From NCBI GenBank assembly GCA_030612725.1, contig JAUWNJ010000018.1, positions 1 through 59,999 on the forward strand: a stretch of DNA of 59,999 nucleotides, given 5' to 3'. Made by a program: the position numbers and the translations under genes. This document shows positions 1 through 59,999 of the stretch, piece by piece (positions within the stretch are counted from its first letter, which is position 1; each line of letters starts with the position of its first letter). Below the pieces are notes generated by a model. The model did no database searches and was not told the origin of the DNA. It worked only from the letters and a program-made list of their open reading frames with translations. The DNA comes from Planctomycetales bacterium. Lineage in GTDB: Bacteria > Planctomycetota > Phycisphaerae > SM23-33.

Positions 1-10
1 GGGCGCGTTG

Positions 11-221
11 GCGCGCGCAAATGCGAACACATAGATTTTTCCATGGTGTTGGATGGGGGTCCTGATGTGGGTGCCGTGGGCGCGGTGTTTGCCTGCCCCC
101 AAGGGGCGACCACGTTAACGCCCGCAAGTCCGCGTGGTCGCAAACACCGCGACCACGGCACCCACATCAGGACACCCATCCAAAACCATGGAAAAATCTA
201 TGTGTTCGCATTTGCGCGCGC
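11..221. repeat. Large near-perfect inverted repeat, 81-bp arms
   Basis: The left arm (11-91) and right arm (141-221) are reverse complements with about three mismatches, around a 49-nt centre. The inner part (about 67-166) belongs to a dispersed family that also occurs at 7794-7873 and, degenerate, at 26443-26486; the shared core contains gcgaccacgtt and cgaccacggcaccc. No ORF with family resemblance is present. It could form a cruciform, or a very long RNA hairpin if transcribed. Lying at the window edge, an assembly artefact cannot be excluded, but the dispersed inner copies argue for a genuine element. Confidence 0.85.
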
Positions 222-306
222 AAACGCGAACGCAAAAATCGGGGAGATGAAAAATTCCAAAAAAACTTTTCCTAAGGCCCCCAAGGACTTATGGCGTCGC
301 TATCCG

Positions 307-346
307 TTTTGTGTTCGCGTTTGCGCGCGCAAACGCGAACGCAAAA
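307..346. repeat. 40-bp GC-rich palindrome
   Basis: A dyad centred on gcgcgc with 20-bp half-sites and one mismatch; the core is gcgtttgcgcgcgcaaacgc. The same word borders the larger inverted repeat around 200-235, so the two elements share sequence. There is no T-tract, so it does not look like a simple intrinsic terminator. Confidence 0.8.
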
Positions 347-680
347 GTTAATACAGAGCGTCCTTGGTACGCTTATGTGTTCTTTGATAAGTGAATATGA
401 GAAGACAGGGACCCGGCTTCGCATAACTACGCCGTGGCAGGCTTGGGACTTGGGACTTGGGAAAAACAGAAAAACAGATGAACCAATCAACCAGTCAACC
501 AGTCAACGGATTAACCGGAATACCGGAATACCGAGGAATCCGCAATCCACAATTCGCAATCCGCAATGGTGCTCTGGGACGTTTAGGTAAAATAGGCAAT
601 GGCGGATTTTTTAAAATGGGCGTAAAAACGACCTCAAAAACCGCAACTGCCTGCACGCCAAGGATTTGTGGATTTTGGAA
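347..680. other. Non-coding spacer with short reiterated words
   Basis: No convincing gene. The stretch holds short direct reiterations such as gacttgggacttggg (about 446-460), accagtcaaccagtcaac (about 489-507), ggaataccggaatacc (about 520-537) and repeated cgcaatccgcaat/acaattcgcaat words (540-566). ORFs that cross it run through repeats and into the antisense strand of the kinase gene, so they are rejected. Confidence 0.6.
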
Positions 681-800
681 ACTTTCCCAATTGTTCCCAA
701 TCGTTCCCAATCGTTCCCATTTGTTCCCAATTGTTCCCAATCGTTCCCAATCGTTCCGAATTGTTCCGTTTCGTTCCGTTTCGTTCCGTTTCGTTCCACA
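681..800. repeat. Twelve-copy 10-bp tandem repeat
   Basis: Exactly twelve consecutive decamers with consensus ttcccaatcg or its variants. The 5' units end in cccaa and the 3' units drift to ccgtt, giving a gradient along the array. The unit is close to one helical turn. It lies just past the 3' end of the histidine kinase gene (stop at 844 on the minus strand) and encodes no plausible protein. Bases 801-843 hold nothing else recognisable. Confidence 0.9.
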
Positions 801-843
801 ACGTGGTCCTACGGACCGCAAAAAGTCCCACCCTTTCATGGGC

Positions 844-1539
844 CTACGCCAATGGGAGGGTGATCACGAATCGCGTTCCTTTTCCCGGCTCGCTGTCGAG
901 GGTGATGTCGCCGTCGTGGCGACGAATGATTCGCCGGGCAGTCGGCAGTCCCAGGCCTGTGCCGCCTTTGGTCGTCGAGTAGTATGGTTCGAATATCTTC
1001 TCGCGGAGTTCGGGCTTAATCCCAGGGCCTGTGTCGATAACCTCAAACACAGCCTGACCTGCATCGGCGGAAAGCCGGAGCAGCAGTTCGCCGCCTTCGC
1101 TCATTGCCTGGGCGGCATTGATTATAAGGTTCAGAATCGCCTGCTTTATCAGCCCGGCGTCGATGCGACACGAAACGGACGTATCAGGCAATGCCGAACG
1201 AAGCACGACGTGTCTGTTTTCGGCTTGGGGGCGATAAAAGTCGGTCAATTCTTCGACAATTAATCGCAGGTCCAGTTCGGATAACTGAAGTTCCCCGCTG
1301 CCGACGTATTTGCGAAATTCTTTGAGAAAATCCTGAAGCCGCCGGACCTCGTCCTGAACCCGCTGGAGACGGTTAAGGTTGCGCCGGCAACGATCGTCGT
1401 CGATATCGGCGAAATCTTCCGCCAGGAGTTCCAGGTTCAGTTTGATTATCGAGAGCGGATTATTTATCTCATGCGGCAGATTGCCGATGGACCTGACAAG
1501 TTCCAGCAGGTCTTCAGTTTGTTGAGGGTGTTGAGACAC
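844..1539 (-). CDS. Sensorless histidine kinase (HisKA + HATPase core)
   Basis: A 231-aa kinase core. The H-box is HEINNPLS (about residues 23-30, phospho-accepting His), the N-box NLIINAAQAM (about 136-145), the G1 box DTGPGI, the F-box FEPYYSTTKGG and the G2 box GTGLGLPTARR. It should autophosphorylate and pass phosphate to a response regulator. No sensor, PAS or membrane segment precedes the H-box. The start used is GTG at 1539; the frame stays open upstream to about 1650 without an ATG, so the N-terminus is uncertain and the gene could be truncated. No regulator is adjacent; the nearest receiver protein is at 4397-4789. Confidence 0.85.
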   Translation of the reverse strand: MSQHPQQTEDLLELVRSIGNLPHEINNPLSIIKLNLELLAEDFADIDDDRCRRNLNRLQRVQDEVRRLQDFLKEFRKYVGSGELQLSELDLRLIVEELTDFYRPQAENRHVVLRSALPDTSVSCRIDAGLIKQAILNLIINAAQAMSEGGELLLRLSADAGQAVFEVIDTGPGIKPELREKIFEPYYSTTKGGTGLGLPTARRIIRRHDGDITLDSEPGKGTRFVITLPLA

Positions 1540-1722
1540 CGATTTTATCCATATGACGAAAACGGAAAAAGGTTCCGGCTTCGCCCCAAAGGGACACCGG
1601 ATAGTAGCCGTGGGCGTCAGCCTACGAGCGCCGATTGCCCAAAAATATCAGCCCCAAGGGGGCGTCGGAAAATCTCACTTTCTCCGCCGTCCCTTCGGGA
1701 CTAATCACTGTTAACCATTCTT

Positions 1723-1742
1723 CCGGGGGCTTATGCCCCCGG
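1723..1742. terminator. 8-bp stem hairpin downstream of pnp
   Basis: A perfect hairpin, ccgggggc-ttat-gcccccgg, about 55 nt past the pnp stop codon on the minus strand. No T-run follows, so it may act as a 3' stabiliser or a Rho-assisted end rather than a classical intrinsic terminator. The surrounding 1540-1796 holds only repetitive non-coding sequence. Confidence 0.45.
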
Positions 1743-1796
1743 ACACCTTCCATCGCCCTAAGGGGCAAAAGAAACCGACCAGTTTGATCAATTATT

Positions 1797-3893
1797 TTAT
1801 TTCTCTTCGGCCATTGCTTCTTTGCGGGAGAGTTTTACTCGTCCCTTGTCGTCGATTCCGATGACTTTGACCTTCACTACATCGCCGAGGTTGCAGACGT
1901 CTTCGACCTTTTCAACTCGCCTGTCTTCCAGCTGCGAGATGTGGCACAGGCCGTCCTGTCCGGGAAGAACCTCGATGAACGCGCCGAAATCCTTGATTCC
2001 GACGACCTTGCCGGTGTAGATTTTTCCGACCTTGATCTCTTCGGTCATCGATTCGATTTCGGCTCTGGCCTGTGCCGCCCCATCGCCCGATACGCCGGCG
2101 ATGAAGATTGTTCCGTCGTCCTCGATATCGATGGAGACTTCGTACTTGGTTGACAGGCCGTTGATCATCTTTCCGCCCGGTCCGATGACCTTTCCGATTT
2201 TTTCCGGATCGATCTTGATACTGATCATCTTCGGGGCGTAGGTGCTGATATCCTCTCGCGGCTTGGCGATTGCCTTTTCAATCTCGTCCAGCAGTTTCAT
2301 ACGAGCGGCCTTGGCCTGCTCGAGCGCCTGGACGATGGTTTCATGGTCGATCCCCTCGACGGGTTTGACGTCCACCTGGATACCGGTGATGCCTTCGCGA
2401 GTACCGGCCACTTTGAAATCCATGTCGCCGTGGAAATCTTCTTCGCCGATGATGTCGGTCAGGAGGATTTTCTTATCGCCTTCCTTGACCATGCCGACGC
2501 TGATACCGGCGACCGGCGCTGTAATCGGAACGCCGGCGTCCATCAGGCTAAGCGTAGCGCTGCAAACCGACGCCATCGAACTTGAACCGTTGGATTCGAG
2601 AATTTCGCTGACGACGCGGACGGTATAGGGAAAATCGTCGGCAGCCGGAAGCACGGGCAGAAGGCTTCTTTCAGCCAGCGCGCCGTGTCCGATTTCTCTG
2701 CGTCCGGGTCCGCGAATGGGGCGAATCTCGCCGACACTGAACGGCGGGAAGTTGTAGTGCAGGAGGAAGCGCTTGAAGTATTCCTCGGGCAGGCCGTCGA
2801 TTTTCTGCTGATCGCGCGGCGTGCCGAGTGTAACTGTGGCCATTGCCTGCGTCTCGCCGCGTGTGAATATCGCCGAGCCGTGAGTTCTCGGCAGGGCCGG
2901 TACTTCGATGGTTATGGGACGAATCTCGTCGGCGGCTCGTCCGTCCGGACGGGTTCCCGAAAGAATCAATTCACGCTGAACCTTGCCTTCTGTCTTGTAG
3001 AACGCCTTGCGAACCTCGGCGGGGCTGTATTCGGGTTCCTCGACGTCTTCGGGGCAAAGTTCCGCTACCAGTTCGTCGGCCATTTCGGAGATTGCCTGGT
3101 TCCGCTCTGCCTTATCTTTAATCTGCTTCGCCTGGCGGAGTTTTTCGCCGTATTTATCAAGCACGGTGGCCATCAGTTCTTCGCTGATTGGTGTGGACTC
3201 GTAAGTTTTTTTTGCACCGGCCTTTTCGACCATTTCGTCGATCATTCCGATAATCGTCTGGATATGCTCGAAGCCGAATGCACATGCCTTGGCGACGGTA
3301 TCCTCATCGACTTCCTTTCCGCCAAGTTCGATCATGTTGATTGCGTCGCGATGTCCCGCGACGATGAGGTCGAAGTCGCTTTCTTCCCGCTGCTTAAACG
3401 TCGGGAAGACGACGAATTCGCCGTCCACCCGTCCGACGCGAACGGCGGCAATGGGTCCGAGGAATGGAGCCGGGCTTAAAGCCAAGGATGCGCTTCCACC
3501 GATTATCGACAGCATGTCGGCATCGTTATCCTTGTCGGCAGAGACTACTATGCACTGAATCTGCACCTCGTTATTGAAATCATTAGGCCACAGCGGTCTA
3601 ATTGTCCGGTCGATCATGCGTGAGGTGAGAATTTCCTTGGCGGATGGTCTTCCTTCTCGCTTGAAGAACCCGCCGGGGAACTTTCCGCCGGCATACTGCA
3701 TCTCTCGATAATCCACGTAAAGCGGGAAATAATCGATTTTTCGCGTCGCCGGAGCCGAAAGCGCCGTCGCCAGGACGACCGTGTCGCCGTATCGAAGCGT
3801 CAGGGAACCATGCGACTGCCTGGCAATCTTGCCGGTCTCCATGATTAACTTTTGTGCACCAATTTCCTTCTCAATTTTCGTTGCTTCTTTCAT
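1797..3893 (-). CDS. pnp: Polyribonucleotide nucleotidyltransferase (PNPase)
   Basis: Phosphorolytic 3'-5' exoribonuclease of mRNA turnover, normally a trimer. About 698 aa from the chosen start. Two RNase PH-type domains flank an alpha-helical linker, followed by a KH domain (KIGKVIGPGGKMING, about 550-565) and a C-terminal S1 domain (GKVVGIKDFGAFIEV, about 630-645). The frame stays open 24 codons further upstream, but that part is a Lys/Arg/Ser-rich run in purine-rich DNA. ATG 3893 follows aaaggaaag and gives the normal N-terminus (MKEATKIEKEIG). It lies directly downstream of rpsO on the same strand, the conserved bacterial order. Confidence 0.97.
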   Translation of the reverse strand: MKEATKIEKEIGAQKLIMETGKIARQSHGSLTLRYGDTVVLATALSAPATRKIDYFPLYVDYREMQYAGGKFPGGFFKREGRPSAKEILTSRMIDRTIRPLWPNDFNNEVQIQCIVVSADKDNDADMLSIIGGSASLALSPAPFLGPIAAVRVGRVDGEFVVFPTFKQREESDFDLIVAGHRDAINMIELGGKEVDEDTVAKACAFGFEHIQTIIGMIDEMVEKAGAKKTYESTPISEELMATVLDKYGEKLRQAKQIKDKAERNQAISEMADELVAELCPEDVEEPEYSPAEVRKAFYKTEGKVQRELILSGTRPDGRAADEIRPITIEVPALPRTHGSAIFTRGETQAMATVTLGTPRDQQKIDGLPEEYFKRFLLHYNFPPFSVGEIRPIRGPGRREIGHGALAERSLLPVLPAADDFPYTVRVVSEILESNGSSSMASVCSATLSLMDAGVPITAPVAGISVGMVKEGDKKILLTDIIGEEDFHGDMDFKVAGTREGITGIQVDVKPVEGIDHETIVQALEQAKAARMKLLDEIEKAIAKPREDISTYAPKMISIKIDPEKIGKVIGPGGKMINGLSTKYEVSIDIEDDGTIFIAGVSGDGAAQARAEIESMTEEIKVGKIYTGKVVGIKDFGAFIEVLPGQDGLCHISQLEDRRVEKVEDVCNLGDVVKVKVIGIDDKGRVKLSRKEAMAEEK

Positions 3894-4044
3894 TTTCTTT
3901 CCTTTACCTTTTCTTTTCCTTACTGTTCTTACCTTTTTCTTACTTTCACTTTTCCTGTTTAGCATTTAGCCATAAACTTAATAGACTACAGCGATTGAGC
4001 GAGAGCCCAAGGTTGATTGTTGATAACTATAAAATGGGAGATGG

Positions 4045-4320
4045 TTACTTTCGCAGCCCCAAAGAGGCGATAACTTTCTGGTACCGTGTCGAATCGGTCT
4101 GCGCCAGATACTTCAGCAGGCTGTTGCGTTGCCCGACCATTTTCAACAACCCTCGCCTTGAGGCGTGATCTTTTTTGTTCGCCTTGAGGTGTTCGGTGAG
4201 ATGCATGATCCGTCCGGTCAACAGTGCAATCTGCACCTCCGTCGAACCGGTATCATCATCGTGCCGCTGATACTGACTTATAATCTCTTCTTTAACGACT
4301 GCTGTTGCAATGCCCATCAT
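4045..4320 (-). CDS. rpsO: 30S ribosomal protein S15
   Basis: A 91-aa protein of typical S15 length. Recognisable segments are the [14 protein letters not shown] helix, [19 protein letters not shown] and the C-terminal [13 protein letters not shown]. It binds the central domain of 16S rRNA during small-subunit assembly. Two consecutive ATGs (4320 and 4317) are possible starts; the second gives [13 protein letters not shown]. It is followed about 150 nt later by pnp, so rpsO-pnp co-transcription is likely. Confidence 0.97.
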
Positions 4321-4396
4321 ATTCCCGTTCTTTCCCCTTTGCCTTCTTTCACGCGTCTATCGGCGCTTCTCTTTCCAGTAACAATAATCGACCCGA

Positions 4397-4789
4397 CTAT
4401 TCTTCCGGGATGAGTAAATCTTTGACTCCCTGCACCAATTTCTCAATCCTGAAAGGTTTATTCAGATACATGTCAACGCCGAGCGTCTCGGCAAAAACAC
4501 GATGCCTGGTGCCCGGATTCCCTGTTACCATTATTACCCGTGGCGGTTCGGTTTTCTTTATCTTCTGCCTGATTTTCTCCAGGACGAGAAACCCGCTTCT
4601 CTTCGGGAGCATCACGTCCAGCACCATAAGGTCAGGCGGCGATTTCAATACTTTCCGCACAGCCGACTCACCGTCCTCAACCGTCTCAATGTCAGCGCCG
4701 GTTTCAGCCAACGCCGTCTTCATCGACAACAAAATATCCCGGTCATCATCGACCAGCAGGATCGTCTTACCTTTTAATTCATCAGCCAT
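4397..4789 (-). CDS. Single-domain response regulator (receiver)
   Basis: A 130-aa CheY-like receiver with no output domain. The acidic pair is VDDDRD (about residues 14-19), the phospho-accepting Asp sits in LMVLDVMLPKRSG (about 55-67), the conserved Thr in VIMVTGNPG and the Lys in YLNKPFR. It should relay a phosphoryl signal by protein contact. It stands 76 nt upstream of rpsO on the same strand. Its partner kinase is unknown; the sensorless kinase at 844-1539 is one candidate by proximity only. Confidence 0.9.
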   Translation of the reverse strand: MADELKGKTILLVDDDRDILLSMKTALAETGADIETVEDGESAVRKVLKSPPDLMVLDVMLPKRSGFLVLEKIRQKIKKTEPPRVIMVTGNPGTRHRVFAETLGVDMYLNKPFRIEKLVQGVKDLLIPEE

Positions 4790-4904
4790 TCGGAATACAT
4801 GCTCCCACCAGTTTCAAGACAAGCAAGTTATGATATCGTTCGACATCGCGTGTGTCAAAACATTTTAGCAAACTTTTATTCCGGTGCGGGCGAAACAAAG
4901 CATT

Positions 4905-4938
4905 AGGCTCTGTCTGAAAACTATTTCAGACAGAGCCT
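4905..4938. repeat. Perfect 15-bp inverted repeat with 4-nt loop
   Basis: The arms aggctctgtctgaaa (4905-4919) and its exact complement (4924-4938) flank acta. It lies in the divergent spacer between the receiver gene and the homocysteine methyltransferase. There is no T-run on either side. It could be a protein-binding dyad, a transcript hairpin or a mobile-element end; no transposase is nearby. Confidence 0.75.
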
Positions 4939-5026
4939 GGCAGGTCCCGCTATTTTTCTCGCAATCGGTACAGCCGCTTGACAACGAGCAAACAAAGGTC
5001 TTTCATAATACCGAAAGGAAAAACTA

Positions 5027-5914
5027 ATGAAGAACATGATGGAACGATTAAATGCCGGTGAAATCCTTTTCTGCGACGGGGCTATGGGAACTTTTCTCCA
5101 GGACAAGGGACTCAAGCCGGGCGAGTGCCCGGAACTGTGGTGCATCGAACGAGCAGACGACATTAGGGACATCCATCGCCAATACCGCCAAGCCGGCAGC
5201 GATATCGTCGAATGTAACTCCTTCGGCGGCTCACGATATAAATTGAAGCATTACGGTCTGGACGATCGCGCCGCTGAAATCAACCAGGCCGCCGCCGCCG
5301 TCGCGCGTGAAGTGGCCGGTGAAGACCAGTACGTCCTCGGAAGCGCCGGACCTACCGGCGAATTCATGGCCCCGCTCGGACTGGAAACGGAAGAGAACTT
5401 CTACGACGCCTTCCGCGAACAGATAACCGCCTTCGAAGCCGGCGGAGCCGACGCGGTGATTATCGAAACAATGACAGCCTTGGAGGAAGCAGCCGTAGCC
5501 GTCAAGGCAGCCAAGGAAAACACCAAACTCGTCGTGATGGCGTCTTTCACGTTCGACCCACAGGTACACGGCGGATACGCCTCGATGATGGGCGTTACGC
5601 CCGAAAAATTCGCCGAAACTATTATCGAAGCCGGCGCGGACATCATCGGCGCTAACTGCGGCACGGGGCCTGACCACATGATCAATGTCGTCAAACTCCT
5701 GCGAGCAGCAGCGCCGGATATGCCCATCATCGCCATGCCGAACGCCGGTATGCCCGTTATCGAGAACGGGCAAACCGTCTTCAAGGAGACGCCCGAAGCA
5801 ATGGCCTCCAAAGCGCCCCTGCTGGTCGAAGCCAGCGCTAATATCGTCGGAGGCTGCTGTGGGACAGGACCAGAACACATCGCCGCTATGAAAAAGGCAA
5901 TACTGGGCAACTGA
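5027..5914 (+). CDS. Homocysteine S-methyltransferase family protein
   Basis: A 295-aa protein matching the homocysteine-binding TIM barrel found as the N-terminal module of cobalamin-dependent methionine synthase and in betaine- and S-methylmethionine-homocysteine methyltransferases. It starts with FCDGAMGTFLQDKG; the zinc ligands are visible as GANCGTGP (about 205-212) and VGGCCGTGPEHI (about 271-282). No folate, B12 or reactivation domain is attached, so it is either a stand-alone enzyme or one part of a split MetH. ATG 5027 follows aaagga. The methyl donor cannot be inferred. Confidence 0.88.
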   Translation: MKNMMERLNAGEILFCDGAMGTFLQDKGLKPGECPELWCIERADDIRDIHRQYRQAGSDIVECNSFGGSRYKLKHYGLDDRAAEINQAAAAVAREVAGEDQYVLGSAGPTGEFMAPLGLETEENFYDAFREQITAFEAGGADAVIIETMTALEEAAVAVKAAKENTKLVVMASFTFDPQVHGGYASMMGVTPEKFAETIIEAGADIIGANCGTGPDHMINVVKLLRAAAPDMPIIAMPNAGMPVIENGQTVFKETPEAMASKAPLLVEASANIVGGCCGTGPEHIAAMKKAILGN

Positions 5915-5920
5915 CCTGTT

Positions 5921-5981
5921 ACGTAGCACGGGCGTCTCGCCCGTGAATTAAAGAGGCATGGCCGAGACGGTCATGCTACGT
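5921..5981. terminator. Imperfect inverted repeat after the methyltransferase gene
   Basis: Arms of about 25 bp (5921-5945 and 5957-5981) begin seven bases after the stop codon. The left arm carries its own small dyad, cacgggcgtctcgcccgtg. A T-rich stretch follows closely (about 5989-6000) and leads straight into the leuA promoter. It is a plausible 3' end for the preceding transcript. Confidence 0.55.
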
Positions 5982-5998
5982 CGGCACATTTTTTCTCT

Positions 5999-6026
5999 TT
6001 GACCAAACGGTAAAGACCGATATAAT
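5999..6026 (+). promoter_or_regulatory. Sigma-70-type promoter of the leu leader
   Basis: TTGACC (5999-6004) and TATAAT (6021-6026) with a 16-nt spacer. The predicted start, about 6033, lies just ahead of a gaagga ribosome site and the leucine leader peptide, which fits the geometry of an attenuator. Confidence 0.8.
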
Positions 6027-6047
6027 ATGTAATTGAAGGATTTTCGA

Positions 6048-6125
6048 ATGATGGTCCGTCAACGCGACAACTTGAGCCTCCTGTTATTGCTGGGGCTATT
6101 GCTACGCCCCCTCGGGGCAGGCTGA
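6048..6125 (+). CDS. leuL: Leucine-rich leader peptide of leuA
   Basis: A 25-codon ORF with ATG at 6048 (a second ATG follows at 6051), a gaagga ribosome site 8-13 nt upstream and TGA at 6123-6125. Ten codons are leucine, including five in a row (6078-6092) and then three in a row (6096-6104). All leucine codon types except CTT occur. This is the ribosome-stalling sensor of a leucine attenuation switch: its end overlaps the competing hairpins described in the next entry. It is too short for routine gene callers. Name given by function, not by homology. Confidence 0.85.
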   Translation: MMVRQRDNLSLLLLLGLLLRPLGAG

Positions 6126-6190
6126 CGGATCGCGGGAACATCAGATTTTGACGCCCCGTGGTCTAATCCAAGGATCGCGGGGCTTTTTTA
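6106..6190 (+). promoter_or_regulatory. Transcription attenuator of leuA (hairpins plus terminator)
   Basis: Four segments fit the classical scheme. Segment 1 gcccc (6106-6110) pairs with segment 2 ggggc (6114-6118). Segment 2, read as cggggc (6113-6118), also pairs with segment 3 gccccg (6153-6158). Segment 3 pairs with segment 4 cggggc (6178-6183), which is followed by six Ts (6184-6189). A ribosome stalled on the leucine codons (up to 6104) would mask segment 1 and favour 2:3, allowing read-through. A ribosome reaching the stop codon would mask segment 2 and allow the 3:4 terminator. leuA begins 51 nt later. Confidence 0.82.
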
Positions 6191-6241
6191 TTGGGCAAAA
6201 TGAACTGTAACTGACGAAACTATGGAACAAAGGAAGATATT

Positions 6242-7783
6242 ATGGCTGAACCGAGAAAAATCCTGATCTTCGATACGACGCTGCGGGACGGCGAGCAATC
6301 GCCCGGATGCAGTATGAACCTTGCCGAAAAACTCGAAGTGGCGAAGATGCTGGAGGCATTGCGGGTCGATATTATCGAAGCCGGTTTCCCTATAGCCTCA
6401 CCGGGCGATTTCGATGCCGTTCAGGCTGTGGCTGAAACTATCGAAAACTGCACAATCGCCGCCCTCGCCCGCGCTGTCGATAAGGACATCGAGCGAGCCG
6501 CCGAAGCCGTCGCCAAATCCGAACGCCGGCGAATCCACGTCTTCTGCGCAACAAGCGAAATCCATCGCAAACACAAACTCAAACGCGCCAAGGACGAAAT
6601 TATCAAAATGAGCGTCGAAAGCGTCCGCCAAGCCACCGAATATACCGACGACGTGGAGTTCTCACCCGAAGACGCATCACGCACCGAGCCGGAATTCCTC
6701 GCCGAAGTGGTCGAAGCCGTTATCGAAGCAGGCGCAACCACCGTAAATATCCCAGACACCGTCGGTTACGCTATGCCAGCGCAGTTCGGCGACCTGATCC
6801 GATACCTGTACAAGCATGTCTCGAACATCGACGATACCGTCATCAGCGTCCATTGCCACAATGACCTCGGTCTGGCCGTCGCCAACTCGCTCGCGGCAAT
6901 TCGCGCGGGGGCAGGACAGATCGAGTGCACAATCAACGGCTTGGGCGAACGCGCCGGAAACGCCGCGCTCGAAGAAGTCGTCATGGCAATGAAGACCCGC
7001 CGCGACTTCCTCGACGCCGACACCAATATCGAAACGGCGAAAATATATCCCGCCTCACGCATGGTCTCGTCCATCACCGGCGTCAACGTCCAGCGGAACA
7101 AGGCCATCGTCGGAGAAAACGCCTTCGCGCACGAAGCCGGCGTTCACCAGCACGGAATGCTGGCCGACCGACACACTTACGAAATTATGAAGCCTGAAGA
7201 CATCGGCGTACCCGCCAGCAGACTGGTATTCGGAAAACACTCAGGCCGGCACGGATTCGAGGAAAAGATTCGGTCGCTCGGTTTTACCCTCACGGACGAA
7301 CAACTTAACGAGGCCTACGAGAAATTCATCGTCCTTGCCGACAAGAAAAAGAGCGTCTATGACGCCGACATCGAAGCGATTATCGACCAGCAGGTAGGCT
7401 TGGCGACGGAAGTTTGGCGACTGGAGGGCCTGCAAACCACAGCCGGGACGAACGCCATACCGACCGCGACGGTAATGCTGTCGAAAGAGGGCGAAACTAT
7501 CACCGACGCAGCCACCGGTGACGGACCCGTCGATGCGATTTACGAAGCAATTCGACGGATTACCGGCATGAAATTAACGCTGACGGATTATTCGCTGCGG
7601 GCATTGACCGGCGGTAAGGACGCACAGGGCGAGGTAACTATCGAGGTCGATAGCGACGGGCGAAAGTTCCGAGCACGGGGTTTGAGCACAGACATTGTAG
7701 AGGCCTCGGCCAAGGCCTACCTCGCCGCAGTCAACCGAGTCCTCACAGCCACCAACGGCGGTAAAAAACCACCGCAACCGTAA
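6242..7783 (+). CDS. leuA: 2-isopropylmalate synthase
   Basis: A 513-aa enzyme for the first committed step of leucine synthesis (acetyl-CoA + 2-oxoisovalerate). The N-terminal HMGL-like TIM barrel begins with FDTTLRDGEQSPG (about 10-22); metal and catalytic motifs include SVHCHNDLGLAVANS (about 203-217) and NAFAHEAGVHQHG. A C-terminal allosteric LeuA dimer domain (about 365-505) should give leucine feedback inhibition. The ribosome site is aaaggaag. With the leucine attenuator upstream, both the transcript and the enzyme appear to be end-product controlled. No leuBCD follow. Confidence 0.95.
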   Translation: MAEPRKILIFDTTLRDGEQSPGCSMNLAEKLEVAKMLEALRVDIIEAGFPIASPGDFDAVQAVAETIENCTIAALARAVDKDIERAAEAVAKSERRRIHVFCATSEIHRKHKLKRAKDEIIKMSVESVRQATEYTDDVEFSPEDASRTEPEFLAEVVEAVIEAGATTVNIPDTVGYAMPAQFGDLIRYLYKHVSNIDDTVISVHCHNDLGLAVANSLAAIRAGAGQIECTINGLGERAGNAALEEVVMAMKTRRDFLDADTNIETAKIYPASRMVSSITGVNVQRNKAIVGENAFAHEAGVHQHGMLADRHTYEIMKPEDIGVPASRLVFGKHSGRHGFEEKIRSLGFTLTDEQLNEAYEKFIVLADKKKSVYDADIEAIIDQQVGLATEVWRLEGLQTTAGTNAIPTATVMLSKEGETITDAATGDGPVDAIYEAIRRITGMKLTLTDYSLRALTGGKDAQGEVTIEVDSDGRKFRARGLSTDIVEASAKAYLAAVNRVLTATNGGKKPPQP

Positions 7784-7793
7784 TAAGGTAACC

Positions 7794-7873
7794 GGGTGCC
7801 GTGGCCGCTGTGTTTGCGGCCACGTTAACGTTTGCGCATCCGCGTGGTCGCAAACGCCGCGACCACGGCACCC
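7794..7873. repeat. Dispersed stem-loop element after leuA
   Basis: Arms of 25 bp (7794-7818 and 7849-7873; three mismatches) begin ten bases past the leuA stop codon, between convergent genes. Its sequence is a shorter version of the inner part of the element at 11-221, sharing gaccacg/ggccacgttaacg and cgcgtggtcgcaaac. Probably it ends the leuA transcript. Bases 7874-8015 hold no gene. Confidence 0.8.
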
Positions 7874-8015
7874 CCTGTTCAGCCCCATCGGGGTGTTCGT
7901 ATATCTGCCTCGGCACATTGGCTGTTCACGACCGCCCCGCCGGTCGGAACGAAGCAAAGACTCGCCGTGGCGAGGGCTTGAAAAATCCCAACCACTATAC
8001 CTCATATGCTTGCTA

Positions 8016-8729
8016 TCAATATTTCCGTTTACCGAGTTCGTCGTCACGAAGACACAAAAAAGGCTTGATAGTACCGGTGTGCTGTTTGGCCTTGTCACCT
8101 AACCCGCCGATTGTAAAGAGCCTTGCGAGGGCTCTGGCAAATCTTTCAAGACGGCTCTGGATATCGATATTGATCCTTTTGTGGACCTTATCTAAGCCTG
8201 GATTGGCGTGCAATTTATCAGCCCAATCGTCATGGTCTGTCAATATTGTCATCTCTAGTTCTTCCCACATCTCTCTTGTAGAACGAGTTGTTGGGGTTCG
8301 TCCGCGGACAATGTCTAAGTTGTGGTATCGCGCGGCCTGCCCAAATTCCGATAATATCTTGACGAGCCTACTCAATCGGATATCCTTCTGTAAGTATGCC
8401 AAATCCTCCTTTGCTGCCGGGACCGTTAGATGTGATTGGTCAAAGCAGTCTGTTGTAATCTCCTTCAATAGTTCTACGAGGTCGTGCCCCTGCTTGCCAC
8501 TGAAAAGGTTATGCTTTCCGCTGTATGACCCATTTAGGCGATAATTCTGAAGACAAATAATAGTTTTCATCAGACGCTCGAAACCACTTGCAAGCGATAG
8601 TATTAGAGAATGATAAAAGTCGTTTTCAGCATCAACTCGCTGAAGTTCTCTGATGCCTGTTCTAATCAACTCAATCGCCGTACGTATTTCTTCGCCAAGA
8701 GCAAAATCTTGCTCATCCGTTGAGGTCAT
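8016..8729 (-). CDS. Hypothetical protein, possibly HEPN-like
   Basis: A 237-aa, mostly helical soluble protein with no family I can name firmly. A helix-rich section reads SLASGFERLMKTIICL (about 45-60), followed by GKQGHDLVELLKEI (about 78-91). That GHDL pattern recalls HEPN-fold proteins, but a clear Rx4-6H RNase motif is not convincing. Base composition is visibly more AT-rich than the neighbouring housekeeping genes, which suggests acquisition. It is convergent with leuA and divergent from the nuclease-like gene at 8998, so the pair may form a small accessory islet. Confidence 0.6.
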   Translation of the reverse strand: MTSTDEQDFALGEEIRTAIELIRTGIRELQRVDAENDFYHSLILSLASGFERLMKTIICLQNYRLNGSYSGKHNLFSGKQGHDLVELLKEITTDCFDQSHLTVPAAKEDLAYLQKDIRLSRLVKILSEFGQAARYHNLDIVRGRTPTTRSTREMWEELEMTILTDHDDWADKLHANPGLDKVHKRINIDIQSRLERFARALARLFTIGGLGDKAKQHTGTIKPFLCLRDDELGKRKY

Positions 8730-8997
8730 CGGTGTTCCTCCTGCGACATCGACGCATTAATTAACTCACGCGCTTGGTTGACTAAGCCTATCTCGGCTCG
8801 CCCGTATACTCGTCGTTTCTAATCTATTATACATGCGAGCCGCAACAAAAATAAAAAAAGGATGCAATACCACCAACATTCCTAACAAATCCTGCAGGCA
8901 AAGCCCCCCTGCCTTACCTACTGCAGGCTTGTCAGAAACAACAGAAAGTGCGATAATGTCGTTAGTTAGATTCGGCTATAACAAGGAGTAACATAAA

Positions 8998-9873
8998 ATG
9001 GCAGACCTCAAGTTTGTTAAACCAGAAAAACTTTGGTTGAAAAGTCATGCTGTATTGAACGAAAAATGGGTTCAGGACCATATAGCAAAAGACCCGTCTA
9101 TTCTCGGTTTGGGTGATGTTGTACTCAAAGATAGGGAACGGCAGCAGCCTCGTGCAGGTCGTCTCGATCTTTTGCTTCAAGATGCAGAATCAAACCGCCG
9201 TTACGAGGTGGAAATCCAGCTCGGCAAGACCGACGAAAGCCACATTATCCGTACAATTGAGTATTGGGATATCGAGCGAAAACGGTATCCACAATATGAC
9301 CACTGTGCGGTTATTGTAGCCGAAGATATAACTGCTCGGTTCCTAAACGTGATTAGCTTGTTCAACGGTAACATTCCGCTAATTGCTATCCAGATGAACG
9401 CCCTTAAATTCGGAGATCAGGTTACGCTAATTTTTACGACAGTGCTCGACGAGCTTGCCTTAGGATTGGATAATGAAGGTGATGAAGTACAAGCAGTTAC
9501 TGATCGGGCCTACTGGGAAAACCGTGGGACTACAAAGACGGTTAGAATGGCTGACGAATTACTTGTAGTTATCAAGAACTTCGCTCCGGGTTTCGAGTTT
9601 AAGTACAACAAATTCTACATCGGTTTGGCGAAGGATGGACAGCCCAACAACTTTGTCTCTTTCCGCCCAAAAAAGAAGTATCTCAATATATCAGTACGAC
9701 TGAAACAATCGGACGAAATCCAAAAAGATCTTGAACAAGCCGGGTTGGATATGATGGACTACGAAAAGCGCTGGGGGCGGTACCGTATCCGCCTAAGCAA
9801 ATCGGACATCTCCGAACATCAGGAATTATTAACTCGTATTTTTCGGATGGCATACGAGAACAGCATTTCCTGA
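8998..9873 (+). CDS. Predicted PD-(D/E)XK-type nuclease-like protein
   Basis: A 291-aa protein. Residues about 50-90 carry AGRLDLLLQD followed by YEVEIQLGKTDESHIIRTIE, i.e. an Asp and an E-x-Q pair on predicted beta strands, as in variants of the PD-(D/E)XK fold. The C-terminal third (FVSFRPKKKYLNISVRLK ... RYRIRLSKSDI) looks like a small alpha/beta module resembling DUF5655. ATG follows aaggag at an ideal distance. Composition is more AT-rich than its surroundings. No methyltransferase is adjacent. Function could be defence or DNA repair; the nuclease assignment is from motif pattern only. Confidence 0.6.
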   Translation: MADLKFVKPEKLWLKSHAVLNEKWVQDHIAKDPSILGLGDVVLKDRERQQPRAGRLDLLLQDAESNRRYEVEIQLGKTDESHIIRTIEYWDIERKRYPQYDHCAVIVAEDITARFLNVISLFNGNIPLIAIQMNALKFGDQVTLIFTTVLDELALGLDNEGDEVQAVTDRAYWENRGTTKTVRMADELLVVIKNFAPGFEFKYNKFYIGLAKDGQPNNFVSFRPKKKYLNISVRLKQSDEIQKDLEQAGLDMMDYEKRWGRYRIRLSKSDISEHQELLTRIFRMAYENSIS

Positions 9874-9887
9874 TCGGCAGGCGTGGA

Positions 9888-10904
9888 CTATTTTACCGCT
9901 GCGCGGCGTTTTGCCAGGTTGATTGCCAGTTGGATTGCGGCTTTCATTGGGGCGGGGTTGGCGCGGTTTTTTCCGGCTATGTCGAAGGCGGTTCCGTGGC
10001 CTGGGCTGGTGCGGATAATCGGCAGGCCTACAGTCAAATTCACCGCATCTTCCCACGCAAGCAGTTTTATCGGAATAAGCGCCTGGTCGTGATACATTGC
10101 CACCACGCAATCAAACTCGCCCCGCACCGCCCGGCGAAAAAGCGTATCGGCAGGATATGGCCCTGTAACGTTGATGCCGTTCTCGGAGGCCATGAGAATC
10201 GCAGGGGCGATGATGCGATTCTCCTCGTCGCCGATGCTCCCGCCCTCGCCGGCGTGCGGATTAAGCCCGCAAACGGCGATATGCGGATTGTCGAGGCCAA
10301 ACATTTCGCGCAAGGCCTTGTCTGCAAGGTCGATCGGATTGAATACCCGCCCTATCGTGAGGAGGTTGACGATATTGGACAGCGGCTCATGAATAGTCGC
10401 CAGGATAATCTTCATCTGCGGCGCGACGAACATCATACCGAAATTTTTCGTCTTCGTCCGCTTGGCCAGAAGTTCGGTATGTCCGGGGAATTTGAATCCG
10501 GCCAGATGCCATGCCTCTTTGGAAATCGGGGCAGTTACCATCGCGTCGATCTCGCCGGCCTGTGCGGCGACGATTGCGTCTTCGAGGAACGCCATACTTG
10601 CGGCTCCGCCGTATTGCGTCGGTTCGTGCTTACCTGCGGCCGGTGCGGGAATTTCGTCGTAGTCCAGAACGGTAACGCCCGGGCCAGACCCGAAGGGGTG
10701 AGGTTCGTCGTGATGGTCGCGAAGCCAGGCGAAGTCCAGTTCGGAAAGGTCGGCAGCGTAGGAAATTTGCTCGCTGAACCCATAAATGACAAAACGCCCC
10801 TGCGAGCGGATCGATTCGTCAGCCAACGCCTTGACCACAATCTCCGGACCAATCCCGCACGGGTCGCCCATCGTAATTCCGATTGTCGGACAGTTATCGT
10901 TCAT
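9888..10904 (-). CDS. pdxA: 4-hydroxythreonine-4-phosphate dehydrogenase
   Basis: A 338-aa NAD-dependent enzyme of the DXP-dependent pyridoxal phosphate pathway, of usual length. Visible motifs are TMGDPCGIGPEIVVKAL near the N-terminus, CGLNPHAGEGGSIGDEE, MYHDQALIPIKLL (metal-binding His) and RTSPGHGTAFDIAG near the C-terminus. Its stop lies 14 bases from the end of the convergent nuclease-like gene. No other pdx genes are in the window. Confidence 0.95.
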   Translation of the reverse strand: MNDNCPTIGITMGDPCGIGPEIVVKALADESIRSQGRFVIYGFSEQISYAADLSELDFAWLRDHHDEPHPFGSGPGVTVLDYDEIPAPAAGKHEPTQYGGAASMAFLEDAIVAAQAGEIDAMVTAPISKEAWHLAGFKFPGHTELLAKRTKTKNFGMMFVAPQMKIILATIHEPLSNIVNLLTIGRVFNPIDLADKALREMFGLDNPHIAVCGLNPHAGEGGSIGDEENRIIAPAILMASENGINVTGPYPADTLFRRAVRGEFDCVVAMYHDQALIPIKLLAWEDAVNLTVGLPIIRTSPGHGTAFDIAGKNRANPAPMKAAIQLAINLAKRRAAVK

Positions 10905-11042
10905 AAGAGAAAAAGTCTACAAATCACTAAAAAGTAGAAGAAGACTTATGCAGCCGCCAATTAATTAATGCACTCGGCGTCAAGCCGCCGATGTGGTTCA
11001 TAGTAGCGAGGTCAGCCCTTTTGAGCAAGCAAGGAGACTACT

Positions 11043-11309
11043 ATAAACATCGAACCGCATCACACCATCCGAAGCGCACCAAAGGCAATTATTGTTGAGG
11101 ATGGGCGTCTGCTGGTTCTGAAGATGCAGGACGCCGAGGGCGTCTGGTACATGCTTCCCGGCGACGAGCAGGACCCAGGCCAGGTCGGCGTGGAATGGCT
11201 GCCAACCGAGACGTTAGAAGAATATCGTCTGTACCCCAAGGCTCTGCGTCCATTAATCAAACACATGGATACCAAACCGCTGCCGATTTACATGGGCGAC
11301 GTGAATTGA
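11043..11309 (+). pseudogene. Nudix hydrolase relic lacking the Nudix box
   Basis: The frame begins right after aaggag (11031-11036) at an ATA codon where ATG is expected, then reads IRSAPKAIIVEDGRLLVLK and WYMLPG, the usual first strands of a Nudix domain. It then jumps to VGVEWLPTETLEEYRL and YPKALRPLIKHMD, the usual C-terminal end of this Nudix subfamily. The catalytic box (GX5EX7REUXEEXGU) and roughly 80 residues are missing, apparently by an in-frame deletion. With neither a normal start nor catalytic residues it is best called a pseudogene; a short product from an internal ATG (11124) remains possible. Confidence 0.75.
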
Positions 11310-11371
11310 GATGGGTGGCATGCCCTTCCCAAAAGAGATGGGCATGTCTGTCTTACAACAGTCGGAACGAA

Positions 11372-12676
11372 CTATTTTTCTTCCAGCGACTGCCTGACTT
11401 CGCGCGAAAGTCTTATCGCGCACCAGCGTTTCCCGCACATCGCGCAGTAGTCTTCGTCCGCGGGCATATCTCTGCGGTGGATTTCCTTTGCAGCCTCGCC
11501 GTCGAAAGCGAGTTCAAACTGCTTCGCCCAGTCGAGTTCCGCCCGTGCGTCGGAAATGGCGTCGTCGCGATCACGCGAGCCGGGTCGGCCGTGAGCGATG
11601 TCGGCGGCATGGGCGGCTATTCTGTAAGCGATGCAGCCGGTGCGGACGTCCTCGAACGTCGGGAGCGTAAGGTGCTCCGCCGGCGTTACATAGCACAAAA
11701 ACGACGCACCGTAATAGGCCGCCATAGTTGCGCCAATTGCAGAGGTGATATGATCGTATCCGGGGAAAATATCGGTAACTATGGGGCCTAGAACGTAGAA
11801 CGGCGCGCCGTCGCAAAGTTGCTCCTGGCGCTTCATGTTCATCTCAATCTGGTCGAACGGGATATGCCCAGGCCCCTCGACCATGCACTGCACGCCGGAA
11901 GCGCGCGCCCGGACCACCAGTTCGCCAAGCGTCGCCAGTTCGGCGAATTGGGCGTCATCCGAAGCATCGGCAAGGCACCCGGGGCGCAGGCCGTCGCCGA
12001 GGGAATACGCTACGTCGTACTCGCGGCAGATGGCGGATATCTCGTCGAACATCTCATAAAGCGGGTTCTGACGGTTGTGATGCAGCATCCACTTCGCCAG
12101 CAAACTCCCCCCGCGCGAAACGATGCCCATCTTCCGAGGCATGACGAGGTCCAGATGCTCTCGCAGCAGGCCAGCATGAATGGTAAAGAAGTCAACGCCC
12201 TGCCTGGCCTGTTTTTCAATCGTCGCCAGCATCTGCTCGCAGGTCAGCTCTTCGATGTCCCTTCCGGCTATCATCGAATATATCGGGACCGTACCGATAG
12301 GAACGGACGAATTAGCAATCAGGTGCGTGCGGATTTCGTCCAGGTCTCCGCCGGTGGAGAGGTCCATGACGGCATCGGCTCCGTATCTAACCGCCCATTG
12401 CAACTTCGTCAATTCCAACTCCTGGCAGGAACTGATCGGCGAGGCTCCGATATTGGCGTTAATCTTAACTGTAGCCGCCCTGCCGATACCGATCGGGTCG
12501 AGTTTGACGCCCGTTTCATTACAGCCGGCGAGGTGAAGTCGATTGGCGGGAACAACAAGCCGGCCTGCGGCGACCTCGGCGCGGATTTCTTCGGTATCGA
12601 GTCGCTCTCGCTGGGCGACTCGCTCAATTTCCGGCGTAGTCTCACCGGCGACGGCATGTTCATATTGTGTCGGCAT
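11372..12676 (-). CDS. thiC: Phosphomethylpyrimidine synthase ThiC
   Basis: Radical-SAM enzyme converting aminoimidazole ribotide to the HMP-P moiety of thiamine. About 434 aa from ATG 12676 ([12 protein letters not shown]), a start with a ggag site that lies after the riboswitch terminator; the longer frame would run through the regulatory hairpin. Motifs are [25 protein letters not shown] and the C-terminal iron-sulfur CX2CX4C as CAMCGKRWC. It is preceded by a TPP riboswitch, so it should be repressed when thiamine pyrophosphate is abundant. Confidence 0.96.
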
Positions 12677-12708
12677 CTTTTTGAAACTCCATTCTCGACC
12701 AGCGGCGC

Positions 12709-12741
12709 AAAAGCAAAGCCGCTCCAGATCATTGAAGCGGC
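12709..12741 (-). terminator. Intrinsic terminator of the thiC riboswitch
   Basis: Read on the minus strand: gccgct, a 12-nt loop, agcggc, then tttgctttt, located between the TPP aptamer and thiC. This fits an expression platform that stops transcription when the aptamer binds ligand. Confidence 0.7.
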
Positions 12742-12779
12742 CGGTGAGCATCTTGCTTGGTCAAACACGCGCCGACTCG

Positions 12780-12868
12780 CTTCCCTACGCAGTTCACGCT
12801 CGCCTAGGCGAGCATTCGCCGGTCAGGTTCCAAGGGTCATTCTCAGTCCGTAAGGACGCCCCTAGCGA
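12780..12868 (-). promoter_or_regulatory. TPP riboswitch (THI element)
   Basis: The minus strand carries the conserved aptamer blocks in order: ctaggggcgtcc, ctgagaatgacccttggaac, ctgacc, then gcgtagggaagcg. These match the THI-box consensus (pyrimidine-sensing ctgaga and the accctt-gaacctga core, closing with gcgtagggaa). The variable P3 arm forms gctcgcctaggcgagc. It precedes thiC and is followed by an intrinsic terminator. Confidence 0.93.
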
Positions 12869-12905
12869 ACATCTTCTTATAAACAACAATTTTATAAACA
12901 ACAAC

Positions 12906-12993
12906 AAATTTCACCGCAGAGATCGCAGAGAAAAGAAACAAAAAAGTTTTTTCATCTGTTCTCTGCTGTCTCTGCGCACTTTGCGGTGAATTT
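12906..12993. repeat. Imperfect inverted repeat after the lipoprotein gene
   Basis: Left aatttcaccgcagag...cgcagag and right ctctgc...tttgcggtgaattt face each other across an A/T-rich centre. It lies just beyond the stop codon of the minus-strand lipoprotein gene and upstream of the thiC riboswitch. It is one of many low-complexity dyads occupying 3' spacers in this window; a terminator role is inferred. Confidence 0.7.
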
Positions 12994-13014
12994 CTCTTTT
13001 TGTATACTCTTATT

Positions 13015-13746
13015 TTACCATTCCACTTTCCGGTAATTCACTTCCAGCACCGGTTCGTCTCCGACAAGCACGTGCTTGCCTATTTTCATAACCGAAATTC
13101 TATCAGGAAACGCCATACCGTTGGGATGCATTTTCCATGAATAGACTGTTACGGTCCCCTCGCCGCCGGCTTCGTCCGCACCGGCGGTTACCAGTTTCAG
13201 CGTGTGCGTCTGTGCGTCGAAGTAATACGCGTTCACGCCGGCATCGCCGCCTTTGACCGGAACGCGGATCAAATCCTGTCCGCCGATTCGCACCCGTTCG
13301 CTGCCGGTGGTTTTTTCGCCGCCGACGCAAAGATTCATAGGCCCGCGAACACGGTGCAGAATAGTCCGCAAAGATTCAACCAAAGCCGCCTTCCTTTCAG
13401 GCGACTCGGCGAAACCCTTTGACTTGAATTTTGATTTTCCATCCCCGTCAACCACCGCCGCCCAACTACCGTCAGCCGTTCGTGCCGAAGCAAGGATGAC
13501 GTCCCTTTTCAGTTTGATGACCTGATGCTGCTCGTTAATCATGGCCTTGCCGGTATCATCGTAAATGCTGACAACGGCGATCGCTTCAATGGAACCGACC
13601 GACCGCCATCTGCCGATGCCGCCCATCGCGTCGATGCTACCGGCCACTGCGTCGTGGGCAGGACCTAATTTATATCTCGCGTACGGGTCGGCACATCCTG
13701 AAACCGCCAGAAGCCCCAAAACCGCCAACATAATAACTTTCTTCAT
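13015..13746 (-). CDS. Predicted outer-envelope lipoprotein, unknown function
   Basis: About 243 aa. MKKVIMLAVLGLLAVSGC is a type II signal peptide with an LAVSGC lipobox. The rest is beta-rich, with alternating short strands such as YFDAQTHTLKLVT and TVTVYSWKMHPNG, which recalls LolA/LppX-type lipid-binding folds, though only loosely. ATG 13746 is preferred because aggag sits about 10 nt upstream; the ATG at 13755 would be only one base from it. It stands alone between thiC and tRNA-Arg. Confidence 0.75.
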   Translation of the reverse strand: MKKVIMLAVLGLLAVSGCADPYARYKLGPAHDAVAGSIDAMGGIGRWRSVGSIEAIAVVSIYDDTGKAMINEQHQVIKLKRDVILASARTADGSWAAVVDGDGKSKFKSKGFAESPERKAALVESLRTILHRVRGPMNLCVGGEKTTGSERVRIGGQDLIRVPVKGGDAGVNAYYFDAQTHTLKLVTAGADEAGGEGTVTVYSWKMHPNGMAFPDRISVMKIGKHVLVGDEPVLEVNYRKVEW

Positions 13747-13766
13747 TTTCGCCATGCTCCTGCATG

Positions 13767-13843
13767 CTGGTGGTACAGGTTTTCAACCTGTACGTCTAAT
13801 TATCGGACAAAGCGAACAGGTTAAAAACCTGTTCCACCACCAC
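13767..13843. repeat. Compound inverted repeat between lipoprotein gene and tRNA-Arg
   Basis: Two small dyads, tacaggttttcaacctgta and aacaggttaaaaacctgtt, are themselves inside a larger dyad whose ends are ctggtggt and ccaccaccac. It lies upstream of the lipoprotein gene and downstream of the minus-strand tRNA. Confidence 0.7.
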
Positions 13844-13848
13844 TACAC

Positions 13849-13922
13849 TATCCCCGACAGGATTCGAACCTGTAACCTTCGGCTTCGGAAGCCGACGCTC
13901 TGTCCAATTGGGCTACGGGGAC
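13849..13922 (-). tRNA. tRNA-Arg (anticodon CCG)
   Basis: A 74-nt cloverleaf on the minus strand. The acceptor starts GTCCCCG and pairs with CGGGGAT (one G-U at the end); D arm GCCCAATTGGACAGAGC; anticodon stem TCGGC/GCCGA around the loop TTCCGAA, giving CCG; T arm contains GGTTCGAATCC. No CCA is encoded. It reads CGG codons. Confidence 0.92.
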
Positions 13923-14008
13923 CCGATTGCTTTGTTGATTTTCGCATCCGCCCGACGGTAAGTCAATAGTGCTCCGGCAGGGCACGAATGGTTTTGTCGA
14001 TTGGGGCG

Positions 14009-14037
14009 TTGACGCCGACGATTAAATCGCTTACAGT
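14009..14037 (+). promoter_or_regulatory. Probable promoter of tig
   Basis: TTGACG (14009-14014) and TACAGT (14032-14037) with a 17-nt spacer, about 75 nt upstream of the tig start. It is the best match in the 13923-14110 spacer. Confidence 0.5.
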
Positions 14038-14110
14038 CCGTCGGATGTAAGGGGTTGCGTGAATCCCTCTGCGAATTGGTAAAAGAGATAAAACTGGAAC
14101 CGATATTCAA

Positions 14111-15553
14111 ATGACTGAAGAAACCAAAAACGCACCGGAACAGGATACGCCCGCAGACGACAGCGTCGCTGTGGACAATAACACCGAAGCCGTCGAGTCC
14201 GAAGAACCCAAACTTCCCGATAACACGGTAACGACCGAAGACGTCGGAACACTGAAGAAGAAGGTTACCATCCAGGTGCCGCGAAAGACAATCGACGCGA
14301 AATTCGACGAGATGTTCGGCGAACTCAACAGAACGGCCCAGGTACCGGGCTTCCGCATCGGACACGCCCCGCGACGACTCATCGAAAAACGCTTCGGTAA
14401 AGACGTAGCCGACGACGTCCGAAACGCCATCGTCGGCGAATCGCTCGACGACGCATTGAAAAATGCCGATTTCAAGACCATCGGCGAACCGGAAATCAAA
14501 CTCGACGAGATTGAACTTCCGGAAAAAGACGACATGACCTTCGACTTCGAAGTGGAAGTAGCGCCGGAATTCGACCTGCCGGAATACAAGGAAATCGAAA
14601 TCAAACGCCCCGCCGTCGAGATTACTGATGAACACGTCGAACAATTCCTGGATAATTACAGGCAGCGATACGGAAAACTTAAACCAACCGATACGCCCGC
14701 CCAAGACAGCGACCTGATTATCGCCGACGTGAAAGTTACCGGTGAAGGCATCGACCAGGACCAGCCTGACGCCGAACTCCGCGTAGCCCCCGCCCAAATC
14801 GAAGGCATCATCGTCGAAGACCTTCCCAAAGTGCTCGCCGGTAAAAAGATCGGTGACTGCCCATCCGTAAAGACCACCGTCCCCGCCGCCCATCCAAACG
14901 AGGACTGGCGGGAAAAGGAAGTTACCATCACGTTCGATATCAAAGAAATCAAGCGTCTGGAACTTCCGGAACTGAACGAGGAATTCGCCAAACAGGAAGG
15001 ATTCGACTCGCTGGATGAAATGCGCGAGGCATTCCGCGAAAGATTCCAGGCACGCGCCCCATTCGAGCAGCAGCGGGCGATGCAGGACCAGGTTCGAGGC
15101 TTCCTGATGGAAAACACCAGTTTCGACCTGCCCGAAGGACTCTCGCAGCGTTACGCCAGCCGACTGCTGATGAGGCGGTCCGTGGAACTGATGAACTCCG
15201 GCATACCGAAGGAACAAATCACCCAAAACCTCCAGGAACTCCAAGCCGCCGCTACCGAACAGGCTGCTGGTGAACTGAAACTCTCATTCATCCTGGGAAA
15301 ACTGGCTGAAGCCGAGGGAATCGAGGTGGACGAAGGCGAAATTAACGCCCGAGTCGCCCAGATAGCCGCTCAGTATAACCGACGTCCCGAACGCCTGCGG
15401 CATGAATTGGAAAGCGAAGGAAAACTCGACCACCTCGTTACCGCGATAATAGAAGAAAAAACTATCGCGAAGGTGCTGGAACAAGCCAAAATCGTGGACG
15501 TCGAACCGGAAAAAGATAAAAAGAAAACCGATAAGGACAAGAAAAAGAAATAG
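14111..15553 (+). CDS. tig: Trigger factor
   Basis: A 480-aa ribosome-associated chaperone and prolyl isomerase. An unusually acidic extension of about 45 residues precedes the ribosome-binding domain, whose signature is VPGFRIGHAPRRLIEKRFG (about 77-95; classical GFRxGxxP). A degenerate FKBP-type domain (about 200-290) and a helical C-terminal chaperone domain follow, ending in a Lys/Asp-rich tail. It heads a run with two clpP genes, the common tig-clpP order, linking folding of nascent chains to proteolysis. Confidence 0.95.
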   Translation: MTEETKNAPEQDTPADDSVAVDNNTEAVESEEPKLPDNTVTTEDVGTLKKKVTIQVPRKTIDAKFDEMFGELNRTAQVPGFRIGHAPRRLIEKRFGKDVADDVRNAIVGESLDDALKNADFKTIGEPEIKLDEIELPEKDDMTFDFEVEVAPEFDLPEYKEIEIKRPAVEITDEHVEQFLDNYRQRYGKLKPTDTPAQDSDLIIADVKVTGEGIDQDQPDAELRVAPAQIEGIIVEDLPKVLAGKKIGDCPSVKTTVPAAHPNEDWREKEVTITFDIKEIKRLELPELNEEFAKQEGFDSLDEMREAFRERFQARAPFEQQRAMQDQVRGFLMENTSFDLPEGLSQRYASRLLMRRSVELMNSGIPKEQITQNLQELQAAATEQAAGELKLSFILGKLAEAEGIEVDEGEINARVAQIAAQYNRRPERLRHELESEGKLDHLVTAIIEEKTIAKVLEQAKIVDVEPEKDKKKTDKDKKKK

Positions 15554-15604
15554 ATAGCAGGATTACCCGCTATTCTTCTTCAGAATCAGAGGAAATCAAA
15601 GAAC

Positions 15605-16195
15605 ATGGCATACACCGAATACGCCCGCCAGCGTGAAATGACGCTGGAAGAACGCCTCGCCGAAGAGCGAATCGTCTTTCTCTGGGGTGAGATCGCCCCA
15701 TCTACCGCAGGTTCGCTGATAATGAGGCTGCTGGAACTGCACTCGAAAGCACAGAACCGCGACATCCACCTGTACATCAATTCGCCCGGCGGGTCAGTCG
15801 ATGACACGCTGGCGATCTACGATACGATACAATTCCTCGAATGCGACGTAGCCACATATTGCGTCGGCCAGGCAGCCAGCGGAGCCGCAATTATTCTCGC
15901 GTCAGGCACAAAAGGAAAACGCTTCGCCCTGCCCCACTCGAAGATAATGATCCACCAGCCATGGGGCGGCGTTACCGGACAGGCGTCCGACATACAGATT
16001 CAGGCGGAGGAAATCCTCAAGGCCAAGCGGATGCTCAACGAAATCCTGGCACAACACACCGAAAAAACCGTCGAACAAATCGAAAGCGAAACCGAACGCG
16101 ACCGATACCTCACGCCCACAGAAGCAAAAGATTACGGAATCGTGGACGAGATCGTAACGGCCACCACGCAAACCACAAAAAAGAAGAAAAAATAA
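15605..16195 (+). CDS. clpP: ATP-dependent Clp protease proteolytic subunit (first copy)
   Basis: A 196-aa serine protease subunit of the tetradecameric Clp barrel. The oxyanion segment is NSPGGSVDD (about 60-68), the nucleophile Ser lies in CVGQAASGAAIIL (about 85-97; QAAS where the usual motif is MAAS), and the His in LPHSKIMIHQPWGG (about 107-120). A Lys-rich tail ends the protein. It sits between tig and a second clpP (12-nt gap). The two copies are clearly paralogous but divergent, so a mixed barrel like those of other multi-ClpP bacteria is possible. Confidence 0.94.
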   Translation: MAYTEYARQREMTLEERLAEERIVFLWGEIAPSTAGSLIMRLLELHSKAQNRDIHLYINSPGGSVDDTLAIYDTIQFLECDVATYCVGQAASGAAIILASGTKGKRFALPHSKIMIHQPWGGVTGQASDIQIQAEEILKAKRMLNEILAQHTEKTVEQIESETERDRYLTPTEAKDYGIVDEIVTATTQTTKKKKK

Positions 16196-16207
16196 TCAGG
16201 TGAAACG

Positions 16208-16834
16208 ATGGAAAATCAGCATCTAGTACCGATCGTAGTTGAAAAGACAGGCAGGGGAGAGCGGAGTTACGACATCTTCTCCCGTCTGCTGCGGGACCGT
16301 ATCGTATTCATCGGCGGGACAATTGACGACGACCTCGCCAATCTCGTCGTAGCGCAACTGCTGTTCCTGTCAAACGAAGACACGAAGTCTGACATCAATA
16401 TCTACGTCAATTCGCCCGGCGGGAGCATATCGGCAGGAATGGCGATCTACGATACCATGCAGTTCGTCAGATGCGACGTCTCGACCGTTTGCGTAGGTAT
16501 GGCCGCTTCGATGGGCGCGCTATTAATGGCGGCAGGTGCAAGCGGAAAACGAACCATCCTTCCCAACAGCCGGGTCCTTATCCATCAACCGCTCATTCGC
16601 GGCGTCCTTACAGGACCTGCAACCGAACTGGACATCGAAGCCAGGGAAATCATCCGCCTGCGAAAAAGGCTTTACGAAGTCATGTCCAAACACACAGGCC
16701 AACCGATTGAGCAGATCGAACGCGACTGCGACCGCAACAAGTGGCTGAACGCAGAAGAGGCTGTCAAGTATGGCTGTGCCGACAGGATTCTCCAACACAT
16801 GCCTCAAGCGGCATCAGAGAAAAAAGAAAAATGA
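16208..16834 (+). CDS. clpP: ATP-dependent Clp protease proteolytic subunit (second copy)
   Basis: A 208-aa subunit closer to canonical ClpP. It has [20 protein letters not shown], catalytic Ser in [17 protein letters not shown], His in SRVLIHQPL and the acidic member in [10 protein letters not shown]. Its ATPase partner (ClpX/ClpA/ClpC) is not in the window. The last codons overlap the following lipoprotein gene by ATGA, implying translational coupling. Confidence 0.96.
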
Positions 16835-17511
16835 GACGCACGTCTTCCAGGACGAAGTTGCCGGCGACAATATGTCTTTGTCTCGTCGGCGCTCTTACAG
16901 CAGGCTGTGCTCCACCACCGCAAACCGAAACACCCGCAACCCTGCTTAGCCAATGCCGGCGCGAAAACGAAAAACTCAAAACCGGCATCCAGGATATGCA
17001 AATGGAACTGCTGGCCAGGCAGAAGCAAATCCAGACCCTCCAGGGCCTCGGCGAGAAGCGGCTGGGGTTGCTGTTTTGCGTTACCGACATAAAACTCGGA
17101 AAATACACTGCCGGCGTGGACCTCGACGATAGGCCGGGCCATGACGGTGTCCGCGTCTATCTGACGCCCATCGACGCCGACGGACACGCGATCAAAGCCG
17201 CCGGCGCAGTGAAAATCCAACTGTTCGACCTCGCAGCCAAGACCGGCGAAAACCTCGTATCCGCCTGCGATTTCCCCGTCGATAAAATCGCCGAGCGATG
17301 GTCAGCCGGCTTTATGACATATCACTACCGCTTCGAATGCCGCTGGAAAACCCCGCCCAAACACGACGAAATAACCGTCCGCGTCGAATTCACCGACTAC
17401 CTCACCGGAAAAACCTTCACTGCCCAAAAAGTCTGCAAAATCCGCCTCCCAGCCTCATCACCGGCAACATCTACCGCCCCAGCCACTCGGCTGGCGAAGC
17501 GGAAAAACTAA
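16831..17511 (+). CDS. Predicted lipoprotein with short coiled coil
   Basis: About 226 aa from the ATG that overlaps the clpP stop codon (ATGA). A signal peptide ends in a lipobox (VGALTAGC). A heptad-like helix follows (about 40-70, [20 protein letters not shown]), then a beta-rich domain with [19 protein letters not shown] and [16 protein letters not shown]. The phrase around [11 protein letters not shown] resembles DAYGDTNKAFG in the lipoprotein at 22984-23508, so the two may share a domain. Function unknown. Coupling to clpP2 is notable, because ClpP is cytosolic and a lipoprotein is not. Confidence 0.75.
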
Positions 17512-17544
17512 AAACGAGTTGTCCTATTCGGGGACAAAGCCGAC

Positions 17545-17865
17545 ATGAGCGAAAAGATAAATGCGATACTGACCGACCTTCACCGCCGGTTTGAAAAACT
17601 CTACGGCGACCGGCTGGTGAAGATGGTGCTCTACGGCTCACAGGCGCGGGGCGACGCCGAGGAAGGCTCCGATATAGACGTGCTGGTGGTGCTGAAAGGT
17701 CCGGTGTCGCCCGGCGTCGAAATCGACAGAACGATAGACGACGTAGCCGAATTATCGCTCGAAAACAATGAGGTAATCTGCTGCGTCTTCATGGACGAGG
17801 AGCGGTTCACTTCCCGAAACGGCCCGTTTCTACGAAACATCCGCAGGGAAGGAGTTGCGGTATGA
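17545..17865 (+). CDS. Minimal nucleotidyltransferase (MNT-type antitoxin)
   Basis: A 106-aa protein with the pol-beta-type signature GSQARGDAEEGSDIDVLVV (GSxxRG then DxD). Such MNT proteins pair with HEPN RNases as toxin-antitoxin modules and can modify the toxin with nucleotides. The expected partner begins at once downstream in an ATGA overlap but is reduced to a stub, so this antitoxin is orphaned. Confidence 0.85.
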   Translation: MSEKINAILTDLHRRFEKLYGDRLVKMVLYGSQARGDAEEGSDIDVLVVLKGPVSPGVEIDRTIDDVAELSLENNEVICCVFMDEERFTSRNGPFLRNIRREGVAV

Positions 17866-17966
17866 CCGAAGACCAGTGGGAATTATTGGAAACTGCGCGA
17901 AAGAACCCCGATTATCGGTGGAGCCTCGGAAGATTGCCTGTCTTGCGCAAACGTATAAGCTCCTGA
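17862..17966 (+). pseudogene. Truncated HEPN toxin stub
   Basis: ATG overlaps the MNT stop codon. The first residues, MTEDQWELLETARKN, look like the start of an MNT-associated HEPN protein. From about residue 16 the frame runs antisense through the 3' end of the TIR gene and stops after 34 codons. The HEPN fold normally needs over 100 residues and an Rx4-6H motif, neither present. The breakpoint is at about 17900-17911, right where the TIR cassette ends. Confidence 0.6.
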
Positions 17967-18508
17967 ACAAGTTGTTCCCCGGAAACTTTTTTATCGCAGC
18001 GCACATCGAAATCGCGTGCCAACTTATCTATCGATGCTGGATCCTTCAATAGTCGGTCAGTTGGAATAGCCATCTCCACATAAATATCGCGAAGAATCGA
18101 CAGTTCGCTTTTGGATAGCATTGTAAGCCCGCGCTTTATGGACAGCGCGACATTGCCCACTAGAGAAATCGGATAGACTGAGGCCTCGGCAAGGTAACTT
18201 GGCAACACGAGATTCTTCCCAGTGTAAACGATGTAAATCGGCTTATGCCAAGCCATGGCCGCGCCTATTTCGGCAGCAGTTGTCGAGCTTGGCGCTTCGT
18301 CGGAAGAGATGATTACTACCAATGCCGCACTTTCTGCTAGCGCACGCCATAGCGTGCTTTTGATGTTATTAGTAACATCCATTTCATCTATGCCAAACAC
18401 GCTTAATTCGGCCTGCTCAAAAGCACACCTAGCTATATCGGCGACGGCGTGTTCCTTCATGGAATATGAAAGGAAAACATCATATATAGGAGTTTGCTTA
18501 CTCATCAT
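17912..18508 (-). CDS. TIR-domain protein with helical C-terminal extension
   Basis: A 198-aa protein. It opens with YDVFLSYSMKEHAVADIA, the beta-A strand and first helix of a TIR domain. A Glu in the expected helix (TTAAEIGAAMAWHKP, about 78-92) matches the NADase Glu position. Residues about 125-198 form a helical tail (LSILRDIYVEMAIPTDRLL) not seen in the neighbouring TIR protein. It starts in an ATGA overlap with that gene. A role in NAD-based antiviral signalling or cell death is inferred from the family. Confidence 0.78.
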   Translation of the reverse strand: MMSKQTPIYDVFLSYSMKEHAVADIARCAFEQAELSVFGIDEMDVTNNIKSTLWRALAESAALVVIISSDEAPSSTTAAEIGAAMAWHKPIYIVYTGKNLVLPSYLAEASVYPISLVGNVALSIKRGLTMLSKSELSILRDIYVEMAIPTDRLLKDPASIDKLARDFDVRCDKKVSGEQLVQELIRLRKTGNLPRLHR

Positions 18509-18939
18509 CTTCCCCTGTTAACACGCCGTTTCAGTTCTACAAAATAATCATCAACATCGTTTATCAAAATGGCTTTCTTTGAGCTGATGATGTCGGGGAT
18601 GTTATCCACCTCCACATGGCACAATACTGCAACAATCCTGGCTTTTTGCCTCCTGCCCCATGCAGCACCAACCTCCAGAAGCACCCAAGGGCGATTGAGT
18701 GATTTGGGGCTAAAAATTACTAACATCTCGTCCGACTTTACGATCTGCCGTCGAATCTCATCGGGTATATCATCACCTCCATTGATGTCCCGATCGTCAC
18801 GAAATGCTTTCGCGCCCGTTTCTTCGATCTTCTCACACAACATTCTTGCAATCCATTTATCCGCCGTTGCATGACTCACAAACACGAGATAATTGTTCGC
18901 AGCATACTTCTTCGATTTAGATTGGATTGTTTTGGGCAT
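18505..18939 (-). CDS. TIR-domain protein (first gene of the pair)
   Basis: A 144-aa stand-alone TIR domain: YLVFVSHATADKWIARMLCEKIEE near the start, RDDRDINGGDDIPDEIRR for the BB-loop region, FSPKSLNRPWVLLEVGAAW with the candidate catalytic Glu, then VAVLCHVEVDNIPDI. It resembles bacterial TIR enzymes that cleave or cyclise NAD. Its stop codon overlaps the next TIR start, so both should be made together. No ThsA-like or other recognisable effector gene flanks the pair. Composition is more AT-rich than tig-clpP. Confidence 0.85.
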   Translation of the reverse strand: MPKTIQSKSKKYAANNYLVFVSHATADKWIARMLCEKIEETGAKAFRDDRDINGGDDIPDEIRRQIVKSDEMLVIFSPKSLNRPWVLLEVGAAWGRRQKARIVAVLCHVEVDNIPDIISSKKAILINDVDDYFVELKRRVNRGR

Positions 18940-19089
18940 TCTCGCTATCCGATAGGCAAGTATATCATCGCAAACAGAGGGGCACTAGGAAACACTATTG
19001 GGATACCCTAATAAATGTGACCAAAAGTATCCCACAAGTTAGCCCCAGAATCGACGTGCTGTTTACACAAGATTCTAAAAAAGTTCTGA

Positions 19090-20127
19090 TTATAGTGGTC
19101 GGACCGCCTTTTTAGCCGGTTCATCGGCAAGTGTCCTGACCTTAGGCAATTTAGCTGCCTTCCTCAAACGCTCAAGCCGATTCCATACCTCTTCAACAGA
19201 ATAGGCGTATGCGTATCCTGTTTCCTCAATCCGCCAATTGAATTTACGGACAAAAATTTCCAACAGCGAAATGTTTTTGTGCAACACGTCTGTCGGCACT
19301 CTAGTTTCGGCGTATAAGACCTGCAATTCGCAAATATGCTCACTAGGCCAACGTTTACGCTCCCCTTCGACGTCACCCAGCGGGCGTACACCGGCGAGTC
19401 GCTTTCGGATATTCCGAGTATAGGCTTTAGATAGCTCTATCCCCACATACTTACGATCTGTCTTCTTTGCAACAGTTAGGGTTGTCCCGCTTCCAGCAAA
19501 AGGATCCAAGACCGTATGTCCTGGGTCCGTGCATGTGCGAATTATGCGTGCAAGGATTGATTCGGGCATCTGGCAACCGTGCCACCCCTCCCTCTCTCCA
19601 AACGTTCCACACAACCTAGGGAATTCCGACCATACATCATCGGGAACCTTTCCGTCCTCGTTCGCGCGTTTGTCTTTATATGGCCACTGGCGATCAGAAA
19701 GAATTCTGACCGCTTTATCCCTGAACGTAAAATTTTTCGGGTCTTTGACCCAATAGAACAGGTGCGTGTGGCTTCGGGCGAATTTTCGTTTGGTGGCCTG
19801 GCCAAAGGTGTAATGCCAGATAACCCAGTTCCGCAGGTGCAGGCCAAGGCTGTTGCCTATGATGCGGACCTCTGCTGCGTATTCATCCCCGATGGCAATC
19901 CAGAAAGAACCTTCCGGCTTGAGGGCTTTTTCAGTGCAGGCCTGCATCCAATCGTGCGTCCACTGGTAGTATTCGTCGTACTCTTTGCGGTCTTTGTAGA
20001 TGTCGTATTTATAGCCGATATTAAACGGCGGGTCGGCGAAGATGAGGTCCGCAATCGGCTCGTCGAGGTCCGACAGGATTTTGATGCAGTCGCCTGCGAT
20101 TATTCGGTTGGGTGTGATTTTCTTCAT
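19090..20127 (-). CDS. Site-specific DNA methyltransferase (beta class, orphan)
   Basis: About 345 aa from ATG 20127 (MKKITPNRIIAGDC), preceded by an aggaa site. Motif IV, FADPPFNIGY (about 31-40), comes before motif I, LDPFAGSGTTL (about 210-220), the beta-class order of N4-cytosine or N6-adenine amino-methyltransferases. An extension of about 90 residues follows with a Trp/Arg-rich helical tail. No restriction endonuclease is adjacent, so it may be regulatory or a defence remnant. The overlapping frame upstream (to 20187) covers the end of the antiporter gene and is rejected as coding. Confidence 0.9.
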   Translation of the reverse strand: MKKITPNRIIAGDCIKILSDLDEPIADLIFADPPFNIGYKYDIYKDRKEYDEYYQWTHDWMQACTEKALKPEGSFWIAIGDEYAAEVRIIGNSLGLHLRNWVIWHYTFGQATKRKFARSHTHLFYWVKDPKNFTFRDKAVRILSDRQWPYKDKRANEDGKVPDDVWSEFPRLCGTFGEREGWHGCQMPESILARIIRTCTDPGHTVLDPFAGSGTTLTVAKKTDRKYVGIELSKAYTRNIRKRLAGVRPLGDVEGERKRWPSEHICELQVLYAETRVPTDVLHKNISLLEIFVRKFNWRIEETGYAYAYSVEEVWNRLERLRKAAKLPKVRTLADEPAKKAVRPL

Positions 20128-20149
20128 AGGTATTCCTGGCAACTGATCA

Positions 20150-21112
20150 CTAACGCCTGTGCAGCAGGTATCCGACATAGGCCACATACCCCATAATCAG
20201 CAGAACGGCTTCCCAACGGTCCAGCTTGCGTTTTTTTCCGGTGAACATCGTCAGAAACAGAACGACGGTGGCGGCTATCAATGCCAGCGAATCGACGTTG
20301 AATGACGATGAATAAGCGACCGGATAAACCAGGCCGCTGACTCCAAGGACCATCAGCAGGTTCAAGATGCACGAGCCAACGACAGTTCCGACGGCGATGT
20401 CGCACCGCTTCCTGTAGGCGGCAATGGCCGAGGTCGCCAGTTCCGGCAGCGACGTTCCGCCGGCGATAATCGTGCACGCTATCAACTTCTTGCTGACGCC
20501 TAACTGCGTAGCAATATCAACAGCCCCGTTCACCGTAAAACGCCCCCCGAAGAACAATGCCGCCAATCCGCCGACTATCATCAGCGCTGATGCCCAATAG
20601 GAGTAGGTTGCGACATCATATTGGTCCGCTAGCTCAATCTTGGAAATCCCAAACGTGTATATCAGAAAGATCGCCAGGAAACCGAGCAAAACCAGCCCGT
20701 CGGTACGGGAGAGCAGATTGGCGGCATCCGCGCCTCCCCAGGAATCGTTCACCAGAAGGAACACCACAAGCGTCGCAAGGAGCAAAAACGGAATCTCTTT
20801 CCAAACGGTGTTCTTCTGAACGCTCAACGGGTAAATCAGCCCGGCAACTCCGAGTATCAGCAGCATATTGGCCATATTGCTGCCGATGACGTCTCCAAAA
20901 ACGATCTCGTGTTGTCCGTCACCGGCTGCAAATGTGCTGATTACCAATTCAGGCGCAGACGTTCCGAATGCGACCACCGTCAGGGCGATTGCGATTTCAG
21001 AAATCGACATCTTCTTCGCAAGCGACGACGCCCCCCTTACCATCGCTTCAGCGCCGACGACGAGCAGAACCAACCCCGCGACGATAATCACTATTGGCAA
21101 CAGCAGGCTCAT
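20150..21112 (-). CDS. Calcium/sodium antiporter (CaCA family)
   Basis: A 320-aa inner-membrane transporter with about ten predicted helices in two inverted halves. The alpha-1 motif is VVAFGTSAPELVIS with GDVIGSNMAN; the alpha-2 motif is AGGTSLPELATS with GTVVGSCILN. The second half has Cys where the family usually has Asn (VGSNxxN), which may change ion coordination. It resembles YrbG-type exchangers. It ends 22 nt before the methyltransferase start on the same strand. Confidence 0.9.
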   Translation of the reverse strand: MSLLLPIVIIVAGLVLLVVGAEAMVRGASSLAKKMSISEIAIALTVVAFGTSAPELVISTFAAGDGQHEIVFGDVIGSNMANMLLILGVAGLIYPLSVQKNTVWKEIPFLLLATLVVFLLVNDSWGGADAANLLSRTDGLVLLGFLAIFLIYTFGISKIELADQYDVATYSYWASALMIVGGLAALFFGGRFTVNGAVDIATQLGVSKKLIACTIIAGGTSLPELATSAIAAYRKRCDIAVGTVVGSCILNLLMVLGVSGLVYPVAYSSSFNVDSLALIAATVVLFLTMFTGKKRKLDRWEAVLLIMGYVAYVGYLLHRR

Positions 21113-21346
21113 CAGCAGTCTTTCTTCATTTCCGTGAGTATCATGGTTGTAAGATTATTCAGCCTCGACGCACCAAAGGCAAGCGAAGAGTAGCAAAATC
21201 AGTTCCCGCACAGCCCCAATGGTGTCGGCGGCGGGCTTGACATAACTTACCCACAAGGTTAAAAGTCCGTCCTGTGCAGGAAACCCGGACCGGGCTTCGG
21301 CGATCTCAGTCGAGCCGCGACAGCCATCCTTTGAAAGGAACCGACA

Positions 21347-22726
21347 ATGCCGGAATCACCGTTTCCGCTCAGGTATCTATGGACGTGGGATCACTGCACC
21401 AACTGGGTGCTGGACGATCCAGGGCTGGTTAACTTCGGCTGGGACAATCGCTACCTGAAAAGGACAGAGACTTTCATCAAGGACTATCGGCGGTTGATCG
21501 ACCACTGCCGGGCGCTCGGGATCAACGGTATTGTAATCTGGGGCTTCCTGCGAGCGGACCACGGAGGAATCGACGCGGCAAAGGAGATTGTCGATTACGC
21601 GAACGAGCGTGGCGTCGGTATTTTCCCCGGCGTCGGCACGGGCAGTTACGGGGGCTTCTTCTATGAAGGCGAGCATCCGTATAACGCTTCCACCTGGCTG
21701 AAACTTCATCCCGAACTGCGTACCTTGAACACGGACGGGGCTTTGGACGCCGACGGCGGGAAACCGATGGAACATTTTTGTCCGGCGAAACCGGAGAACA
21801 TCAAGTGGCTCAAGGAGGGAATCCGCTGGCTTTTCGACACTTTCGACATTGCCGGGGTCAATCTTGAAAACGGCGACCTTTCCGTCAGCCACACCCCCGA
21901 AGCAAAGGCAGCACGGGCAGCCCTCCAGAGCGACGAACCGGACGCATACAAGGATCAGTTGCTCTCGTATCAGCCGGTGTTGGAAGAAATCCGGGAACTA
22001 CTCGATGAAAAGATGATTACCTATGCGACGTACACGGGGTTTCTACCGAAAAAGGCGAAATTGGAAGGCCAGGGGGCTGCGATGTCGTCCGAATGTCCCC
22101 TCTTCGCCACGCGCCTGCCGGAAAAGTCCATAGCGCAGTGGACGATAACTGAAATGCTCAGGAAGGACCCCCTGCCGCTGTCGGCCTGGCTGGACGAAGG
22201 TGAACCGGACGAGGTTTATGACAACCCCAATTGGCCTCGAGACCTCCGCCCGCCGACGAAACGCTCGGCGGGTCTCGTGCACCAGGGAAGCGAGTGCTGG
22301 CATGACACGAGGTATGACGTGGCGGTCCCGTATATCAAAGAGGCCTGCCTGCGCGCCTGCCGCGCCGGCCTGGAGGGAATGTGCATTGTCGGCGAAGTTA
22401 CGTCGCGGCACATACCGTGCGCCCTGAACTATCTGGCCTTTTCCCATTTTACTCGTTTTCCAGCCGACTCCTTGCGCGCCTTCGGCCAAAAGACGCTGGC
22501 CGGTGAGGTCGGAGACGAAGACCGCGCCGTTCGTTTCGTCGAGATTCTCGCTGGCGCGTACGACGGACTCGTCAGCGACAAGGACCGACACGACGCCGCT
22601 CTTCTGGCGAAGCAGGCCCACCGGGACATCGCCAACGGACGGAACGTTGAGCAGTCTCGCTACTGGTTGTGGCTTGAGGCAATGGCGACCGGACGGACGG
22701 AGCGGTTCACGAGCAGTTTCTTTTGA
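21347..22726 (+). CDS. Uncharacterised TIM-barrel-like protein
   Basis: A 459-aa soluble protein without signal peptide, rich in Trp and acidic residues. Patterns such as GINGIVIWGFLRADHGG, GVGIFPGVGTGSYGGFF, IAGVNLENGD and WLDEGEPDEVYDN at strand ends look like the active-site face of a glycoside-hydrolase-type barrel, but I do not recognise the family. Candidate acid residues are in NLENGD (about 186-191) and WLDEGEPDE. The gene stands alone, divergent from the antiporter, with a TTGACA at 21237-21242 as possible -35. Confidence 0.65.
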   Translation: MPESPFPLRYLWTWDHCTNWVLDDPGLVNFGWDNRYLKRTETFIKDYRRLIDHCRALGINGIVIWGFLRADHGGIDAAKEIVDYANERGVGIFPGVGTGSYGGFFYEGEHPYNASTWLKLHPELRTLNTDGALDADGGKPMEHFCPAKPENIKWLKEGIRWLFDTFDIAGVNLENGDLSVSHTPEAKAARAALQSDEPDAYKDQLLSYQPVLEEIRELLDEKMITYATYTGFLPKKAKLEGQGAAMSSECPLFATRLPEKSIAQWTITEMLRKDPLPLSAWLDEGEPDEVYDNPNWPRDLRPPTKRSAGLVHQGSECWHDTRYDVAVPYIKEACLRACRAGLEGMCIVGEVTSRHIPCALNYLAFSHFTRFPADSLRAFGQKTLAGEVGDEDRAVRFVEILAGAYDGLVSDKDRHDAALLAKQAHRDIANGRNVEQSRYWLWLEAMATGRTERFTSSFF

Positions 22727-22794
22727 TATCAACGTGGATTAATTATTACGCTCGGTATAAGAAAATATTGAATACTCTCTTTTCCCAAAATTTC

Positions 22795-22822
22795 TTGACT
22801 GTCCGCCTTGCTTGGTTATTAT
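22795..22822 (+). promoter_or_regulatory. Promoter of tRNA-Gly
   Basis: TTGACT (22795-22800), 16-nt spacer, TATTAT (22817-22822), with the predicted start a few bases upstream of the mature tRNA 5' end. Confidence 0.7.
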
Positions 22823-22835
22823 TAACTTTAACTTT

Positions 22836-22907
<72 letters not shown>

Positions 22908-22983
22908 GTGTTAGTAGCCGGTAGCCGGTAGTCAGTAGCCGGGAAAAACCGGCTACCGGCTACTGACTATCGGCTACTACACT
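22908..22983. repeat. Inverted repeat of tagccgg words after tRNA-Gly
   Basis: A left half made of repeated agtagccgg/gtagccgg words faces a right half of ccggctaccggctac words around aaaaa. It fills the whole gap between tRNA-Gly and the next lipoprotein gene. It could terminate or help process the tRNA transcript; no T-run follows. Confidence 0.75.
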
Positions 22984-23508
22984 ATGAATATCAGAAGCGT
23001 CTTATCTGTTTTCGTGTTGACCCTTTCGTCCGTCCTGATTGGCGGGTGTGGGATGTTCTTTCCCAAACCCGGAGCGCAGCCGCCGGCTGCTGAAGTCGTT
23101 CCCGAACCGATCAACACGCTGCTTCCGACGCAGATTCGCATCCATCCGTTCACCGGATTGAGAGCATTTTCGGACAAAGGCGACATCAAAGGACTCGACG
23201 TCCGAATCGAAGCCATCGACGCTTACGGCGACACAAACAAAGCCTTCGGCCTGTTCCGGTTCGAGTTGTACCAGTTCATACCAAACAGCCCGGACCCGAA
23301 AGGCCCTCGCCTAGCCGTCTGGAACGTCAATATAGAAGATTTCAAGACCAACCGCCGACACTGGAACAGCATCGCACGAACGTACCAGTTCAAACTCGCA
23401 TGGAACCGCCCCATCCCCGTCGGACAGAAATTCGTCCTGATAACAATCTTCCAGAGCCGATTCACCGAAAGACTTTTCGCCGAACTAACGTTCGTCTCAG
23501 AACGGTAA
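22984..23508 (+). CDS. Predicted lipoprotein, unknown function
   Basis: A 174-aa protein with a signal peptide and lipobox (VLIGGC), then a Pro-rich linker and a beta-rich domain. IRIHPFTGLRAF and GLDVRIEAIDAYGDTNKAFG resemble the domain of the lipoprotein at 16831-17511. The end (TIFQSRFTERLFAELTFVSE) looks like a closing strand pair. Convergent with the PH-domain gene, whose 3' end lies 17 nt away across a caattgccaattggcaa dyad. Confidence 0.72.
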   Translation: MNIRSVLSVFVLTLSSVLIGGCGMFFPKPGAQPPAAEVVPEPINTLLPTQIRIHPFTGLRAFSDKGDIKGLDVRIEAIDAYGDTNKAFGLFRFELYQFIPNSPDPKGPRLAVWNVNIEDFKTNRRHWNSIARTYQFKLAWNRPIPVGQKFVLITIFQSRFTERLFAELTFVSER

Positions 23509-23525
23509 CAATTGCCAATTGGCAA

Positions 23526-24062
23526 TCAGTTAGCGCGTTCGATGGTCTTCATAACAATCTCGTGCACCTCATCCGGCTTGGCGATAGTGTTCCATGCAAC
23601 GGCTGGTGTATTTTGAGAATCTGTAATGCAGTAGATGCTTGCGACGCCGACGAGTCGTTCCGCCACGCCCGCCGCCGACACTGCCCGGCTGACATCACAA
23701 AGCGCCGCTGCGGTTACCCGGACGTGAATAAGCCCGCGAACAGTTACGATTCGACGATCCGTCAGAACGTAAGTCCTCCCCATCCACTGCCAGCACGCAG
23801 CCGTTACACGCCCCAGCACCCCAACGGCACAAATAAACCCGATAGTCTCAACGGGCGTCCCGCTGCGATAGATGTCCGCGACATACGCGAGAGCCACAAC
23901 GATACCGGCTGGAACCAGCCAGGGTAGCGAGGCCAGCAGGACGAACCACCCGCTCGGCTTGATTGCAAGTATGATAATCTCACCGCCGCTCAAAAGGTCG
24001 GCGGGAACGAGCAGGGCTGCAATGTCCGCCCGCTGCGATGTTGGTTCGGCAGAAGGAGTCAT
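23526..24062 (-). CDS. Membrane protein with bacterial PH domain
   Basis: About 178 aa. Two hydrophobic helices (about 40-62 and 72-92) are followed by TYVLTDRRIVTVRGLI, the hallmark of DUF304/bPH2 domains, and a C-terminal helix with DEVHEIVMKTIE. Such proteins are small inner-membrane proteins of poorly known role. ATG 24062 is used; the longer frame begins with TTG. It is divergent from the rhomboid gene. Confidence 0.75.
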   Translation of the reverse strand: MTPSAEPTSQRADIAALLVPADLLSGGEIIILAIKPSGWFVLLASLPWLVPAGIVVALAYVADIYRSGTPVETIGFICAVGVLGRVTAACWQWMGRTYVLTDRRIVTVRGLIHVRVTAAALCDVSRAVSAAGVAERLVGVASIYCITDSQNTPAVAWNTIAKPDEVHEIVMKTIERAN

Positions 24063-24212
24063 AGGCAAAATTTTCGCACAAGTAATGACATGTATCCGTC
24101 GGCGGATATGCTAACACCTGACAACAAACGTTGCAACACGACGAAAGCCAACTGGCAAAGACATTTCGTAGCCGATATAATTGCTTCAGGATTGTAGAGG
24201 CTTGATAGTGAT

Positions 24213-25391
24213 ATGATTCCAATCGGAACCGACAGGCGGCTTAAGCATAGGCCATGGGTTAATTACGCGATAGTGGCTGCCAACATATTCGTTTTCATCG
24301 TCCTCCAGCAGACGCGGTCGGACACGCCGGGGGTGAGGGCTTACCTCCTCTGGCCTGACAAACCCGAGGTCTATCAATTCTTCTCGTGCATGTTCATGCA
24401 CGGCGACTGGATGCACCTCATAGGCAACATGATTTTTCTGTGGGTTTTCGGTAACGCCGTCAACGACTCTCTCGGAAACGTCGGATACCTTGCGTTTTAC
24501 CTGGCTGGCGGTGTCATCGCGGGCGTCGGGTACGTCCTGCTGTCCGGCGCCGCCCCGGTGCTGGGAGCGTCGGGCGCCATCTCGGCGGTTACCGGAGCAT
24601 TCCTGGTGCTCTTTCCCCGCGTACGCGTAACCGTGCTGCTCATCTTCTACATAATCATGCCGATCGAAATCTCCAGCCTGTTTTTCCTGCTGATGCAACT
24701 CGGATGGAATCTGTACGCTTCGCTCGGTCAAGCCGGCGGAGGCGTCGCGTACGCGGCGCACTCCAGCGGATACGCCTTCGGTATCATCGTCGCCGCCGGT
24801 TTCCTGGCGATAAAAGTTCTTCCGAGAGAGCCATACGACCTGCTGAGCCTGTTTCAGGCATGGCTTCGCAGACGCGGTTATAACCAGACAGTCTCCGACG
24901 GATACGACCCGTTTAGTCGGACTCCTTCCAGGAAGCAGGGTGAGGGGAGAAGGTGGGTCAATAGCAGATCCGTCTCGACCGGAACGCCCGAAGGACCGCC
25001 GGCTGAAGAACTGGAATTGCGGAAACAAATTTCCAGCGATCACGCCAGGCACGACTTCGCTACCGCTGCGGACGGATATGTCAAACTACTTGAAATAGCC
25101 GACGACGCCCTCCTTCCTATGAACCAGCAACTGGACGTCGCCAATCATTTCATGTCCTCCCAACAGTACCCCCAAGCCGCCAACGCCTACGAACTTTTCA
25201 TCAAACATTACGGAAATTACGAATACATAGGCGACATCAAGTTGATGCTGGGACTGATCTATAGCCGATATTTACACCAGGACGAAAAGGCCGGAACGTA
25301 TCTGTCAGCGGCGGTTTCGGAACTGTTCGACAAGAGCAAAATCGAATTGGCCCGCAACGAATTGGACGAGGTCCGCAAACGACTCGGATAA
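24213..25391 (+). CDS. Rhomboid family intramembrane serine protease with helical-repeat tail
   Basis: A 392-aa protein. Six predicted membrane helices hold the rhomboid core: HGDWMHLIGNMIFLWVFGN, catalytic Ser in GASGAISAVTGAF (about 110-122) and His in AAHSSGYAFG (about 184-193). After about residue 220 a soluble tail of some 170 residues follows. Its last 100 or so residues look like TPR-type helices (LEIADDALLPMNQQLDVANH), absent from the second rhomboid at 47009-47875. Such tails often recruit substrates or partners. Substrate unknown. Confidence 0.85.
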   Translation: MIPIGTDRRLKHRPWVNYAIVAANIFVFIVLQQTRSDTPGVRAYLLWPDKPEVYQFFSCMFMHGDWMHLIGNMIFLWVFGNAVNDSLGNVGYLAFYLAGGVIAGVGYVLLSGAAPVLGASGAISAVTGAFLVLFPRVRVTVLLIFYIIMPIEISSLFFLLMQLGWNLYASLGQAGGGVAYAAHSSGYAFGIIVAAGFLAIKVLPREPYDLLSLFQAWLRRRGYNQTVSDGYDPFSRTPSRKQGEGRRWVNSRSVSTGTPEGPPAEELELRKQISSDHARHDFATAADGYVKLLEIADDALLPMNQQLDVANHFMSSQQYPQAANAYELFIKHYGNYEYIGDIKLMLGLIYSRYLHQDEKAGTYLSAAVSELFDKSKIELARNELDEVRKRLG

Positions 25392-25562
25392 AAGTCGCGA
25401 AATACGAATATCGAAGTAAGAAATACGAAACAAATTCAAAGTCCGAAATCTAAATGCTCAAAACATTTTAATCGAGACTCGCTGTTATTTTTTGTTTGTG
25501 AAATTTAAATTTCGGTCATTCGATATTATTTCGTATTTCGAGATTCGGATTTTGAGATTATT
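25392..25562. repeat. A/T-rich inverted repeat after the rhomboid gene
   Basis: The left words aaatacgaatatcgaagtaa and aaatacgaaac face right words cgatattatttcgtatttcg and gaaatttaaatttcgg, starting at the stop codon. It is visibly more AT-rich than the flanking genes. It is the largest of the 3' low-complexity dyads and leaves only 17 nt before the next gene. Confidence 0.7.
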
Positions 25563-25579
25563 TTCAAAACGGTGCATGG

Positions 25580-26329
25580 ATGATACTTGCCCAGACTACA
25601 CACGCCGAACATGTCGGTAACGGATTGATGTCGTTATTCGACGGGATGTTGCATCTGAACTTCCCCACACGCGGGGAGTTTATCCTCTTTCTGGAATCTT
25701 TGACCACGCTCCAGGCCGCCGCCGTCGTCGCCATCGGGATATGGTACATGTTTTACGGGCATAAATACTTCAAGGCCATGGTTGTCATCAACGGTATCGG
25801 TTTGGGCGCACTGGTCGGGTTCTACATCGGACAAACGTTTATGTCAGGCTCGCCGAAGACGCCGATGCTGATGGGGTTGGCGGGTGCGGCGCTGTTGGGC
25901 GCGGTGGCCTGGCCCATGATTAAATACGCCGTCGGTATCATGGGCGCGCTGGCAGGCGGACTAATCGGATACGCCGGATGGCACCTGATTACCACAGCCA
26001 TCGGTAACGACGCGATGCAACAACACGCATGGACCGGGGGGATCATCGGAATGGTTGTCTTCGGAATGATCGCATTCGTGGTCTTCCGCGTGTCGGTAAT
26101 GGCTTTCACATCCCTCCAGGGCGCGATTATGGCAGTCGGAGGGATAATTTCACTGCTCTTGTCCAACCCTTCAATGAGCGAATCCATCAGACCTGATCTG
26201 GTTGGTAACAAATTGCTTCTGATCATCCTCCTCGGCGTCCCCACTGCCATTGGCTTCGCCGCCCAATACGCCACAGATTCCGCCGCTATCAAGAAAAAAC
26301 GCAAAGCCACAGAAAAACCACCCGTTTGA
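25580..26329 (+). CDS. Multi-pass membrane protein, TMEM198/DUF4203-like
   Basis: A 249-aa protein with about seven hydrophobic helices rich in Gly/Ala, e.g. GLAGAALLGAVAWPMIKYAVGI and GGLIGYAGWHLI, and a short Lys-rich C-terminus. The Gly-zipper helix pattern resembles DUF4203/TMEM198 proteins, whose function is not established. The first residues (MILAQTTHAEH) do not look like a cleaved signal. No adjacent partner is evident. Confidence 0.6.
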   Translation: MILAQTTHAEHVGNGLMSLFDGMLHLNFPTRGEFILFLESLTTLQAAAVVAIGIWYMFYGHKYFKAMVVINGIGLGALVGFYIGQTFMSGSPKTPMLMGLAGAALLGAVAWPMIKYAVGIMGALAGGLIGYAGWHLITTAIGNDAMQQHAWTGGIIGMVVFGMIAFVVFRVSVMAFTSLQGAIMAVGGIISLLLSNPSMSESIRPDLVGNKLLLIILLGVPTAIGFAAQYATDSAAIKKKRKATEKPPV

Positions 26330-26490
26330 ATTGCCAATTTCCAATTTTCAACTCGTGCCACGTAGCAAACTACTTCGCAGAGTAGTATTTTCAATCCCGT
26401 AGGCATCTCTACGGGATTTCCAATTGGAAAAAAGAGCCGGGGGGCGTGGCCGCTATGTTTACCCGTCTCTTGGGGGCGACCACGTTGAGT
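26330..26490. repeat. 3' spacer with caatt words and a degenerate dispersed element
   Basis: It begins with ttgccaatttccaattttca and later has atttccaattggaaa, with a small hairpin atcccgtaggcatctctacgggat (about 26393-26417). At 26443-26486 lies gcgtggccgctatgttt ... ggggcgaccacgtt, a degenerate half-copy of the element at 11-221 and 7794-7873. No gene is present. Confidence 0.65.
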
Positions 26491-26553
26491 TTATAGAGTC
26501 AAAGGTGGGGGGCACTCCGACTCGGCCTACAGGAAATAAATTTTTGTTTTTTC

Positions 26554-26580
26554 TTGCACTTGATACCATCTGCGTATAAA
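26554..26580 (+). promoter_or_regulatory. Possible promoter of the ROK-headed locus
   Basis: TTGCAC (26554-26559) and TATAAA (26575-26580; or TAAAGT at 26577 with a 17-nt spacer), about 40 nt upstream of the ROK start. It is the only plausible promoter in front of a 14.7-kb run of co-directional genes. Confidence 0.45.
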
Positions 26581-26620
26581 GTACCATGTTGGCGAGTTGA
26601 CTTGTTACGGTTTTTATATT

Positions 26621-27805
26621 ATGCCCTCCAAAAAAGCGCAAATACTCGAGCATATTTGGAATTATCCCGGTGATTACCGCAAGGGAATCGCTTCGGTCAT
26701 GGGGTTTAATCCTAATATGGTATCAGACACGGTTCGCGAGTTGGTTTCTGAAGGGTGGGTCGCCGAAGGTCAGCCTGAAACGGGCAGGACCGGGCGCGCT
26801 CCGATTCCACTTTATTTTGATCGGGAAAAACATCTTGTCCTGTCCGTCAGTTACGAGCAGCGCGGGATAAAATTCGCCTTGGTAAACGCCGCCGGTGAAA
26901 TCATCCGCCAGACCGATTCCTCCGGCGCGCCTGACGATCCTGAAGACCTCGTGGAGGCGATCCTCCAGGCCAAAGATAGTCTTACCGAAGGTATTTCGGG
27001 ACGACTTATCGGTATCGGCGTATCTGATCCGGGCATGGTCGAATGCGACAGCGGTCAAATCGTCCGTTCGAGCCTTTTCCCGGACTGGCATAACGTTCCC
27101 CTAGGCCGGCTTCTTGAAGAGAGAACGTTCCTTACGGTTATCGTCGAGACCAGTTCAAGGACTCGCGCATTCGGCCAGTATCGAATGATGCCCAAACTTA
27201 TGCAAACGGGCGCCTCTATGCTCTACCTTGATTACGGCGAGGGGATCGGCTTCGCCCTGGTTACCTCCGACGGGATTTGGCGAGGATTGGGTTTTGCCGG
27301 CGAGATCGGACACGTCGTCATTGAGCGGGATGGGCCTCTTTGCGGATGCGGAGCGCGGGGTTGCCTGGAGGTTCTGTCGAATACACTGGCGCTGGAGACG
27401 AAGGCCGCCGAGTTGCTGGCGCAGGGAATCAACTCGATTATTCAGTGCAGGTCAAACCCCCCGGCTGAGGAAATCTTCCAGGCCGCCCTGGACGGCGACC
27501 GCATGGCGCGAGGCCTGGTCGATGAAATCGCTTCTCATCTCGGACTGGCCGTTGCTTTCCTGGTGGCTGCTTTTCATCCGAAATACTTTGTCGTCGGGGC
27601 CGAATCCGCCGCGACAATTACGTGCCTTTGCAGACGGGCAACCGCCGCCGTCCACGACAGGACACTCCCGGAGATTGCCTCGTCTATCGAAATACTTGAA
27701 GGTAGAGAATTTCAGTCGCTGGCATTATCCGGCGCGGCAATGATGGTTTTTCAGAAAATCATCACAACCGAGGAAACAGTCAACGTTTGTGAAAAGGCCG
27801 AATAG
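26621..27805 (+). CDS. ROK-family transcriptional regulator
   Basis: About 394 aa. An N-terminal winged-helix segment (HIWNYPGDYRKGIASVMG, NMVSDTVRELVSEGWV) precedes a ROK sugar-kinase-like domain with the zinc and ROK signature GHVVIERDGPLCGCGARGCLE (shown in part: GHVVIERDGPLCGCG). NagC/XylR/Mlc-type members bind a sugar or sugar phosphate and repress or activate adjacent genes. ATG 26621 is used; the frame opens at a TTG eight codons earlier. It precedes the oxidoreductase gene by 17 nt and probably controls the locus. Confidence 0.88.
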   Translation: MPSKKAQILEHIWNYPGDYRKGIASVMGFNPNMVSDTVRELVSEGWVAEGQPETGRTGRAPIPLYFDREKHLVLSVSYEQRGIKFALVNAAGEIIRQTDSSGAPDDPEDLVEAILQAKDSLTEGISGRLIGIGVSDPGMVECDSGQIVRSSLFPDWHNVPLGRLLEERTFLTVIVETSSRTRAFGQYRMMPKLMQTGASMLYLDYGEGIGFALVTSDGIWRGLGFAGEIGHVVIERDGPLCGCGARGCLEVLSNTLALETKAAELLAQGINSIIQCRSNPPAEEIFQAALDGDRMARGLVDEIASHLGLAVAFLVAAFHPKYFVVGAESAATITCLCRRATAAVHDRTLPEIASSIEILEGREFQSLALSGAAMMVFQKIITTEETVNVCEKAE

Positions 27806-27822
27806 ATAAAGGAGACAAGACA

Positions 27823-28881
27823 ATGGACAAGATTCGCTGGGGCGTTATCGGTTGCGGCGGGATTGCCGCGAGGCGCACAATCCCCGAATTCAAGCAGATG
27901 GTCTCCAATGCGGAGATTGTCTCGGTAATGGACATTTCGGCCGACAGAGCAAAGCAGGTCGCGGAGCAGTTCGACATTCCGCACTTCTGCGACACCGAAG
28001 AAGAGTTGCTAGCCCGCGACATCGACGCGGTTTATATCGCCACGCCGCAGAACGTTCACGCCTCGCAAACCATCCAGGCCGCCGAGGCGGGCAAGCACAT
28101 CCTCTGCGAGAAGCCCATCGCAATTACCGTCGAGGAAGTGGCCCGGATGGAAGACGCCTGCAAAAAGGCGGGCGTGAAATTCATGCTCGCGTGGTGCATG
28201 AGGCAGAACGTCTATAACAAGAAGGCGCGCGAACTGGTTCTCTCCGGCGATTTGGGGCGAATCGTTATGGGAAGGGCGCAGTTGACCTGCTGGTATCCGC
28301 CCATCCCCAACGCATGGAGGCAGGATGTTTCCATAAGCCACGGCGGGGCGCTTTTGGACATGGGCACGCACTGCCTCGATATGCTCGAATGGATAATGGA
28401 CGCGAAAATCGTCGAAGTTACCGGATTCCAGGACCTCCTGGTGCAGAAGTACCGCACGCAAATTGAAGATACTTCGACCATCGTCGTGCGTTTCAGCAAC
28501 GGCGCGCACGGGATTATCGACAATTATTTCAACATACCCGACGCCGCCGCCAGAAACAGCCTGGAAATTTTCGGGACCAAGGGTTCGATTATCGCGCACG
28601 GCACGATCGGACAAGACCCGACCGGAAACATGTTCAGCATCACCCAGCCTGACGAGACCGGATACAACGCCGACCAGGTCCGCGACGTCGAGGCGAATCG
28701 CCAGGAATACGACTTCGAAGGGGTCGGTATTTACGGGCAGATGATTACGATTTTCAGCGATTGCATACTACAGGACCAGGCCCCGCCGACAAACTTTGCC
28801 GACGGAAGACATTCAGTCAGGCTCGTCGATGCGATATATAAATCCGTCGCCGAAAAACGAGTGGTTCAGGTTGAGGAATAA
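27823..28881 (+). CDS. Gfo/Idh/MocA-family oxidoreductase
   Basis: A 352-aa NAD(P)-dependent dehydrogenase. Rossmann motif GVIGCGGIAARR at the N-terminus, the family signature CEKPIAITVEEV (about 95-106; catalytic Lys), and a C-terminal alpha/beta domain with GGALLDMGTHCLDMLEW bearing the usual Asp and His. Such enzymes oxidise a ring hydroxyl of sugars or cyclitols to a keto group. The ribosome site is aaaggaga. The DegT aminotransferase starts 3 nt after its stop, implying sequential keto formation and transamination, or the reverse. Confidence 0.92.
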   Translation: MDKIRWGVIGCGGIAARRTIPEFKQMVSNAEIVSVMDISADRAKQVAEQFDIPHFCDTEEELLARDIDAVYIATPQNVHASQTIQAAEAGKHILCEKPIAITVEEVARMEDACKKAGVKFMLAWCMRQNVYNKKARELVLSGDLGRIVMGRAQLTCWYPPIPNAWRQDVSISHGGALLDMGTHCLDMLEWIMDAKIVEVTGFQDLLVQKYRTQIEDTSTIVVRFSNGAHGIIDNYFNIPDAAARNSLEIFGTKGSIIAHGTIGQDPTGNMFSITQPDETGYNADQVRDVEANRQEYDFEGVGIYGQMITIFSDCILQDQAPPTNFADGRHSVRLVDAIYKSVAEKRVVQVEE

Positions 28882-28884
28882 AAG

Positions 28885-30165
28885 ATGGCAAAGTTAGCAT
28901 TAAACGGTGGAAAACCGGTTCGTGAGAAGCCTTTTATCGAGTGGCCTGTTTTTGACGAGGCCGAGGAAAAGGCAATGCTGAAGGTGCTCAGAAGCGGCAA
29001 GTGGTGGCGGTTCGCCTTCGGGCAGGGCGTCGAACTGGCAGAGCCTGAAGAAGGCGAGCACAGCCAGATAGCGCTCTTCCAGAAGGAATTCGCCGAGTAT
29101 CACGAGTGCAAATACGGTATCGCAGCCGCAAACGGCACCGGGACGCTGGAGATAGGAATCCGGGCGATGAACCTGGACGTCGGCGACGAGATAATCGTCC
29201 CGGCTTACACCTACGTCGCCAGCGCAACCTGCGTGCTTCAAAATAATCTCGTTCCAATCTTCGTCGATGTGGACCCGGACACGTACAACATCGACCCCGA
29301 CAGAGTCGAGGAGGCCATTACGGACCGTACCCGCGCGATTATGGTCGTACATTTCGGCGGTCAGCCCGCGGACATGGACCGCATAACGGCCATTGCAGCC
29401 AAGCACGGCCTGGCGGTCATTGAAGACGCCGCCCACGCCCATGGCTGTGAGTGGAAGGGCAAAAAAGCCGGCTCAATGAGCCTGTTCAGTTCATTCAGTT
29501 TCCAGGCAGCGAAGAACATGACCGCCGGCGAGGGCGGTATCCTCCTGACCGACGATGAAGCCTTCGCAGCCGAGTGCGATTCCATGGTCTGGTCCGGACG
29601 CAGAATAGGCCGACCCTGGTATGAGTTTCACCGCCTCGGATGGAATTACCGCATGACGGAGTTCCAGGGCGCGATTCTGCGAGCGCAACTCAGCCGGCTT
29701 GAGGAACAGATTTTGCGGCGTGAGCGAATGGGAGATTACCTTACGACGCTGCTCAATGGACTCGACGGCGTCTCGCCGCTCGTACGAGACGAGCGCACGA
29801 CCCGCCACGGCTACCATATTTATATGTTCCGCTACGACGAGCAGGCCGTCGGCGCGCCGAAACAAAAGTTTATCGACGCGCTTGCGGCGGAGGGCGTACC
29901 GGGCTTCGGCGGATACACATTCAGCCTCTACAGGAACCCGATGTTCCTGGAAAAGAATTTCATCAACGGCGGTTTTCCGCTGGGCACGGAGTACCACGAG
30001 GACATTGACTACGCTTCGTTTGCAGCCAAATGCCCGGTCTCCGAACGCGCCTGCAACAGCGAGGCGGTCTGGCTTCCGCAGAATATCTTCCTGGGAAGCA
30101 AAGAAGATATGGATGACGTCGCAGCGGCGATTAAAAAAGTTTTGGATAATAAGGGTGAACTGTGA
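28885..30165 (+). CDS. DegT/DnrJ/EryC1/StrS-family aminotransferase (first copy)
   Basis: A 426-aa PLP-dependent sugar or cyclitol aminotransferase, somewhat longer than average. The PLP Lys lies in FSFQAAKNMTAGEGG (about 206-220); other motifs are AAANGTGTLEIGIRAM, VPAYTYVASATCVLQNN, VIEDAAHAHG and WNYRMTEFQGAIL. The enzyme swaps amino and keto groups. Paired by 3-nt spacing with the Gfo/Idh/MocA gene. A second, diverged DegT protein is encoded at 32553-33881. Confidence 0.93.
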   Translation: MAKLALNGGKPVREKPFIEWPVFDEAEEKAMLKVLRSGKWWRFAFGQGVELAEPEEGEHSQIALFQKEFAEYHECKYGIAAANGTGTLEIGIRAMNLDVGDEIIVPAYTYVASATCVLQNNLVPIFVDVDPDTYNIDPDRVEEAITDRTRAIMVVHFGGQPADMDRITAIAAKHGLAVIEDAAHAHGCEWKGKKAGSMSLFSSFSFQAAKNMTAGEGGILLTDDEAFAAECDSMVWSGRRIGRPWYEFHRLGWNYRMTEFQGAILRAQLSRLEEQILRRERMGDYLTTLLNGLDGVSPLVRDERTTRHGYHIYMFRYDEQAVGAPKQKFIDALAAEGVPGFGGYTFSLYRNPMFLEKNFINGGFPLGTEYHEDIDYASFAAKCPVSERACNSEAVWLPQNIFLGSKEDMDDVAAAIKKVLDNKGEL

Positions 30166-30214
30166 AAGACTGGTTTTCATTCCGGTGAAACATCATCTAT
30201 CAGGGAGAAATCCA

Positions 30215-31249
30215 ATGGCGACGGAAGAACGTTCCCTCGTTGAAGACGTAAAGCACAAGCAGGGTAAATACGGCGGGTTTTCCTTCGGCGGTCAGGAGCC
30301 GGACGGCGTGGTCGTTCGCAATCCTCTGCCGGCAGGGACGGTTTTTCCGAACGGGGCCACCGCTGCGCTGCTGTTGACGTTTGATGTCGAAGGCACTTAC
30401 GGCAACGGCACTGGCGACATGAGCGTTGAGATCGCCAATTATCAACGCATCTGCGACAAGTTGAAAGACAACGGTATTCCCGCGACGTTCAACGTTGTCG
30501 GCAAAATGGCTGAAGAACAAGGCCCGGAGTTCGTCGAGTGGATGCTCGACGCCGATTGTGAAGTGGTCCCTCACGGGTATATTCACGAAATGTATCAACG
30601 ATACGGCGGAGACGACGTATATGCCGGGCATTACGGCCCGGACGAAAATATCAAACAGGTTCAGGAAGGCGTCGATGCGATCAGCCGCCTGACGCACAAG
30701 GCGATTCGAGGCTTCCGTCTGCCTTACGGACACTTCAATGAATATACGTACGACGCCTTTGAACAGGCGGGATTGGCCTGGTCGAGCAACCTGGGAATCG
30801 ACGACTTTATCGCTCCGGGCCTGGGATTCGGAAACGCCCCGTTCCAGATGCAACTGGGAGAGAAGGTCTATCCGATTGTCGAAATTCCATTGGATTCACA
30901 GACGTATGATTGGGCCATCTGGATCGCCGACGAGCAGGCCAACGCCCCCTTCGTCAAGGCCGTTCGGACCTACTGCGACATGCGGAGCATACCATTTACC
31001 CGAACACCCGCCTGCGGAGTGGGCATCTGGCGACAGCGGATGCTGGACGCCATTGCCGGAAAGACGGTTTTCACGCTCATCTGCCATCCGATTAACCTGG
31101 CCGTTCGGAGCGAAGCGTGGGGCGATCCTGTTGATGAGTTCATGCTTCCGGTTATTGACCAGTTGGGGCAATTTCATCGGGACCGGCAGGCCTGGGTTTG
31201 TACTTGCGGCCAACTCGCCGATTTCTATTGGAAGACGATGCAATCGTAG
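30215..31249 (+). CDS. Polysaccharide-deacetylase (NodB-type) family hydrolase
   Basis: About 344 aa from ATG 30215 (gggaga ribosome site). Metal motifs are LLLTFDVEG (about 50-58; Asp where canonical members have TFDD) and VVPHGYIHEMYQRYG with the H-x3-H pair (about 112-126); GFRLPYGHFNEYT and CHPINLAVRSEAWG follow. This pattern fits the soluble branch of carbohydrate esterase 4-like proteins that includes HpPgdA and cyclic-imide hydrolases, not secreted chitin deacetylases: there is no signal peptide. It likely removes an acyl group or opens a cyclic amide on a small metabolite. The frame extends upstream antisense-free but overlaps DegT and is rejected there. Confidence 0.85.
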   Translation: MATEERSLVEDVKHKQGKYGGFSFGGQEPDGVVVRNPLPAGTVFPNGATAALLLTFDVEGTYGNGTGDMSVEIANYQRICDKLKDNGIPATFNVVGKMAEEQGPEFVEWMLDADCEVVPHGYIHEMYQRYGGDDVYAGHYGPDENIKQVQEGVDAISRLTHKAIRGFRLPYGHFNEYTYDAFEQAGLAWSSNLGIDDFIAPGLGFGNAPFQMQLGEKVYPIVEIPLDSQTYDWAIWIADEQANAPFVKAVRTYCDMRSIPFTRTPACGVGIWRQRMLDAIAGKTVFTLICHPINLAVRSEAWGDPVDEFMLPVIDQLGQFHRDRQAWVCTCGQLADFYWKTMQS

Positions 31250-31269
31250 ATTTTTTCAGAGGCTTTCTT

Positions 31270-32535
31270 ATGAACGCCGTTGACATCGAGACAATAAAAC
31301 GCGCCGTCCGACAGCATCAGGACGAGGCTGTCAGGCTTTTGCAGGACCTGGTCAGGATTCCTTCGGTCAATCATCCTCCCACGGGGGATGAGAAGGAAGT
31401 TCAGGAGTTTTACTTTCGTCATTTGGAATCGATGGGACTGGAATGTGAGATATTCGAGGCCGACGACGTGCCGGCCTTCAAGGAACACCCAGGCCGACTA
31501 AAAGAACACGACATGACCAATCGGCCCGACGTGGTGGGAGTTTGCAAAGGCGGCGGGACAGGGCGAAGCATCCTTCTGACCGCCCATGCCGACGTGGAAC
31601 TCCCCGGCGACCCCGCCTCGTGGAGCGACAACAATCCTTTCAGCGGCGCTGTGAGAGCCGGAAGGGTCTATGGCCGGGGCTCCGGCGATGATAAGAGCGG
31701 GATGGCGATTGCCGCCATGACGCCGAGAATACTCGAATCCGTCGGCGTCCGGCTGTGCGGCGACCTGACAATCGCTTCGGTTTCCGACGAGGAGCAGGGA
31801 GGCGCAAACGGCACGGTCGCCCTTCTGGCGAAGGGATACCGCCCCGACGCCTGTATTAACCTTGACGGATGCAATCAGGACATCTACATAGCGAATCTGG
31901 GAGGCGGCTACTGCAACATCGACATCAGGGTCGCCTCTTCCGGATTCAGTACGGAAGATCTGCTTGACTGTTTCAACCGATTCCGCGAGAGGATTGCAGA
32001 ATTCCGGAACATCAGAAAAACGGACTTTGGCGCTCACCCCTATTACGGGATCGAACCTCGCATGAGCCGGTCGGTGGCGTTTGCGAAGGTTTCTCTTGGG
32101 GTTGAAGACCTCTCACGCGGCACGTTCACCGTCTGGTTCCGTCTCTTGCCCGGCGAAGAACCGGAACCGTTCCAAAAACGTTTTACCGAATTCCTCCGGG
32201 GCGTCGTCGACTCCGGCGACTACAGTTTGCAGTGGATGCCGCGGTTCCTCCCCTCTTCCGAGATAGAGGATGGGCATCCGTTTGTGAATTGTCTGAAGGA
32301 CTCATTTACTCTAAGTACCGGCAGGGCGCCTTCAGTAAAGGGCGCCGGAATAGATGATACGGGATTTCTCAACCTGTACGGCGGATTTCCATCTATCGGC
32401 TTTGGGCCGGGCAACCTGGAAGGGGAAGGAGCGATCCACCGGGCTGATGAATTTGTTGATATTGAGAAGTTAATGGAATGTCTTGAAACCGTCGTCTTTT
32501 GCACCATGAAATGGTGCGGATACGAACGAACCTAA
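31270..32535 (+). CDS. M20-family metallohydrolase (ArgE/DapE-like)
   Basis: About 421 aa from ATG 31270. The metal-ligand pattern is LLTAHADVELPGD (His and Asp, about 105-117), GRGSGDDKSGMA (bridging Asp) and SVSDEEQGG (general base Glu and ligand Glu); the final His is probably EGAIHRADEF near the end. Such enzymes are di-zinc deacylases, dipeptidases or carbamoylases in the cytoplasm. Twenty nt follow the deacetylase gene. Confidence 0.87.
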   Translation: MNAVDIETIKRAVRQHQDEAVRLLQDLVRIPSVNHPPTGDEKEVQEFYFRHLESMGLECEIFEADDVPAFKEHPGRLKEHDMTNRPDVVGVCKGGGTGRSILLTAHADVELPGDPASWSDNNPFSGAVRAGRVYGRGSGDDKSGMAIAAMTPRILESVGVRLCGDLTIASVSDEEQGGANGTVALLAKGYRPDACINLDGCNQDIYIANLGGGYCNIDIRVASSGFSTEDLLDCFNRFRERIAEFRNIRKTDFGAHPYYGIEPRMSRSVAFAKVSLGVEDLSRGTFTVWFRLLPGEEPEPFQKRFTEFLRGVVDSGDYSLQWMPRFLPSSEIEDGHPFVNCLKDSFTLSTGRAPSVKGAGIDDTGFLNLYGGFPSIGFGPGNLEGEGAIHRADEFVDIEKLMECLETVVFCTMKWCGYERT

Positions 32536-32552
32536 ATAAAGGAGAAATTGAA

Positions 32553-33881
32553 ATGGCAAAGAAGAAAAAGAAAGCGGCTGTGGATTTCAGGTATGACACG
32601 GGAGCGGCCAAGATTCCCTGGGCGGCGGTCGGCGAACCGGTGCTGGAAGAGGACGTGGTCGAACTCGTCAAATTCCTGCTTCCGCCTCTTGACGGAAAGA
32701 AGCAGGCCTACGCGGCGCAACTGAAACGCGCGACAAGCGAAATAACCAAACTCCGCGCCTGTAGCGGAACTGCGGGCAAACTGTCTTTGAGTAAGAAGGT
32801 CGAGGAACTGGAGAAGGAGGCGGCGAAGATACTGCGGGCGAAATACGCCCTTTTCGTAACCAACGCGACGGCCGGTTTCGAAATCGCGCATAAATTCGCC
32901 GGCCTGAAGCCCGGCGACGAGGTAATCGCCCCGGCGATTACGTTTATCGCCTCAATTACGTATCCGCTGAGTATCGGGGCGAAAGTCGTGCTGGCCGACG
33001 TTGACCCGCGGACCATCAATATAGACCCCGAAGACGTCGCCAGAAAGATTACGCCCAGGACCAAGGTCATCTTCCCCGTTCACGTCGGCGGATACCCAGC
33101 CGACATGGACCCGATTATGCGTCTGGCCAGGAAGCACAATATCACGGTAATCGAAGACGCGGCACACGCCTTCGGCGGTTCGTACAAAGGCAAGATGATG
33201 GGTGCGATAGGCCACTTCGGTTCATTCAGTTTCCACGAGGTCAAGAACATCACCGCGCTGGGCGAGGGCGGCATCCTCGCTACCAACACGCCCTTCGGGA
33301 AAGATTTCGCCAAGAGCCGCTTCCTCGGAATCGACATGGGCAAACAGGTGAAGAACTGGCTCTACGACGTCGTCGCGCTGAAGAGCAAGGGCGACTGCTT
33401 CGCGCCGCCAAACCATTCCACAACCGAGATTCAGGCGATCGGTCTGCTCCAGCAGATCGGACGCCTTAAGGGCATTATCGCCAGTCGGAAAAAAGCGGCG
33501 ACGTACCTGAACAGCCGATTCAGCAAGGTCCCCGGAATCATCCCGCCGCCTCTGGGTACCGCCGAAATAAAGCCCACGTATCACCTGTACCTGCTGCAGA
33601 TCGACCCGGAGATCGTCGGCGGAGACGTCCAGACGCTGAAGAAGAAACTCTCGGCCAAGGGCGTCGTCAATATTCCGCATTATGCTCCGCTATACAAGTT
33701 CAGCATTCTGCGGCAACTCGGATACGACACCAAGGCCATAGAGAAAACCTGCCCGGTGGCTGAAAGGATGTTCCAAAAAACATTCACCCACCTGCCGTTA
33801 TACGATTTCACCAGCGAGCAGTTGAAATACCTCGCCGATGCGGTTATAGAATCGGTCAATGAGATGAAGGCCGGAAGGTGA
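32553..33881 (+). CDS. DegT/DnrJ/EryC1/StrS-family aminotransferase (second copy)
   Basis: About 442 aa, from an ATG 7 nt past aaaggag. A Lys-rich start (MAKKKKKAAVDF) and an insertion before the core (about 35-70) distinguish it from the first copy. PLP Lys in FSFHEVKNITALGEGG; also NATAGFEIAHKFAGL, APAITFIASITYPL and VIEDAAHAFGG. The two proteins are clearly diverged, so they probably act on different positions or substrates. The active-site Lys is intact. Confidence 0.92.
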   Translation: MAKKKKKAAVDFRYDTGAAKIPWAAVGEPVLEEDVVELVKFLLPPLDGKKQAYAAQLKRATSEITKLRACSGTAGKLSLSKKVEELEKEAAKILRAKYALFVTNATAGFEIAHKFAGLKPGDEVIAPAITFIASITYPLSIGAKVVLADVDPRTINIDPEDVARKITPRTKVIFPVHVGGYPADMDPIMRLARKHNITVIEDAAHAFGGSYKGKMMGAIGHFGSFSFHEVKNITALGEGGILATNTPFGKDFAKSRFLGIDMGKQVKNWLYDVVALKSKGDCFAPPNHSTTEIQAIGLLQQIGRLKGIIASRKKAATYLNSRFSKVPGIIPPPLGTAEIKPTYHLYLLQIDPEIVGGDVQTLKKKLSAKGVVNIPHYAPLYKFSILRQLGYDTKAIEKTCPVAERMFQKTFTHLPLYDFTSEQLKYLADAVIESVNEMKAGR

Positions 33882-33921
33882 ACGAATTTGAAAACGTTTT
33901 ATGCAAAAAAAGGAACATAAA

Positions 33922-34782
33922 ATGAACAAAAATATCGCAAACGATCCTTTTCCCGTAATGGAACACATGACCGTTAAAATGGTCAGGGAATACCTCACAC
34001 GCAGTAAGTCGATTATTCTGCCTATGGGTGTGATCGAGCAGCACGGATACCACCTGCCGCTGAAGACCGACACGATTCTGGCCAATCATATCGGGCGAAT
34101 GGTCGGCGAGCAGACGGGGATCATCGTAGCGCCTACGATTCATCAGTCCTTTTCGGGCGGCGACCTTCCGGGGACCATTAACATCTCCCCGGCGGTTATG
34201 TCCCTCGTGGTCCGCGACACGCTGGTGTCCTTGGCAGCCCAGGGATTCCGCAATTTCTACCTCCTGCTCTGCCACGGCGGCTCGGAGAACGCCCGGGCGC
34301 TCGACAACGCCCTCAAACTGCTGCTCCGGCTGAATCCCATGTTTGAAAACGCCTTGATCGCACTGATGCCTACCTGGAAATTCCGTCCCGACGACGACAA
34401 CTCGTTAGACGAAGGCGACTGGCACGCCGGATGGAATGAAACATCCAGGATAATGGCGCTGGAGCCGGAGTTGGTGAGAATGGACGAGTTGGAACTGGAT
34501 GCCGAGCCGCTGATGAAATTGATGGCCGAACACCCGGACAACTACCAGCGCGCCGAGAAGATCGTCGATGACGAATTCGTGGTGCCTCGCATGAGCCAGA
34601 AGCCCGACATAAAGGTCGGCGTGATGGGCCGACCAGAAAAGGCTTCACCCGAAATCGGCAGGAAACTCATCGAGGGCATCGTCAAAGGCATGTCGGATAA
34701 AGTCCTGGAATTGGAAGCAAAGGCCGACGGCGTCTATAAAGAAGTGGCTTTCACGCCCGAACCGCTGATTATCAAGAAGTAA
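33922..34782 (+). CDS. Creatininase-family amidohydrolase
   Basis: About 286 aa. Family motifs are LPMGVIEQHGYHLPLKTDT (metal Glu, His and Asp), SGGDLPGTINIS, LLLCHGGSENARAL and WHAGWNETS. Members include creatinine amidohydrolase, and enzymes cleaving cyclic or formyl amides in cofactor pathways. The ring-opening chemistry fits the neighbouring deacylase-type genes. ATG 33922 is preferred, with aagga upstream; the frame opens 7 codons earlier. Confidence 0.87.
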   Translation: MNKNIANDPFPVMEHMTVKMVREYLTRSKSIILPMGVIEQHGYHLPLKTDTILANHIGRMVGEQTGIIVAPTIHQSFSGGDLPGTINISPAVMSLVVRDTLVSLAAQGFRNFYLLLCHGGSENARALDNALKLLLRLNPMFENALIALMPTWKFRPDDDNSLDEGDWHAGWNETSRIMALEPELVRMDELELDAEPLMKLMAEHPDNYQRAEKIVDDEFVVPRMSQKPDIKVGVMGRPEKASPEIGRKLIEGIVKGMSDKVLELEAKADGVYKEVAFTPEPLIIKK

Positions 34783-34809
34783 CAAGAAAGGACAACAAAG
34801 GAACATTCT

Positions 34810-36546
34810 ATGACCAATACGGCGCAAGAACAACAGTCAGAGGGTAACGGAACGGTATTGTTGCTGGTGAACAGTTCCGACACTGATGAATTCGGCCTCG
34901 TTGACGAGACGATGTCGGCGGCGCTGGGACACCTGGGTATCCCGTATAAGGTCTGGGACCTGGACAGCGGCGCGCCGTCGGCGAAGCAGTTGCTCACCCA
35001 TCGCTGCGTGATTCTTGGTCAGGGCGGTCTGGGCAGGAAACTCGGCCAGGGCGGCGCTGAAGCACTGCGGGATGCAGTCCAGGCCGGGGTCGGACTGGTC
35101 GGTTTCGACGGCGACCTGGGCGATTACAGCGGCCCATTTGCCGAGATTTTCAGGATAAGCCCGGGCCGGAAACCGGTATCGTGTTCGCGGATTAACACAA
35201 CAAATGTGGATCACTTCATCACCGGCACGCGCGAACTGACCGACCAGGTAAAACTGACAGAAGCCGTGGAAGTCTGGCCTATCGAAAGTCCTCGCTATGG
35301 CCCGGCCGGCGGGAGCCTGCTGCAAACCTCCAGCGGCTGGCCTGTGCTGATTGCGACGACATACGGCCAGGGACGCGCGGTGTTGTTCGCAACGTCCGTC
35401 AAACTATGGACAAGGCAGGTGTTGGGTCACGCGTCGGGGCTGGATGATGTATTCTGGAAATCGGTCGTCTGGGCGGCTCGCAAGCCGTTCGCGATCTATG
35501 CAATGCCGCCCTTCGCTACGATGCTGATCGATGACTGCAGCAGTTCCTACAATCATTTCCGCTATGCAGACGTGCTGAACAAGTACGGCTGGATTCCGCA
35601 CCTGGAGGTCTATCTGGAAGACATCGACCGGGTAATGCACGAGGAAAGATATGCAGATTCGGCGAAAATAAAGGAATTGTACGACGCCGGGCTGGCGGAA
35701 TTCGGCGTCCACGGGATCACGTACACTAACCTGATGTGGTTCGACCATGGTGGACGCAAGCCGCTTTCGGATGAGCAGGTCGCCGAGAATTTCAAACGCT
35801 ACGACGCCTGTATGAAAAAGTGGCGGATTAAACCCAGCCGGTACGAGAACCCCCATTTCTCGGAAATGGGCAGAAACGCCCTGCCCTATTTGAAACAGCG
35901 CGGCGTCGAATATCTAAGCCTGAGTCTCAATTTCGACACCGCCTGGATGGATGTCCCGCACAAGAAGCCCGCTCTCAAGCCCCCCGCACCCTACCATCAC
36001 CGGGGATATTACATGGGATATCTGGCAGAAGACCCTGATTTCTTCCTCATAAGATCGAGTTTGTCGCCGTGGAGTTTCGATTCGCCGGATTATATCCCGG
36101 AGGGCGATCTTCTGTGGGACAACACGATCTTCTGGGACGAAAGCCCGTTCAACAACGTCGAAGCGGCTGCCCGGGTAGGTATCAAACAGGTCCGGCGAGG
36201 AATCGATGCCAGATTTTTCGGGAGTCTGTTCTGCCACGAGCAACGGATAGCCGTGGTTACAATGTCGGAATGGGAAGAAATTTTCAGCCGCATCCACGAT
36301 GGGCTGAAGAAGTACGATCTAATCTACCGGCCTTATGAATACATCTGCGACTACGCCCGAAGCCATCACGACACGCGGATTTCCGATGTGTCGGTGAATG
36401 ACGAGGCCGGCAAGGTGCACTGCAAACTGGAAGGGAAAACCCAACTGACGACGGCGTTGGAAATATACACCAATGACGCAGACGGCGTGCAATGCCAGTC
36501 ATGCGATGTTCCGCAATTTACCGGGGCAGTGAGTGTAGAAAGTTGA
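34810..36546 (+). CDS. Two-domain protein: amidotransferase-like + deacetylase-like (copy A)
   Basis: 578 aa. Residues about 12-230 look like a class-I glutamine-amidotransferase or ThuA-type fold (VLLLVNSSDTDEFGLVDE, GVGLVGFDGDLGDYSG, TYGQGRAVLFATSVKLW) but without an obvious nucleophile Cys elbow. Residues about 235-500 resemble a polysaccharide-deacetylase barrel: MLIDDCSSSYNHFRY (acidic pair), FGVHGITYTNLMWFDH, and YHHRGYYMG. A small beta tail ends the protein. No signal peptide. It is about 90% identical to the next gene. Confidence 0.72.
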   Translation: MTNTAQEQQSEGNGTVLLLVNSSDTDEFGLVDETMSAALGHLGIPYKVWDLDSGAPSAKQLLTHRCVILGQGGLGRKLGQGGAEALRDAVQAGVGLVGFDGDLGDYSGPFAEIFRISPGRKPVSCSRINTTNVDHFITGTRELTDQVKLTEAVEVWPIESPRYGPAGGSLLQTSSGWPVLIATTYGQGRAVLFATSVKLWTRQVLGHASGLDDVFWKSVVWAARKPFAIYAMPPFATMLIDDCSSSYNHFRYADVLNKYGWIPHLEVYLEDIDRVMHEERYADSAKIKELYDAGLAEFGVHGITYTNLMWFDHGGRKPLSDEQVAENFKRYDACMKKWRIKPSRYENPHFSEMGRNALPYLKQRGVEYLSLSLNFDTAWMDVPHKKPALKPPAPYHHRGYYMGYLAEDPDFFLIRSSLSPWSFDSPDYIPEGDLLWDNTIFWDESPFNNVEAAARVGIKQVRRGIDARFFGSLFCHEQRIAVVTMSEWEEIFSRIHDGLKKYDLIYRPYEYICDYARSHHDTRISDVSVNDEAGKVHCKLEGKTQLTTALEIYTNDADGVQCQSCDVPQFTGAVSVES

Positions 36547-36624
36547 TGCGTTAAGCAGTTTCGTGAAAATGTTCCATACTGAACTTCCGCAAAAGGGCTG
36601 ATTTTGACAGAAGAGCGTTGATCA

Positions 36625-38361
36625 ATGAATAACAAAGCACAAGAACAACAGGCAGAGGGTAACGGGACGGTATTGCTGCTGGTGAACAGTTCCAACGCTG
36701 ATGAATTCGGACTCGTTGACGAGACGATGTCGGCGGCGTTGGGACATATGGGTATCCCGTATAAGGTCTGGGACCTGGACGGCGGCGCGCCTTCGGCGAA
36801 GCAGTTGCTCACCCATCGCTGCGTGATCCTGGGTCAGGACGGTCTTGGCAGGAAACTCGGCCAGGGCGGCGCTGAAGCACTGCGGGATGCAGTCCAGGCC
36901 GGGGTCGGACTGGTCGGTTTCGACGGCGACCTGAGCGATTACAGCGGCCCATTTGCCGAGATTTTCAAGATAAGCCCGGGCCGGAAACCGTTATCGTGTT
37001 CGCGGATTAACACAACGAACGTGGAGCACTTCATCACCGGCACGCGAGAACTTACCGACCAGGTAAAACTGACAGAAGCCGTTGAAGTCTGGCCTATCGA
37101 AAGTCCTCGCTATGGCCCGGCCAGCGGGAGCCTGCTGCAAACATCCAGCGGCTGGCCTGTGTTGATTGCGACGACATACGGCCAGGGACGCGCGGTGTTG
37201 TTCGCAACGTCCGTCAAACTATGGACAAGGCAGGTGTTGGGTCACGCGTCGGGGCTGGATGATGTATTCTGGAAATCCATCGTCTGGGCGGCGCGCAAGC
37301 CGTTCGCGATCTATGCAATGCCGCCCTTCGCGACGGCCCTGGTGGATGATTGCAGCGCGTCCTACAATCATTTCCGCTATGCCGACGTGATGAACAAGTT
37401 TGGCTGGATTCCGCACCTGGAGGTCTATCTGGAAGACATCGACCGAGTAATGCACGAGGAAAGATATGCAGATTCGGCGAAAATAAAGGAATTGTACGAC
37501 GCCGGGCTGGCGACATTCGGCGTCCACGGGATCACGTACACCAACCTGATGTGGTTCGATCACGAGGGACGCAAGCCGCTTTCGGATGAGCAGGTCGCCG
37601 AGAATTTCAAACGCTACGACGCATGTATGAAGAAGTGGGGCATCAGCCCCAGCCGGTTTGAAAACCACCATTTTGGAGAGATGGGTAGTAACGCGCTGCC
37701 GTACTTGAAGGAGCGAGGCATTGAATATCTGAGCATGGTCCTTAACTTCGATACAGCCTGGATGGACGTTCCGCACAAAAAACCCGCTTTCAAGCCCCCC
37801 GCACCCTACCATCACCGGGGATACTACATGGATTACCTGGAAAACGATCCTGATTTCTTCATTATGAGATCGTACCTGGAGCCGTGGAGTTTTGATTCTC
37901 CAGAGGCAGCCGCGGAGGTCGATTTCCTGTGGGACAACACGATTTTCTGGGATGAAAGCCCGTTCAACAACGCCGAAGCAGCAGCACGGGTGGGTATCAA
38001 ACAGGTCCGGCGGGGAATCGACGCCAGATTTTTCGGGGTTCTGGTATGTCACGAACAGCGGATAGCCGTTGTTTCCATGTCGGAATGGGACGAAATTTTC
38101 AGCCGCATCCACGACGGGCTGAAAAAGTACGATCTAATCTACCGTCCGTTCGAATACATCTGCGACTACGCCCGAAGCCATCACGACACGCGGATTTCCG
38201 ATGTGTCGGTGAACGACGAGGCCGGCAAGGTGCACTGCAAACTGGAAGGGAAAACCCAACTGGCGACGGCGTTGGAAATATACACCAATGACGCAGACGG
38301 CGTGCAATGCCGCTCGTGCGATGTCCCGCAATTCGCCGGGACAGCGAGCGTGGATGACTGA
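36625..38361 (+). CDS. Two-domain protein: amidotransferase-like + deacetylase-like (copy B)
   Basis: 578 aa, same length as copy A with no gap needed. Differences cluster in the deacetylase-like half (about residues 345-445: GISPSRFENHHFGEMGSN, DYLENDPDFFIMRSYLEP, EAAAEVDFLWD), while long stretches around 175-240 and 270-300 are nearly identical even at DNA level. This suggests recent tandem duplication with gene conversion of the flanks, or selection on a specificity region. The 78-nt spacer between the copies is not duplicated. Confidence 0.72.
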   Translation: MNNKAQEQQAEGNGTVLLLVNSSNADEFGLVDETMSAALGHMGIPYKVWDLDGGAPSAKQLLTHRCVILGQDGLGRKLGQGGAEALRDAVQAGVGLVGFDGDLSDYSGPFAEIFKISPGRKPLSCSRINTTNVEHFITGTRELTDQVKLTEAVEVWPIESPRYGPASGSLLQTSSGWPVLIATTYGQGRAVLFATSVKLWTRQVLGHASGLDDVFWKSIVWAARKPFAIYAMPPFATALVDDCSASYNHFRYADVMNKFGWIPHLEVYLEDIDRVMHEERYADSAKIKELYDAGLATFGVHGITYTNLMWFDHEGRKPLSDEQVAENFKRYDACMKKWGISPSRFENHHFGEMGSNALPYLKERGIEYLSMVLNFDTAWMDVPHKKPAFKPPAPYHHRGYYMDYLENDPDFFIMRSYLEPWSFDSPEAAAEVDFLWDNTIFWDESPFNNAEAAARVGIKQVRRGIDARFFGVLVCHEQRIAVVSMSEWDEIFSRIHDGLKKYDLIYRPFEYICDYARSHHDTRISDVSVNDEAGKVHCKLEGKTQLATALEIYTNDADGVQCRSCDVPQFAGTASVDD

Positions 38362-38389
38362 TCGCGTCGTTTAGAATAGGATAAACATC

Positions 38390-39130
38390 ATGCGAACGAA
38401 CGTTATTGATTCGGCTGTGCGTTTGCCGGCAAAAGACGGCAGGATAGAGGTTGACGACTGGTTCGCCCTGGCTGAGCGATGGGGAATTTCGCACACCGTA
38501 GCATCGCCGCCGGACGAGTTCGTCGCCGTCTATAACGACGAAGGAAACGCCCTGATGGCCGATCTGGTGGAGCAATATCCGAACCGGCTTTCGGGCCTGG
38601 CTGTGGCGAACCCGTGGTACGGGAAAAAGGCGGTCGATTCGCTCAAGAAGGCGTTCGAGCGAGGCTTGTGCGGCCTGTATCTTCACCCGCCTCGTCAGGG
38701 TTTCCAATTGGCTGAGTCCGTTCTCGATCCGCTCATCGAGGTGTGCATGGAGTATGACAAGGCGATTTACGCCCACACCGGCACGCCCATCTGCGCGATG
38801 CCGTTCCAACTGGCTGAACTTGCCCGGCGATTCGGCGAAGCGACCTTCGTAATGGGGCACATGGGCTGGAGCGATTTTGCCGGCTACGACGCGATTCCCG
38901 CCGCTCAACAGTCGCCAAACATCCTTCTGGACACCTCCTATACGACCACCGGTCTGGTCAAAGGCGCTATTGACGCTATCGGCGTCGATCGCGTCCTGTT
39001 CGGTACGGGCTATCCGCAGTCCCGCCCCGGACCTGAATTTGAAAAACTCAAACCGCTGAACCTGCCGGACGATATTTTCAACAAGTACGCCAACGAAAAC
39101 GCAAGGCGAGTATGGAGAATCAAGACATGA
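38390..39130 (+). CDS. Amidohydrolase-2-family protein with altered metal site
   Basis: A 246-aa TIM barrel. GLYLHPPRQGFQL (about 93-105), IYAHTGTPICAMP (about 121-133) and VMGHMGWSDFAGYD (about 149-162) match the second, third and fourth catalytic strands. The usual first-strand HxH is replaced (VIDSAVRLPAKD), and the usual FGSDyP at the last strand reads FGTGYPQS, with Gly replacing the catalytic Asp. It may be inactive or metal-independent. It overlaps the next, intact-looking amidohydrolase by ATGA, so a heterodimer is conceivable. Confidence 0.8.
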   Translation: MRTNVIDSAVRLPAKDGRIEVDDWFALAERWGISHTVASPPDEFVAVYNDEGNALMADLVEQYPNRLSGLAVANPWYGKKAVDSLKKAFERGLCGLYLHPPRQGFQLAESVLDPLIEVCMEYDKAIYAHTGTPICAMPFQLAELARRFGEATFVMGHMGWSDFAGYDAIPAAQQSPNILLDTSYTTTGLVKGAIDAIGVDRVLFGTGYPQSRPGPEFEKLKPLNLPDDIFNKYANENARRVWRIKT

Positions 39131-39867
39131 AGGTCATCGACAGCCATACCCATTTCCCGGGGACGTCTTTCGGCGCTCATCCCAGGAGCGGCGACGAGAT
39201 TCGCGAGGAGTTCGAGTCCGCCGGACTCTGCGGCGCGTGGATTATGACGACCGACGGCCTGCGGGGCGAACCGGCCCGGAACAATGACCTGCTGGCTGAA
39301 GGGATTAAAGACCACCTGGATTTCTTCGTACCGTTCTGCACCGTCTGGCCTAACGAGGAAACAGACGCCACTCTGAGCGAACTCGAACGTTCCGTTCGCG
39401 ACTTGGGAATGAGGGGGCTGAAACTCCATCCCTGGTTACAGGCCTTTTCGCTGACGCACCCTGCCGTCCTGCCGATACTCAAAAAGGCGGGCGAACTCGG
39501 TCTGCCGGTCCTCTTCCACGACGGGACCCCGCCTTACTGCACGCCGCTCCAGATAGCAGCGGCCGCCGAAAAAGTCCCGGAAACGACCATTATCCTTGGC
39601 CACTCCGGCATAAACGACCTTTACAAAGACGCCATCCTGGCATGCCACCGCCATCGGAATATCCATCTTTGTCTCTGCTCGCAAAAGGCCGGCTGCATAC
39701 AGGAATTCATCCGGCAATGCCCTGCCGAGAGGCTGCTCTTCGGAACGGACGCCGGGTTCGGGGATAATCTGATAAAACCGGCAATAACCGGGTATCTTGA
39801 CCTGGGCGTTTCAGATGAGATACTGAACAAAATCTTCTACGAGAACGCCAAGGCGCTCCTGCCATGA
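39127..39867 (+). CDS. Amidohydrolase-2-family protein (complete metal site)
   Basis: About 246 aa from the ATG overlapping the previous stop codon. It keeps VIDSHTHFPG (HxH), GLKLHPWLQAF, VLFHDGTPPY, ILGHSGIND and FGTDAGFGDN (catalytic Asp). Family members hydrolyse lactones, amides or decarboxylate. Its pairing with the upstream degenerate homologue and the ATGA overlap with the following acetyltransferase gene indicate a tight three-gene translational unit. Confidence 0.85.
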   Translation: MKVIDSHTHFPGTSFGAHPRSGDEIREEFESAGLCGAWIMTTDGLRGEPARNNDLLAEGIKDHLDFFVPFCTVWPNEETDATLSELERSVRDLGMRGLKLHPWLQAFSLTHPAVLPILKKAGELGLPVLFHDGTPPYCTPLQIAAAAEKVPETTIILGHSGINDLYKDAILACHRHRNIHLCLCSQKAGCIQEFIRQCPAERLLFGTDAGFGDNLIKPAITGYLDLGVSDEILNKIFYENAKALLP

Positions 39868-41348
39868 CGCGGACAGTTAAGAAAACCGACATTATTTCCG
39901 GGCTGAAAAGGCTGGGGCTGACCGGCGGCGACCATGTATTCGTGCACGCCGCTCTCAGCAGCCTCGGCAGTGTCGCCGGCGGGGCAGATACGGTCATCGA
40001 CGCCCTGCTCCAGGTCGTCGGGCCTGACGGAACGGTCGTCGTTCCCGCCTTTGAAAGCGACGATGAGGTCTTCGACACCGGAAAGAGCCAAACCCATCTG
40101 GGCGCTCTCCCGCAGGCGTTCTGGAAACGCAAAGACGCCTTTCGCAGCCGACACCCGCTGGCGTCGGTAGCCGCGATCGGCGCTAAGGCTGAATGGCTTA
40201 TCAAAGACCACGTGGAGGCGAAAACCGCCCACGGCAAGGGCACGCCTTATTACAGACTCTGCGAACTCGGCGGAAAGATACTGCTGCTCGGCGTCGATCT
40301 GGACCGCTGCACTTTTCTTCACACCGCCGAGACGCTGGCCCACTCGCCATACCTCAGGCCGACGAAGGGCAGTTTTATTGATTCGACGGGAAAGACGCGG
40401 ACCAAAACCTGGCCCCTGTTCGCCGGGCCTCATCGGAACTTCATAGGTCTGCAAAAATGGCTGGATCAAATCGGCCTGATGCGGAAAACCACGATAGGTT
40501 CCTGCGTCGCCCGGTCGATGCCGTGCAGGGAACTGCTGGAAACATTGTTGGAGCGCCTGAAAACCGAGCCGTCGCTTTTTATTACCGACAACCCGTCCCT
40601 GCCGGACGGCGTGTGGCAAAAGGCCGACGTCCTGCGGGCGCAATGGCGACGGTGCTCGTTTCGGCTCGCAGCCGACAGCCGATTCGCAGGCCGATACATC
40701 GAGGAAATCATCGACAACCTCACGCACTTCGGCATTGAGAACGTGGTGCTTTCCTGCGTGAACGACACGCCGTGGAACCGCATCGAACGGGACAAGCGGA
40801 AGTGGTATCTGCGGGGGCTGCGAATGGCGAAGATCAAGCCGGTGGCGATCAGGCTTCCCGTTCTCGCCCCTGAAGAAACGGCAGGCCTGCTCAAGGAGGC
40901 CGGGGCCAAGACGCTTATCGTCCCATCGACCTGCCGGGTCGAATCCATAGCTCGCCTCGCTAAAAATGGTTTCAACGTGCTCGTGGAGAATACGTCCATC
41001 GGCGGCGAACGCCTGGCCGATATGCTCGAAAGCCTTCCGCGAAAAGCATCAGGAAACGTCAAACTTGCGTTCAACCCGTTGGCCTTCGCCCAAGTCGGCG
41101 AGAATCCGTTCTTGCAGACATATCACACCCGAATCAGGCGGCACATAGGTCTGCTGTACATAAACGACGGCCTGGCGTCGGGGCGGCGCACAGCGCTGGA
41201 GGAAGGCCTGTCCGAAATCAAGGAACTCATATCAATCCTCTGCTGCAAGTGCTTCGCCGGTCTATTCGTGTTACAGCCGTCGATGCCTCCCGATTTTGCG
41301 CAAACCGTTCTCAAATTCAAGGATATGCTTAGGGAAATCGGTGTATAG
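39864..41348 (+). CDS. AAC(3)-like N-acetyltransferase fused to a TIM-barrel-like domain
   Basis: 494 aa. Residues about 5-260 match the aminoglycoside 3-N-acetyltransferase fold: VFVHAALSSLGSVAGG, TVVVPAFE, SRHPLASVAAIG, GKGTPYYRLCELGGKILLLG and TFLHTAE with the conserved His and Glu. Residues about 265-494 form an alpha/beta repeat domain (EEIIDNLTHFGIENVVLS, VAIRLPVLAPEETAGLLKE) resembling a xylose-isomerase-like barrel. The fusion is unusual. The context suggests acetyl-CoA-dependent N-acylation of an aminated ring metabolite, not antibiotic resistance. Last gene of the locus. Confidence 0.8.
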   Translation: MTRTVKKTDIISGLKRLGLTGGDHVFVHAALSSLGSVAGGADTVIDALLQVVGPDGTVVVPAFESDDEVFDTGKSQTHLGALPQAFWKRKDAFRSRHPLASVAAIGAKAEWLIKDHVEAKTAHGKGTPYYRLCELGGKILLLGVDLDRCTFLHTAETLAHSPYLRPTKGSFIDSTGKTRTKTWPLFAGPHRNFIGLQKWLDQIGLMRKTTIGSCVARSMPCRELLETLLERLKTEPSLFITDNPSLPDGVWQKADVLRAQWRRCSFRLAADSRFAGRYIEEIIDNLTHFGIENVVLSCVNDTPWNRIERDKRKWYLRGLRMAKIKPVAIRLPVLAPEETAGLLKEAGAKTLIVPSTCRVESIARLAKNGFNVLVENTSIGGERLADMLESLPRKASGNVKLAFNPLAFAQVGENPFLQTYHTRIRRHIGLLYINDGLASGRRTALEEGLSEIKELISILCCKCFAGLFVLQPSMPPDFAQTVLKFKDMLREIGV

Positions 41349-41369
41349 AGCCGTGACCGCCGGGGAGCA

Positions 41370-41431
41370 AACAATTTCCAATTGGAAGAATGTCCGTCTG
41401 GTTTTCTGTTCAATTGGAATCGGAAATTGTT
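41370..41431. repeat. Inverted repeat of caattt/aattgg words between convergent genes
   Basis: Left aacaatttccaattggaa and right ttcaattggaatcggaaatt end outer dyad aacaattt/aaattgtt. It separates the end of the 26.6-41.3 kb locus from recJ, and its right arm supplies the last codons of recJ (ISDSN). Likely bidirectional terminator. Confidence 0.75.
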
Positions 41432-43170
41432 ACATCGCGAAGGTGCATTTCCACGCTGCTTCGACCGTTGAAGTGATTCAGCACCGGTTCGCCGACGATA
41501 TCAACCGTATTGACACCGGCGAGTTTATCGGCCAATTCGCCCATCCCGAAACCGACGCATCGCAATCGCCCCGGTTTGGGTTGGTCCTGGCCGACAATGA
41601 AACTTACCGTCCCGCCGTTGCGCCCCATCCGTTGCGGGGGCGTCATAATCCTCACCGAACGTATCGCCATAAGTGAACGCCGATTACCTCTACCGAAGGG
41701 ACCCATACGCTCCAACTGCTCGACGACCTGGTAAGACAGTTCGGAAATGGTAATCTCGGCGTCAATTTGCAATACCGGAAGGGTCATCTCTTCAGTGATA
41801 TTCTCGGCTGCGTAGCGGTTGAAATCGGCTGCGAATTTTTCGACGGCATCAACTGGCAACCCCAGCCCGCCGGCCATTGCGTGCCCACCGAAATTCAGCA
41901 GATGTTCGGAGCAGGCGGCCAGTGCATCCCGCATGTGAAAACCATCGACGCTTCTCGCCGAACCGCGTCCTGCCTCGCCGTCCAGGGCGATTATAACAGC
42001 CGGTTTGCCGAACCGGTCCACCATGCGCGACGCCACAATACCGACGACGCCCGCGTGCCAGTCATGCGAAGCCAGCACAATGGCCTTATTATCACCCCCG
42101 GCAGAACGGACCATATCGACGGCTTCTTCTGTAATTCGCCGCTCGACTTTCTGGCGCTCGGCGTTCTGCTTTTCGAGGTATTCGGCGATTTCCCGGCAGC
42201 GGTCAGGTTCGGCGCGAGTCAGTAATTCAACGGCAAGGCGGGCATGACCCATCCGTCCGCAGGCGTTCAGACGCGGAGCAAGACGAAAACCGACGTCAAA
42301 AGCATCAAGCCGCTCGCCATCCAGACGGGCAGAAGTTATCAAGGCACGGAGGCCTGGATGCTCCGTCGCCGCCAGACCCTTCAGACCATAAACCGCCAGG
42401 ACGCGGTTCTCGTCCAACAACGGAACCACGTCGGCAATCGTCCCCAGCGCCGCCAGTGCAGTAGCCTCCAGCAGGAAATTCCGCATCGGTTCATCCACGC
42501 GTGTCGCCCCGCACATCCGGCAGGCCAGATGCCAGGCGAGTTTGAAGGCTACGCCCGCACCTGCAAGATCGGCGTTGGGGTAGGTGCTGTCAGGCAGGGC
42601 TGGGTGGACAATCGCCAGGACATCGGGCAGGACCCGATCGGGAGCATGATGGTCTGTTACGATAACATCCATACCCAACTCACCCGCCCGGCGCAATTGC
42701 TCAACGGCGGTAACGCCGCAATCCACCGTTACCAGCAGTTTGACCCCGTCGGCGGCGATTTTTTCTATGGCTTCGACGTTGACGCCGTATCCTTCCGTCA
42801 GTCGATGAGGCACATAGTAATCAACCTCCGCGCCCTGCATTGCCAGGAGACGATAGAGAATCGCAATGGCTGTCATACCATCAACGTCGTAATCGCCGTA
42901 GATGCAGATTTTCTCGCCGTCGCGCACTGCCCCGGCCAATCGCTCGACGGCAACGTCAATTCCGCTCAGTAATTCCGGCGGATGAAGATCGGTCAGTTTG
43001 GGATTGAGGAACCTGCGAACCTGTTCGACTTCGTCCAGGCCACGGTTATGCAGGATTTGCGCGATCAGCGGCGAAGTTTTCAGACGATGGGCGTTCTCGG
43101 CAGCACCGCCCCAGGCAGGGGCGACCTCCCAGCGATAACCGTTCTGCTTCCATGCTCTTCGACGCGCCAT
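41410..43170 (-). CDS. recJ: Single-stranded-DNA-specific exonuclease RecJ
   Basis: A 586-aa 5'-3' ssDNA exonuclease of recombination and mismatch repair. DHH domain: ICIYGDYDVDGMTAIAIL (about 76-93), LVTVDCGVTA and VTDHHAPDRVLPD (about 165-177). DHHA1 domain: ASHDWHAGVVGIVASRM and FGGHAMAGGLGL. A C-terminal OB domain closes the protein. Near-canonical length. The DUF4870 gene stops 5 nt upstream, so the two are probably co-transcribed. Confidence 0.96.
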   Translation of the reverse strand: MARRRAWKQNGYRWEVAPAWGGAAENAHRLKTSPLIAQILHNRGLDEVEQVRRFLNPKLTDLHPPELLSGIDVAVERLAGAVRDGEKICIYGDYDVDGMTAIAILYRLLAMQGAEVDYYVPHRLTEGYGVNVEAIEKIAADGVKLLVTVDCGVTAVEQLRRAGELGMDVIVTDHHAPDRVLPDVLAIVHPALPDSTYPNADLAGAGVAFKLAWHLACRMCGATRVDEPMRNFLLEATALAALGTIADVVPLLDENRVLAVYGLKGLAATEHPGLRALITSARLDGERLDAFDVGFRLAPRLNACGRMGHARLAVELLTRAEPDRCREIAEYLEKQNAERQKVERRITEEAVDMVRSAGGDNKAIVLASHDWHAGVVGIVASRMVDRFGKPAVIIALDGEAGRGSARSVDGFHMRDALAACSEHLLNFGGHAMAGGLGLPVDAVEKFAADFNRYAAENITEEMTLPVLQIDAEITISELSYQVVEQLERMGPFGRGNRRSLMAIRSVRIMTPPQRMGRNGGTVSFIVGQDQPKPGRLRCVGFGMGELADKLAGVNTVDIVGEPVLNHFNGRSSVEMHLRDVTISDSN

Positions 43171-43175
43171 GTGTC

Positions 43176-43703
43176 CTACTTCAAAAATCGAATGGTCAGC
43201 GGGTAACGATAAGGTTCACCATTGTTGGCCTTAATCGCGGCAATAATGACGAAGATTACGTTGACCACGGCAATGGCGATAAGCAGGAAAATCCCGATGA
43301 CGACAAGTATCAGCACCGCCGCAACCGCCGCGTAGATTGTCATTGATATCTGGAAGTTCAGCGCCTCTTTTCCATGCTTGACGACGGAGGGATACTTATC
43401 CTTCTGGATCATCCAGATGACCAGCGGGCCGACGATATTGCCGAAGGGCACTCCCACGAACCCCGAAAGCGCTGCAAGGTGGCAGAGCATCCCCCACATA
43501 CGCTCATCCTTTTCCGTACTGACCGGCGTCGGCGTTGATACCGGCGGTGGCGGAATTTCGCTCCCGGCGACAACGGGTTCTGCCACCGTTGACAGGGGCG
43601 CGATGCTGACGTTGCCGCAATTCGGGCACGTTACGCTCTGACCGGCTTGAGCGTCGGCGAGTTCCGCAACATTACCGCACTTCGGACATGTCAATCGTAT
43701 CAT
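43176..43703 (-). CDS. Zinc-ribbon DUF4870 membrane protein
   Basis: 175 aa. An N-terminal double CxxC zinc ribbon (CPKCGNVAEL ... CPNCGNVS), a Pro/Thr linker, then a DUF4870 (Tic20-like) membrane domain: GMLCHLAALSGFVGVPFGNI, PSVVKHGKEALNFQI and a long hydrophobic pair. Function of the family is unknown. The ribbon-plus-DUF4870 layout suits a small membrane regulator. Confidence 0.85.
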   Translation of the reverse strand: MIRLTCPKCGNVAELADAQAGQSVTCPNCGNVSIAPLSTVAEPVVAGSEIPPPPVSTPTPVSTEKDERMWGMLCHLAALSGFVGVPFGNIVGPLVIWMIQKDKYPSVVKHGKEALNFQISMTIYAAVAAVLILVVIGIFLLIAIAVVNVIFVIIAAIKANNGEPYRYPLTIRFLK

Positions 43704-43720
43704 TCCATGGCTCCTTAAAA

Positions 43721-44512
43721 CTATTCACCGAACAGGACATTCTGCATAGAGTAAAGCCCGGGCTTCTTCCCTGCAAGCCATAAGGCCGCTCGCAGCGCGC
43801 CGCGAGCAAAGGTATCGCGTGTGTGGGCGGAGTGCGAGATCGTTACCGTCTCGCCGAGGCAGCCGAAATGGACGCTGTGCTCGCCGACCGTGTCGCCCAG
43901 GCGAACGGCGTGCATACCTATCTCACCGGGGCGGCGCGGGCTTGTACCACCCCTGCCGAGAACAGCCGATTCGCCGTACTGCCTGCCCGTCGCGTCGCAA
44001 ACAGCCTTCGCCAACGCAATGGCGGTACCCGATGGAGCGTCTTTCTTGAAGCGGTGATGCGTTTCGGAAATCTCGACGTCATAATCCTCGCCGAGCGCCG
44101 CCGCCACTTCGCCGACGACCTTCAGCAGCATGTTCACGCCCACGGACATATTGGCTGCATGGACAATTGCTATCTGCGAGGCTGAATCCGCCACTTCCGC
44201 CTGCTGCGATTCGGTCAGGCCTGTCGTGCCGATGACCATCGCTATATTGTGCTCCCGGCAGACGTCAAGCCACCGCATCGTCCCTTCGGGAAGGGAAAAG
44301 TCGATAAGCACCTGCGGAGCGTCGGCGAGTTGTTCGGTTACCTTCACGCCGAAGGTTCCCATACCGGCCAATTCGCCGATGTCGCGCCCGATTGCGTCCT
44401 GGCCCGTCGATTCCAAAGCCGAAACAATATCGAACTGCTCGGCCCCAATCGCCAATGCCGCTATCCGCCGACCCATCCGACCAGCGGCTCCGGTTATCGC
44501 TATCTTTGTCAT
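43721..44512 (-). CDS. dapB: 4-hydroxy-tetrahydrodipicolinate reductase
   Basis: A 263-aa enzyme of lysine and meso-diaminopimelate synthesis, normal length. NAD(P)-binding ITGAAGRMGRRI at the N-terminus, ANMSVGVNMLLKVV, and the catalytic signature SETHHRFKKDAPSGTA (about 153-168). Together with the dapL-like gene at 57808-58974 it indicates the aminotransferase variant of the DAP pathway. Other dap genes lie outside the window. Confidence 0.96.
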   Translation of the reverse strand: MTKIAITGAAGRMGRRIAALAIGAEQFDIVSALESTGQDAIGRDIGELAGMGTFGVKVTEQLADAPQVLIDFSLPEGTMRWLDVCREHNIAMVIGTTGLTESQQAEVADSASQIAIVHAANMSVGVNMLLKVVGEVAAALGEDYDVEISETHHRFKKDAPSGTAIALAKAVCDATGRQYGESAVLGRGGTSPRRPGEIGMHAVRLGDTVGEHSVHFGCLGETVTISHSAHTRDTFARGALRAALWLAGKKPGLYSMQNVLFGE

Positions 44513-44595
44513 TGGTTATTTCCTTTTAGCCGCGAACCCGCAGGACAGGCTACGCGAACAACAGAATAGTCCACAAATTACACAGATTGCACGAA

Positions 44596-45060
44596 TTACA
44601 CGAATTCCCAGAAGATGAGAAGTACATATATACTAATGCCAAGAAGTGTCGCGGCGGGACAGAGAACAAATGAACCATAGTAGCAGTACTTGAACCAAGG
44701 ATGACGGGCTGACAGATCGGGATTAAGTTTGAAAATTCGAACAACGCTGGCAAAAAAAGCAATAAATGTCTCTGGGCTAAAAGATTTTTTTAATTCCTCG
44801 TTCGCCCACCTGTACCAAAGCTTGGTCAAAGCCACGATGATGGGAACGCCAACCACAACCGATTCGGCTACCAACAGAACAATGAGCCAGACTGGCGGAA
44901 AATTATCACTTCCTGAAAATAGCCCGATAAGGCCTCCTGCAGGACTCGATAGCACCACAAAAGGCAACAGCCAGTAACAATATTGGGGAAGTGTAGAAAC
45001 TGGTTGTACATTCACCGGCTTAGTGCCCTTGCCCCCAAGGATGTACTTGTCGGTTTCCAT
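44596..45060 (-). CDS. Small membrane protein, unknown
   Basis: 154 aa with three to four hydrophobic helices (YWLLPFVVLSSPAGGLIGLF, WLIVLLVAESVVVGVPIIVAL and a C-terminal FVLCPAATLLGISIYVLLIF). No family is recognised. Base composition is more AT-rich than dapB and thrC. It lies 27 nt downstream of the nucleotidyltransferase gene on the same strand. The 83-nt gap to dapB carries a half-copy of the agccgcgaac word seen at 45472-45544. Confidence 0.55.
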   Translation of the reverse strand: METDKYILGGKGTKPVNVQPVSTLPQYCYWLLPFVVLSSPAGGLIGLFSGSDNFPPVWLIVLLVAESVVVGVPIIVALTKLWYRWANEELKKSFSPETFIAFFASVVRIFKLNPDLSARHPWFKYCYYGSFVLCPAATLLGISIYVLLIFWEFV

Positions 45061-45087
45061 AAAACAATTCGTGGACTTCTTTTTCCC

Positions 45088-45408
45088 CTACGCCGAATAG
45101 ACTTCTTCGCCCTCTCTGGCAAATTGGGCGATCATGGAATCGCCCTTTTCCCATTCTTCCGGCGTCATGGCAACGGCCTCAATTGGTTCCCAGAGATCGT
45201 AAATCGCGTCGGAAAGGACTACTATGCGCTCCCAATGACTCTTGCCCGCGAAGTCGTCGGACACGACCACCAGATCGATGTCGCTCCACTCACGCCAATC
45301 CCCTCTGGCATACGAACCGTAAAGAATGATTTTCGATGCCCTGACGCCATGATTTCCGAAGGCCTCACCGAAACGCTGAATAATTTTCAAAACTGCTTCT
45401 TTATCCAT
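45088..45408 (-). CDS. Nucleotidyltransferase-domain (MNT) protein, solitary
   Basis: A 106-aa protein with GSYARGDWREWSDIDLVVV, the GSxxRG...DxD pol-beta signature. Same class as the one at 17545-17865 but a distinct sequence. No HEPN gene is adjacent on either side, so it is either a lone nucleotidyltransferase or an antitoxin that lost its toxin. Confidence 0.82.
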   Translation of the reverse strand: MDKEAVLKIIQRFGEAFGNHGVRASKIILYGSYARGDWREWSDIDLVVVSDDFAGKSHWERIVVLSDAIYDLWEPIEAVAMTPEEWEKGDSMIAQFAREGEEVYSA

Positions 45409-45471
45409 TCCAGCACCTCTTTGCCTTAATTGTACCGTCCGACATCGAAACGCACCAGCACGCCATTCATT

Positions 45472-45544
45472 TTAGCCGCGAACAACGCGAACTTTTTTAC
45501 TCCTTAATTTTACAATCTGTTTTGTTCGCGCTGTTCGCGGCTAA
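45472..45544. terminator. 21-bp-arm inverted repeat after thrC
   Basis: Arms ttagccgcgaacaacgcgaa(c) at 45472-45492 and its complement at 45524-45544 differ at one position, around an A/T-rich centre. It begins 5 nt past the thrC stop codon on the minus strand; a likely 3' end structure. Confidence 0.75.
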
Positions 45545-45549
45545 ATCTG

Positions 45550-46935
45550 TTATCCAATCGTCTTGACGATGAACTCTCTCACCGCCTCGATGTCGTTAGG
45601 TAATTCGACGCATCGAGTGGGTAAATCCGCAAGGGAGTCGATGGCTGGGTGATGGGCGAGGTCTTTTCCGGTGGCTTTTTTGATGGCGTCGGGGAACTTG
45701 GCCGGGTGGGCGGTTGACAGGGCAACAAGCGGCTCGCCCGAAACTCCCATCGCCTCAGCCACCGCTACACCGACGGCAGTATGCGGGTCCAAGAGGTAAT
45801 CGTACTGCTCATGATACTTACCGATAGTCGCCAGTACGTCGTCCTGCGTTCCGACCCCGGCCACAACGTCTGAATCAACCTTACCATCGTCGGCGACTTC
45901 CACTCGCAACGAACCTGCCCGGGCAAAATCATCCATCAATGCCCGCAATCGGCCCGCATCACAGCCAACCTTGTAATAAAGATACCGCTCGAAATTGCTG
46001 GCCACCTGAATATCCATCGAGGGCGAGAGCGTTTGTGATAATTTCCCCAGCGAGTATTCGCCTGTGCTGAAAAACCTTGCGAGGATGTCGTTTTCGTTGG
46101 TTGCCAGGATGAGTCGGCTTATCGGCAGCCCCATCTGCCGGGCGTACCACCCAGCCAATATGTCACCGAAATTGCCCGTGGGAACCTCGACGCGAACCTG
46201 CCTCACGCCGGTTTGGGCCTGGACTTCAAAGACGGCTTTGAAGTAGTACACAATCTGCGCCAGCACCCTTGCGAAGTTGACGGAATTTACGGCTCCGAGC
46301 GAGTATTTTCCTTTGAATTCAAGATCGGCTGCGAGCGTTTTCATAATCCTTTGGCAGTCGTCGAAGTTACCGGCCACGGCGATATTGTGAACATTTTCGT
46401 CGAGGACGGTCGTCATTTGCCGCTGCTGGATTTCCGAGACCCGCCCGGCTGGGTGCATGATGAATATGTCGATACCCGCCCTGCCCCGACAGCCTGCGAT
46501 TGCTGCGCTGCCCGTGTCGCCGCTGGTCGCGCCGAGAATGTTCAAACGCCCCCCGCGTCGGGCAAGGATGTACTCGAACAGGTTGCCCAGAAGTTGAAGG
46601 GCGATGTCCTTGAACGCCAGCGTAGGACCGTGCCACAATTCGAGGACATATACAGGCCCAACCCTGAGAGTTACCGCCGGGGCCGGATCGAAGGCGTCGG
46701 CGTAGGTTTTCTCGATAAGCGTTTTCAGGTCGGTTTCGGGAATGTCGCCGATGAACAGGCGGAAGATTTCAAACGCCAAATCGGAATAATCCAGCGATTT
46801 CCACGCTTCCAACCGGCCCGCGACATCAGGAATTGATTCGGGAATAATCAGCCCGCCGTCGTCGGCCAGACCCATCATGACGGCGTCCTGAAATTCAATC
46901 GGTTCGATTTGTCCGCGTGTGGAAACGTATTTCAC
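45550..46935 (-). CDS. thrC: Threonine synthase
   Basis: A 461-aa PLP enzyme converting O-phosphohomoserine to threonine. Typical start KYVSTRGQ, PLP Lys in LELWHGPTLAFKDIALQ (about 102-118), phosphate-binding GATSGDTGSAAI, and VEVPTGNFGDILAGW. Start is GTG with a weak ggga ribosome site. Length fits the class found in Gram-negative bacteria. Confidence 0.95.
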   Translation of the reverse strand: MKYVSTRGQIEPIEFQDAVMMGLADDGGLIIPESIPDVAGRLEAWKSLDYSDLAFEIFRLFIGDIPETDLKTLIEKTYADAFDPAPAVTLRVGPVYVLELWHGPTLAFKDIALQLLGNLFEYILARRGGRLNILGATSGDTGSAAIAGCRGRAGIDIFIMHPAGRVSEIQQRQMTTVLDENVHNIAVAGNFDDCQRIMKTLAADLEFKGKYSLGAVNSVNFARVLAQIVYYFKAVFEVQAQTGVRQVRVEVPTGNFGDILAGWYARQMGLPISRLILATNENDILARFFSTGEYSLGKLSQTLSPSMDIQVASNFERYLYYKVGCDAGRLRALMDDFARAGSLRVEVADDGKVDSDVVAGVGTQDDVLATIGKYHEQYDYLLDPHTAVGVAVAEAMGVSGEPLVALSTAHPAKFPDAIKKATGKDLAHHPAIDSLADLPTRCVELPNDIEAVREFIVKTIG

Positions 46936-46948
46936 GATTTACAATCCC

Positions 46949-47021
46949 AATGACAAATGTTAAATGCTAACTGCTGACGGCTGAATGCTTTTTTCAGTTT
47001 AACATTTATCATTTATCATTT
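46949..47021. repeat. A/T-rich dyad at the end of the second rhomboid gene
   Basis: Left aatgacaaatgttaaatgc faces aacatttatcatttatcatt. The right arm overlaps the last codons of the rhomboid gene (GMKNDK). It fills the gap between that stop codon and thrC. Confidence 0.6.
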
Positions 47022-47875
47022 TTCATTCCCTCGGACTCCTGTTGCAGCGTTCTTTTCTCGCCTCTGCTGAGTGAACCGATACCTTCGCTTCGGATTTTAT
47101 CGAGTATGCGGTCGATTTTTTCCTGTTGTTCTCGTCGTTGTTTCAGTTTCCTTTCCCACTGTCCTTGTCCTGCAGGCCTATTGCTAAAGCGTAATCTCAT
47201 TCGCAGTTTCGGCAATCCCCAAATCCAAACAGCCGCCGCCACAGCCCCGCCAAGATGGGCAACGTGCGCGATCCCGCCGCCACCCGCTCCACCGGCGAAG
47301 AATTCCTGAAGTGTAAAGAATACCGCTATTCCGAGGAATAACGCAGCGGCTGTGCGAATAGGCATCGGAAACAGGAACACTATCAGGCGTATATGCGGAA
47401 ACAGCACCGCACAGGCAAGCACTACTCCATACACGCCCCCCGAAGCGCCAAGCAAGGGCACCTCTATCCCCCGCTCCATTGCAAATGTCATAAGTACGTG
47501 AGCAATACCGGCAGCCACGCCGCAACTGAGATAAAAGACCAAAAATCGCCTCGCGCCCCAACCGGACTCAAGCAGCATCCCCAGAAAGTACAGACCCATC
47601 ATGTTAAAAAGCAGGTGAAACAACCCACCGTGAAGGAATTGGAAGGTGATATACCGCCAAGGTTGCCACCAATAGGCTGGAATGACAGTGCCCCACGTGA
47701 ACAAACGACCTCCGATATCCGGAAACACCTGGAGGAAAAACACCGCGATATTGATAATAAGCAGATACTTGACCGCCCATCTCGGTTTTGGCATTCCACC
47801 GGCAAACCCGCCGGAGCGTTGCGGTGGAGGAGGATTATAATCCTGCTGCGCGTATGGTCTATCACGCCAACTCAT
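47009..47875 (-). CDS. Rhomboid family intramembrane serine protease
   Basis: About 288 aa. A Pro/Gln-rich cytosolic start, six membrane helices, catalytic Ser in LLGASGGVYGVVL (about 142-154) and His in GIAHVAHLGGAVAA; HGGLFHLLFNMMGLYFLG carries the conserved L1/TM2 region. A basic/Glu-rich tail follows. Start ATG shares one base with the Nudix stop (TAATG). It is the second rhomboid in the window and lacks the helical-repeat tail of the first. Confidence 0.9.
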   Translation of the reverse strand: MSWRDRPYAQQDYNPPPPQRSGGFAGGMPKPRWAVKYLLIINIAVFFLQVFPDIGGRLFTWGTVIPAYWWQPWRYITFQFLHGGLFHLLFNMMGLYFLGMLLESGWGARRFLVFYLSCGVAAGIAHVLMTFAMERGIEVPLLGASGGVYGVVLACAVLFPHIRLIVFLFPMPIRTAAALFLGIAVFFTLQEFFAGGAGGGGIAHVAHLGGAVAAAVWIWGLPKLRMRLRFSNRPAGQGQWERKLKQRREQQEKIDRILDKIRSEGIGSLSRGEKRTLQQESEGMKNDK

Positions 47876-48405
47876 TAGAGACTCTCTTTCAGTCGCCACA
47901 TCGCCCAGGCCGAGATGCTCTTGGCGTCGTGCAACTCGCCGCTTCGAATCATATCGTCAATTCGCTCCGGGCTGACGAGTTCAACTTCAATTCGCTCGTA
48001 CTCTTCGAGCATCTGGGGCCCAGCCGTCAGTTCCGTCGCGGCGAAAACGTGGAGATATTCCGTAATAGCACCCGGACAGGAATAAAATCCGCCCAGTTTC
48101 TCAAGCCGACCTGCGGTGTAGCCGGTCTCCTCGATAAGTTCCCGCAAGGCGCAGGCTTCCGAAGCCTCGTCGCCGTCGATTTTACCGGCAGGGAATTCGT
48201 AAAGATTCTCGCCCACCGCGAATCGCTCGTTGCGGATAATCACGACCGACCCGTCATCCAGCACCGGAACCACCACTACCGCGTCGTCGAACTCGACCAG
48301 GTCGCGGGAAACAACCTCGCCGGTGTCCATTTCCAGACCGATCTTATGAACCCGGCAGATTTTACCGGTGTAGATCAATTCGTCTTTGACAATTTCGCTT
48401 TTCAT
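47875..48405 (-). CDS. Nudix hydrolase, ADP-ribose pyrophosphatase-like
   Basis: 176 aa. Intact Nudix box GKIDGDEASEACALRELIEE then TGY (about 72-94), preceded by VIIRNERFAVGENLYEFPAG. Pattern and length fit ADP-ribose pyrophosphatases. It sits 6 nt after the HEAT-repeat lipoprotein gene and overlaps the rhomboid start, so it belongs to a run 50022-47009. Contrast the box-less Nudix relic at 11043. Confidence 0.92.
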   Translation of the reverse strand: MKSEIVKDELIYTGKICRVHKIGLEMDTGEVVSRDLVEFDDAVVVVPVLDDGSVVIIRNERFAVGENLYEFPAGKIDGDEASEACALRELIEETGYTAGRLEKLGGFYSCPGAITEYLHVFAATELTAGPQMLEEYERIEVELVSPERIDDMIRSGELHDAKSISAWAMWRLKESL

Positions 48406-48411
48406 GTTTTG

Positions 48412-49140
48412 TTACTTCGTCGGTTGGGATGTAGTCCGTCGCCTGAAGCGGCTCCACCATGCCCTTTTTACCGGTCTGACCGGATGTTTGAACGGGTCGG
48501 TCTTTGCGTTGAGGATTCTCCGCCATGCGCGGGCGTCGGTACCGGCGACCTCGCCGGTCAGTTCGGTCAGTGATTCAGCCGCCCGACACCGAACGGCTAG
48601 TTTGGGGTCGTCCAGACACCGCAACAACGTATCAAGAACATCCTGCTGCCGATAATGCCGTAATGCGCGAGCGGATGCGATGCGAACGTCGGGCGATACG
48701 TCGGAATTCGCCCTGAGCGACAACGGTCCCACAGCCTCCGGCGCAAATATCGAATCCATCGCCACAGCAGCATCCCATCGCACCGACGACTCGTGGTCGG
48801 AAAGAGCGGCGATGACTTCCTTGGCGTATTTTGCGTCGCCGACCCGACCAAGCGCCCGCACAGCCGCGCTGCGCACGGTCGGAGCCGAATCGGTGGTCAT
48901 AATCGCATAGGCCTTCGGGTATGCGCCTCGCCGACCCCAATCTTTCTTCGACAACCGCTCAATCGCATCCCGTCGCAAGTCCGGGTCCTCGGACTCGAAC
49001 ATCTGCACGACCAGTTGCTTCGGCGAGGGCCCGAACAATTTTCTTGTAAGTCCGCCTCGACCGGCGCCGTCACCACCCGGCGAACAACCGACGGCCAACA
49101 CGACCAAAATTACTATCGGGATGTATCGAAGAATTTTCAT
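48412..49140 (-). CDS. HEAT-repeat lipoprotein
   Basis: About 242 aa from ATG 49140. Signal peptide MKILRYIPIVILVVLAVGC with lipobox, Gly-rich linker, then HEAT-like repeats (SEDPDLRRDAIERLSK, TVRSAAVRALGRVGD, SSVRWDAAVAMDSI, DVRIASARALRHYR, KLAVRCRAAESLTEL). Such repeats form protein-binding solenoids in the periplasm. Tail is Arg/Lys-rich. Confidence 0.82.
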   Translation of the reverse strand: MKILRYIPIVILVVLAVGCSPGGDGAGRGGLTRKLFGPSPKQLVVQMFESEDPDLRRDAIERLSKKDWGRRGAYPKAYAIMTTDSAPTVRSAAVRALGRVGDAKYAKEVIAALSDHESSVRWDAAVAMDSIFAPEAVGPLSLRANSDVSPDVRIASARALRHYRQQDVLDTLLRCLDDPKLAVRCRAAESLTELTGEVAGTDARAWRRILNAKTDPFKHPVRPVKRAWWSRFRRRTTSQPTK

Positions 49141-49158
49141 TGCCCACAAGGTTATCAT

Positions 49159-50022
49159 TCAACTGCCGATTTTGGCAAGGAGTTGTTCGACGACCTCTAT
49201 CGGAACCCTGGGCCTACCTAGTCTAACGCCGGATTTTGCAGAGCCGTGAAAGTCCGACCCGCCCGACACCATCAGCCCCAATCGACGTGCCAAATCAAGG
49301 TATGAGCGAATCTGCCGGTCGTTGTGGCTGGAGTGATACGCCTCGATACCGTCAAGCCCGTCATGGACGAGTGATTTGACAACGCGTTCGAGCATGGCGT
49401 CGTTCGTGCATTTCAACTCGACCGGATGGGCCACTATCGCCACCCCGCCGGCAGAGTGAATCGCTTCGATAATCTCGCGGGCCGAAAGTTTCTCCTTGTC
49501 CACAAACGCCGGCTTGTCCGTGCCGATGTAACGGTCGAAGGCCTCCGCCTCGCTGCGAACGTATCCTTTCACCCGCAACAACCTTGCCATGTGAAGCCGA
49601 CCCACCATGACCGAATCAGCGTCCGCTGCATTCGAACCCGAAGCCATGGCCACCAACTCGTCCATTGAAATATCCATACCCAACTCGTGCAGTTTGGCGA
49701 GCATTTGCGGGTTACGTTCGTTGCGGGCCTGACGAAGCGACCGGGCGATCTTCTGCAATTGCCCGTTATCCGGGTCGATGCCCAAACCGAGAATGTGCAG
49801 CATACCGTCGGTAAAGACTGCCGAGATTTCAATTCCGGGAATGAACCGCACCTCCAGCGCATCGGCAGCCTGCCGCGCCTCAGCCAGTCCTGCAACGGTA
49901 TCGTGGTCCGTCAGCGCCAATGCCAATAGATTCCCGGACTCCGCAAGGCGCACCAGTTCGGCTGGAGACGTGTCCCCGTCGGAAGCGGTTGAATGAGTAT
50001 GTAAATCGACAAATCGCCGCAT
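49159..50022 (-). CDS. PHP-domain metal-dependent phosphoesterase
   Basis: About 287 aa from ATG 50022. PHP motifs: VDLHTHSTASDGDTSP (about 4-19), ALTDHDTVAGLAEA, FIPGIEISAVF, VAIVAHPVEL and SGGSDFHGSAKSGVRLG. Relatives (TrpH/YciV, RNase AM) are 3'-phosphoadenosine phosphatases or 5'-3' exonucleases on short RNA. First gene of the run with HEAT lipoprotein, Nudix hydrolase and rhomboid. Confidence 0.9.
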   Translation of the reverse strand: MRRFVDLHTHSTASDGDTSPAELVRLAESGNLLALALTDHDTVAGLAEARQAADALEVRFIPGIEISAVFTDGMLHILGLGIDPDNGQLQKIARSLRQARNERNPQMLAKLHELGMDISMDELVAMASGSNAADADSVMVGRLHMARLLRVKGYVRSEAEAFDRYIGTDKPAFVDKEKLSAREIIEAIHSAGGVAIVAHPVELKCTNDAMLERVVKSLVHDGLDGIEAYHSSHNDRQIRSYLDLARRLGLMVSGGSDFHGSAKSGVRLGRPRVPIEVVEQLLAKIGS

Positions 50023-50032
50023 AAGAAGAATG

Positions 50033-50116
50033 AACCACAAAGTGCACAAAGAACACAAAGAAAAAAAGAAACTTTTATTTTTTCTGTCCTTTGTACCCTT
50101 TGTGTCCTTTATGGTT
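50033..50116. repeat. Inverted repeat of cacaaag words
   Basis: Left aaccacaaagtgcacaaag ... acacaaag and right ctttgtaccctttgtgtcc ... atggtt face each other across a T/A-rich centre. It lies in the 3' spacer of the TPR gene and directly upstream of the PHP gene on the minus strand. Confidence 0.75.
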
Positions 50117-50204
50117 ATAAATCGAACAGTCCTGTGTAGAGGTATCCTTCACCGTCGTCGGGCAGGAATTGAAAATCCCGTAGAAATGCCTACGGCATTG
50201 GAAA

Positions 50205-52541
50205 TCATTTTTTACGCAGCGCCTTTGCCATTTCGCGGACAAGTTCGTCGCTATCGACGGTGAAAAGGTCCAACAGCGTCCGGTGTCCTTTCGTTCGTTT
50301 CACAGCCAATAGTTCGATAAGCCTCATTCGTACCATGCTGTCGGTGTCTTTAATTCGCGGCCCCATCAGCGATATAATCTGCGCGTTCAGATCGACATGA
50401 TGCAAGGCTGCGAGCATCTCGGCCCGTACAACGGGTGAAGGGGACCCAAGAAACGCCCTTGTCATGCTCAAAAGTATCGGCCTGGTTATAACCTTCGGTA
50501 AAATGGGTTTGGCCTTTCCTATTTCGCTCCTGCATACATACCCCAACAGCAATGCCGTTTGCCGGGCCGCTCGCATCTGCTGGGCCGGCGAGCCTTGCTG
50601 AAGGTCCCGAACAATGTAGCCCAATGCAAAGTTGGCTGACTTCTCTAAGCCCGACACGTCAAACAGCGCGGCGCGACGGATCGTTATAGGGGCTATCTTT
50701 ATCCCCGGCACTGAAGAGAACAACTTTTTCCCATACTGGAGCGGGTCCAGCAGCGCGCTTATCGAAAGTTTCACTTCCGCCATCGGCCAGGAGGAAAGCA
50801 AATTCTCAAGTTCGCCGACATCAACGCGAATTGTCTGGGAAACTTCTTTTCCGGCTTTGAGATATTTCGGCGAAGGAAGGGTTATGAGCGTAAGATTCGG
50901 AAGCGTCGCTCGCGTAGGTCCTTCAGCGGACACGCTCAAAAATATGGATGGGTTGAACAAACCCCCAATCCCCAGCGGAACAGGATGCCACGAGATATTC
51001 TTGACCGTTACGGTAACGGTAACTGCCTCTCCGAGCAGGACTTTGGTCTTTTTTGCGATGAGTTTTACGCTGACGTATTTTTCCGGATACCTGCCCATAT
51101 CAAGTAGATATTCCGGTAGTTCAGTCAATGCGTTTTGCATCTTTTGTGCATAGGACACAGGCGGGAGTTTGACCTTTTGTCCATCCGCGAGTTTTTTCAA
51201 TCCTCTCCAGGCTGGGCCTGTGCGAACGTCGCCCGCCCCTTCAAGCAGCGTTTTTGCGCCCTTTTCCGAAGCGCCGCTGCGGTAGTAATGTCCAGCCATG
51301 ATCGCCGCTGCGTACTGGTCTTTTTTGACCAGGCTTGCCAGACGTTTTACACCTGAATCGACCTTTCCCGTCGCCAGTTCGGCGGCACCGAGCACTCGCT
51401 GGACAAATAAATCATCTCCCGCCGACAGCGCCGCTGCATTGGCCCACTGAATCGCGTTTCCAGGTCTGGAGCGGAAGATGAGATTGAACCACGCAAGTTC
51501 GGCATTTACAGGTCCGCTCCGCTTCAATGCCGGCGAAGTCAGCGGTTTATAAATCCCAGCCATGACTTCGAGGTAAGTGTCCGCCTGCTCGTCGGCGCCG
51601 AGAGACCGGCAGGCCTCGACCATCAATCCGTGTAGTTTGAGGCTCCGATTATATCGCTTAAGGTAAGGAGCGATAAAAGTAATCGCCTTTGGGGCCTGAC
51701 CGGCATCAAGCATCGCGTTGAGGTAACCGACCAACAACATTTCCATTTCGTCGTCGGGCGGGCGGGTCGCTCCGGCAATAGCAAGAGCATGGTTGTAGAA
51801 CAGCAGCGACTTGTCGTACAGACCCGCGCTCTGAAGCGACTGCGCCAGATTTCGGGACACATACAGGCTTCGAGGGTTTGCAGCGAATACGCCAAGGGCG
51901 ATCTCGAACATATCGACAGGCGTGGTCCGTTTGGTAATCTGCGCCAGCATTTGCAGTGCAGCCGGTTCGTGTGCGTCAAAACGCAAAGCCTGTTCAGCGG
52001 CAAGACGAGCCTCTTTATTGAGGCCTTGACCCTGGTAAATCCTGCACAATCCGACGGCGGCGGCGGCACGAATACCACCGGAAAGTTTTTTATTCCCCGC
52101 AACGGTCTTTAGAAAATCGATGCGTTTTCCGGCAGTGTTGCACCCCTGAAGCGTCAGGCGAATCCAGCGAACCGCACAGGCGTAATCGTTCGGGGACGCC
52201 TTGACGCAGGCGCCGGCGGCGACGGTAGCGGCTTTGAGGTTCCCCGTCCCCTCGTAGAGATCGATCAATTGACGATTTACCTCCGCTCCGGAAGGACTAA
52301 TCCGCCTGGCATATTGCAGCAGGGCAAGAGTCCTCCCAACTCTCGCCGGTACCGATCCGGAGCGCCTGTGCCACAACGACCTCGCCTCGTGGGTAAGACT
52401 TCCCGACGCCTGCTCGGACCAGACAGCCTTCACCGACGGGCGGTCTTTCGTCGAAGACTCCCTGGGATTCGGCGTTTGAGCATCGACCGGAAGCGACAAG
52501 GCCACAACAATACAAAGCAAGGGTAACACTCGAATTGACAT
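50205..52541 (-). CDS. Secreted TPR-repeat protein, unknown function
   Basis: About 778 aa from ATG 52541 (MSIRVLPLLCIVVALSLPVDA, a cleavable signal peptide). Residues about 60-420 carry TPR-like helices (TLALLQYARRISPSGAEVNRQ, AAEQALRFDAHEPAALQMLA). About 470-640 is a beta-rich domain with VSVKLIAKKTKVLLGEAV, and the end has HEAT-like helices (VVRAEMLAALHHVDL, SMVRMRLIELLAVK). It probably acts as a periplasmic scaffold. The longer frame to 52703 crosses the next gene and is rejected. Confidence 0.72.
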   Translation of the reverse strand: MSIRVLPLLCIVVALSLPVDAQTPNPRESSTKDRPSVKAVWSEQASGSLTHEARSLWHRRSGSVPARVGRTLALLQYARRISPSGAEVNRQLIDLYEGTGNLKAATVAAGACVKASPNDYACAVRWIRLTLQGCNTAGKRIDFLKTVAGNKKLSGGIRAAAAVGLCRIYQGQGLNKEARLAAEQALRFDAHEPAALQMLAQITKRTTPVDMFEIALGVFAANPRSLYVSRNLAQSLQSAGLYDKSLLFYNHALAIAGATRPPDDEMEMLLVGYLNAMLDAGQAPKAITFIAPYLKRYNRSLKLHGLMVEACRSLGADEQADTYLEVMAGIYKPLTSPALKRSGPVNAELAWFNLIFRSRPGNAIQWANAAALSAGDDLFVQRVLGAAELATGKVDSGVKRLASLVKKDQYAAAIMAGHYYRSGASEKGAKTLLEGAGDVRTGPAWRGLKKLADGQKVKLPPVSYAQKMQNALTELPEYLLDMGRYPEKYVSVKLIAKKTKVLLGEAVTVTVTVKNISWHPVPLGIGGLFNPSIFLSVSAEGPTRATLPNLTLITLPSPKYLKAGKEVSQTIRVDVGELENLLSSWPMAEVKLSISALLDPLQYGKKLFSSVPGIKIAPITIRRAALFDVSGLEKSANFALGYIVRDLQQGSPAQQMRAARQTALLLGYVCRSEIGKAKPILPKVITRPILLSMTRAFLGSPSPVVRAEMLAALHHVDLNAQIISLMGPRIKDTDSMVRMRLIELLAVKRTKGHRTLLDLFTVDSDELVREMAKALRKK

Positions 52542-52558
52542 AGCGTAACTCCAGAAAG

Positions 52559-52855
52559 TCAGGATATTCCATAGGCGTAAATCGACGGGATTCCCGCCGC
52601 CAGAAGCAGCACGCCCATCATAACAACGCCGACGGCGCCGGCAATTCGTCCCGCCTGCGCCGGTGGGTGCGTATGCCCGGCGAACGCGCTCCAGCACAAC
52701 CATTCACCCGCCAGAAGCGCCGCAATCGCACAGATAAGTCCCATCGCCCCAGCAGGCAATATCGACTCGAATTCGCCGAAAAGCCCCCTTATTCCCACCC
52801 ATAACAGCAATACTCCCAAAGCCGCCATTATCACCGTCCCAATCCATTTGTTCAT
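52559..52855 (-). CDS. Small membrane protein with three hydrophobic helices
   Basis: A 98-aa protein: MNKWIGTVIMAALGVLLLWVG, AGAMGLICAIAALLAGEWLC and AGAVGVVMMGVLLLAAGIP are predicted helices with a His/Pro loop between the last two. No family recognised. It lies 17 nt upstream of the TPR gene on the same strand and may be co-expressed with it. Confidence 0.55.
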   Translation of the reverse strand: MNKWIGTVIMAALGVLLLWVGIRGLFGEFESILPAGAMGLICAIAALLAGEWLCWSAFAGHTHPPAQAGRIAGAVGVVMMGVLLLAAGIPSIYAYGIS

Positions 52856-52913
52856 AACTACAACCTCCCTGCCGTTCTGAAAAACCGCTGTACAGTCAGG
52901 TCGAGGATTTGCT

Positions 52914-54311
52914 TTATGGTTTAGGATTAACGACCACCGCTTCGGGCTTATCGCCTCGCCGGACGATAAAATTAATTGGTTTTGTACTTCCCGCTTTGGT
53001 AAGGGCGTCGAGTATGCTTCCCACCGATTCAGTCGATTTCACCGCCCTGTCATTAACGGCGGTAATAATATCTCCGCGTCTCAGTTTTCCAAGAGCCGCC
53101 GGCGAATCCCGGCGAATCATCGTTACGATAACACCGTCTTCCTGAAGCGGTTTGTCCCGCCCGACATGCCGGTCCCACAGTATCAGGTCGCGCGCGGCTA
53201 TGCCCAGAGGCTTATTGTAGTAATGTGTCGCCTCGTGGGGGCTTGTCGGCATCGCCGCCAACTCCACCTGCACCGTCTCCCGCTTACCCTTACGCAGAAT
53301 GGTCAGCGAAATCCGAGAGCCCACCTTCCGGTGAAACAAACGCCTTGTAAATTCGGCAACGGTAAATTCAGGAGTGGCCATTTTTTCCAACGGGACACCC
53401 TCGAAAGCGACTATGGTATCTCCCTGCCTGATGCCCGCCTTCGCGGCGGGGCTGTCAGGGATAACCTGACCGACCATCGCCGCCGTTACGCCGCCAAGAT
53501 TCTTTATGGTCTCCGCCTGCTCAGCCCCGACAGGATAGAAACTCACCACTCCGGTCCACGGTAGTTTTTTCGTACTCGTCGGATCGCTTAACGCACCGAT
53601 AAACTCCTCGACCGGCATAAAGAACCGACCAGTCTGGCGCCCACTCAGCCCTACATTGGCCCACTTACCGCCCAACAGAAGCCTGTACTCTACGGGTAGT
53701 TGCGAGGCGACAATTCCAACGGCCCGACCGTCGTCAGTGAACACCGGCGAGGATGAATTGGTAAGTTCGCCGCCGCTGATATAGACAAGATGCTGCGGAA
53801 TGCGGATCACAGACGAAACCATACCCGTACCGAGATACGGAACATTACCCGTCTGCGGACCTAACAGACCAACCGAAATAACCCGATGACCGAGCCGGAG
53901 TTCGGACGCGGGGGCAAAACGTACCTCGGAAAATTTGTGCCCCTTTTCCGCCCGAATAAACGACAAACCCGTTTTCGGATCCATGCCCGCAAACGCCGCT
54001 TTAATCTTCTTACCACCGACACCGGAAGTTATGAGGAAAAAATTCTTCAACTCCCCCGCAGGGATATCGCTCGGTATATCGCGGGTCATGAACAGATTTT
54101 TCGAGGCGTCTATGCAGACGCATTGTCCACTGCGCGGACGAGGCGGAATAATCTCGCTGTCGATAGTATATTCCAGACGTGCCAACGCACCGCTTACACG
54201 AGAAACCAATTTTGATACCGACTGCTTCGAGCTCTTTTCGGCAGATTGAGCATTCGCCGCCATCGGCATACACAAAGCAATTAATGCAACCAGATATCTT
54301 TTACTGTTCAT
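52914..54311 (-). CDS. HtrA/DegP-like protein with two PDZ domains, protease site degenerate
   Basis: 465 aa with signal peptide (LVALIALCMPMAANA). Residues about 30-240 follow the trypsin-like HtrA fold, but where the catalytic His is expected the sequence reads LFMTRDI, and the Asp region reads DPKTGLSFIRA. The Ser region is TNSSSPVFTDDG instead of GNSGGP. Two PDZ domains follow (VIPDSPAAKAGIRQGDTIVA and MIRRDSPAALGKLRRGDII). It is probably a chaperone or sensor rather than a protease. Its start shares one base with the lgt stop codon (TAATG). Confidence 0.8.
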   Translation of the reverse strand: MNSKRYLVALIALCMPMAANAQSAEKSSKQSVSKLVSRVSGALARLEYTIDSEIIPPRPRSGQCVCIDASKNLFMTRDIPSDIPAGELKNFFLITSGVGGKKIKAAFAGMDPKTGLSFIRAEKGHKFSEVRFAPASELRLGHRVISVGLLGPQTGNVPYLGTGMVSSVIRIPQHLVYISGGELTNSSSPVFTDDGRAVGIVASQLPVEYRLLLGGKWANVGLSGRQTGRFFMPVEEFIGALSDPTSTKKLPWTGVVSFYPVGAEQAETIKNLGGVTAAMVGQVIPDSPAAKAGIRQGDTIVAFEGVPLEKMATPEFTVAEFTRRLFHRKVGSRISLTILRKGKRETVQVELAAMPTSPHEATHYYNKPLGIAARDLILWDRHVGRDKPLQEDGVIVTMIRRDSPAALGKLRRGDIITAVNDRAVKSTESVGSILDALTKAGSTKPINFIVRRGDKPEAVVVNPKP

Positions 54312-55429
54312 TAGCGTTTCCTTTTCTGTCGTTTTACCACACCTTCAACTCCACGGTCAGCCGCTGCCGACCGCTCAAACCAAAACCCGCCGGCGCTTGG
54401 GCGAAAATACCTCAAGCAGATAAAAAGCACCAGCCCCAGAACTATCATAACAACTGAAGTGTATTGATTGTGTGTTAATTCCAGTTTGAGGAGGTTGTGC
54501 GGATTGTCGCCACGTATCCCCTCCAATGCGAACCGCGTAATCGGATACAGAATAAGCATCAGCGAAAAAACCTCCCCTTCACGCCGACGAAGACGGGAAT
54601 ACCACAACAGCAAACCCGTAATAATCAGGGCATTGATCACGCCGAATGGCTGTGCAGGCTGAACCGGTAGCGACCGTAATCCAGCCGCTTTGCGGGCCTG
54701 TTCGCCAGTGAGTTCCAGAGGGGTCTTCAGAATCGGTCCACCCTTGATATTATGCAGGATTCTTCCGCTTGAATCTCGCACGAACAACCACGGCGGGAGG
54801 TCTTTGGGATCCAGGCCGCCATGATCAGGACCAACGGCGATCTGGTGGGAATAAACCGACGAAATCGACGAACCGCCGAAGATATTGGCTTTATCATCCA
54901 GAAGCAAAAGCGGACGCGAGGCATAGGGAAACCGCATCGCCAGGGGATAATCGGCCTTGCACCTTCCGCCATAGCAGCAACCATTCAGCGTACATCCCAT
55001 CCGCCCGAAGGCCAGACCCAGCATTACAACCGGAGCGAGAATGTCCAGATACCTGCGAATCGGAAGCCTCTTCATACGCAGATACGCCCAAACCACCGCC
55101 ACCGCGAGAACTACTCCGCCGAAATATATCAGCCCGCCGGAAGTAATGTCGAGAATCTCACCCATCGGGTTGCTGCGCCATGCGAACTGGTCGGACCACT
55201 TTTCAATTACATAGGCCAGCCGAGCGCCGACAATCCCGCTCACGAGCGACAGCAGCCCGACCGTAACAATCACATCGGGGTTTTCGCCGAACCGCTTCGC
55301 ACGCCTCCGAGCAAGGAACGTACTGAAAATAAACCCCAGCACAAGCATCAGCCCGTACCCGTAAATACGCAAAGCGACAGAATGACCAAAAAGGTTAACC
55401 TGTCCAAAATCTATGATTACCTGCTGCAT
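54311..55429 (-). CDS. lgt: Prolipoprotein diacylglyceryl transferase, enlarged
   Basis: About 372 aa, larger than the usual 260-300. It transfers diacylglycerol to the lipobox Cys of prelipoproteins in the inner membrane. Motifs are IYGYGLMLVLGF, LTGI-like SLVSGIVGARLAYV, TSGGLIYFGG, and the signature FGRMGCTLNGCCYGG. An insertion of roughly 80 residues follows the signature (about 185-275, DDKANIFGG ... LTGEQARKAAGLRS). ATG 55429 is used; upstream frame is repeat sequence. The number of lipoproteins in the window fits its presence. Confidence 0.93.
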   Translation of the reverse strand: MQQVIIDFGQVNLFGHSVALRIYGYGLMLVLGFIFSTFLARRRAKRFGENPDVIVTVGLLSLVSGIVGARLAYVIEKWSDQFAWRSNPMGEILDITSGGLIYFGGVVLAVAVVWAYLRMKRLPIRRYLDILAPVVMLGLAFGRMGCTLNGCCYGGRCKADYPLAMRFPYASRPLLLLDDKANIFGGSSISSVYSHQIAVGPDHGGLDPKDLPPWLFVRDSSGRILHNIKGGPILKTPLELTGEQARKAAGLRSLPVQPAQPFGVINALIITGLLLWYSRLRRREGEVFSLMLILYPITRFALEGIRGDNPHNLLKLELTHNQYTSVVMIVLGLVLFICLRYFRPSAGGFWFERSAAADRGVEGVVKRQKRKR

Positions 55430-55431
55430 AA

Positions 55432-55530
55432 CAATTGCCGATTTCCAATTGACAATTTCCAATTGACCAAAAGAAAAGCCGAACGTTTTTCCAATCGGCA
55501 ATTGTCAATTGGCAATCGGCAATTTCTCGT
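55432..55530. repeat. Inverted repeat of caattgccgattt words
   Basis: Left caattgccgatttccaattg and right caattgtcaattggcaatcg / gcaatt face each other around a central aaaagccgaacgtttttcc. It occupies the whole gap between panC (stop 55539) and lgt on the minus strand. Confidence 0.75.
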
Positions 55531-55538
55531 GATTTATC

Positions 55539-56405
55539 CTACCGGTTCGCCTTCGGCACGTCCACACGCATATTGTCAATCAGCCTGGCTGATGGAAATT
55601 TCACCGCCAGAGCGACAACCACATCGCCCTTGATTTCCTCGACGGCGGCAAGATTGTCCGGATCGACTATTGCCACGTAATCGGCCTTGCCAAGCGGAGC
55701 ATTATCGGCCAAGAGGCTGCGGACGCTTTCGATTACACTGGCGGCGTTTCTTTCGCCTTCACGTATAAGCCGCTCCGCCAATTGCAACGATTCATACAAT
55801 ACCGGCGATTGGGTGCGCTCGTCATCGTCGAGATATGCATTCCGGCTTGACATCGCCAAGCCATCGGCCTCGCGGACGGTCGGACAGACCGCAATTCGCA
55901 ACGGCATGTCAAGATCGGCGACCATCTTCCTGATAACAGCGGCCTGCTGATAATCCTTCGCCCCGAAATAGGCTACGTCAGGCCCGACGATGTTGAATAG
56001 TTTGGCTACGACGGTGCATACGCCGCCAAAATGCCCAAGCCGGCAGTTCCCTTCCATCGTCTCGGTAAGTCCCGACACGCTTACAGCCGCGGCAAAGCCG
56101 TCGGGGTACATCTCACCGGCAGACGGGGCGAAAACCGCACCAACGCCGTGTGATTCGCACCCAGACAAGTCGTTCTTGACCGGACGCGGGTAACTGCGGT
56201 AATCCTCATTCGGGGCAAACTGCGTGGGATTGACGAAGATGCTCACGACGACGAAATCGCACTCGCCGGCAGCGGCGTCTATCAGGCTGAAATGCCCCTC
56301 ATGCAGAGCGCCCATCGTCGGCACAAGACCTACAAGCCCTGCCCCACCAACCCGCGCATCGGCAACAAGTCGTCGAATATCGTCAATAGTTTTTGCTACT
56401 TTCAC
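55539..56405 (-). CDS. panC: Pantothenate synthetase
   Basis: A 288-aa ATP-dependent ligase joining pantoate and beta-alanine. Motifs VPTMGALHEGHFSLI (HIGH-like, about 29-43), FVNPTQFAPNEDY, GAKDYQQAAVIRKMV and MSSRNAYLDDDER. Start is GTG and follows the stop codon of the kinase-like gene directly (TAAGTG), which suggests translational coupling. Confidence 0.96.
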   Translation of the reverse strand: MKVAKTIDDIRRLVADARVGGAGLVGLVPTMGALHEGHFSLIDAAAGECDFVVVSIFVNPTQFAPNEDYRSYPRPVKNDLSGCESHGVGAVFAPSAGEMYPDGFAAAVSVSGLTETMEGNCRLGHFGGVCTVVAKLFNIVGPDVAYFGAKDYQQAAVIRKMVADLDMPLRIAVCPTVREADGLAMSSRNAYLDDDERTQSPVLYESLQLAERLIREGERNAASVIESVRSLLADNAPLGKADYVAIVDPDNLAAVEEIKGDVVVALAVKFPSARLIDNMRVDVPKANR

Positions 56406-56996
56406 TTACAAGTGCTCCCGAATATCACGGACCAGTTCCGCCCGCGATGACTCCTGGCGCAAATCAACTTCACCAACGTCGATATTTATAACCGGGCAAT
56501 CGACGGCTGGGACAATTTCCCGGTACGCATCGCGCATCCGGGCGAGAAAATCGACGCTGAAAACCTTTTCGTACCGTCGGCCTCGACGGGCAATCCGCCC
56601 CAACAGTATATCCTCTGCCCCGTCCAGATGAATCAAAACGTCCGGCGGCTTGACTATCTCGCCAACCGCACCGGCCAGGCGGCGATAGACACCGAGGTCG
56701 TCGTCCGACAAATTCGAGGCTGCATATACGGCGTCCTGACAAAAGCCGTAATCGCTGACGAGAGTCCCGCCGTCCGTCATCGCAGCAGGATTCAACTGTC
56801 CCAATCGCGAGAACAGGAAATACAACTGCGCAGGCAGAGCGAATTCCGCTCGGCCCAGGAAGAAATCGGCAAGGAACGGGTTGCCCGCGTAATCCTCGTA
56901 AATAATCCTGGCTGGTAGTTCCGCCGCCAGCGCTTCGGCTAGCGTCGTCTTACCAACGGCTGGGGGACCTATAATGCTGATTAATGTGATGCTCAT
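56406..56996 (-). CDS. Deoxynucleoside kinase-like P-loop protein
   Basis: About 196 aa from ATG 56996. P-loop IIGPPAVGKTTLAE (about 7-20), IYEDYAGNPFLADFF with the acidic residue and Arg/Asp pattern of dNK-type kinases, QLYFLFSRLGQL, and a LID-like IARRGRRYEKVF. It may phosphorylate deoxynucleosides or a related alcohol. Coupling to panC suggests a pathway link, but no pantothenate-kinase signature is visible. Confidence 0.8.
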   Translation of the reverse strand: MSITLISIIGPPAVGKTTLAEALAAELPARIIYEDYAGNPFLADFFLGRAEFALPAQLYFLFSRLGQLNPAAMTDGGTLVSDYGFCQDAVYAASNLSDDDLGVYRRLAGAVGEIVKPPDVLIHLDGAEDILLGRIARRGRRYEKVFSVDFLARMRDAYREIVPAVDCPVINIDVGEVDLRQESSRAELVRDIREHL

Positions 56997-57016
56997 TAAA
57001 ATCACCGAACAGATGC

Positions 57017-57089
57017 GACACAGAGGCGCAGAGAAACAGAGATTTAAAGAAAAAATTCTCTCTGTTTTATACCTCTGTCCCTCTGTGTC
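57017..57089. repeat. Inverted repeat of cacagag words
   Basis: Left gacacagaggcgcagagaaa and right ctctgtccctctgtgtc face each other across an A/T-rich centre. It lies downstream of folK and upstream of the kinase-like gene on the minus strand. Confidence 0.75.
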
Positions 57090-57152
57090 CCCGCCTGCCA
57101 TCCTTGTTCTTTTCAGTGGGCGGGCAGGTTTGTGTCGAAATATTTTTCATTT

Positions 57153-57620
57153 TCACATCGCCGCCAGTAGTTCCGCAATTGTCTTGTGCAACACCGGATG
57201 AACGACCGCCCCGGCAATCTGCGCAAGCGGTTCGAGAACGAATAAACGCTCGTGCATTCGCGGATGAGGCAAAGTCAGATTCTCGCTTTCGAGAATCACC
57301 TCGTCGAACAACAGCATGTCCAGGTCGCAAGTCCTTGGCCCCCAACGCTGCTCGGATTTGCGGTCCCGTCCGAGTTCGGATTCGATTTCCTGCATGACAG
57401 TCAGCAGCGATTCAGCCTCAAGAGTAACGACCAGCATCGCAGCGGCGTTCATATACTTTGGCTGATCCTGCGGACCACCGACAGGTTCGGTCTGAATAAA
57501 CTTGCTTACCTGGCGGACGGACACGCCCTCGCGCCCGTTCAGCAATTTCAGCGCCCGCATAAGTGTCTGTTCCCGAGGCTCAATGTTCCCGCCAAGACCA
57601 ATGTAGGCAACGTGTTTCAT
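57153..57620 (-). CDS. folK: HPPK: 2-amino-4-hydroxy-6-hydroxymethyldihydropteridine diphosphokinase
   Basis: About 155 aa from ATG 57620 (MKHVAYIGLGGNIEPRE). It pyrophosphorylates the pterin for folate synthesis. Motifs VGGPQDQPKYMNAAAML, the signature RWGPRTCDLDMLLF (about 94-107) and PHPRMHERLFVLEPLA. Typical length. No folP or folB is adjacent. Confidence 0.95.
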   Translation of the reverse strand: MKHVAYIGLGGNIEPREQTLMRALKLLNGREGVSVRQVSKFIQTEPVGGPQDQPKYMNAAAMLVVTLEAESLLTVMQEIESELGRDRKSEQRWGPRTCDLDMLLFDEVILESENLTLPHPRMHERLFVLEPLAQIAGAVVHPVLHKTIAELLAAM

Positions 57621-57662
57621 ATCGTAGGCTGGGACGGAGTCCCACCTTTTTTTCGATAAAGA

Positions 57663-57788
57663 GAATATTGAATATTGAACGGAGAATTTTGAATGACGAA
57701 GTAAAAAAAACATCCCTCATAAGCATGTTCTTTCTTTTTGTTTCTTTTGCTTCGAAATTCGACATTCCTTGTTCAATATTCAATATTC
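57663..57788. repeat. Inverted repeat of gaatattgaa words
   Basis: Left gaatattgaatattgaac and gaattttgaatgacgaag face cttcgaaattcgacattcc and gttcaatattcaatattc. It occupies the gap between the aminotransferase stop codon and folK on the minus strand and is far more AT-rich than the genes. Confidence 0.75.
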
Positions 57789-57807
57789 ATTTTTTTCCAT
57801 GGGCTAC

Positions 57808-58974
57808 TTACCAACTGATTTTCCCCAGGCGTTCGACGGCTTCGTCGATTCGCTCGACCTCCACGGTCAGCGCCGCCCGGAAATAACCTTCGCCCGTCGG
57901 CCCGAACCCGATTCCGGGAATGAACACCACGTCGGCTTCGGAAAGGCATCGCTTGGCAAAGGTCATCGAATCGATCCCGTCGGGACATCTACACCAGACG
58001 TAAAACGTCGCAGCCGGCGTTGAAACCTCATATCCCAACTTCGCCAAACCCGCACACAGTGCATCCCGCCGGTCCTGATAAAGTTGTCGCTGCTGGAGGA
58101 TTTCTTCCCGCTCGGACCCTTCCAATGCCGCTACGCCCGCCCACTGGACGGCGTTGAACTGCCCGGAATCGACGTTGCCCTTAACGGCTGCCAGGGCGGC
58201 GATGACCTCGGCGTTTCCCGCCACCCATCCGATCCGCCATCCGGTCATGTTGAACGTCTTGGAAAGCGAGTGGAACTCCACAGCCACGTCTTTAGCGCCG
58301 GGAACCTGGAGGATGCTCGGCGGGGGCGTCTCGAAATAGACCTCGTTATAGGCCGCATCGGCAGCCACGATTATCTCGTTGTCCCTGGCCCAGGCGATGA
58401 GTTTCTCGTACCACCCAAGGTCGGCTCCGGCGGCAGTGGGATTGTTGGGGTAATTGACGTAAATCATCCTGGCCCGACGAGCAATTTCGTCGTCGATGGC
58501 GTCGATATCCGCCTGCCAGTTACCCTCGGCTGTCAGGTTCAGATAATGCGGTTCGGCTCCGGCGAAAACCGAAGCCGAGTTATAGACCGGATACCCCGGC
58601 CTGGGGATAAGAACCACCTCGCCGGGATTGACCACCGCCAGAGGAAGATGCGCGATGGCGTCCTTCGAGCCTATGGAGGTGATAATCTCGGCAGTCGGAT
58701 CGAGTTCGACGCCGTAGCGTTTCAGCATAAACGCCGCCGCCGCCTGACGGAACTGCGGTACGCCTTCGTCGAACGGATAGCAATGGGTGGCAGGGTCGCC
58801 GACTGCCTTTCGCATCGCTTCGACGATAAACCCGAACGTAGGCCTGTCCGGATCGCCGACGCCCAGATTAATCACGTCGCGCCCAGCCGCAATTGCCTGT
58901 CGCTTGGCCCGGTCAATTTCCACAAACAAATAAGGCGGCAACGCCTTCAAACGATCTGATTTTTCCCAATGCAT
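57808..58974 (-). CDS. dapL: LL-diaminopimelate aminotransferase-like class I aminotransferase
   Basis: About 388 aa from ATG 58974 (MHWEKSDRLKALPPYLF). Class I/II fold: VINLGVGDPDRPT, YPNNPTAAGADLGWYEKL and the PLP Lys in FHSLSKTFNMTGWRIGW (about 225-241). The opening phrase and length match DapL, which makes LL-DAP directly from tetrahydrodipicolinate, as known in planctomycetes and chlamydiae. Other class I aminotransferases are possible, but dapB in the same window supports it. Confidence 0.85.
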   Translation of the reverse strand: MHWEKSDRLKALPPYLFVEIDRAKRQAIAAGRDVINLGVGDPDRPTFGFIVEAMRKAVGDPATHCYPFDEGVPQFRQAAAAFMLKRYGVELDPTAEIITSIGSKDAIAHLPLAVVNPGEVVLIPRPGYPVYNSASVFAGAEPHYLNLTAEGNWQADIDAIDDEIARRARMIYVNYPNNPTAAGADLGWYEKLIAWARDNEIIVAADAAYNEVYFETPPPSILQVPGAKDVAVEFHSLSKTFNMTGWRIGWVAGNAEVIAALAAVKGNVDSGQFNAVQWAGVAALEGSEREEILQQRQLYQDRRDALCAGLAKLGYEVSTPAATFYVWCRCPDGIDSMTFAKRCLSEADVVFIPGIGFGPTGEGYFRAALTVEVERIDEAVERLGKISW

Positions 58975-59090
58975 CGGTTTATTGTTCTCCTTTTTATGAC
59001 CAATGAACAGCGATTTCCCGCTGGGCACTAAAAAACTATCTCAAAACGTAGCATGGGCGTCCCTGGCTCGGTATCTTGGCGCAAACCGCA

Positions 59091-59999
<909 letters not shown>

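Follow-up and report, generated by a model that had tools for sequence, protein, structure and literature searches.

A predicted ribosome-mediated leucine attenuator upstream of leuA in a planctomycete genome and its relatives across the class

How leucine synthesis might be controlled at leuA in a planctomycete is the question raised by a short, leucine-rich reading frame in the window, by which we mean the whole 59,999-nucleotide stretch of DNA analysed here. The structural gene, leuA (6242–7783, on the forward strand, as are all features of the leader), encodes a short-type 2-isopropylmalate synthase according to NCBIfam, scoring 783.6 bits against NF002086 (cut-off 532) and 735.4 bits against TIGR00973 (cut-off 598.7). 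The preliminary description of this DNA had proposed a leucine attenuator in front of the gene. Our comparison with other genomes strongly supports this proposal, which also came through the check suggested there, as both the conservation of a leucine-rich ORF and covariation in relatives were found. On the strength of sequence and comparison, we consider it very likely that the element is a ribosome-mediated transcription attenuator, which would sense leucyl-tRNA and control leuA.

Leader ORF and competing helices in the window

The leader is headed by a sigma-70-type promoter, TTGACC-16-TATAAT at 5999–6026, with 11/12 matches. This promoter, claimed in the preliminary description, holds up well: its elements are conserved in the related leaders L002 and L003, and two promoter-like matches occur in the interval 5500–6500 as compared with 0.6 in shuffles. 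Transcription of the leader would start at ~6033. Direct reading of the sequence further reveals a Shine–Dalgarno-like GAAGGA at 6035–6040 and the leader peptide ORF M(M)VRQRDNLSLLLLLGLLLRPLGAG with its stop codon at 6048–6125, the start of which was assigned by comparison. Counted from the first ATG, the ORF has 25 codons, ten of them for leucine (1+5+3+1), which lie between 6072 and 6113 at 6072, 6078–6092, 6096–6104 and 6111. The ORF and its leucine content are therefore as first described, while its length is probably 24 rather than 25 codons, with the second ATG at 6051 as the likelier start because relatives retain the second ATG alone. The leucine codons TTG, TTA and CTA make up 6/10 in the leader, compared with 30/178 in six adjacent genes. 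As in an attenuator, a run of codons for the amino acid of the pathway is thus found within a short leader ORF, the translation of which is itself predicted. An NCBIfam search with the leader peptide returned no family.

Several other features surround the leader. A stand-alone homocysteine S-methyltransferase-like gene (5027–5914), which scores under all curated cut-offs, lies 5' of leuA. Immediately 5' of the leader promoter, at 5923–5980, the palindromic dispersed repeat GTAGCACGGGCGTCTCGCCCGTG is present together with an imperfect mate; it has 42 copies in the genome at ≤2 mismatches (reversed control, 0) and looks like a REP-type element. A further GC-rich palindromic stretch, gtggtcgcaaacgccgcgaccacgg, occurs 3' of leuA at 7795–7880, and similar words are found in L004.

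Four segments of the leader can form three helices. Segment 1, UGGUCCGUCA (6052–6061), overlaps the leader start codon and pairs with 6123–6132 in segment 2, UGACGGAUCGCGGG (6123–6136), which contains the stop codon together with a repeat of the 3' arm of the terminator (6172–6183). Segment 3 (6153–6164) is the terminator 5' arm, and its portion 6155–6164 pairs with segment 2 to form the putative antiterminator. Segment 4 (6172–6183) and the U tract (6184–6189) complete the intrinsic terminator. Helix 1:2 (6052–6061 with 6123–6132) and helix 2:3 (6127–6136 with 6155–6164) each comprise ten pairs, with energies of –14.6 and –15.7 kcal/mol, respectively. Helix 3:4 joins 6153–6164 to 6172–6183 through 12 pairs followed by T6 and reaches –22.4 kcal/mol, so that the terminator noted in the preliminary description is confirmed and is better than it had been drawn there. 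An intrinsic terminator is accordingly located between leader and structural gene; helix 2:3 and the terminator are mutually exclusive, as are helices 1:2 and 2:3. The region 6030–6195 folds better than 199/200 shuffles.

Constrained folding was used to follow the helices in different states of translation. Helix 3:4 forms when a ribosome occupies the stop codon; without translation, helices 1:2 and 3:4 form together. Helix 2:3 is obtained when a ribosome sits on the Leu codons, all RNA 5' of it is unavailable and segment 4 is unmade. When the ribosome footprint alone is masked in the full-length fold, helix 3:4 still wins. Because helix 3:4 is always the more stable once segment 4 exists, the read-through state must be kinetic, which is the usual situation for attenuators. 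The geometry of masking fits a ribosome at the stop codon for segment 2 and a ribosome at the first Leu codon for segment 1, but not one at the later Leu codons: upon a stall at the second or a later Leu codon, segment 1 is mostly behind the ribosome and helix 1:2 can re-form in the fold.

These folds are consistent with a mechanism in which, when leucine is plentiful, the ribosome would reach the stop codon UGA (6123) and cover segment 2, allowing helix 3:4 to form and transcription to stop near 6184–6189. When leucine is short, the ribosome would stall on the Leu codons, most effectively on the first (6072), with its footprint over segment 1; the isolated codon at 6072 would be the stalling site that best covers this segment. 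Segment 2 could then pair with segment 3 while segment 4 had yet to be transcribed, and RNA polymerase would continue into leuA. On an untranslated leader, helices 1:2 and 3:4 would form and transcription would stop.

Covariation and the genes behind the element

Of the 19 leaders in our alignment of near relatives, six precede short-type leuA and 13 precede the long type. Among the loci from the family and the order, L004 (truncated) and the leaders L005, L007, L008, L011, L012, L013 and L208 were left out, the reasons for exclusion being excessive divergence, too great a distance from the gene or an interruption. Across the 19 leaders, helix 1:2 is paired in 99.5% of cells, with 2 pairs changed on both sides, and helix 3:4 in 96.1% of cells, with 6 pairs changed on both sides. 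Their joint covariation was matched by 0/500 shuffles, and sliding the partners of the two helices lowers pairing to 27–46%. Helix 2:3 is paired in 91.1% of cells and has 4 pairs with changes on both sides; 1/500 shuffles attained its covariation score and 40/500 its number of both-side pairs, and its further pair types show no excess over shuffles (375/500 reach it). In L216, segments 1 and 3 both compensate for a single change in segment 2, and L213, L214 and L218 carry joint changes in segments 2, 3 and 4. The terminators of these last three leaders are without a clean T run. Compensatory changes in helices 1:2, 2:3 and 3:4 are as predicted by a switch with mutually exclusive helices.

The same alignment bears on where the switch segments lie. 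In the preliminary description, segments 1 and 2 had been placed inside the ORF, at 6106–6110 and 6113–6118. The pairings quoted there all exist as letters, and the complementarity corresponds to RNA duplex energies of –9.2 and –11.6 kcal/mol. Both of these segments, however, fall in a 15-nt in-frame insertion (6106–6120) peculiar to the window's genome, which is absent from 18/18 other aligned leaders and is missing even in the closest relative, L002, whose LeuA is 98% identical. The earlier segment map is for this reason wrong as to segments 1 and 2, and the roles given to 6106–6110 and 6113–6118 were not confirmed. The helices described above are longer and stronger alternatives and covary, and we give almost no credence to a switch driven by the two segments within the insertion. 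The attenuator built on segments 1 to 4 as mapped here is the reading that we carry forward.

A covariance model built on the 19-leader alignment yielded 35 strong matches (at least 49 bits), of which 19 are the model's own training rows. They occur in 28/35 family genomes, and a strong match is missing in the other 7/35. All 34 strong matches with a readable neighbour precede leucine genes, namely short-type leuA in 12 cases, long-type leuA in 15 and leuS in 7; one further match stands at a contig end. The distance to the gene varies: in G017, a methyltransferase-like gene lies between the element and short-type leuA, and in G021, the element is about 1 kb from short-type leuA. By the model, the element of L007 (G017) lies about 1.2 kb and that of L008 (G010) 370 nt upstream of leuA. 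The three of the 15 long-type proteins that were scanned score 682–705 bits against NF002991 (cut-off 455), and TIGR00970 stays under its cut-off. The identity of leuS in the seven copies is given by the position of a TIGR00396 match directly downstream.

These seven leuS copies of the window's leader element (L258–L264) occur in 7 family genomes. They appear sporadic, because the detector found no leader before leuS in any of 20 other family genomes checked, the window's genome included. In the window's genome, the strong element occurs once, at leuA, and no such leader was found at its leuC and ilvB. In a class-wide search, 79/198 genomes match the model at an E-value of 0.01; apart from those in the family and in a single member of the order (G035), all matches are below 32 bits and were taken as chance and left uncounted. 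Five weaker or contig-end matches were examined and gave no new case. Within the 35-genome family, the same leader is followed in some genomes by one type of 2-isopropylmalate synthase and in others by a second, distantly related type. The element may either have been retained while the controlled enzyme was replaced or have moved between enzymes.

Leucine leaders across the class

LeuA of the window type (E up to 1e-120) is present in 154/298 genomes of the class. Its clade groups with LeuA of Planctomycetota and other PVC bacteria, which supports a planctomycete origin of the window, as does the type-2 leader (below) that genomes of the class have in common with a record named Phycisphaerae; the class is probably Phycisphaerae. 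PF07596, taken as a planctomycete marker, gave two weak matches, one of them barely over the cut-off. We took 121 upstream regions, 120 of which were long enough (L004, with 71 nt, was dropped), and called a leader type 1 if an ORF with a leucine run (4 Leu in 8 codons) was followed by a terminator at 15–62 nt. Such an arrangement before leuA was found in 68/120 class genomes, compared with 0–5 for each of the other 19 amino acids, and 2/600 shuffles passed the call. Relaxing the run to 3 Leu in 8 codons gave 79/120 versus 14/600 shuffles. Among named records, a leucine-run ORF with a terminator precedes leuA in 8/77 usable cases, seven of them in Planctomycetota, Verrucomicrobia or Lentisphaerae; this count is weak, because R gave 5.

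The competing pairings also extend beyond the near relatives. In 54 representatives of the 68 type-1 leaders, the energy of helix 2:3 is –19.1 kcal/mol as compared with –13.9 kcal/mol with permuted partners, and that of helix 1:2 is –21.2 as compared with –17.5 kcal/mol; 0/5000 permutations were as good in either case. Two control regions in the same test were null (1314/5000 and 2507/5000). Helix 1:2 is less universal than helix 2:3, as 40/68 leaders have a single 1:2 helix with an energy of –8 kcal/mol or lower. In these 40, segment 1 lies 0–70 nt (median 21) from the first Leu codon of the cluster. The stop codon precedes the terminator by a median of 30 nt, and in many genera segment 2 includes the stop codon TAG, for example where TAGGG pairs with CCCTG.

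Taken with the promoter map, these counts bear on another explanation, that the hairpin only ends a small RNA or a transcript from upstream and that leuA is expressed constitutively from a different promoter. The terminator would indeed stop transcripts reading through from the gene at 5027–5914 as well. Nevertheless, the leader promoter lies downstream of that gene and ahead of the terminator, a search for a sigma-70-like promoter at 6190–6242 gave none, and neither the class-wide specificity of the ORF for leucine nor the covariation with the terminator arm would be explained. We therefore regard this explanation as very improbable and retain that of an attenuator acting on leuA.

A second kind of leader, type 2, was found in 27 of the 120 class regions, all without a type-1 call. 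Its leader ORF ends in LLLR(R/P/L/Q) and stop or similar, and a TGCGCC-loop-GGCGC hairpin is placed at the stop codon, a combination passed by 6/2400 shuffles. In a further three leaders, L029, L188 and L190, a hairpin with different letters occupies the same stop-codon position. The LeuA proteins behind type-2 leaders belong to another clade than that of the window (full sequences: L029, L030 and L098), and among 80 named records L098 alone, a Phycisphaerae, is of type 2. Most type-2 leaders are without a T run. Some carry Ile as well as Leu codons, and Leu codons are scarcely enriched in L170 and L180. In the 60 nt 3' of the hairpin, C exceeds G in 22/23 representatives, and a promoter-like CATAAT precedes leuA in 22/27 type-2 regions versus 5/68 type-1 regions. 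Terminator-less leucine leaders with the stop-codon hairpin and a second CATAAT are represented by L029, L030 and L168–L201. Six tests for a competing or long-range pairing partner in type 2 were all null, pairing between the type-2 Leu codons and the Shine–Dalgarno region of leuA was not above permutation (707/3000), and an Rfam search on five type-2 loci gave nothing relevant. As a guess, control by type-2 leaders might be Rho-dependent.

That a sister lineage of LeuA within the class has such terminator-less, Leu-rich leaders lends some weight to the idea that the window's leader, too, acts on leuA translation or via Rho (as in proposals for Actinobacterial leuA or of a tna-like kind) and not through intrinsic termination. 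The window, by comparison, has the 12-pair terminator with T6, the 5' arm of which covaries with segment 2, and we hold this alternative to be highly unlikely; attenuation by intrinsic termination is the reading that we prefer for the window. For the class, a tentative picture, plausible rather than probable, is that of two leucine leaders. Type 1 would be a classical attenuator passed among three leucine genes and surviving enzyme replacement, and type 2 would sense leucine through a leader whose expression platform is of a new kind and might depend on Rho or be tied to the use of promoters.

Relation to known systems and biological meaning

Attenuation by amino acids is textbook knowledge in enterobacteria, where the leu leader (leuL; Leu_leader in Rfam) combines a Leu-rich leader peptide, competing hairpins and an intrinsic terminator with leuA downstream. 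The window's element shares all of these parts. It differs from leuL in that segments 1 and 2 overlap the start and stop codons of the leader, respectively, and in that elements of its type also sit on long-type leuA and leuS. At the gathering threshold, Rfam matched the window in two tRNAs alone, and Leu_leader and other leader families were not reached; at E up to 5, five chance-level matches appeared, none of them to a leader family. The two tRNA genes of the window lie at 13849–13922 (reverse strand) and 22836–22907 (forward strand).

Among other described systems, candidate attenuators with Leu codons, antiterminator and terminator are given for Streptomyces leuS in passages of one report (PMC1262725), a layout before leuS like that of the seven copies found here. 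In those passages, the attenuator belongs to leuS, whereas leuA of that phylum carries the LEU element, which has a pseudoknot, pairing between Leu codons and the Shine–Dalgarno sequence of leuA, and no terminator (PMC1262725). A leader ORF with a Leu run before leuA is common to the LEU element, as outlined there (PMC1262725), and to the window; the window differs in having a terminator, and the type-2 leaders give no support for the Shine–Dalgarno pairing. The ilv-leu operon of Staphylococcus aureus, compared by its description in part of a further report, has a Leu-rich leader peptide and an attenuator on branched-chain synthesis, as here, and differs in phylum and operon from the window's leuA (PMC5794164). 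For Planctomycetes, leader genes near structural genes have been reported, with no leuA attenuation in the passages concerned (PMC4833913). The device is itself of a known kind; in the literature searched and in Rfam, we found no report of a leucine attenuator of this kind for planctomycetes, a lineage that a 2010 comparative survey may cover (PubMed 20198868).

In a class of planctomycetes, attenuation seems to serve as a standard means of controlling leucine synthesis. The compensatory changes shared three ways among the segments allow the mechanism to be tested directly with mutants, and the type-2 leaders raise the question of how a leucine leader can function when it has no intrinsic terminator. 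One homologous attenuator that stands before two isopropylmalate synthases of distant relationship, as well as before leucyl-tRNA synthetase in some genomes, amounts to a natural experiment, and its sharing across enzymes suggests that the switch is under selection in its own right, whichever protein it controls.

What the first reader, a model, noticed from the sequence alone, without database searches (positions are those of the whole stretch)
26554..41348. Twelve-gene ROK-controlled locus of C-N chemistry: candidate undescribed amino-sugar, aminocyclitol or cyclic-amide pathway
All genes share one strand with short gaps or ATGA overlaps. Seen classes: ROK regulator, Gfo/Idh/MocA dehydrogenase 3 nt before a DegT aminotransferase, NodB-type deacylase, M20 hydrolase, second DegT, creatininase homologue, two 578-aa two-domain proteins, two amidohydrolases, AAC(3)-like acetyltransferase fusion. 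Known family chemistry: keto formation plus transamination (as in inosamine or amino-sugar pathways), deacylation, ring opening and N-acetylation. Inference: one coordinated pathway on an aminated ring compound. No transporter or glycoside hydrolase is present, so import and polymer breakdown must be encoded elsewhere, or the pathway is biosynthetic.
Basis: partly seen in the sequence, partly recalled or inferred. Interest (0 to 1): 0.8.

Follow-up and report, generated by a model that had tools for sequence, protein, structure and literature searches.

The report
Mosaic aminocyclitol or amino-sugar gene cluster
A planctomycete bacterium carries twelve genes in a row whose enzymes can put nitrogen onto, and take acyl groups off, a sugar-like compound; the core enzymes occur together in distant relatives too, so this looks like a real but undescribed metabolic pathway whose substrate is still unknown.

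Summary
In detail: twelve co-directional genes (26621-41348) of the named classes, with gaps of at most 78 nt. Comparison with relatives supports one functional unit, but a mosaic one. A core of Gfo/Idh dehydrogenase, two DegT aminotransferases and a creatininase-family hydrolase is found together, at 62-73% identity, in two other families of the class. Among 248 genomes of the class these orthologues occur only in the same few genomes. The core enzymes keep their catalytic residues, and all 12 genes are under purifying selection. NodB, M20, AAC(3), amidohydrolase and 578-aa genes are exchangeable; the 578-aa proteins were found only in this genus. The ROK regulator has been exchanged: the same slot in the other families holds a different ROK (25-27% identity). 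DegT1's nearest solved relatives are 2-deoxy-scyllo-inosose aminotransferase and AHBA synthase, which favours a free cyclic ketone over a nucleotide sugar. No cyclitol synthase, nucleotide-sugar enzyme or glycosyltransferase is in the locus; relatives add a small EamA transporter and a GH-like protein. Best reading: ROK-regulated, probably assimilatory handling of an aminated or N-acylated cyclitol or sugar. Substrate and direction are not shown. A new combination of known families.

The parts
26554..26580 (+). Candidate single promoter (TTGCAC, 15 nt, TATAAA) just upstream of the ROK gene
   Evidence: Read from sequence; kept between window and G001, not clearly in G002. The consensus scan finds no excess of promoters in the locus, so this is weak evidence.
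26621..27805 (+). ROK-family repressor (HTH plus ROK sensor domain, CxCGxxGCxE zinc motif kept); first gene
   Evidence: PF00480 E 5.6e-35; a different, non-orthologous ROK fills the slot in other families
27823..28881 (+). Gfo/Idh/MocA dehydrogenase, core gene; EKP and GGxxxDxGxH motifs kept
   Evidence: PF01408 E 8.4e-32; 69-77% identity across three families; best NCBIfam inositol 2-dehydrogenase but 175 bits against cut-off 355
28885..30165 (+). DegT1, PLP aminotransferase of the cyclitol/AHBA kind (K210, D181 kept); core gene
   Evidence: PF01041 E 8.3e-97; profile hits 5w70 263.7 bits and 1b9h 256.3 bits over full length
30215..31249 (+). NodB-like deacylase (exchangeable module)
   Evidence: PF01522 E 2.4e-15; 55% identical homologue next to Gfo, DegT and ROK in G237
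31270..32535 (+). M20 ArgE/DapE-like deacylase (exchangeable module)
   Evidence: PF01546 E 6.3e-20; M20 next to an AAC(3) gene in G002 and G053
32553..33881 (+). DegT2, second PLP aminotransferase (K231, D202 kept); core gene, strongest constraint (dN/dS 0.054)
   Evidence: PF01041 E 2e-77
33922..34782 (+). Creatininase-family metal amidohydrolase; core gene; E39, H41, D50, H118, E122, H168, E173 invariant
   Evidence: PF02633 E 8.6e-53; alignment A7
34810..36546 (+). 578-aa protein a: N part of unknown fold, diverged polysaccharide-deacetylase-like middle; genus-restricted
   Evidence: Sub-threshold PF01522; structure model of no use (pLDDT 34)
36625..38361 (+). 578-aa protein b, tandem copy (90% identical); both copies also in G001, one copy in G002
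38390..39130 (+). Amh1, Amidohydro_2 family but HxH and catalytic Asp lost in all four species: probable non-catalytic partner of Amh2
   Evidence: PF04909 E 1.1e-25; alignment
39112..39867 (+). Amh2, Amidohydro_2-like with HxH and Asp kept
   Evidence: Homologous to Amh1 (about 33% identity over 150 aa)
39864..41348 (+). AAC(3)-type N-acetyltransferase (TxxHxAE motif: T150, H153, E156 invariant) fused to a diverged xylose-isomerase-like TIM barrel
   Evidence: PF02522 E 2.2e-51; PF01261 E 0.0035 on the C part; two-domain relatives in five other lineages

Best explanation
The locus is a regulated small-molecule pathway acting on an un-nucleotidylated, aminated or N-acylated cyclitol or sugar. 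Proposed working: an ROK repressor senses the substrate or an early product and releases one promoter. The Gfo/Idh enzyme oxidises a ring hydroxyl to a ketone. DegT1 (cyclitol/AHBA-type) and DegT2 exchange ketone and amine at ring positions, with glutamine or glutamate as partner. AAC(3) and the NodB and M20 deacylases put on and remove an N-acyl group, as a protecting or priming step. The creatininase-family enzyme and Amh2 hydrolyse an amide, lactam or lactone near the end. The core (Gfo, DegT2, creatininase, usually DegT1) is fixed; NodB, M20, AAC(3), epimerase, Gfo2, amidohydrolase and 578-aa genes are add-on modules that adapt it to different acyl groups or conjugates. Direction is more likely assimilatory (breakdown) than biosynthetic. 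Shown by computation: gene content, core conservation and linkage, intact catalytic motifs, purifying selection, DegT1's nearest relatives. Inferred: substrate class, order of steps, direction, role of the ROK protein.
For: Core co-occurrence: in 248 class genomes, creatininase orthologues of at least 62% are in G000, G001, G002, G025, G044, G053, G246, DegT2 of at least 66% in the same set (G001 partial), DegT1 of at least 69% in the same set with G003 in place of G044. Outside the genus two independent 4-genome sets would coincide with probability about 7e-9. They lie on one contig within about 14 kb where the contig allows. Gfo is 69-77% identical across the three families. AAC(3) next to M20 in G002 and G053. 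AAC(3)-TIM fusion beside creatininase, cyclase and DegT behind a divergent ROK gene in G367:C60, outside the class. DegT1 profile ranks 2-deoxy-scyllo-inosose aminotransferases and AHBA synthase first, over the full length. Catalytic residues kept (motif of the AAC(3) family from PMC8956665). dN/dS 0.05-0.32. For breakdown: ROK regulator, several hydrolases, GHL10-like and EamA genes inside related clusters, NagB-like gene beside the AAC(3) fusion in G062, no cyclitol synthase, NDP-sugar enzyme or glycosyltransferase in the locus.
Against: DegT1's solved relatives are biosynthetic enzymes. The 578-aa proteins have no assignable chemistry. The AAC(3) fusion also stands alone in G263 and G305 and in G002 lies on another contig with a different upstream gene, so it may have its own role. 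The G044 cluster lacks DegT1. No transporter lies in the window's cluster. Curated family cut-offs are missed by every enzyme, so no substrate can be read from annotation. The relatives are fragmented MAGs and no expression data exist.
Confidence: 0.5

Rival explanations
1. Biosynthesis: the cluster makes an aminocyclitol, diamino sugar or related secondary metabolite from inositol or a free sugar made elsewhere. Gfo and DegT1 install one amine, and DegT2 a second; AAC(3) protects and M20 or NodB deprotects, in the manner of the arginine and diaminopimelate pathways.
For: DegT1 is closest to aminocyclitol and AHBA aminotransferases. Inositol dehydrogenase plus aminotransferase making an aminocyclitol is proposed for hygromycin A: Hyg17 is shown to be a myo-inositol dehydrogenase and Hyg8 is the proposed aminotransferase (PMC10949010). 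AAC(3) lies next to M20 in two families. Related clusters in G053 and G246 have further Gfo genes.
Against: No cyclitol synthase, kinase, phosphatase, glycosyltransferase, peptide synthetase or exporter in the window's locus. Many hydrolases. An ROK regulator is typical of sugar-responsive uptake and breakdown genes (general knowledge).
Confidence: 0.28
2. Breakdown of a cyclic amide or imide (creatinine-like or hydantoin-like compounds) by the creatininase homologue, the NodB/PuuE-like and the amidohydrolase enzymes.
For: A creatininase-family hydrolase is in the core, and cyclase-family hydrolases occur in G003 and G367; creatininases act on cyclic amides, though one homologue is a formamidase (PMC9478397).
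Against: Creatininase equivalog model 103 bits against cut-off 235; no creatinase or sarcosine enzyme in the locus; two DegT aminotransferases and a sugar-type dehydrogenase are not needed for such a pathway.
Confidence: 0.06
3. Aminoglycoside resistance or detoxification island centred on the AAC(3) gene.
For: AAC(3) fold and catalytic motif kept.
Against: Resistance equivalog cut-offs not met (143.7 against 270 bits); YokD, FrbF and BA2930 of the same family do not act on aminoglycosides (PMC8956665); the core of the cluster occurs without it (G044 and G246 contigs).
Confidence: 0.05
4. Chance neighbourhood of unrelated genes on one strand.
For: Gfo-DegT neighbours are very common (15,139 DegT occurrences near Gfo-family sequences, PMC10949010), and this genome has about eleven DegT genes.
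Against: The same orthologues are linked in three families and absent from nearly all other genomes sampled; conserved order in the genus.
Confidence: 0.03

Closest known systems
Aminocyclitol branch of the hygromycin A and 2-deoxystreptamine pathways (dehydrogenase plus DegT-type cyclitol aminotransferase)
   Same: Gfo-type dehydrogenase beside a DegT enzyme whose closest solved relatives are 2-deoxy-scyllo-inosose aminotransferase and AHBA synthase
   Different: No cyclitol synthase, glycosyltransferase or assembly genes in the locus; creatininase-family, M20, NodB and amidohydrolase genes added; ROK regulator
Thermotoga-type inositol catabolism (IolG/IolM dehydrogenases, IolN creatininase-family hydrolase, IolO epimerase)
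   Same: Gfo dehydrogenase plus creatininase-family hydrolase; a TIM-barrel epimerase-like gene before DegT1 in G003 and G025
   Different: All scores far below the family cut-offs; aminotransferases present
Rhizopine (scyllo-inosamine) metabolism, moc/mos genes
   Same: Idea of a Gfo (MocA-type) enzyme plus a DegT-type aminotransferase on an inosamine (general knowledge)
   Different: No rhizobial gene set seen; not tested by direct comparison
Antibiotic_NAT family (AAC(3), YokD, FrbF)
   Same: Fold and TxxHxAE motif of the N domain of the last gene
   Different: Fused to a diverged xylose-isomerase-like TIM barrel; below resistance cut-offs

Membership tests
Aminocyclitol biosynthesis cluster (2-deoxystreptamine / hygromycin A type) | Cyclitol aminotransferase of the DegT (StrS/AHBA) kind with PLP lysine | tested here: met
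   By sequence: profile ranks 5w70 and 1b9h first over full length; K210 and D181 invariant
Aminocyclitol biosynthesis cluster (2-deoxystreptamine / hygromycin A type) | Cyclitol synthase (2-deoxy-scyllo-inosose or inositol phosphate synthase) in the cluster | tested here: not met
   None among the twelve genes or the neighbouring genes scanned; the rest of the genome was not searched
Aminocyclitol biosynthesis cluster (2-deoxystreptamine / hygromycin A type) | Activity of DegT1 on a keto-cyclitol | not testable with these tools
   Needs purified enzyme
Inositol catabolism of Thermotoga type (IolG, IolN, IolO) | Curated family scores of dehydrogenase, hydrolase and epimerase | tested here: not met
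   IolG 175 of 355 bits, IolN 61 of 245 bits, IolO 36 of 300 bits for the G003 gene
Creatininase family (PF02633) | Pfam cut-off and metal/catalytic residues | tested here: met
   179.6 bits against 31.3; E39, H41, D50, H118, E122, H168, E173 invariant in eight sequences
True creatininase (creatinine degradation) | Equivalog score, and creatinase/sarcosine genes nearby | tested here: not met
   103.3 bits against 235; no such genes in the locus
Nucleotide-amino-sugar pathway (PseC, ArnB, WecE type) | Curated aminotransferase score plus NDP-sugar enzymes | tested here: not met
   Best PseC 211 of 423.5 bits; no nucleotidyltransferase, dehydratase or glycosyltransferase among the genes
AAC(3) aminoglycoside resistance enzyme | Antibiotic_NAT fold with TxxHxAE motif | tested here: met
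   175 bits against 25; T150, H153, E156 invariant; motif from PMC8956665
AAC(3) aminoglycoside resistance enzyme | Curated resistance-family cut-off | tested here: not met
   143.7 against 270 bits for AAC_3
Rhizopine (moc/mos) catabolism | Orthologues of MocA, MocB, MocC and MosB | not tested
   No reference sequences were compared

The most novel reading that the evidence does not exclude
An undescribed pathway type, spread in Planctomycetota as a mosaic of exchangeable modules, in which free aminocyclitols or amino sugars from the environment are processed by Gfo oxidation, two DegT aminotransferases and transient N-acetylation by AAC(3)-family enzymes, ending in cleavage by a creatininase-family hydrolase. 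It would give AAC(3)-type enzymes, known mostly from antibiotic resistance, a natural role in amino-sugar metabolism.
Probability: 0.2. Interest if true: 0.7.

Novelty: new variant of a known kind. Interest (0 to 1): 0.45.

Why it matters
DegT, Gfo, creatininase and AAC(3) family genes are numerous in these bacteria and mostly unassigned. A core that is linked across families but rare in the class gives a small, testable set of enzymes for finding one substrate. If the AAC(3) part acts in amino-sugar metabolism, it would bear on where aminoglycoside acetyltransferases come from.

Tried and rejected
Structure prediction of the 578-aa protein from five sequences gave pLDDT 34, so no fold search was run. 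Profile comparison of the 578-aa family with the 594/597-aa proteins that sit in the related clusters of G053 and G246 gave no significant match (E 0.5 and 0.08), so a common origin is not claimed. A shared ROK operator: no palindrome is common to the upstream regions of six clusters. Consensus promoters and terminators in the locus are no more frequent than in shuffles. Literature searches for creatininase plus DegT plus Planctomycetes clusters and for DegT in amino-sugar breakdown found nothing relevant. Creatinine degradation, Thermotoga-type inositol breakdown and NDP-amino-sugar synthesis were tested against curated cut-offs and not met.
Full report
What is there. Between 26621 and 41348 lie twelve genes on the + strand with gaps of -19 to 78 nt. 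Pfam places ROK, Gfo/Idh/MocA, DegT (twice), polysaccharide deacetylase, M20, creatininase, Amidohydro_2 and Antibiotic_NAT. Curated NCBIfam cut-offs are missed by every enzyme, so none can be given a named reaction. Amh2 was not scanned against Pfam; it is homologous to Amh1.

Conservation in the genus. G001 (L015, L092) and G002 (L022/L016, L083) keep the order, broken only by contig ends: ROK-Gfo-DegT1-NodB-M20-DegT2-creatininase-578-Amh1-Amh2 (NodB and M20 are seen in G002 only). G002 has an extra single-domain AAC(3) gene between NodB and M20 and only one 578-aa gene; its AAC(3) fusion is on another contig with another upstream gene. G003 has a xylose-isomerase-like gene between Gfo and DegT1, and Gfo2-Amh1-Amh2-AAC(3) fusion-cyclase on a second contig. 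dN/dS is 0.05 to 0.32 for all twelve genes.

Core and modules. The same 248 genomes of the class were searched with DegT1, DegT2 and the creatininase. Orthologues separate from paralogues: DegT1 at least 70% against 50% and less; creatininase at least 63% against 42%; DegT2 at least 66% against 54%. They sit in the same genomes: G000, G001, G002, G025 (another genus of the family), G053 and G246 (other families), with G003 for DegT1 and G044 for the other two. Read-out of the contigs: G025 epimerase-DegT1-DegT2-creatininase-Gfo2; G053 ROK-Gfo-DegT1-590aa-creatininase-GHL10/GH42M-EamA-M20-AAC(3)-Gfo3-DegT2-592aa; G246 ROK-Gfo-DegT1-594aa-creatininase-EamA-Gfo2-597aa-Gfo3-DegT2; G044 ROK-Gfo-creatininase-Gfo-DegT2. 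So Gfo, DegT2 and creatininase are the constant part, DegT1 nearly so, and NodB, M20, AAC(3), epimerase, Gfo2, amidohydrolases and the 578-aa proteins are modules. The 578-aa family was found only in this genus (60 relatives, where one further weak partial match of 8e-5 in G041 was not pursued; 84,980-species collection, two hits of the genus). A looser relative of the arrangement lies outside the class: G367:C60 has a divergent ROK gene, then creatininase (39%)-cyclase-AAC(3) fusion-DegT. G237:C83, in the window's class, has a divergent ROK gene, then DegT (63% to that of G367)-NodB (55%)-Gfo.

Regulator. ROK proteins of G053, G246 and G044 are 48-56% identical to each other but 25-27% to the window's, whereas the enzymes are 62-77% identical over the same comparison. 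The slot is kept; the regulator has been exchanged or has diverged far faster. The 'ROK-controlled' label is thus positional; no operator was found.

Chemistry. DegT1: the profile of six orthologues ranks 2-deoxy-scyllo-inosose aminotransferase 5w70 (263.7 bits), AHBA synthase (256 bits), and the further 2-deoxy-scyllo-inosose aminotransferases 5w71 and 2c7t (236, 235 bits) above perosamine synthetase (228 bits, partial cover). DegT2 does not discriminate. PLP lysine and aspartate are invariant in both. Gfo keeps EKP and GGxxxDxGxH. The creatininase homologue keeps E39, H41, D50, H118, E122, H168 and E173. AAC(3) keeps TxxHxAE, the catalytic motif described in PMC8956665. Amh1 reads DSAVRLP and FGTGYP where Amh2 reads DSHTHFP and FGTDAG, in all species with the relevant part, so it is probably a non-catalytic partner. 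The AAC(3)-TIM fusion is a family of its own with members in G062, G035, G367, G263 and G305; it neighbours a cyclase-family hydrolase in G003, G035 and G367 and a NagB-like and amidohydrolase gene in G062.

Interpretation. A Gfo plus DegT pair is common (PMC10949010) and by itself proves little; what carries weight here is the linkage of four specific orthologues across families. The best reading is a regulated pathway on an un-nucleotidylated aminated or N-acylated cyclitol or sugar. The assimilatory direction is favoured by hydrolases, by GH-like and EamA genes in relatives and by the absence of cyclitol-synthase and NDP-sugar genes; the biosynthetic direction is favoured by DegT1's relatives and by the AAC(3)-M20 pair, which recalls acyl protection in arginine and diaminopimelate synthesis (general knowledge). 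I put these at about 0.5 and 0.28. Neither substrate nor direction is shown.

Limits. The relatives are mostly fragmented MAGs, so absence of a gene on a contig is weak evidence. Only a sample of the class and phylum was searched. Identity cut-offs for orthologues were set after seeing the gap in the results. The chance estimate of about 7e-9 treats genomes as independent, which they are not.

Noticed in passing
L022:1084-1884 (G002): Extra single-domain AAC(3) gene inserted between NodB and M20 in a sister species, closest to the AAC(3) of the G053 cluster (36%).
   Followed up: partly
window 38390-39130: Amh1 is a conserved degenerate amidohydrolase: HxH and catalytic Asp lost in four species, next to an intact paralogue.
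   Followed up: yes
window 34810-38361: Tandem pair of 578-aa genes, 90% identical, in G000 and G001 but single in G002; both copies kept under purifying selection (dN/dS 0.19 between copies).
   Followed up: yes
L090:7951-9735 and 12054-13847; L088:8298-10076: Two families of 590-597 aa proteins without a Pfam assignment over cut-off sit inside the related clusters of G053 and G246.
   Followed up: partly
L093:98-2077 (G062): NagB-like protein and amidohydrolase directly upstream of an AAC(3)-TIM fusion gene.
   Followed up: partly
G000:C34:15902-17776: Another Gfo plus xylose-isomerase-like gene pair outside the locus, kept in G001, G002 and G246 (C33).
   Followed up: no
L137:3432-4205 (G000:C57): A further AAC(3) gene outside the locus, 53% identical to the AAC(3) of the G053 cluster.
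   Followed up: no
G000:C53:24085-26296: Two adjacent DegT genes; about eleven strong DegT matches in this 3.16-Mb genome.
   Followed up: no
window 21347-22726: 459-aa protein upstream of the locus without any Pfam match.
   Followed up: no
L134:2468-4101 (G053:C63): Single-domain AAC(3) gene divergent from a xylose-isomerase-like gene: the two domain types of the fusion as separate neighbours.
   Followed up: no
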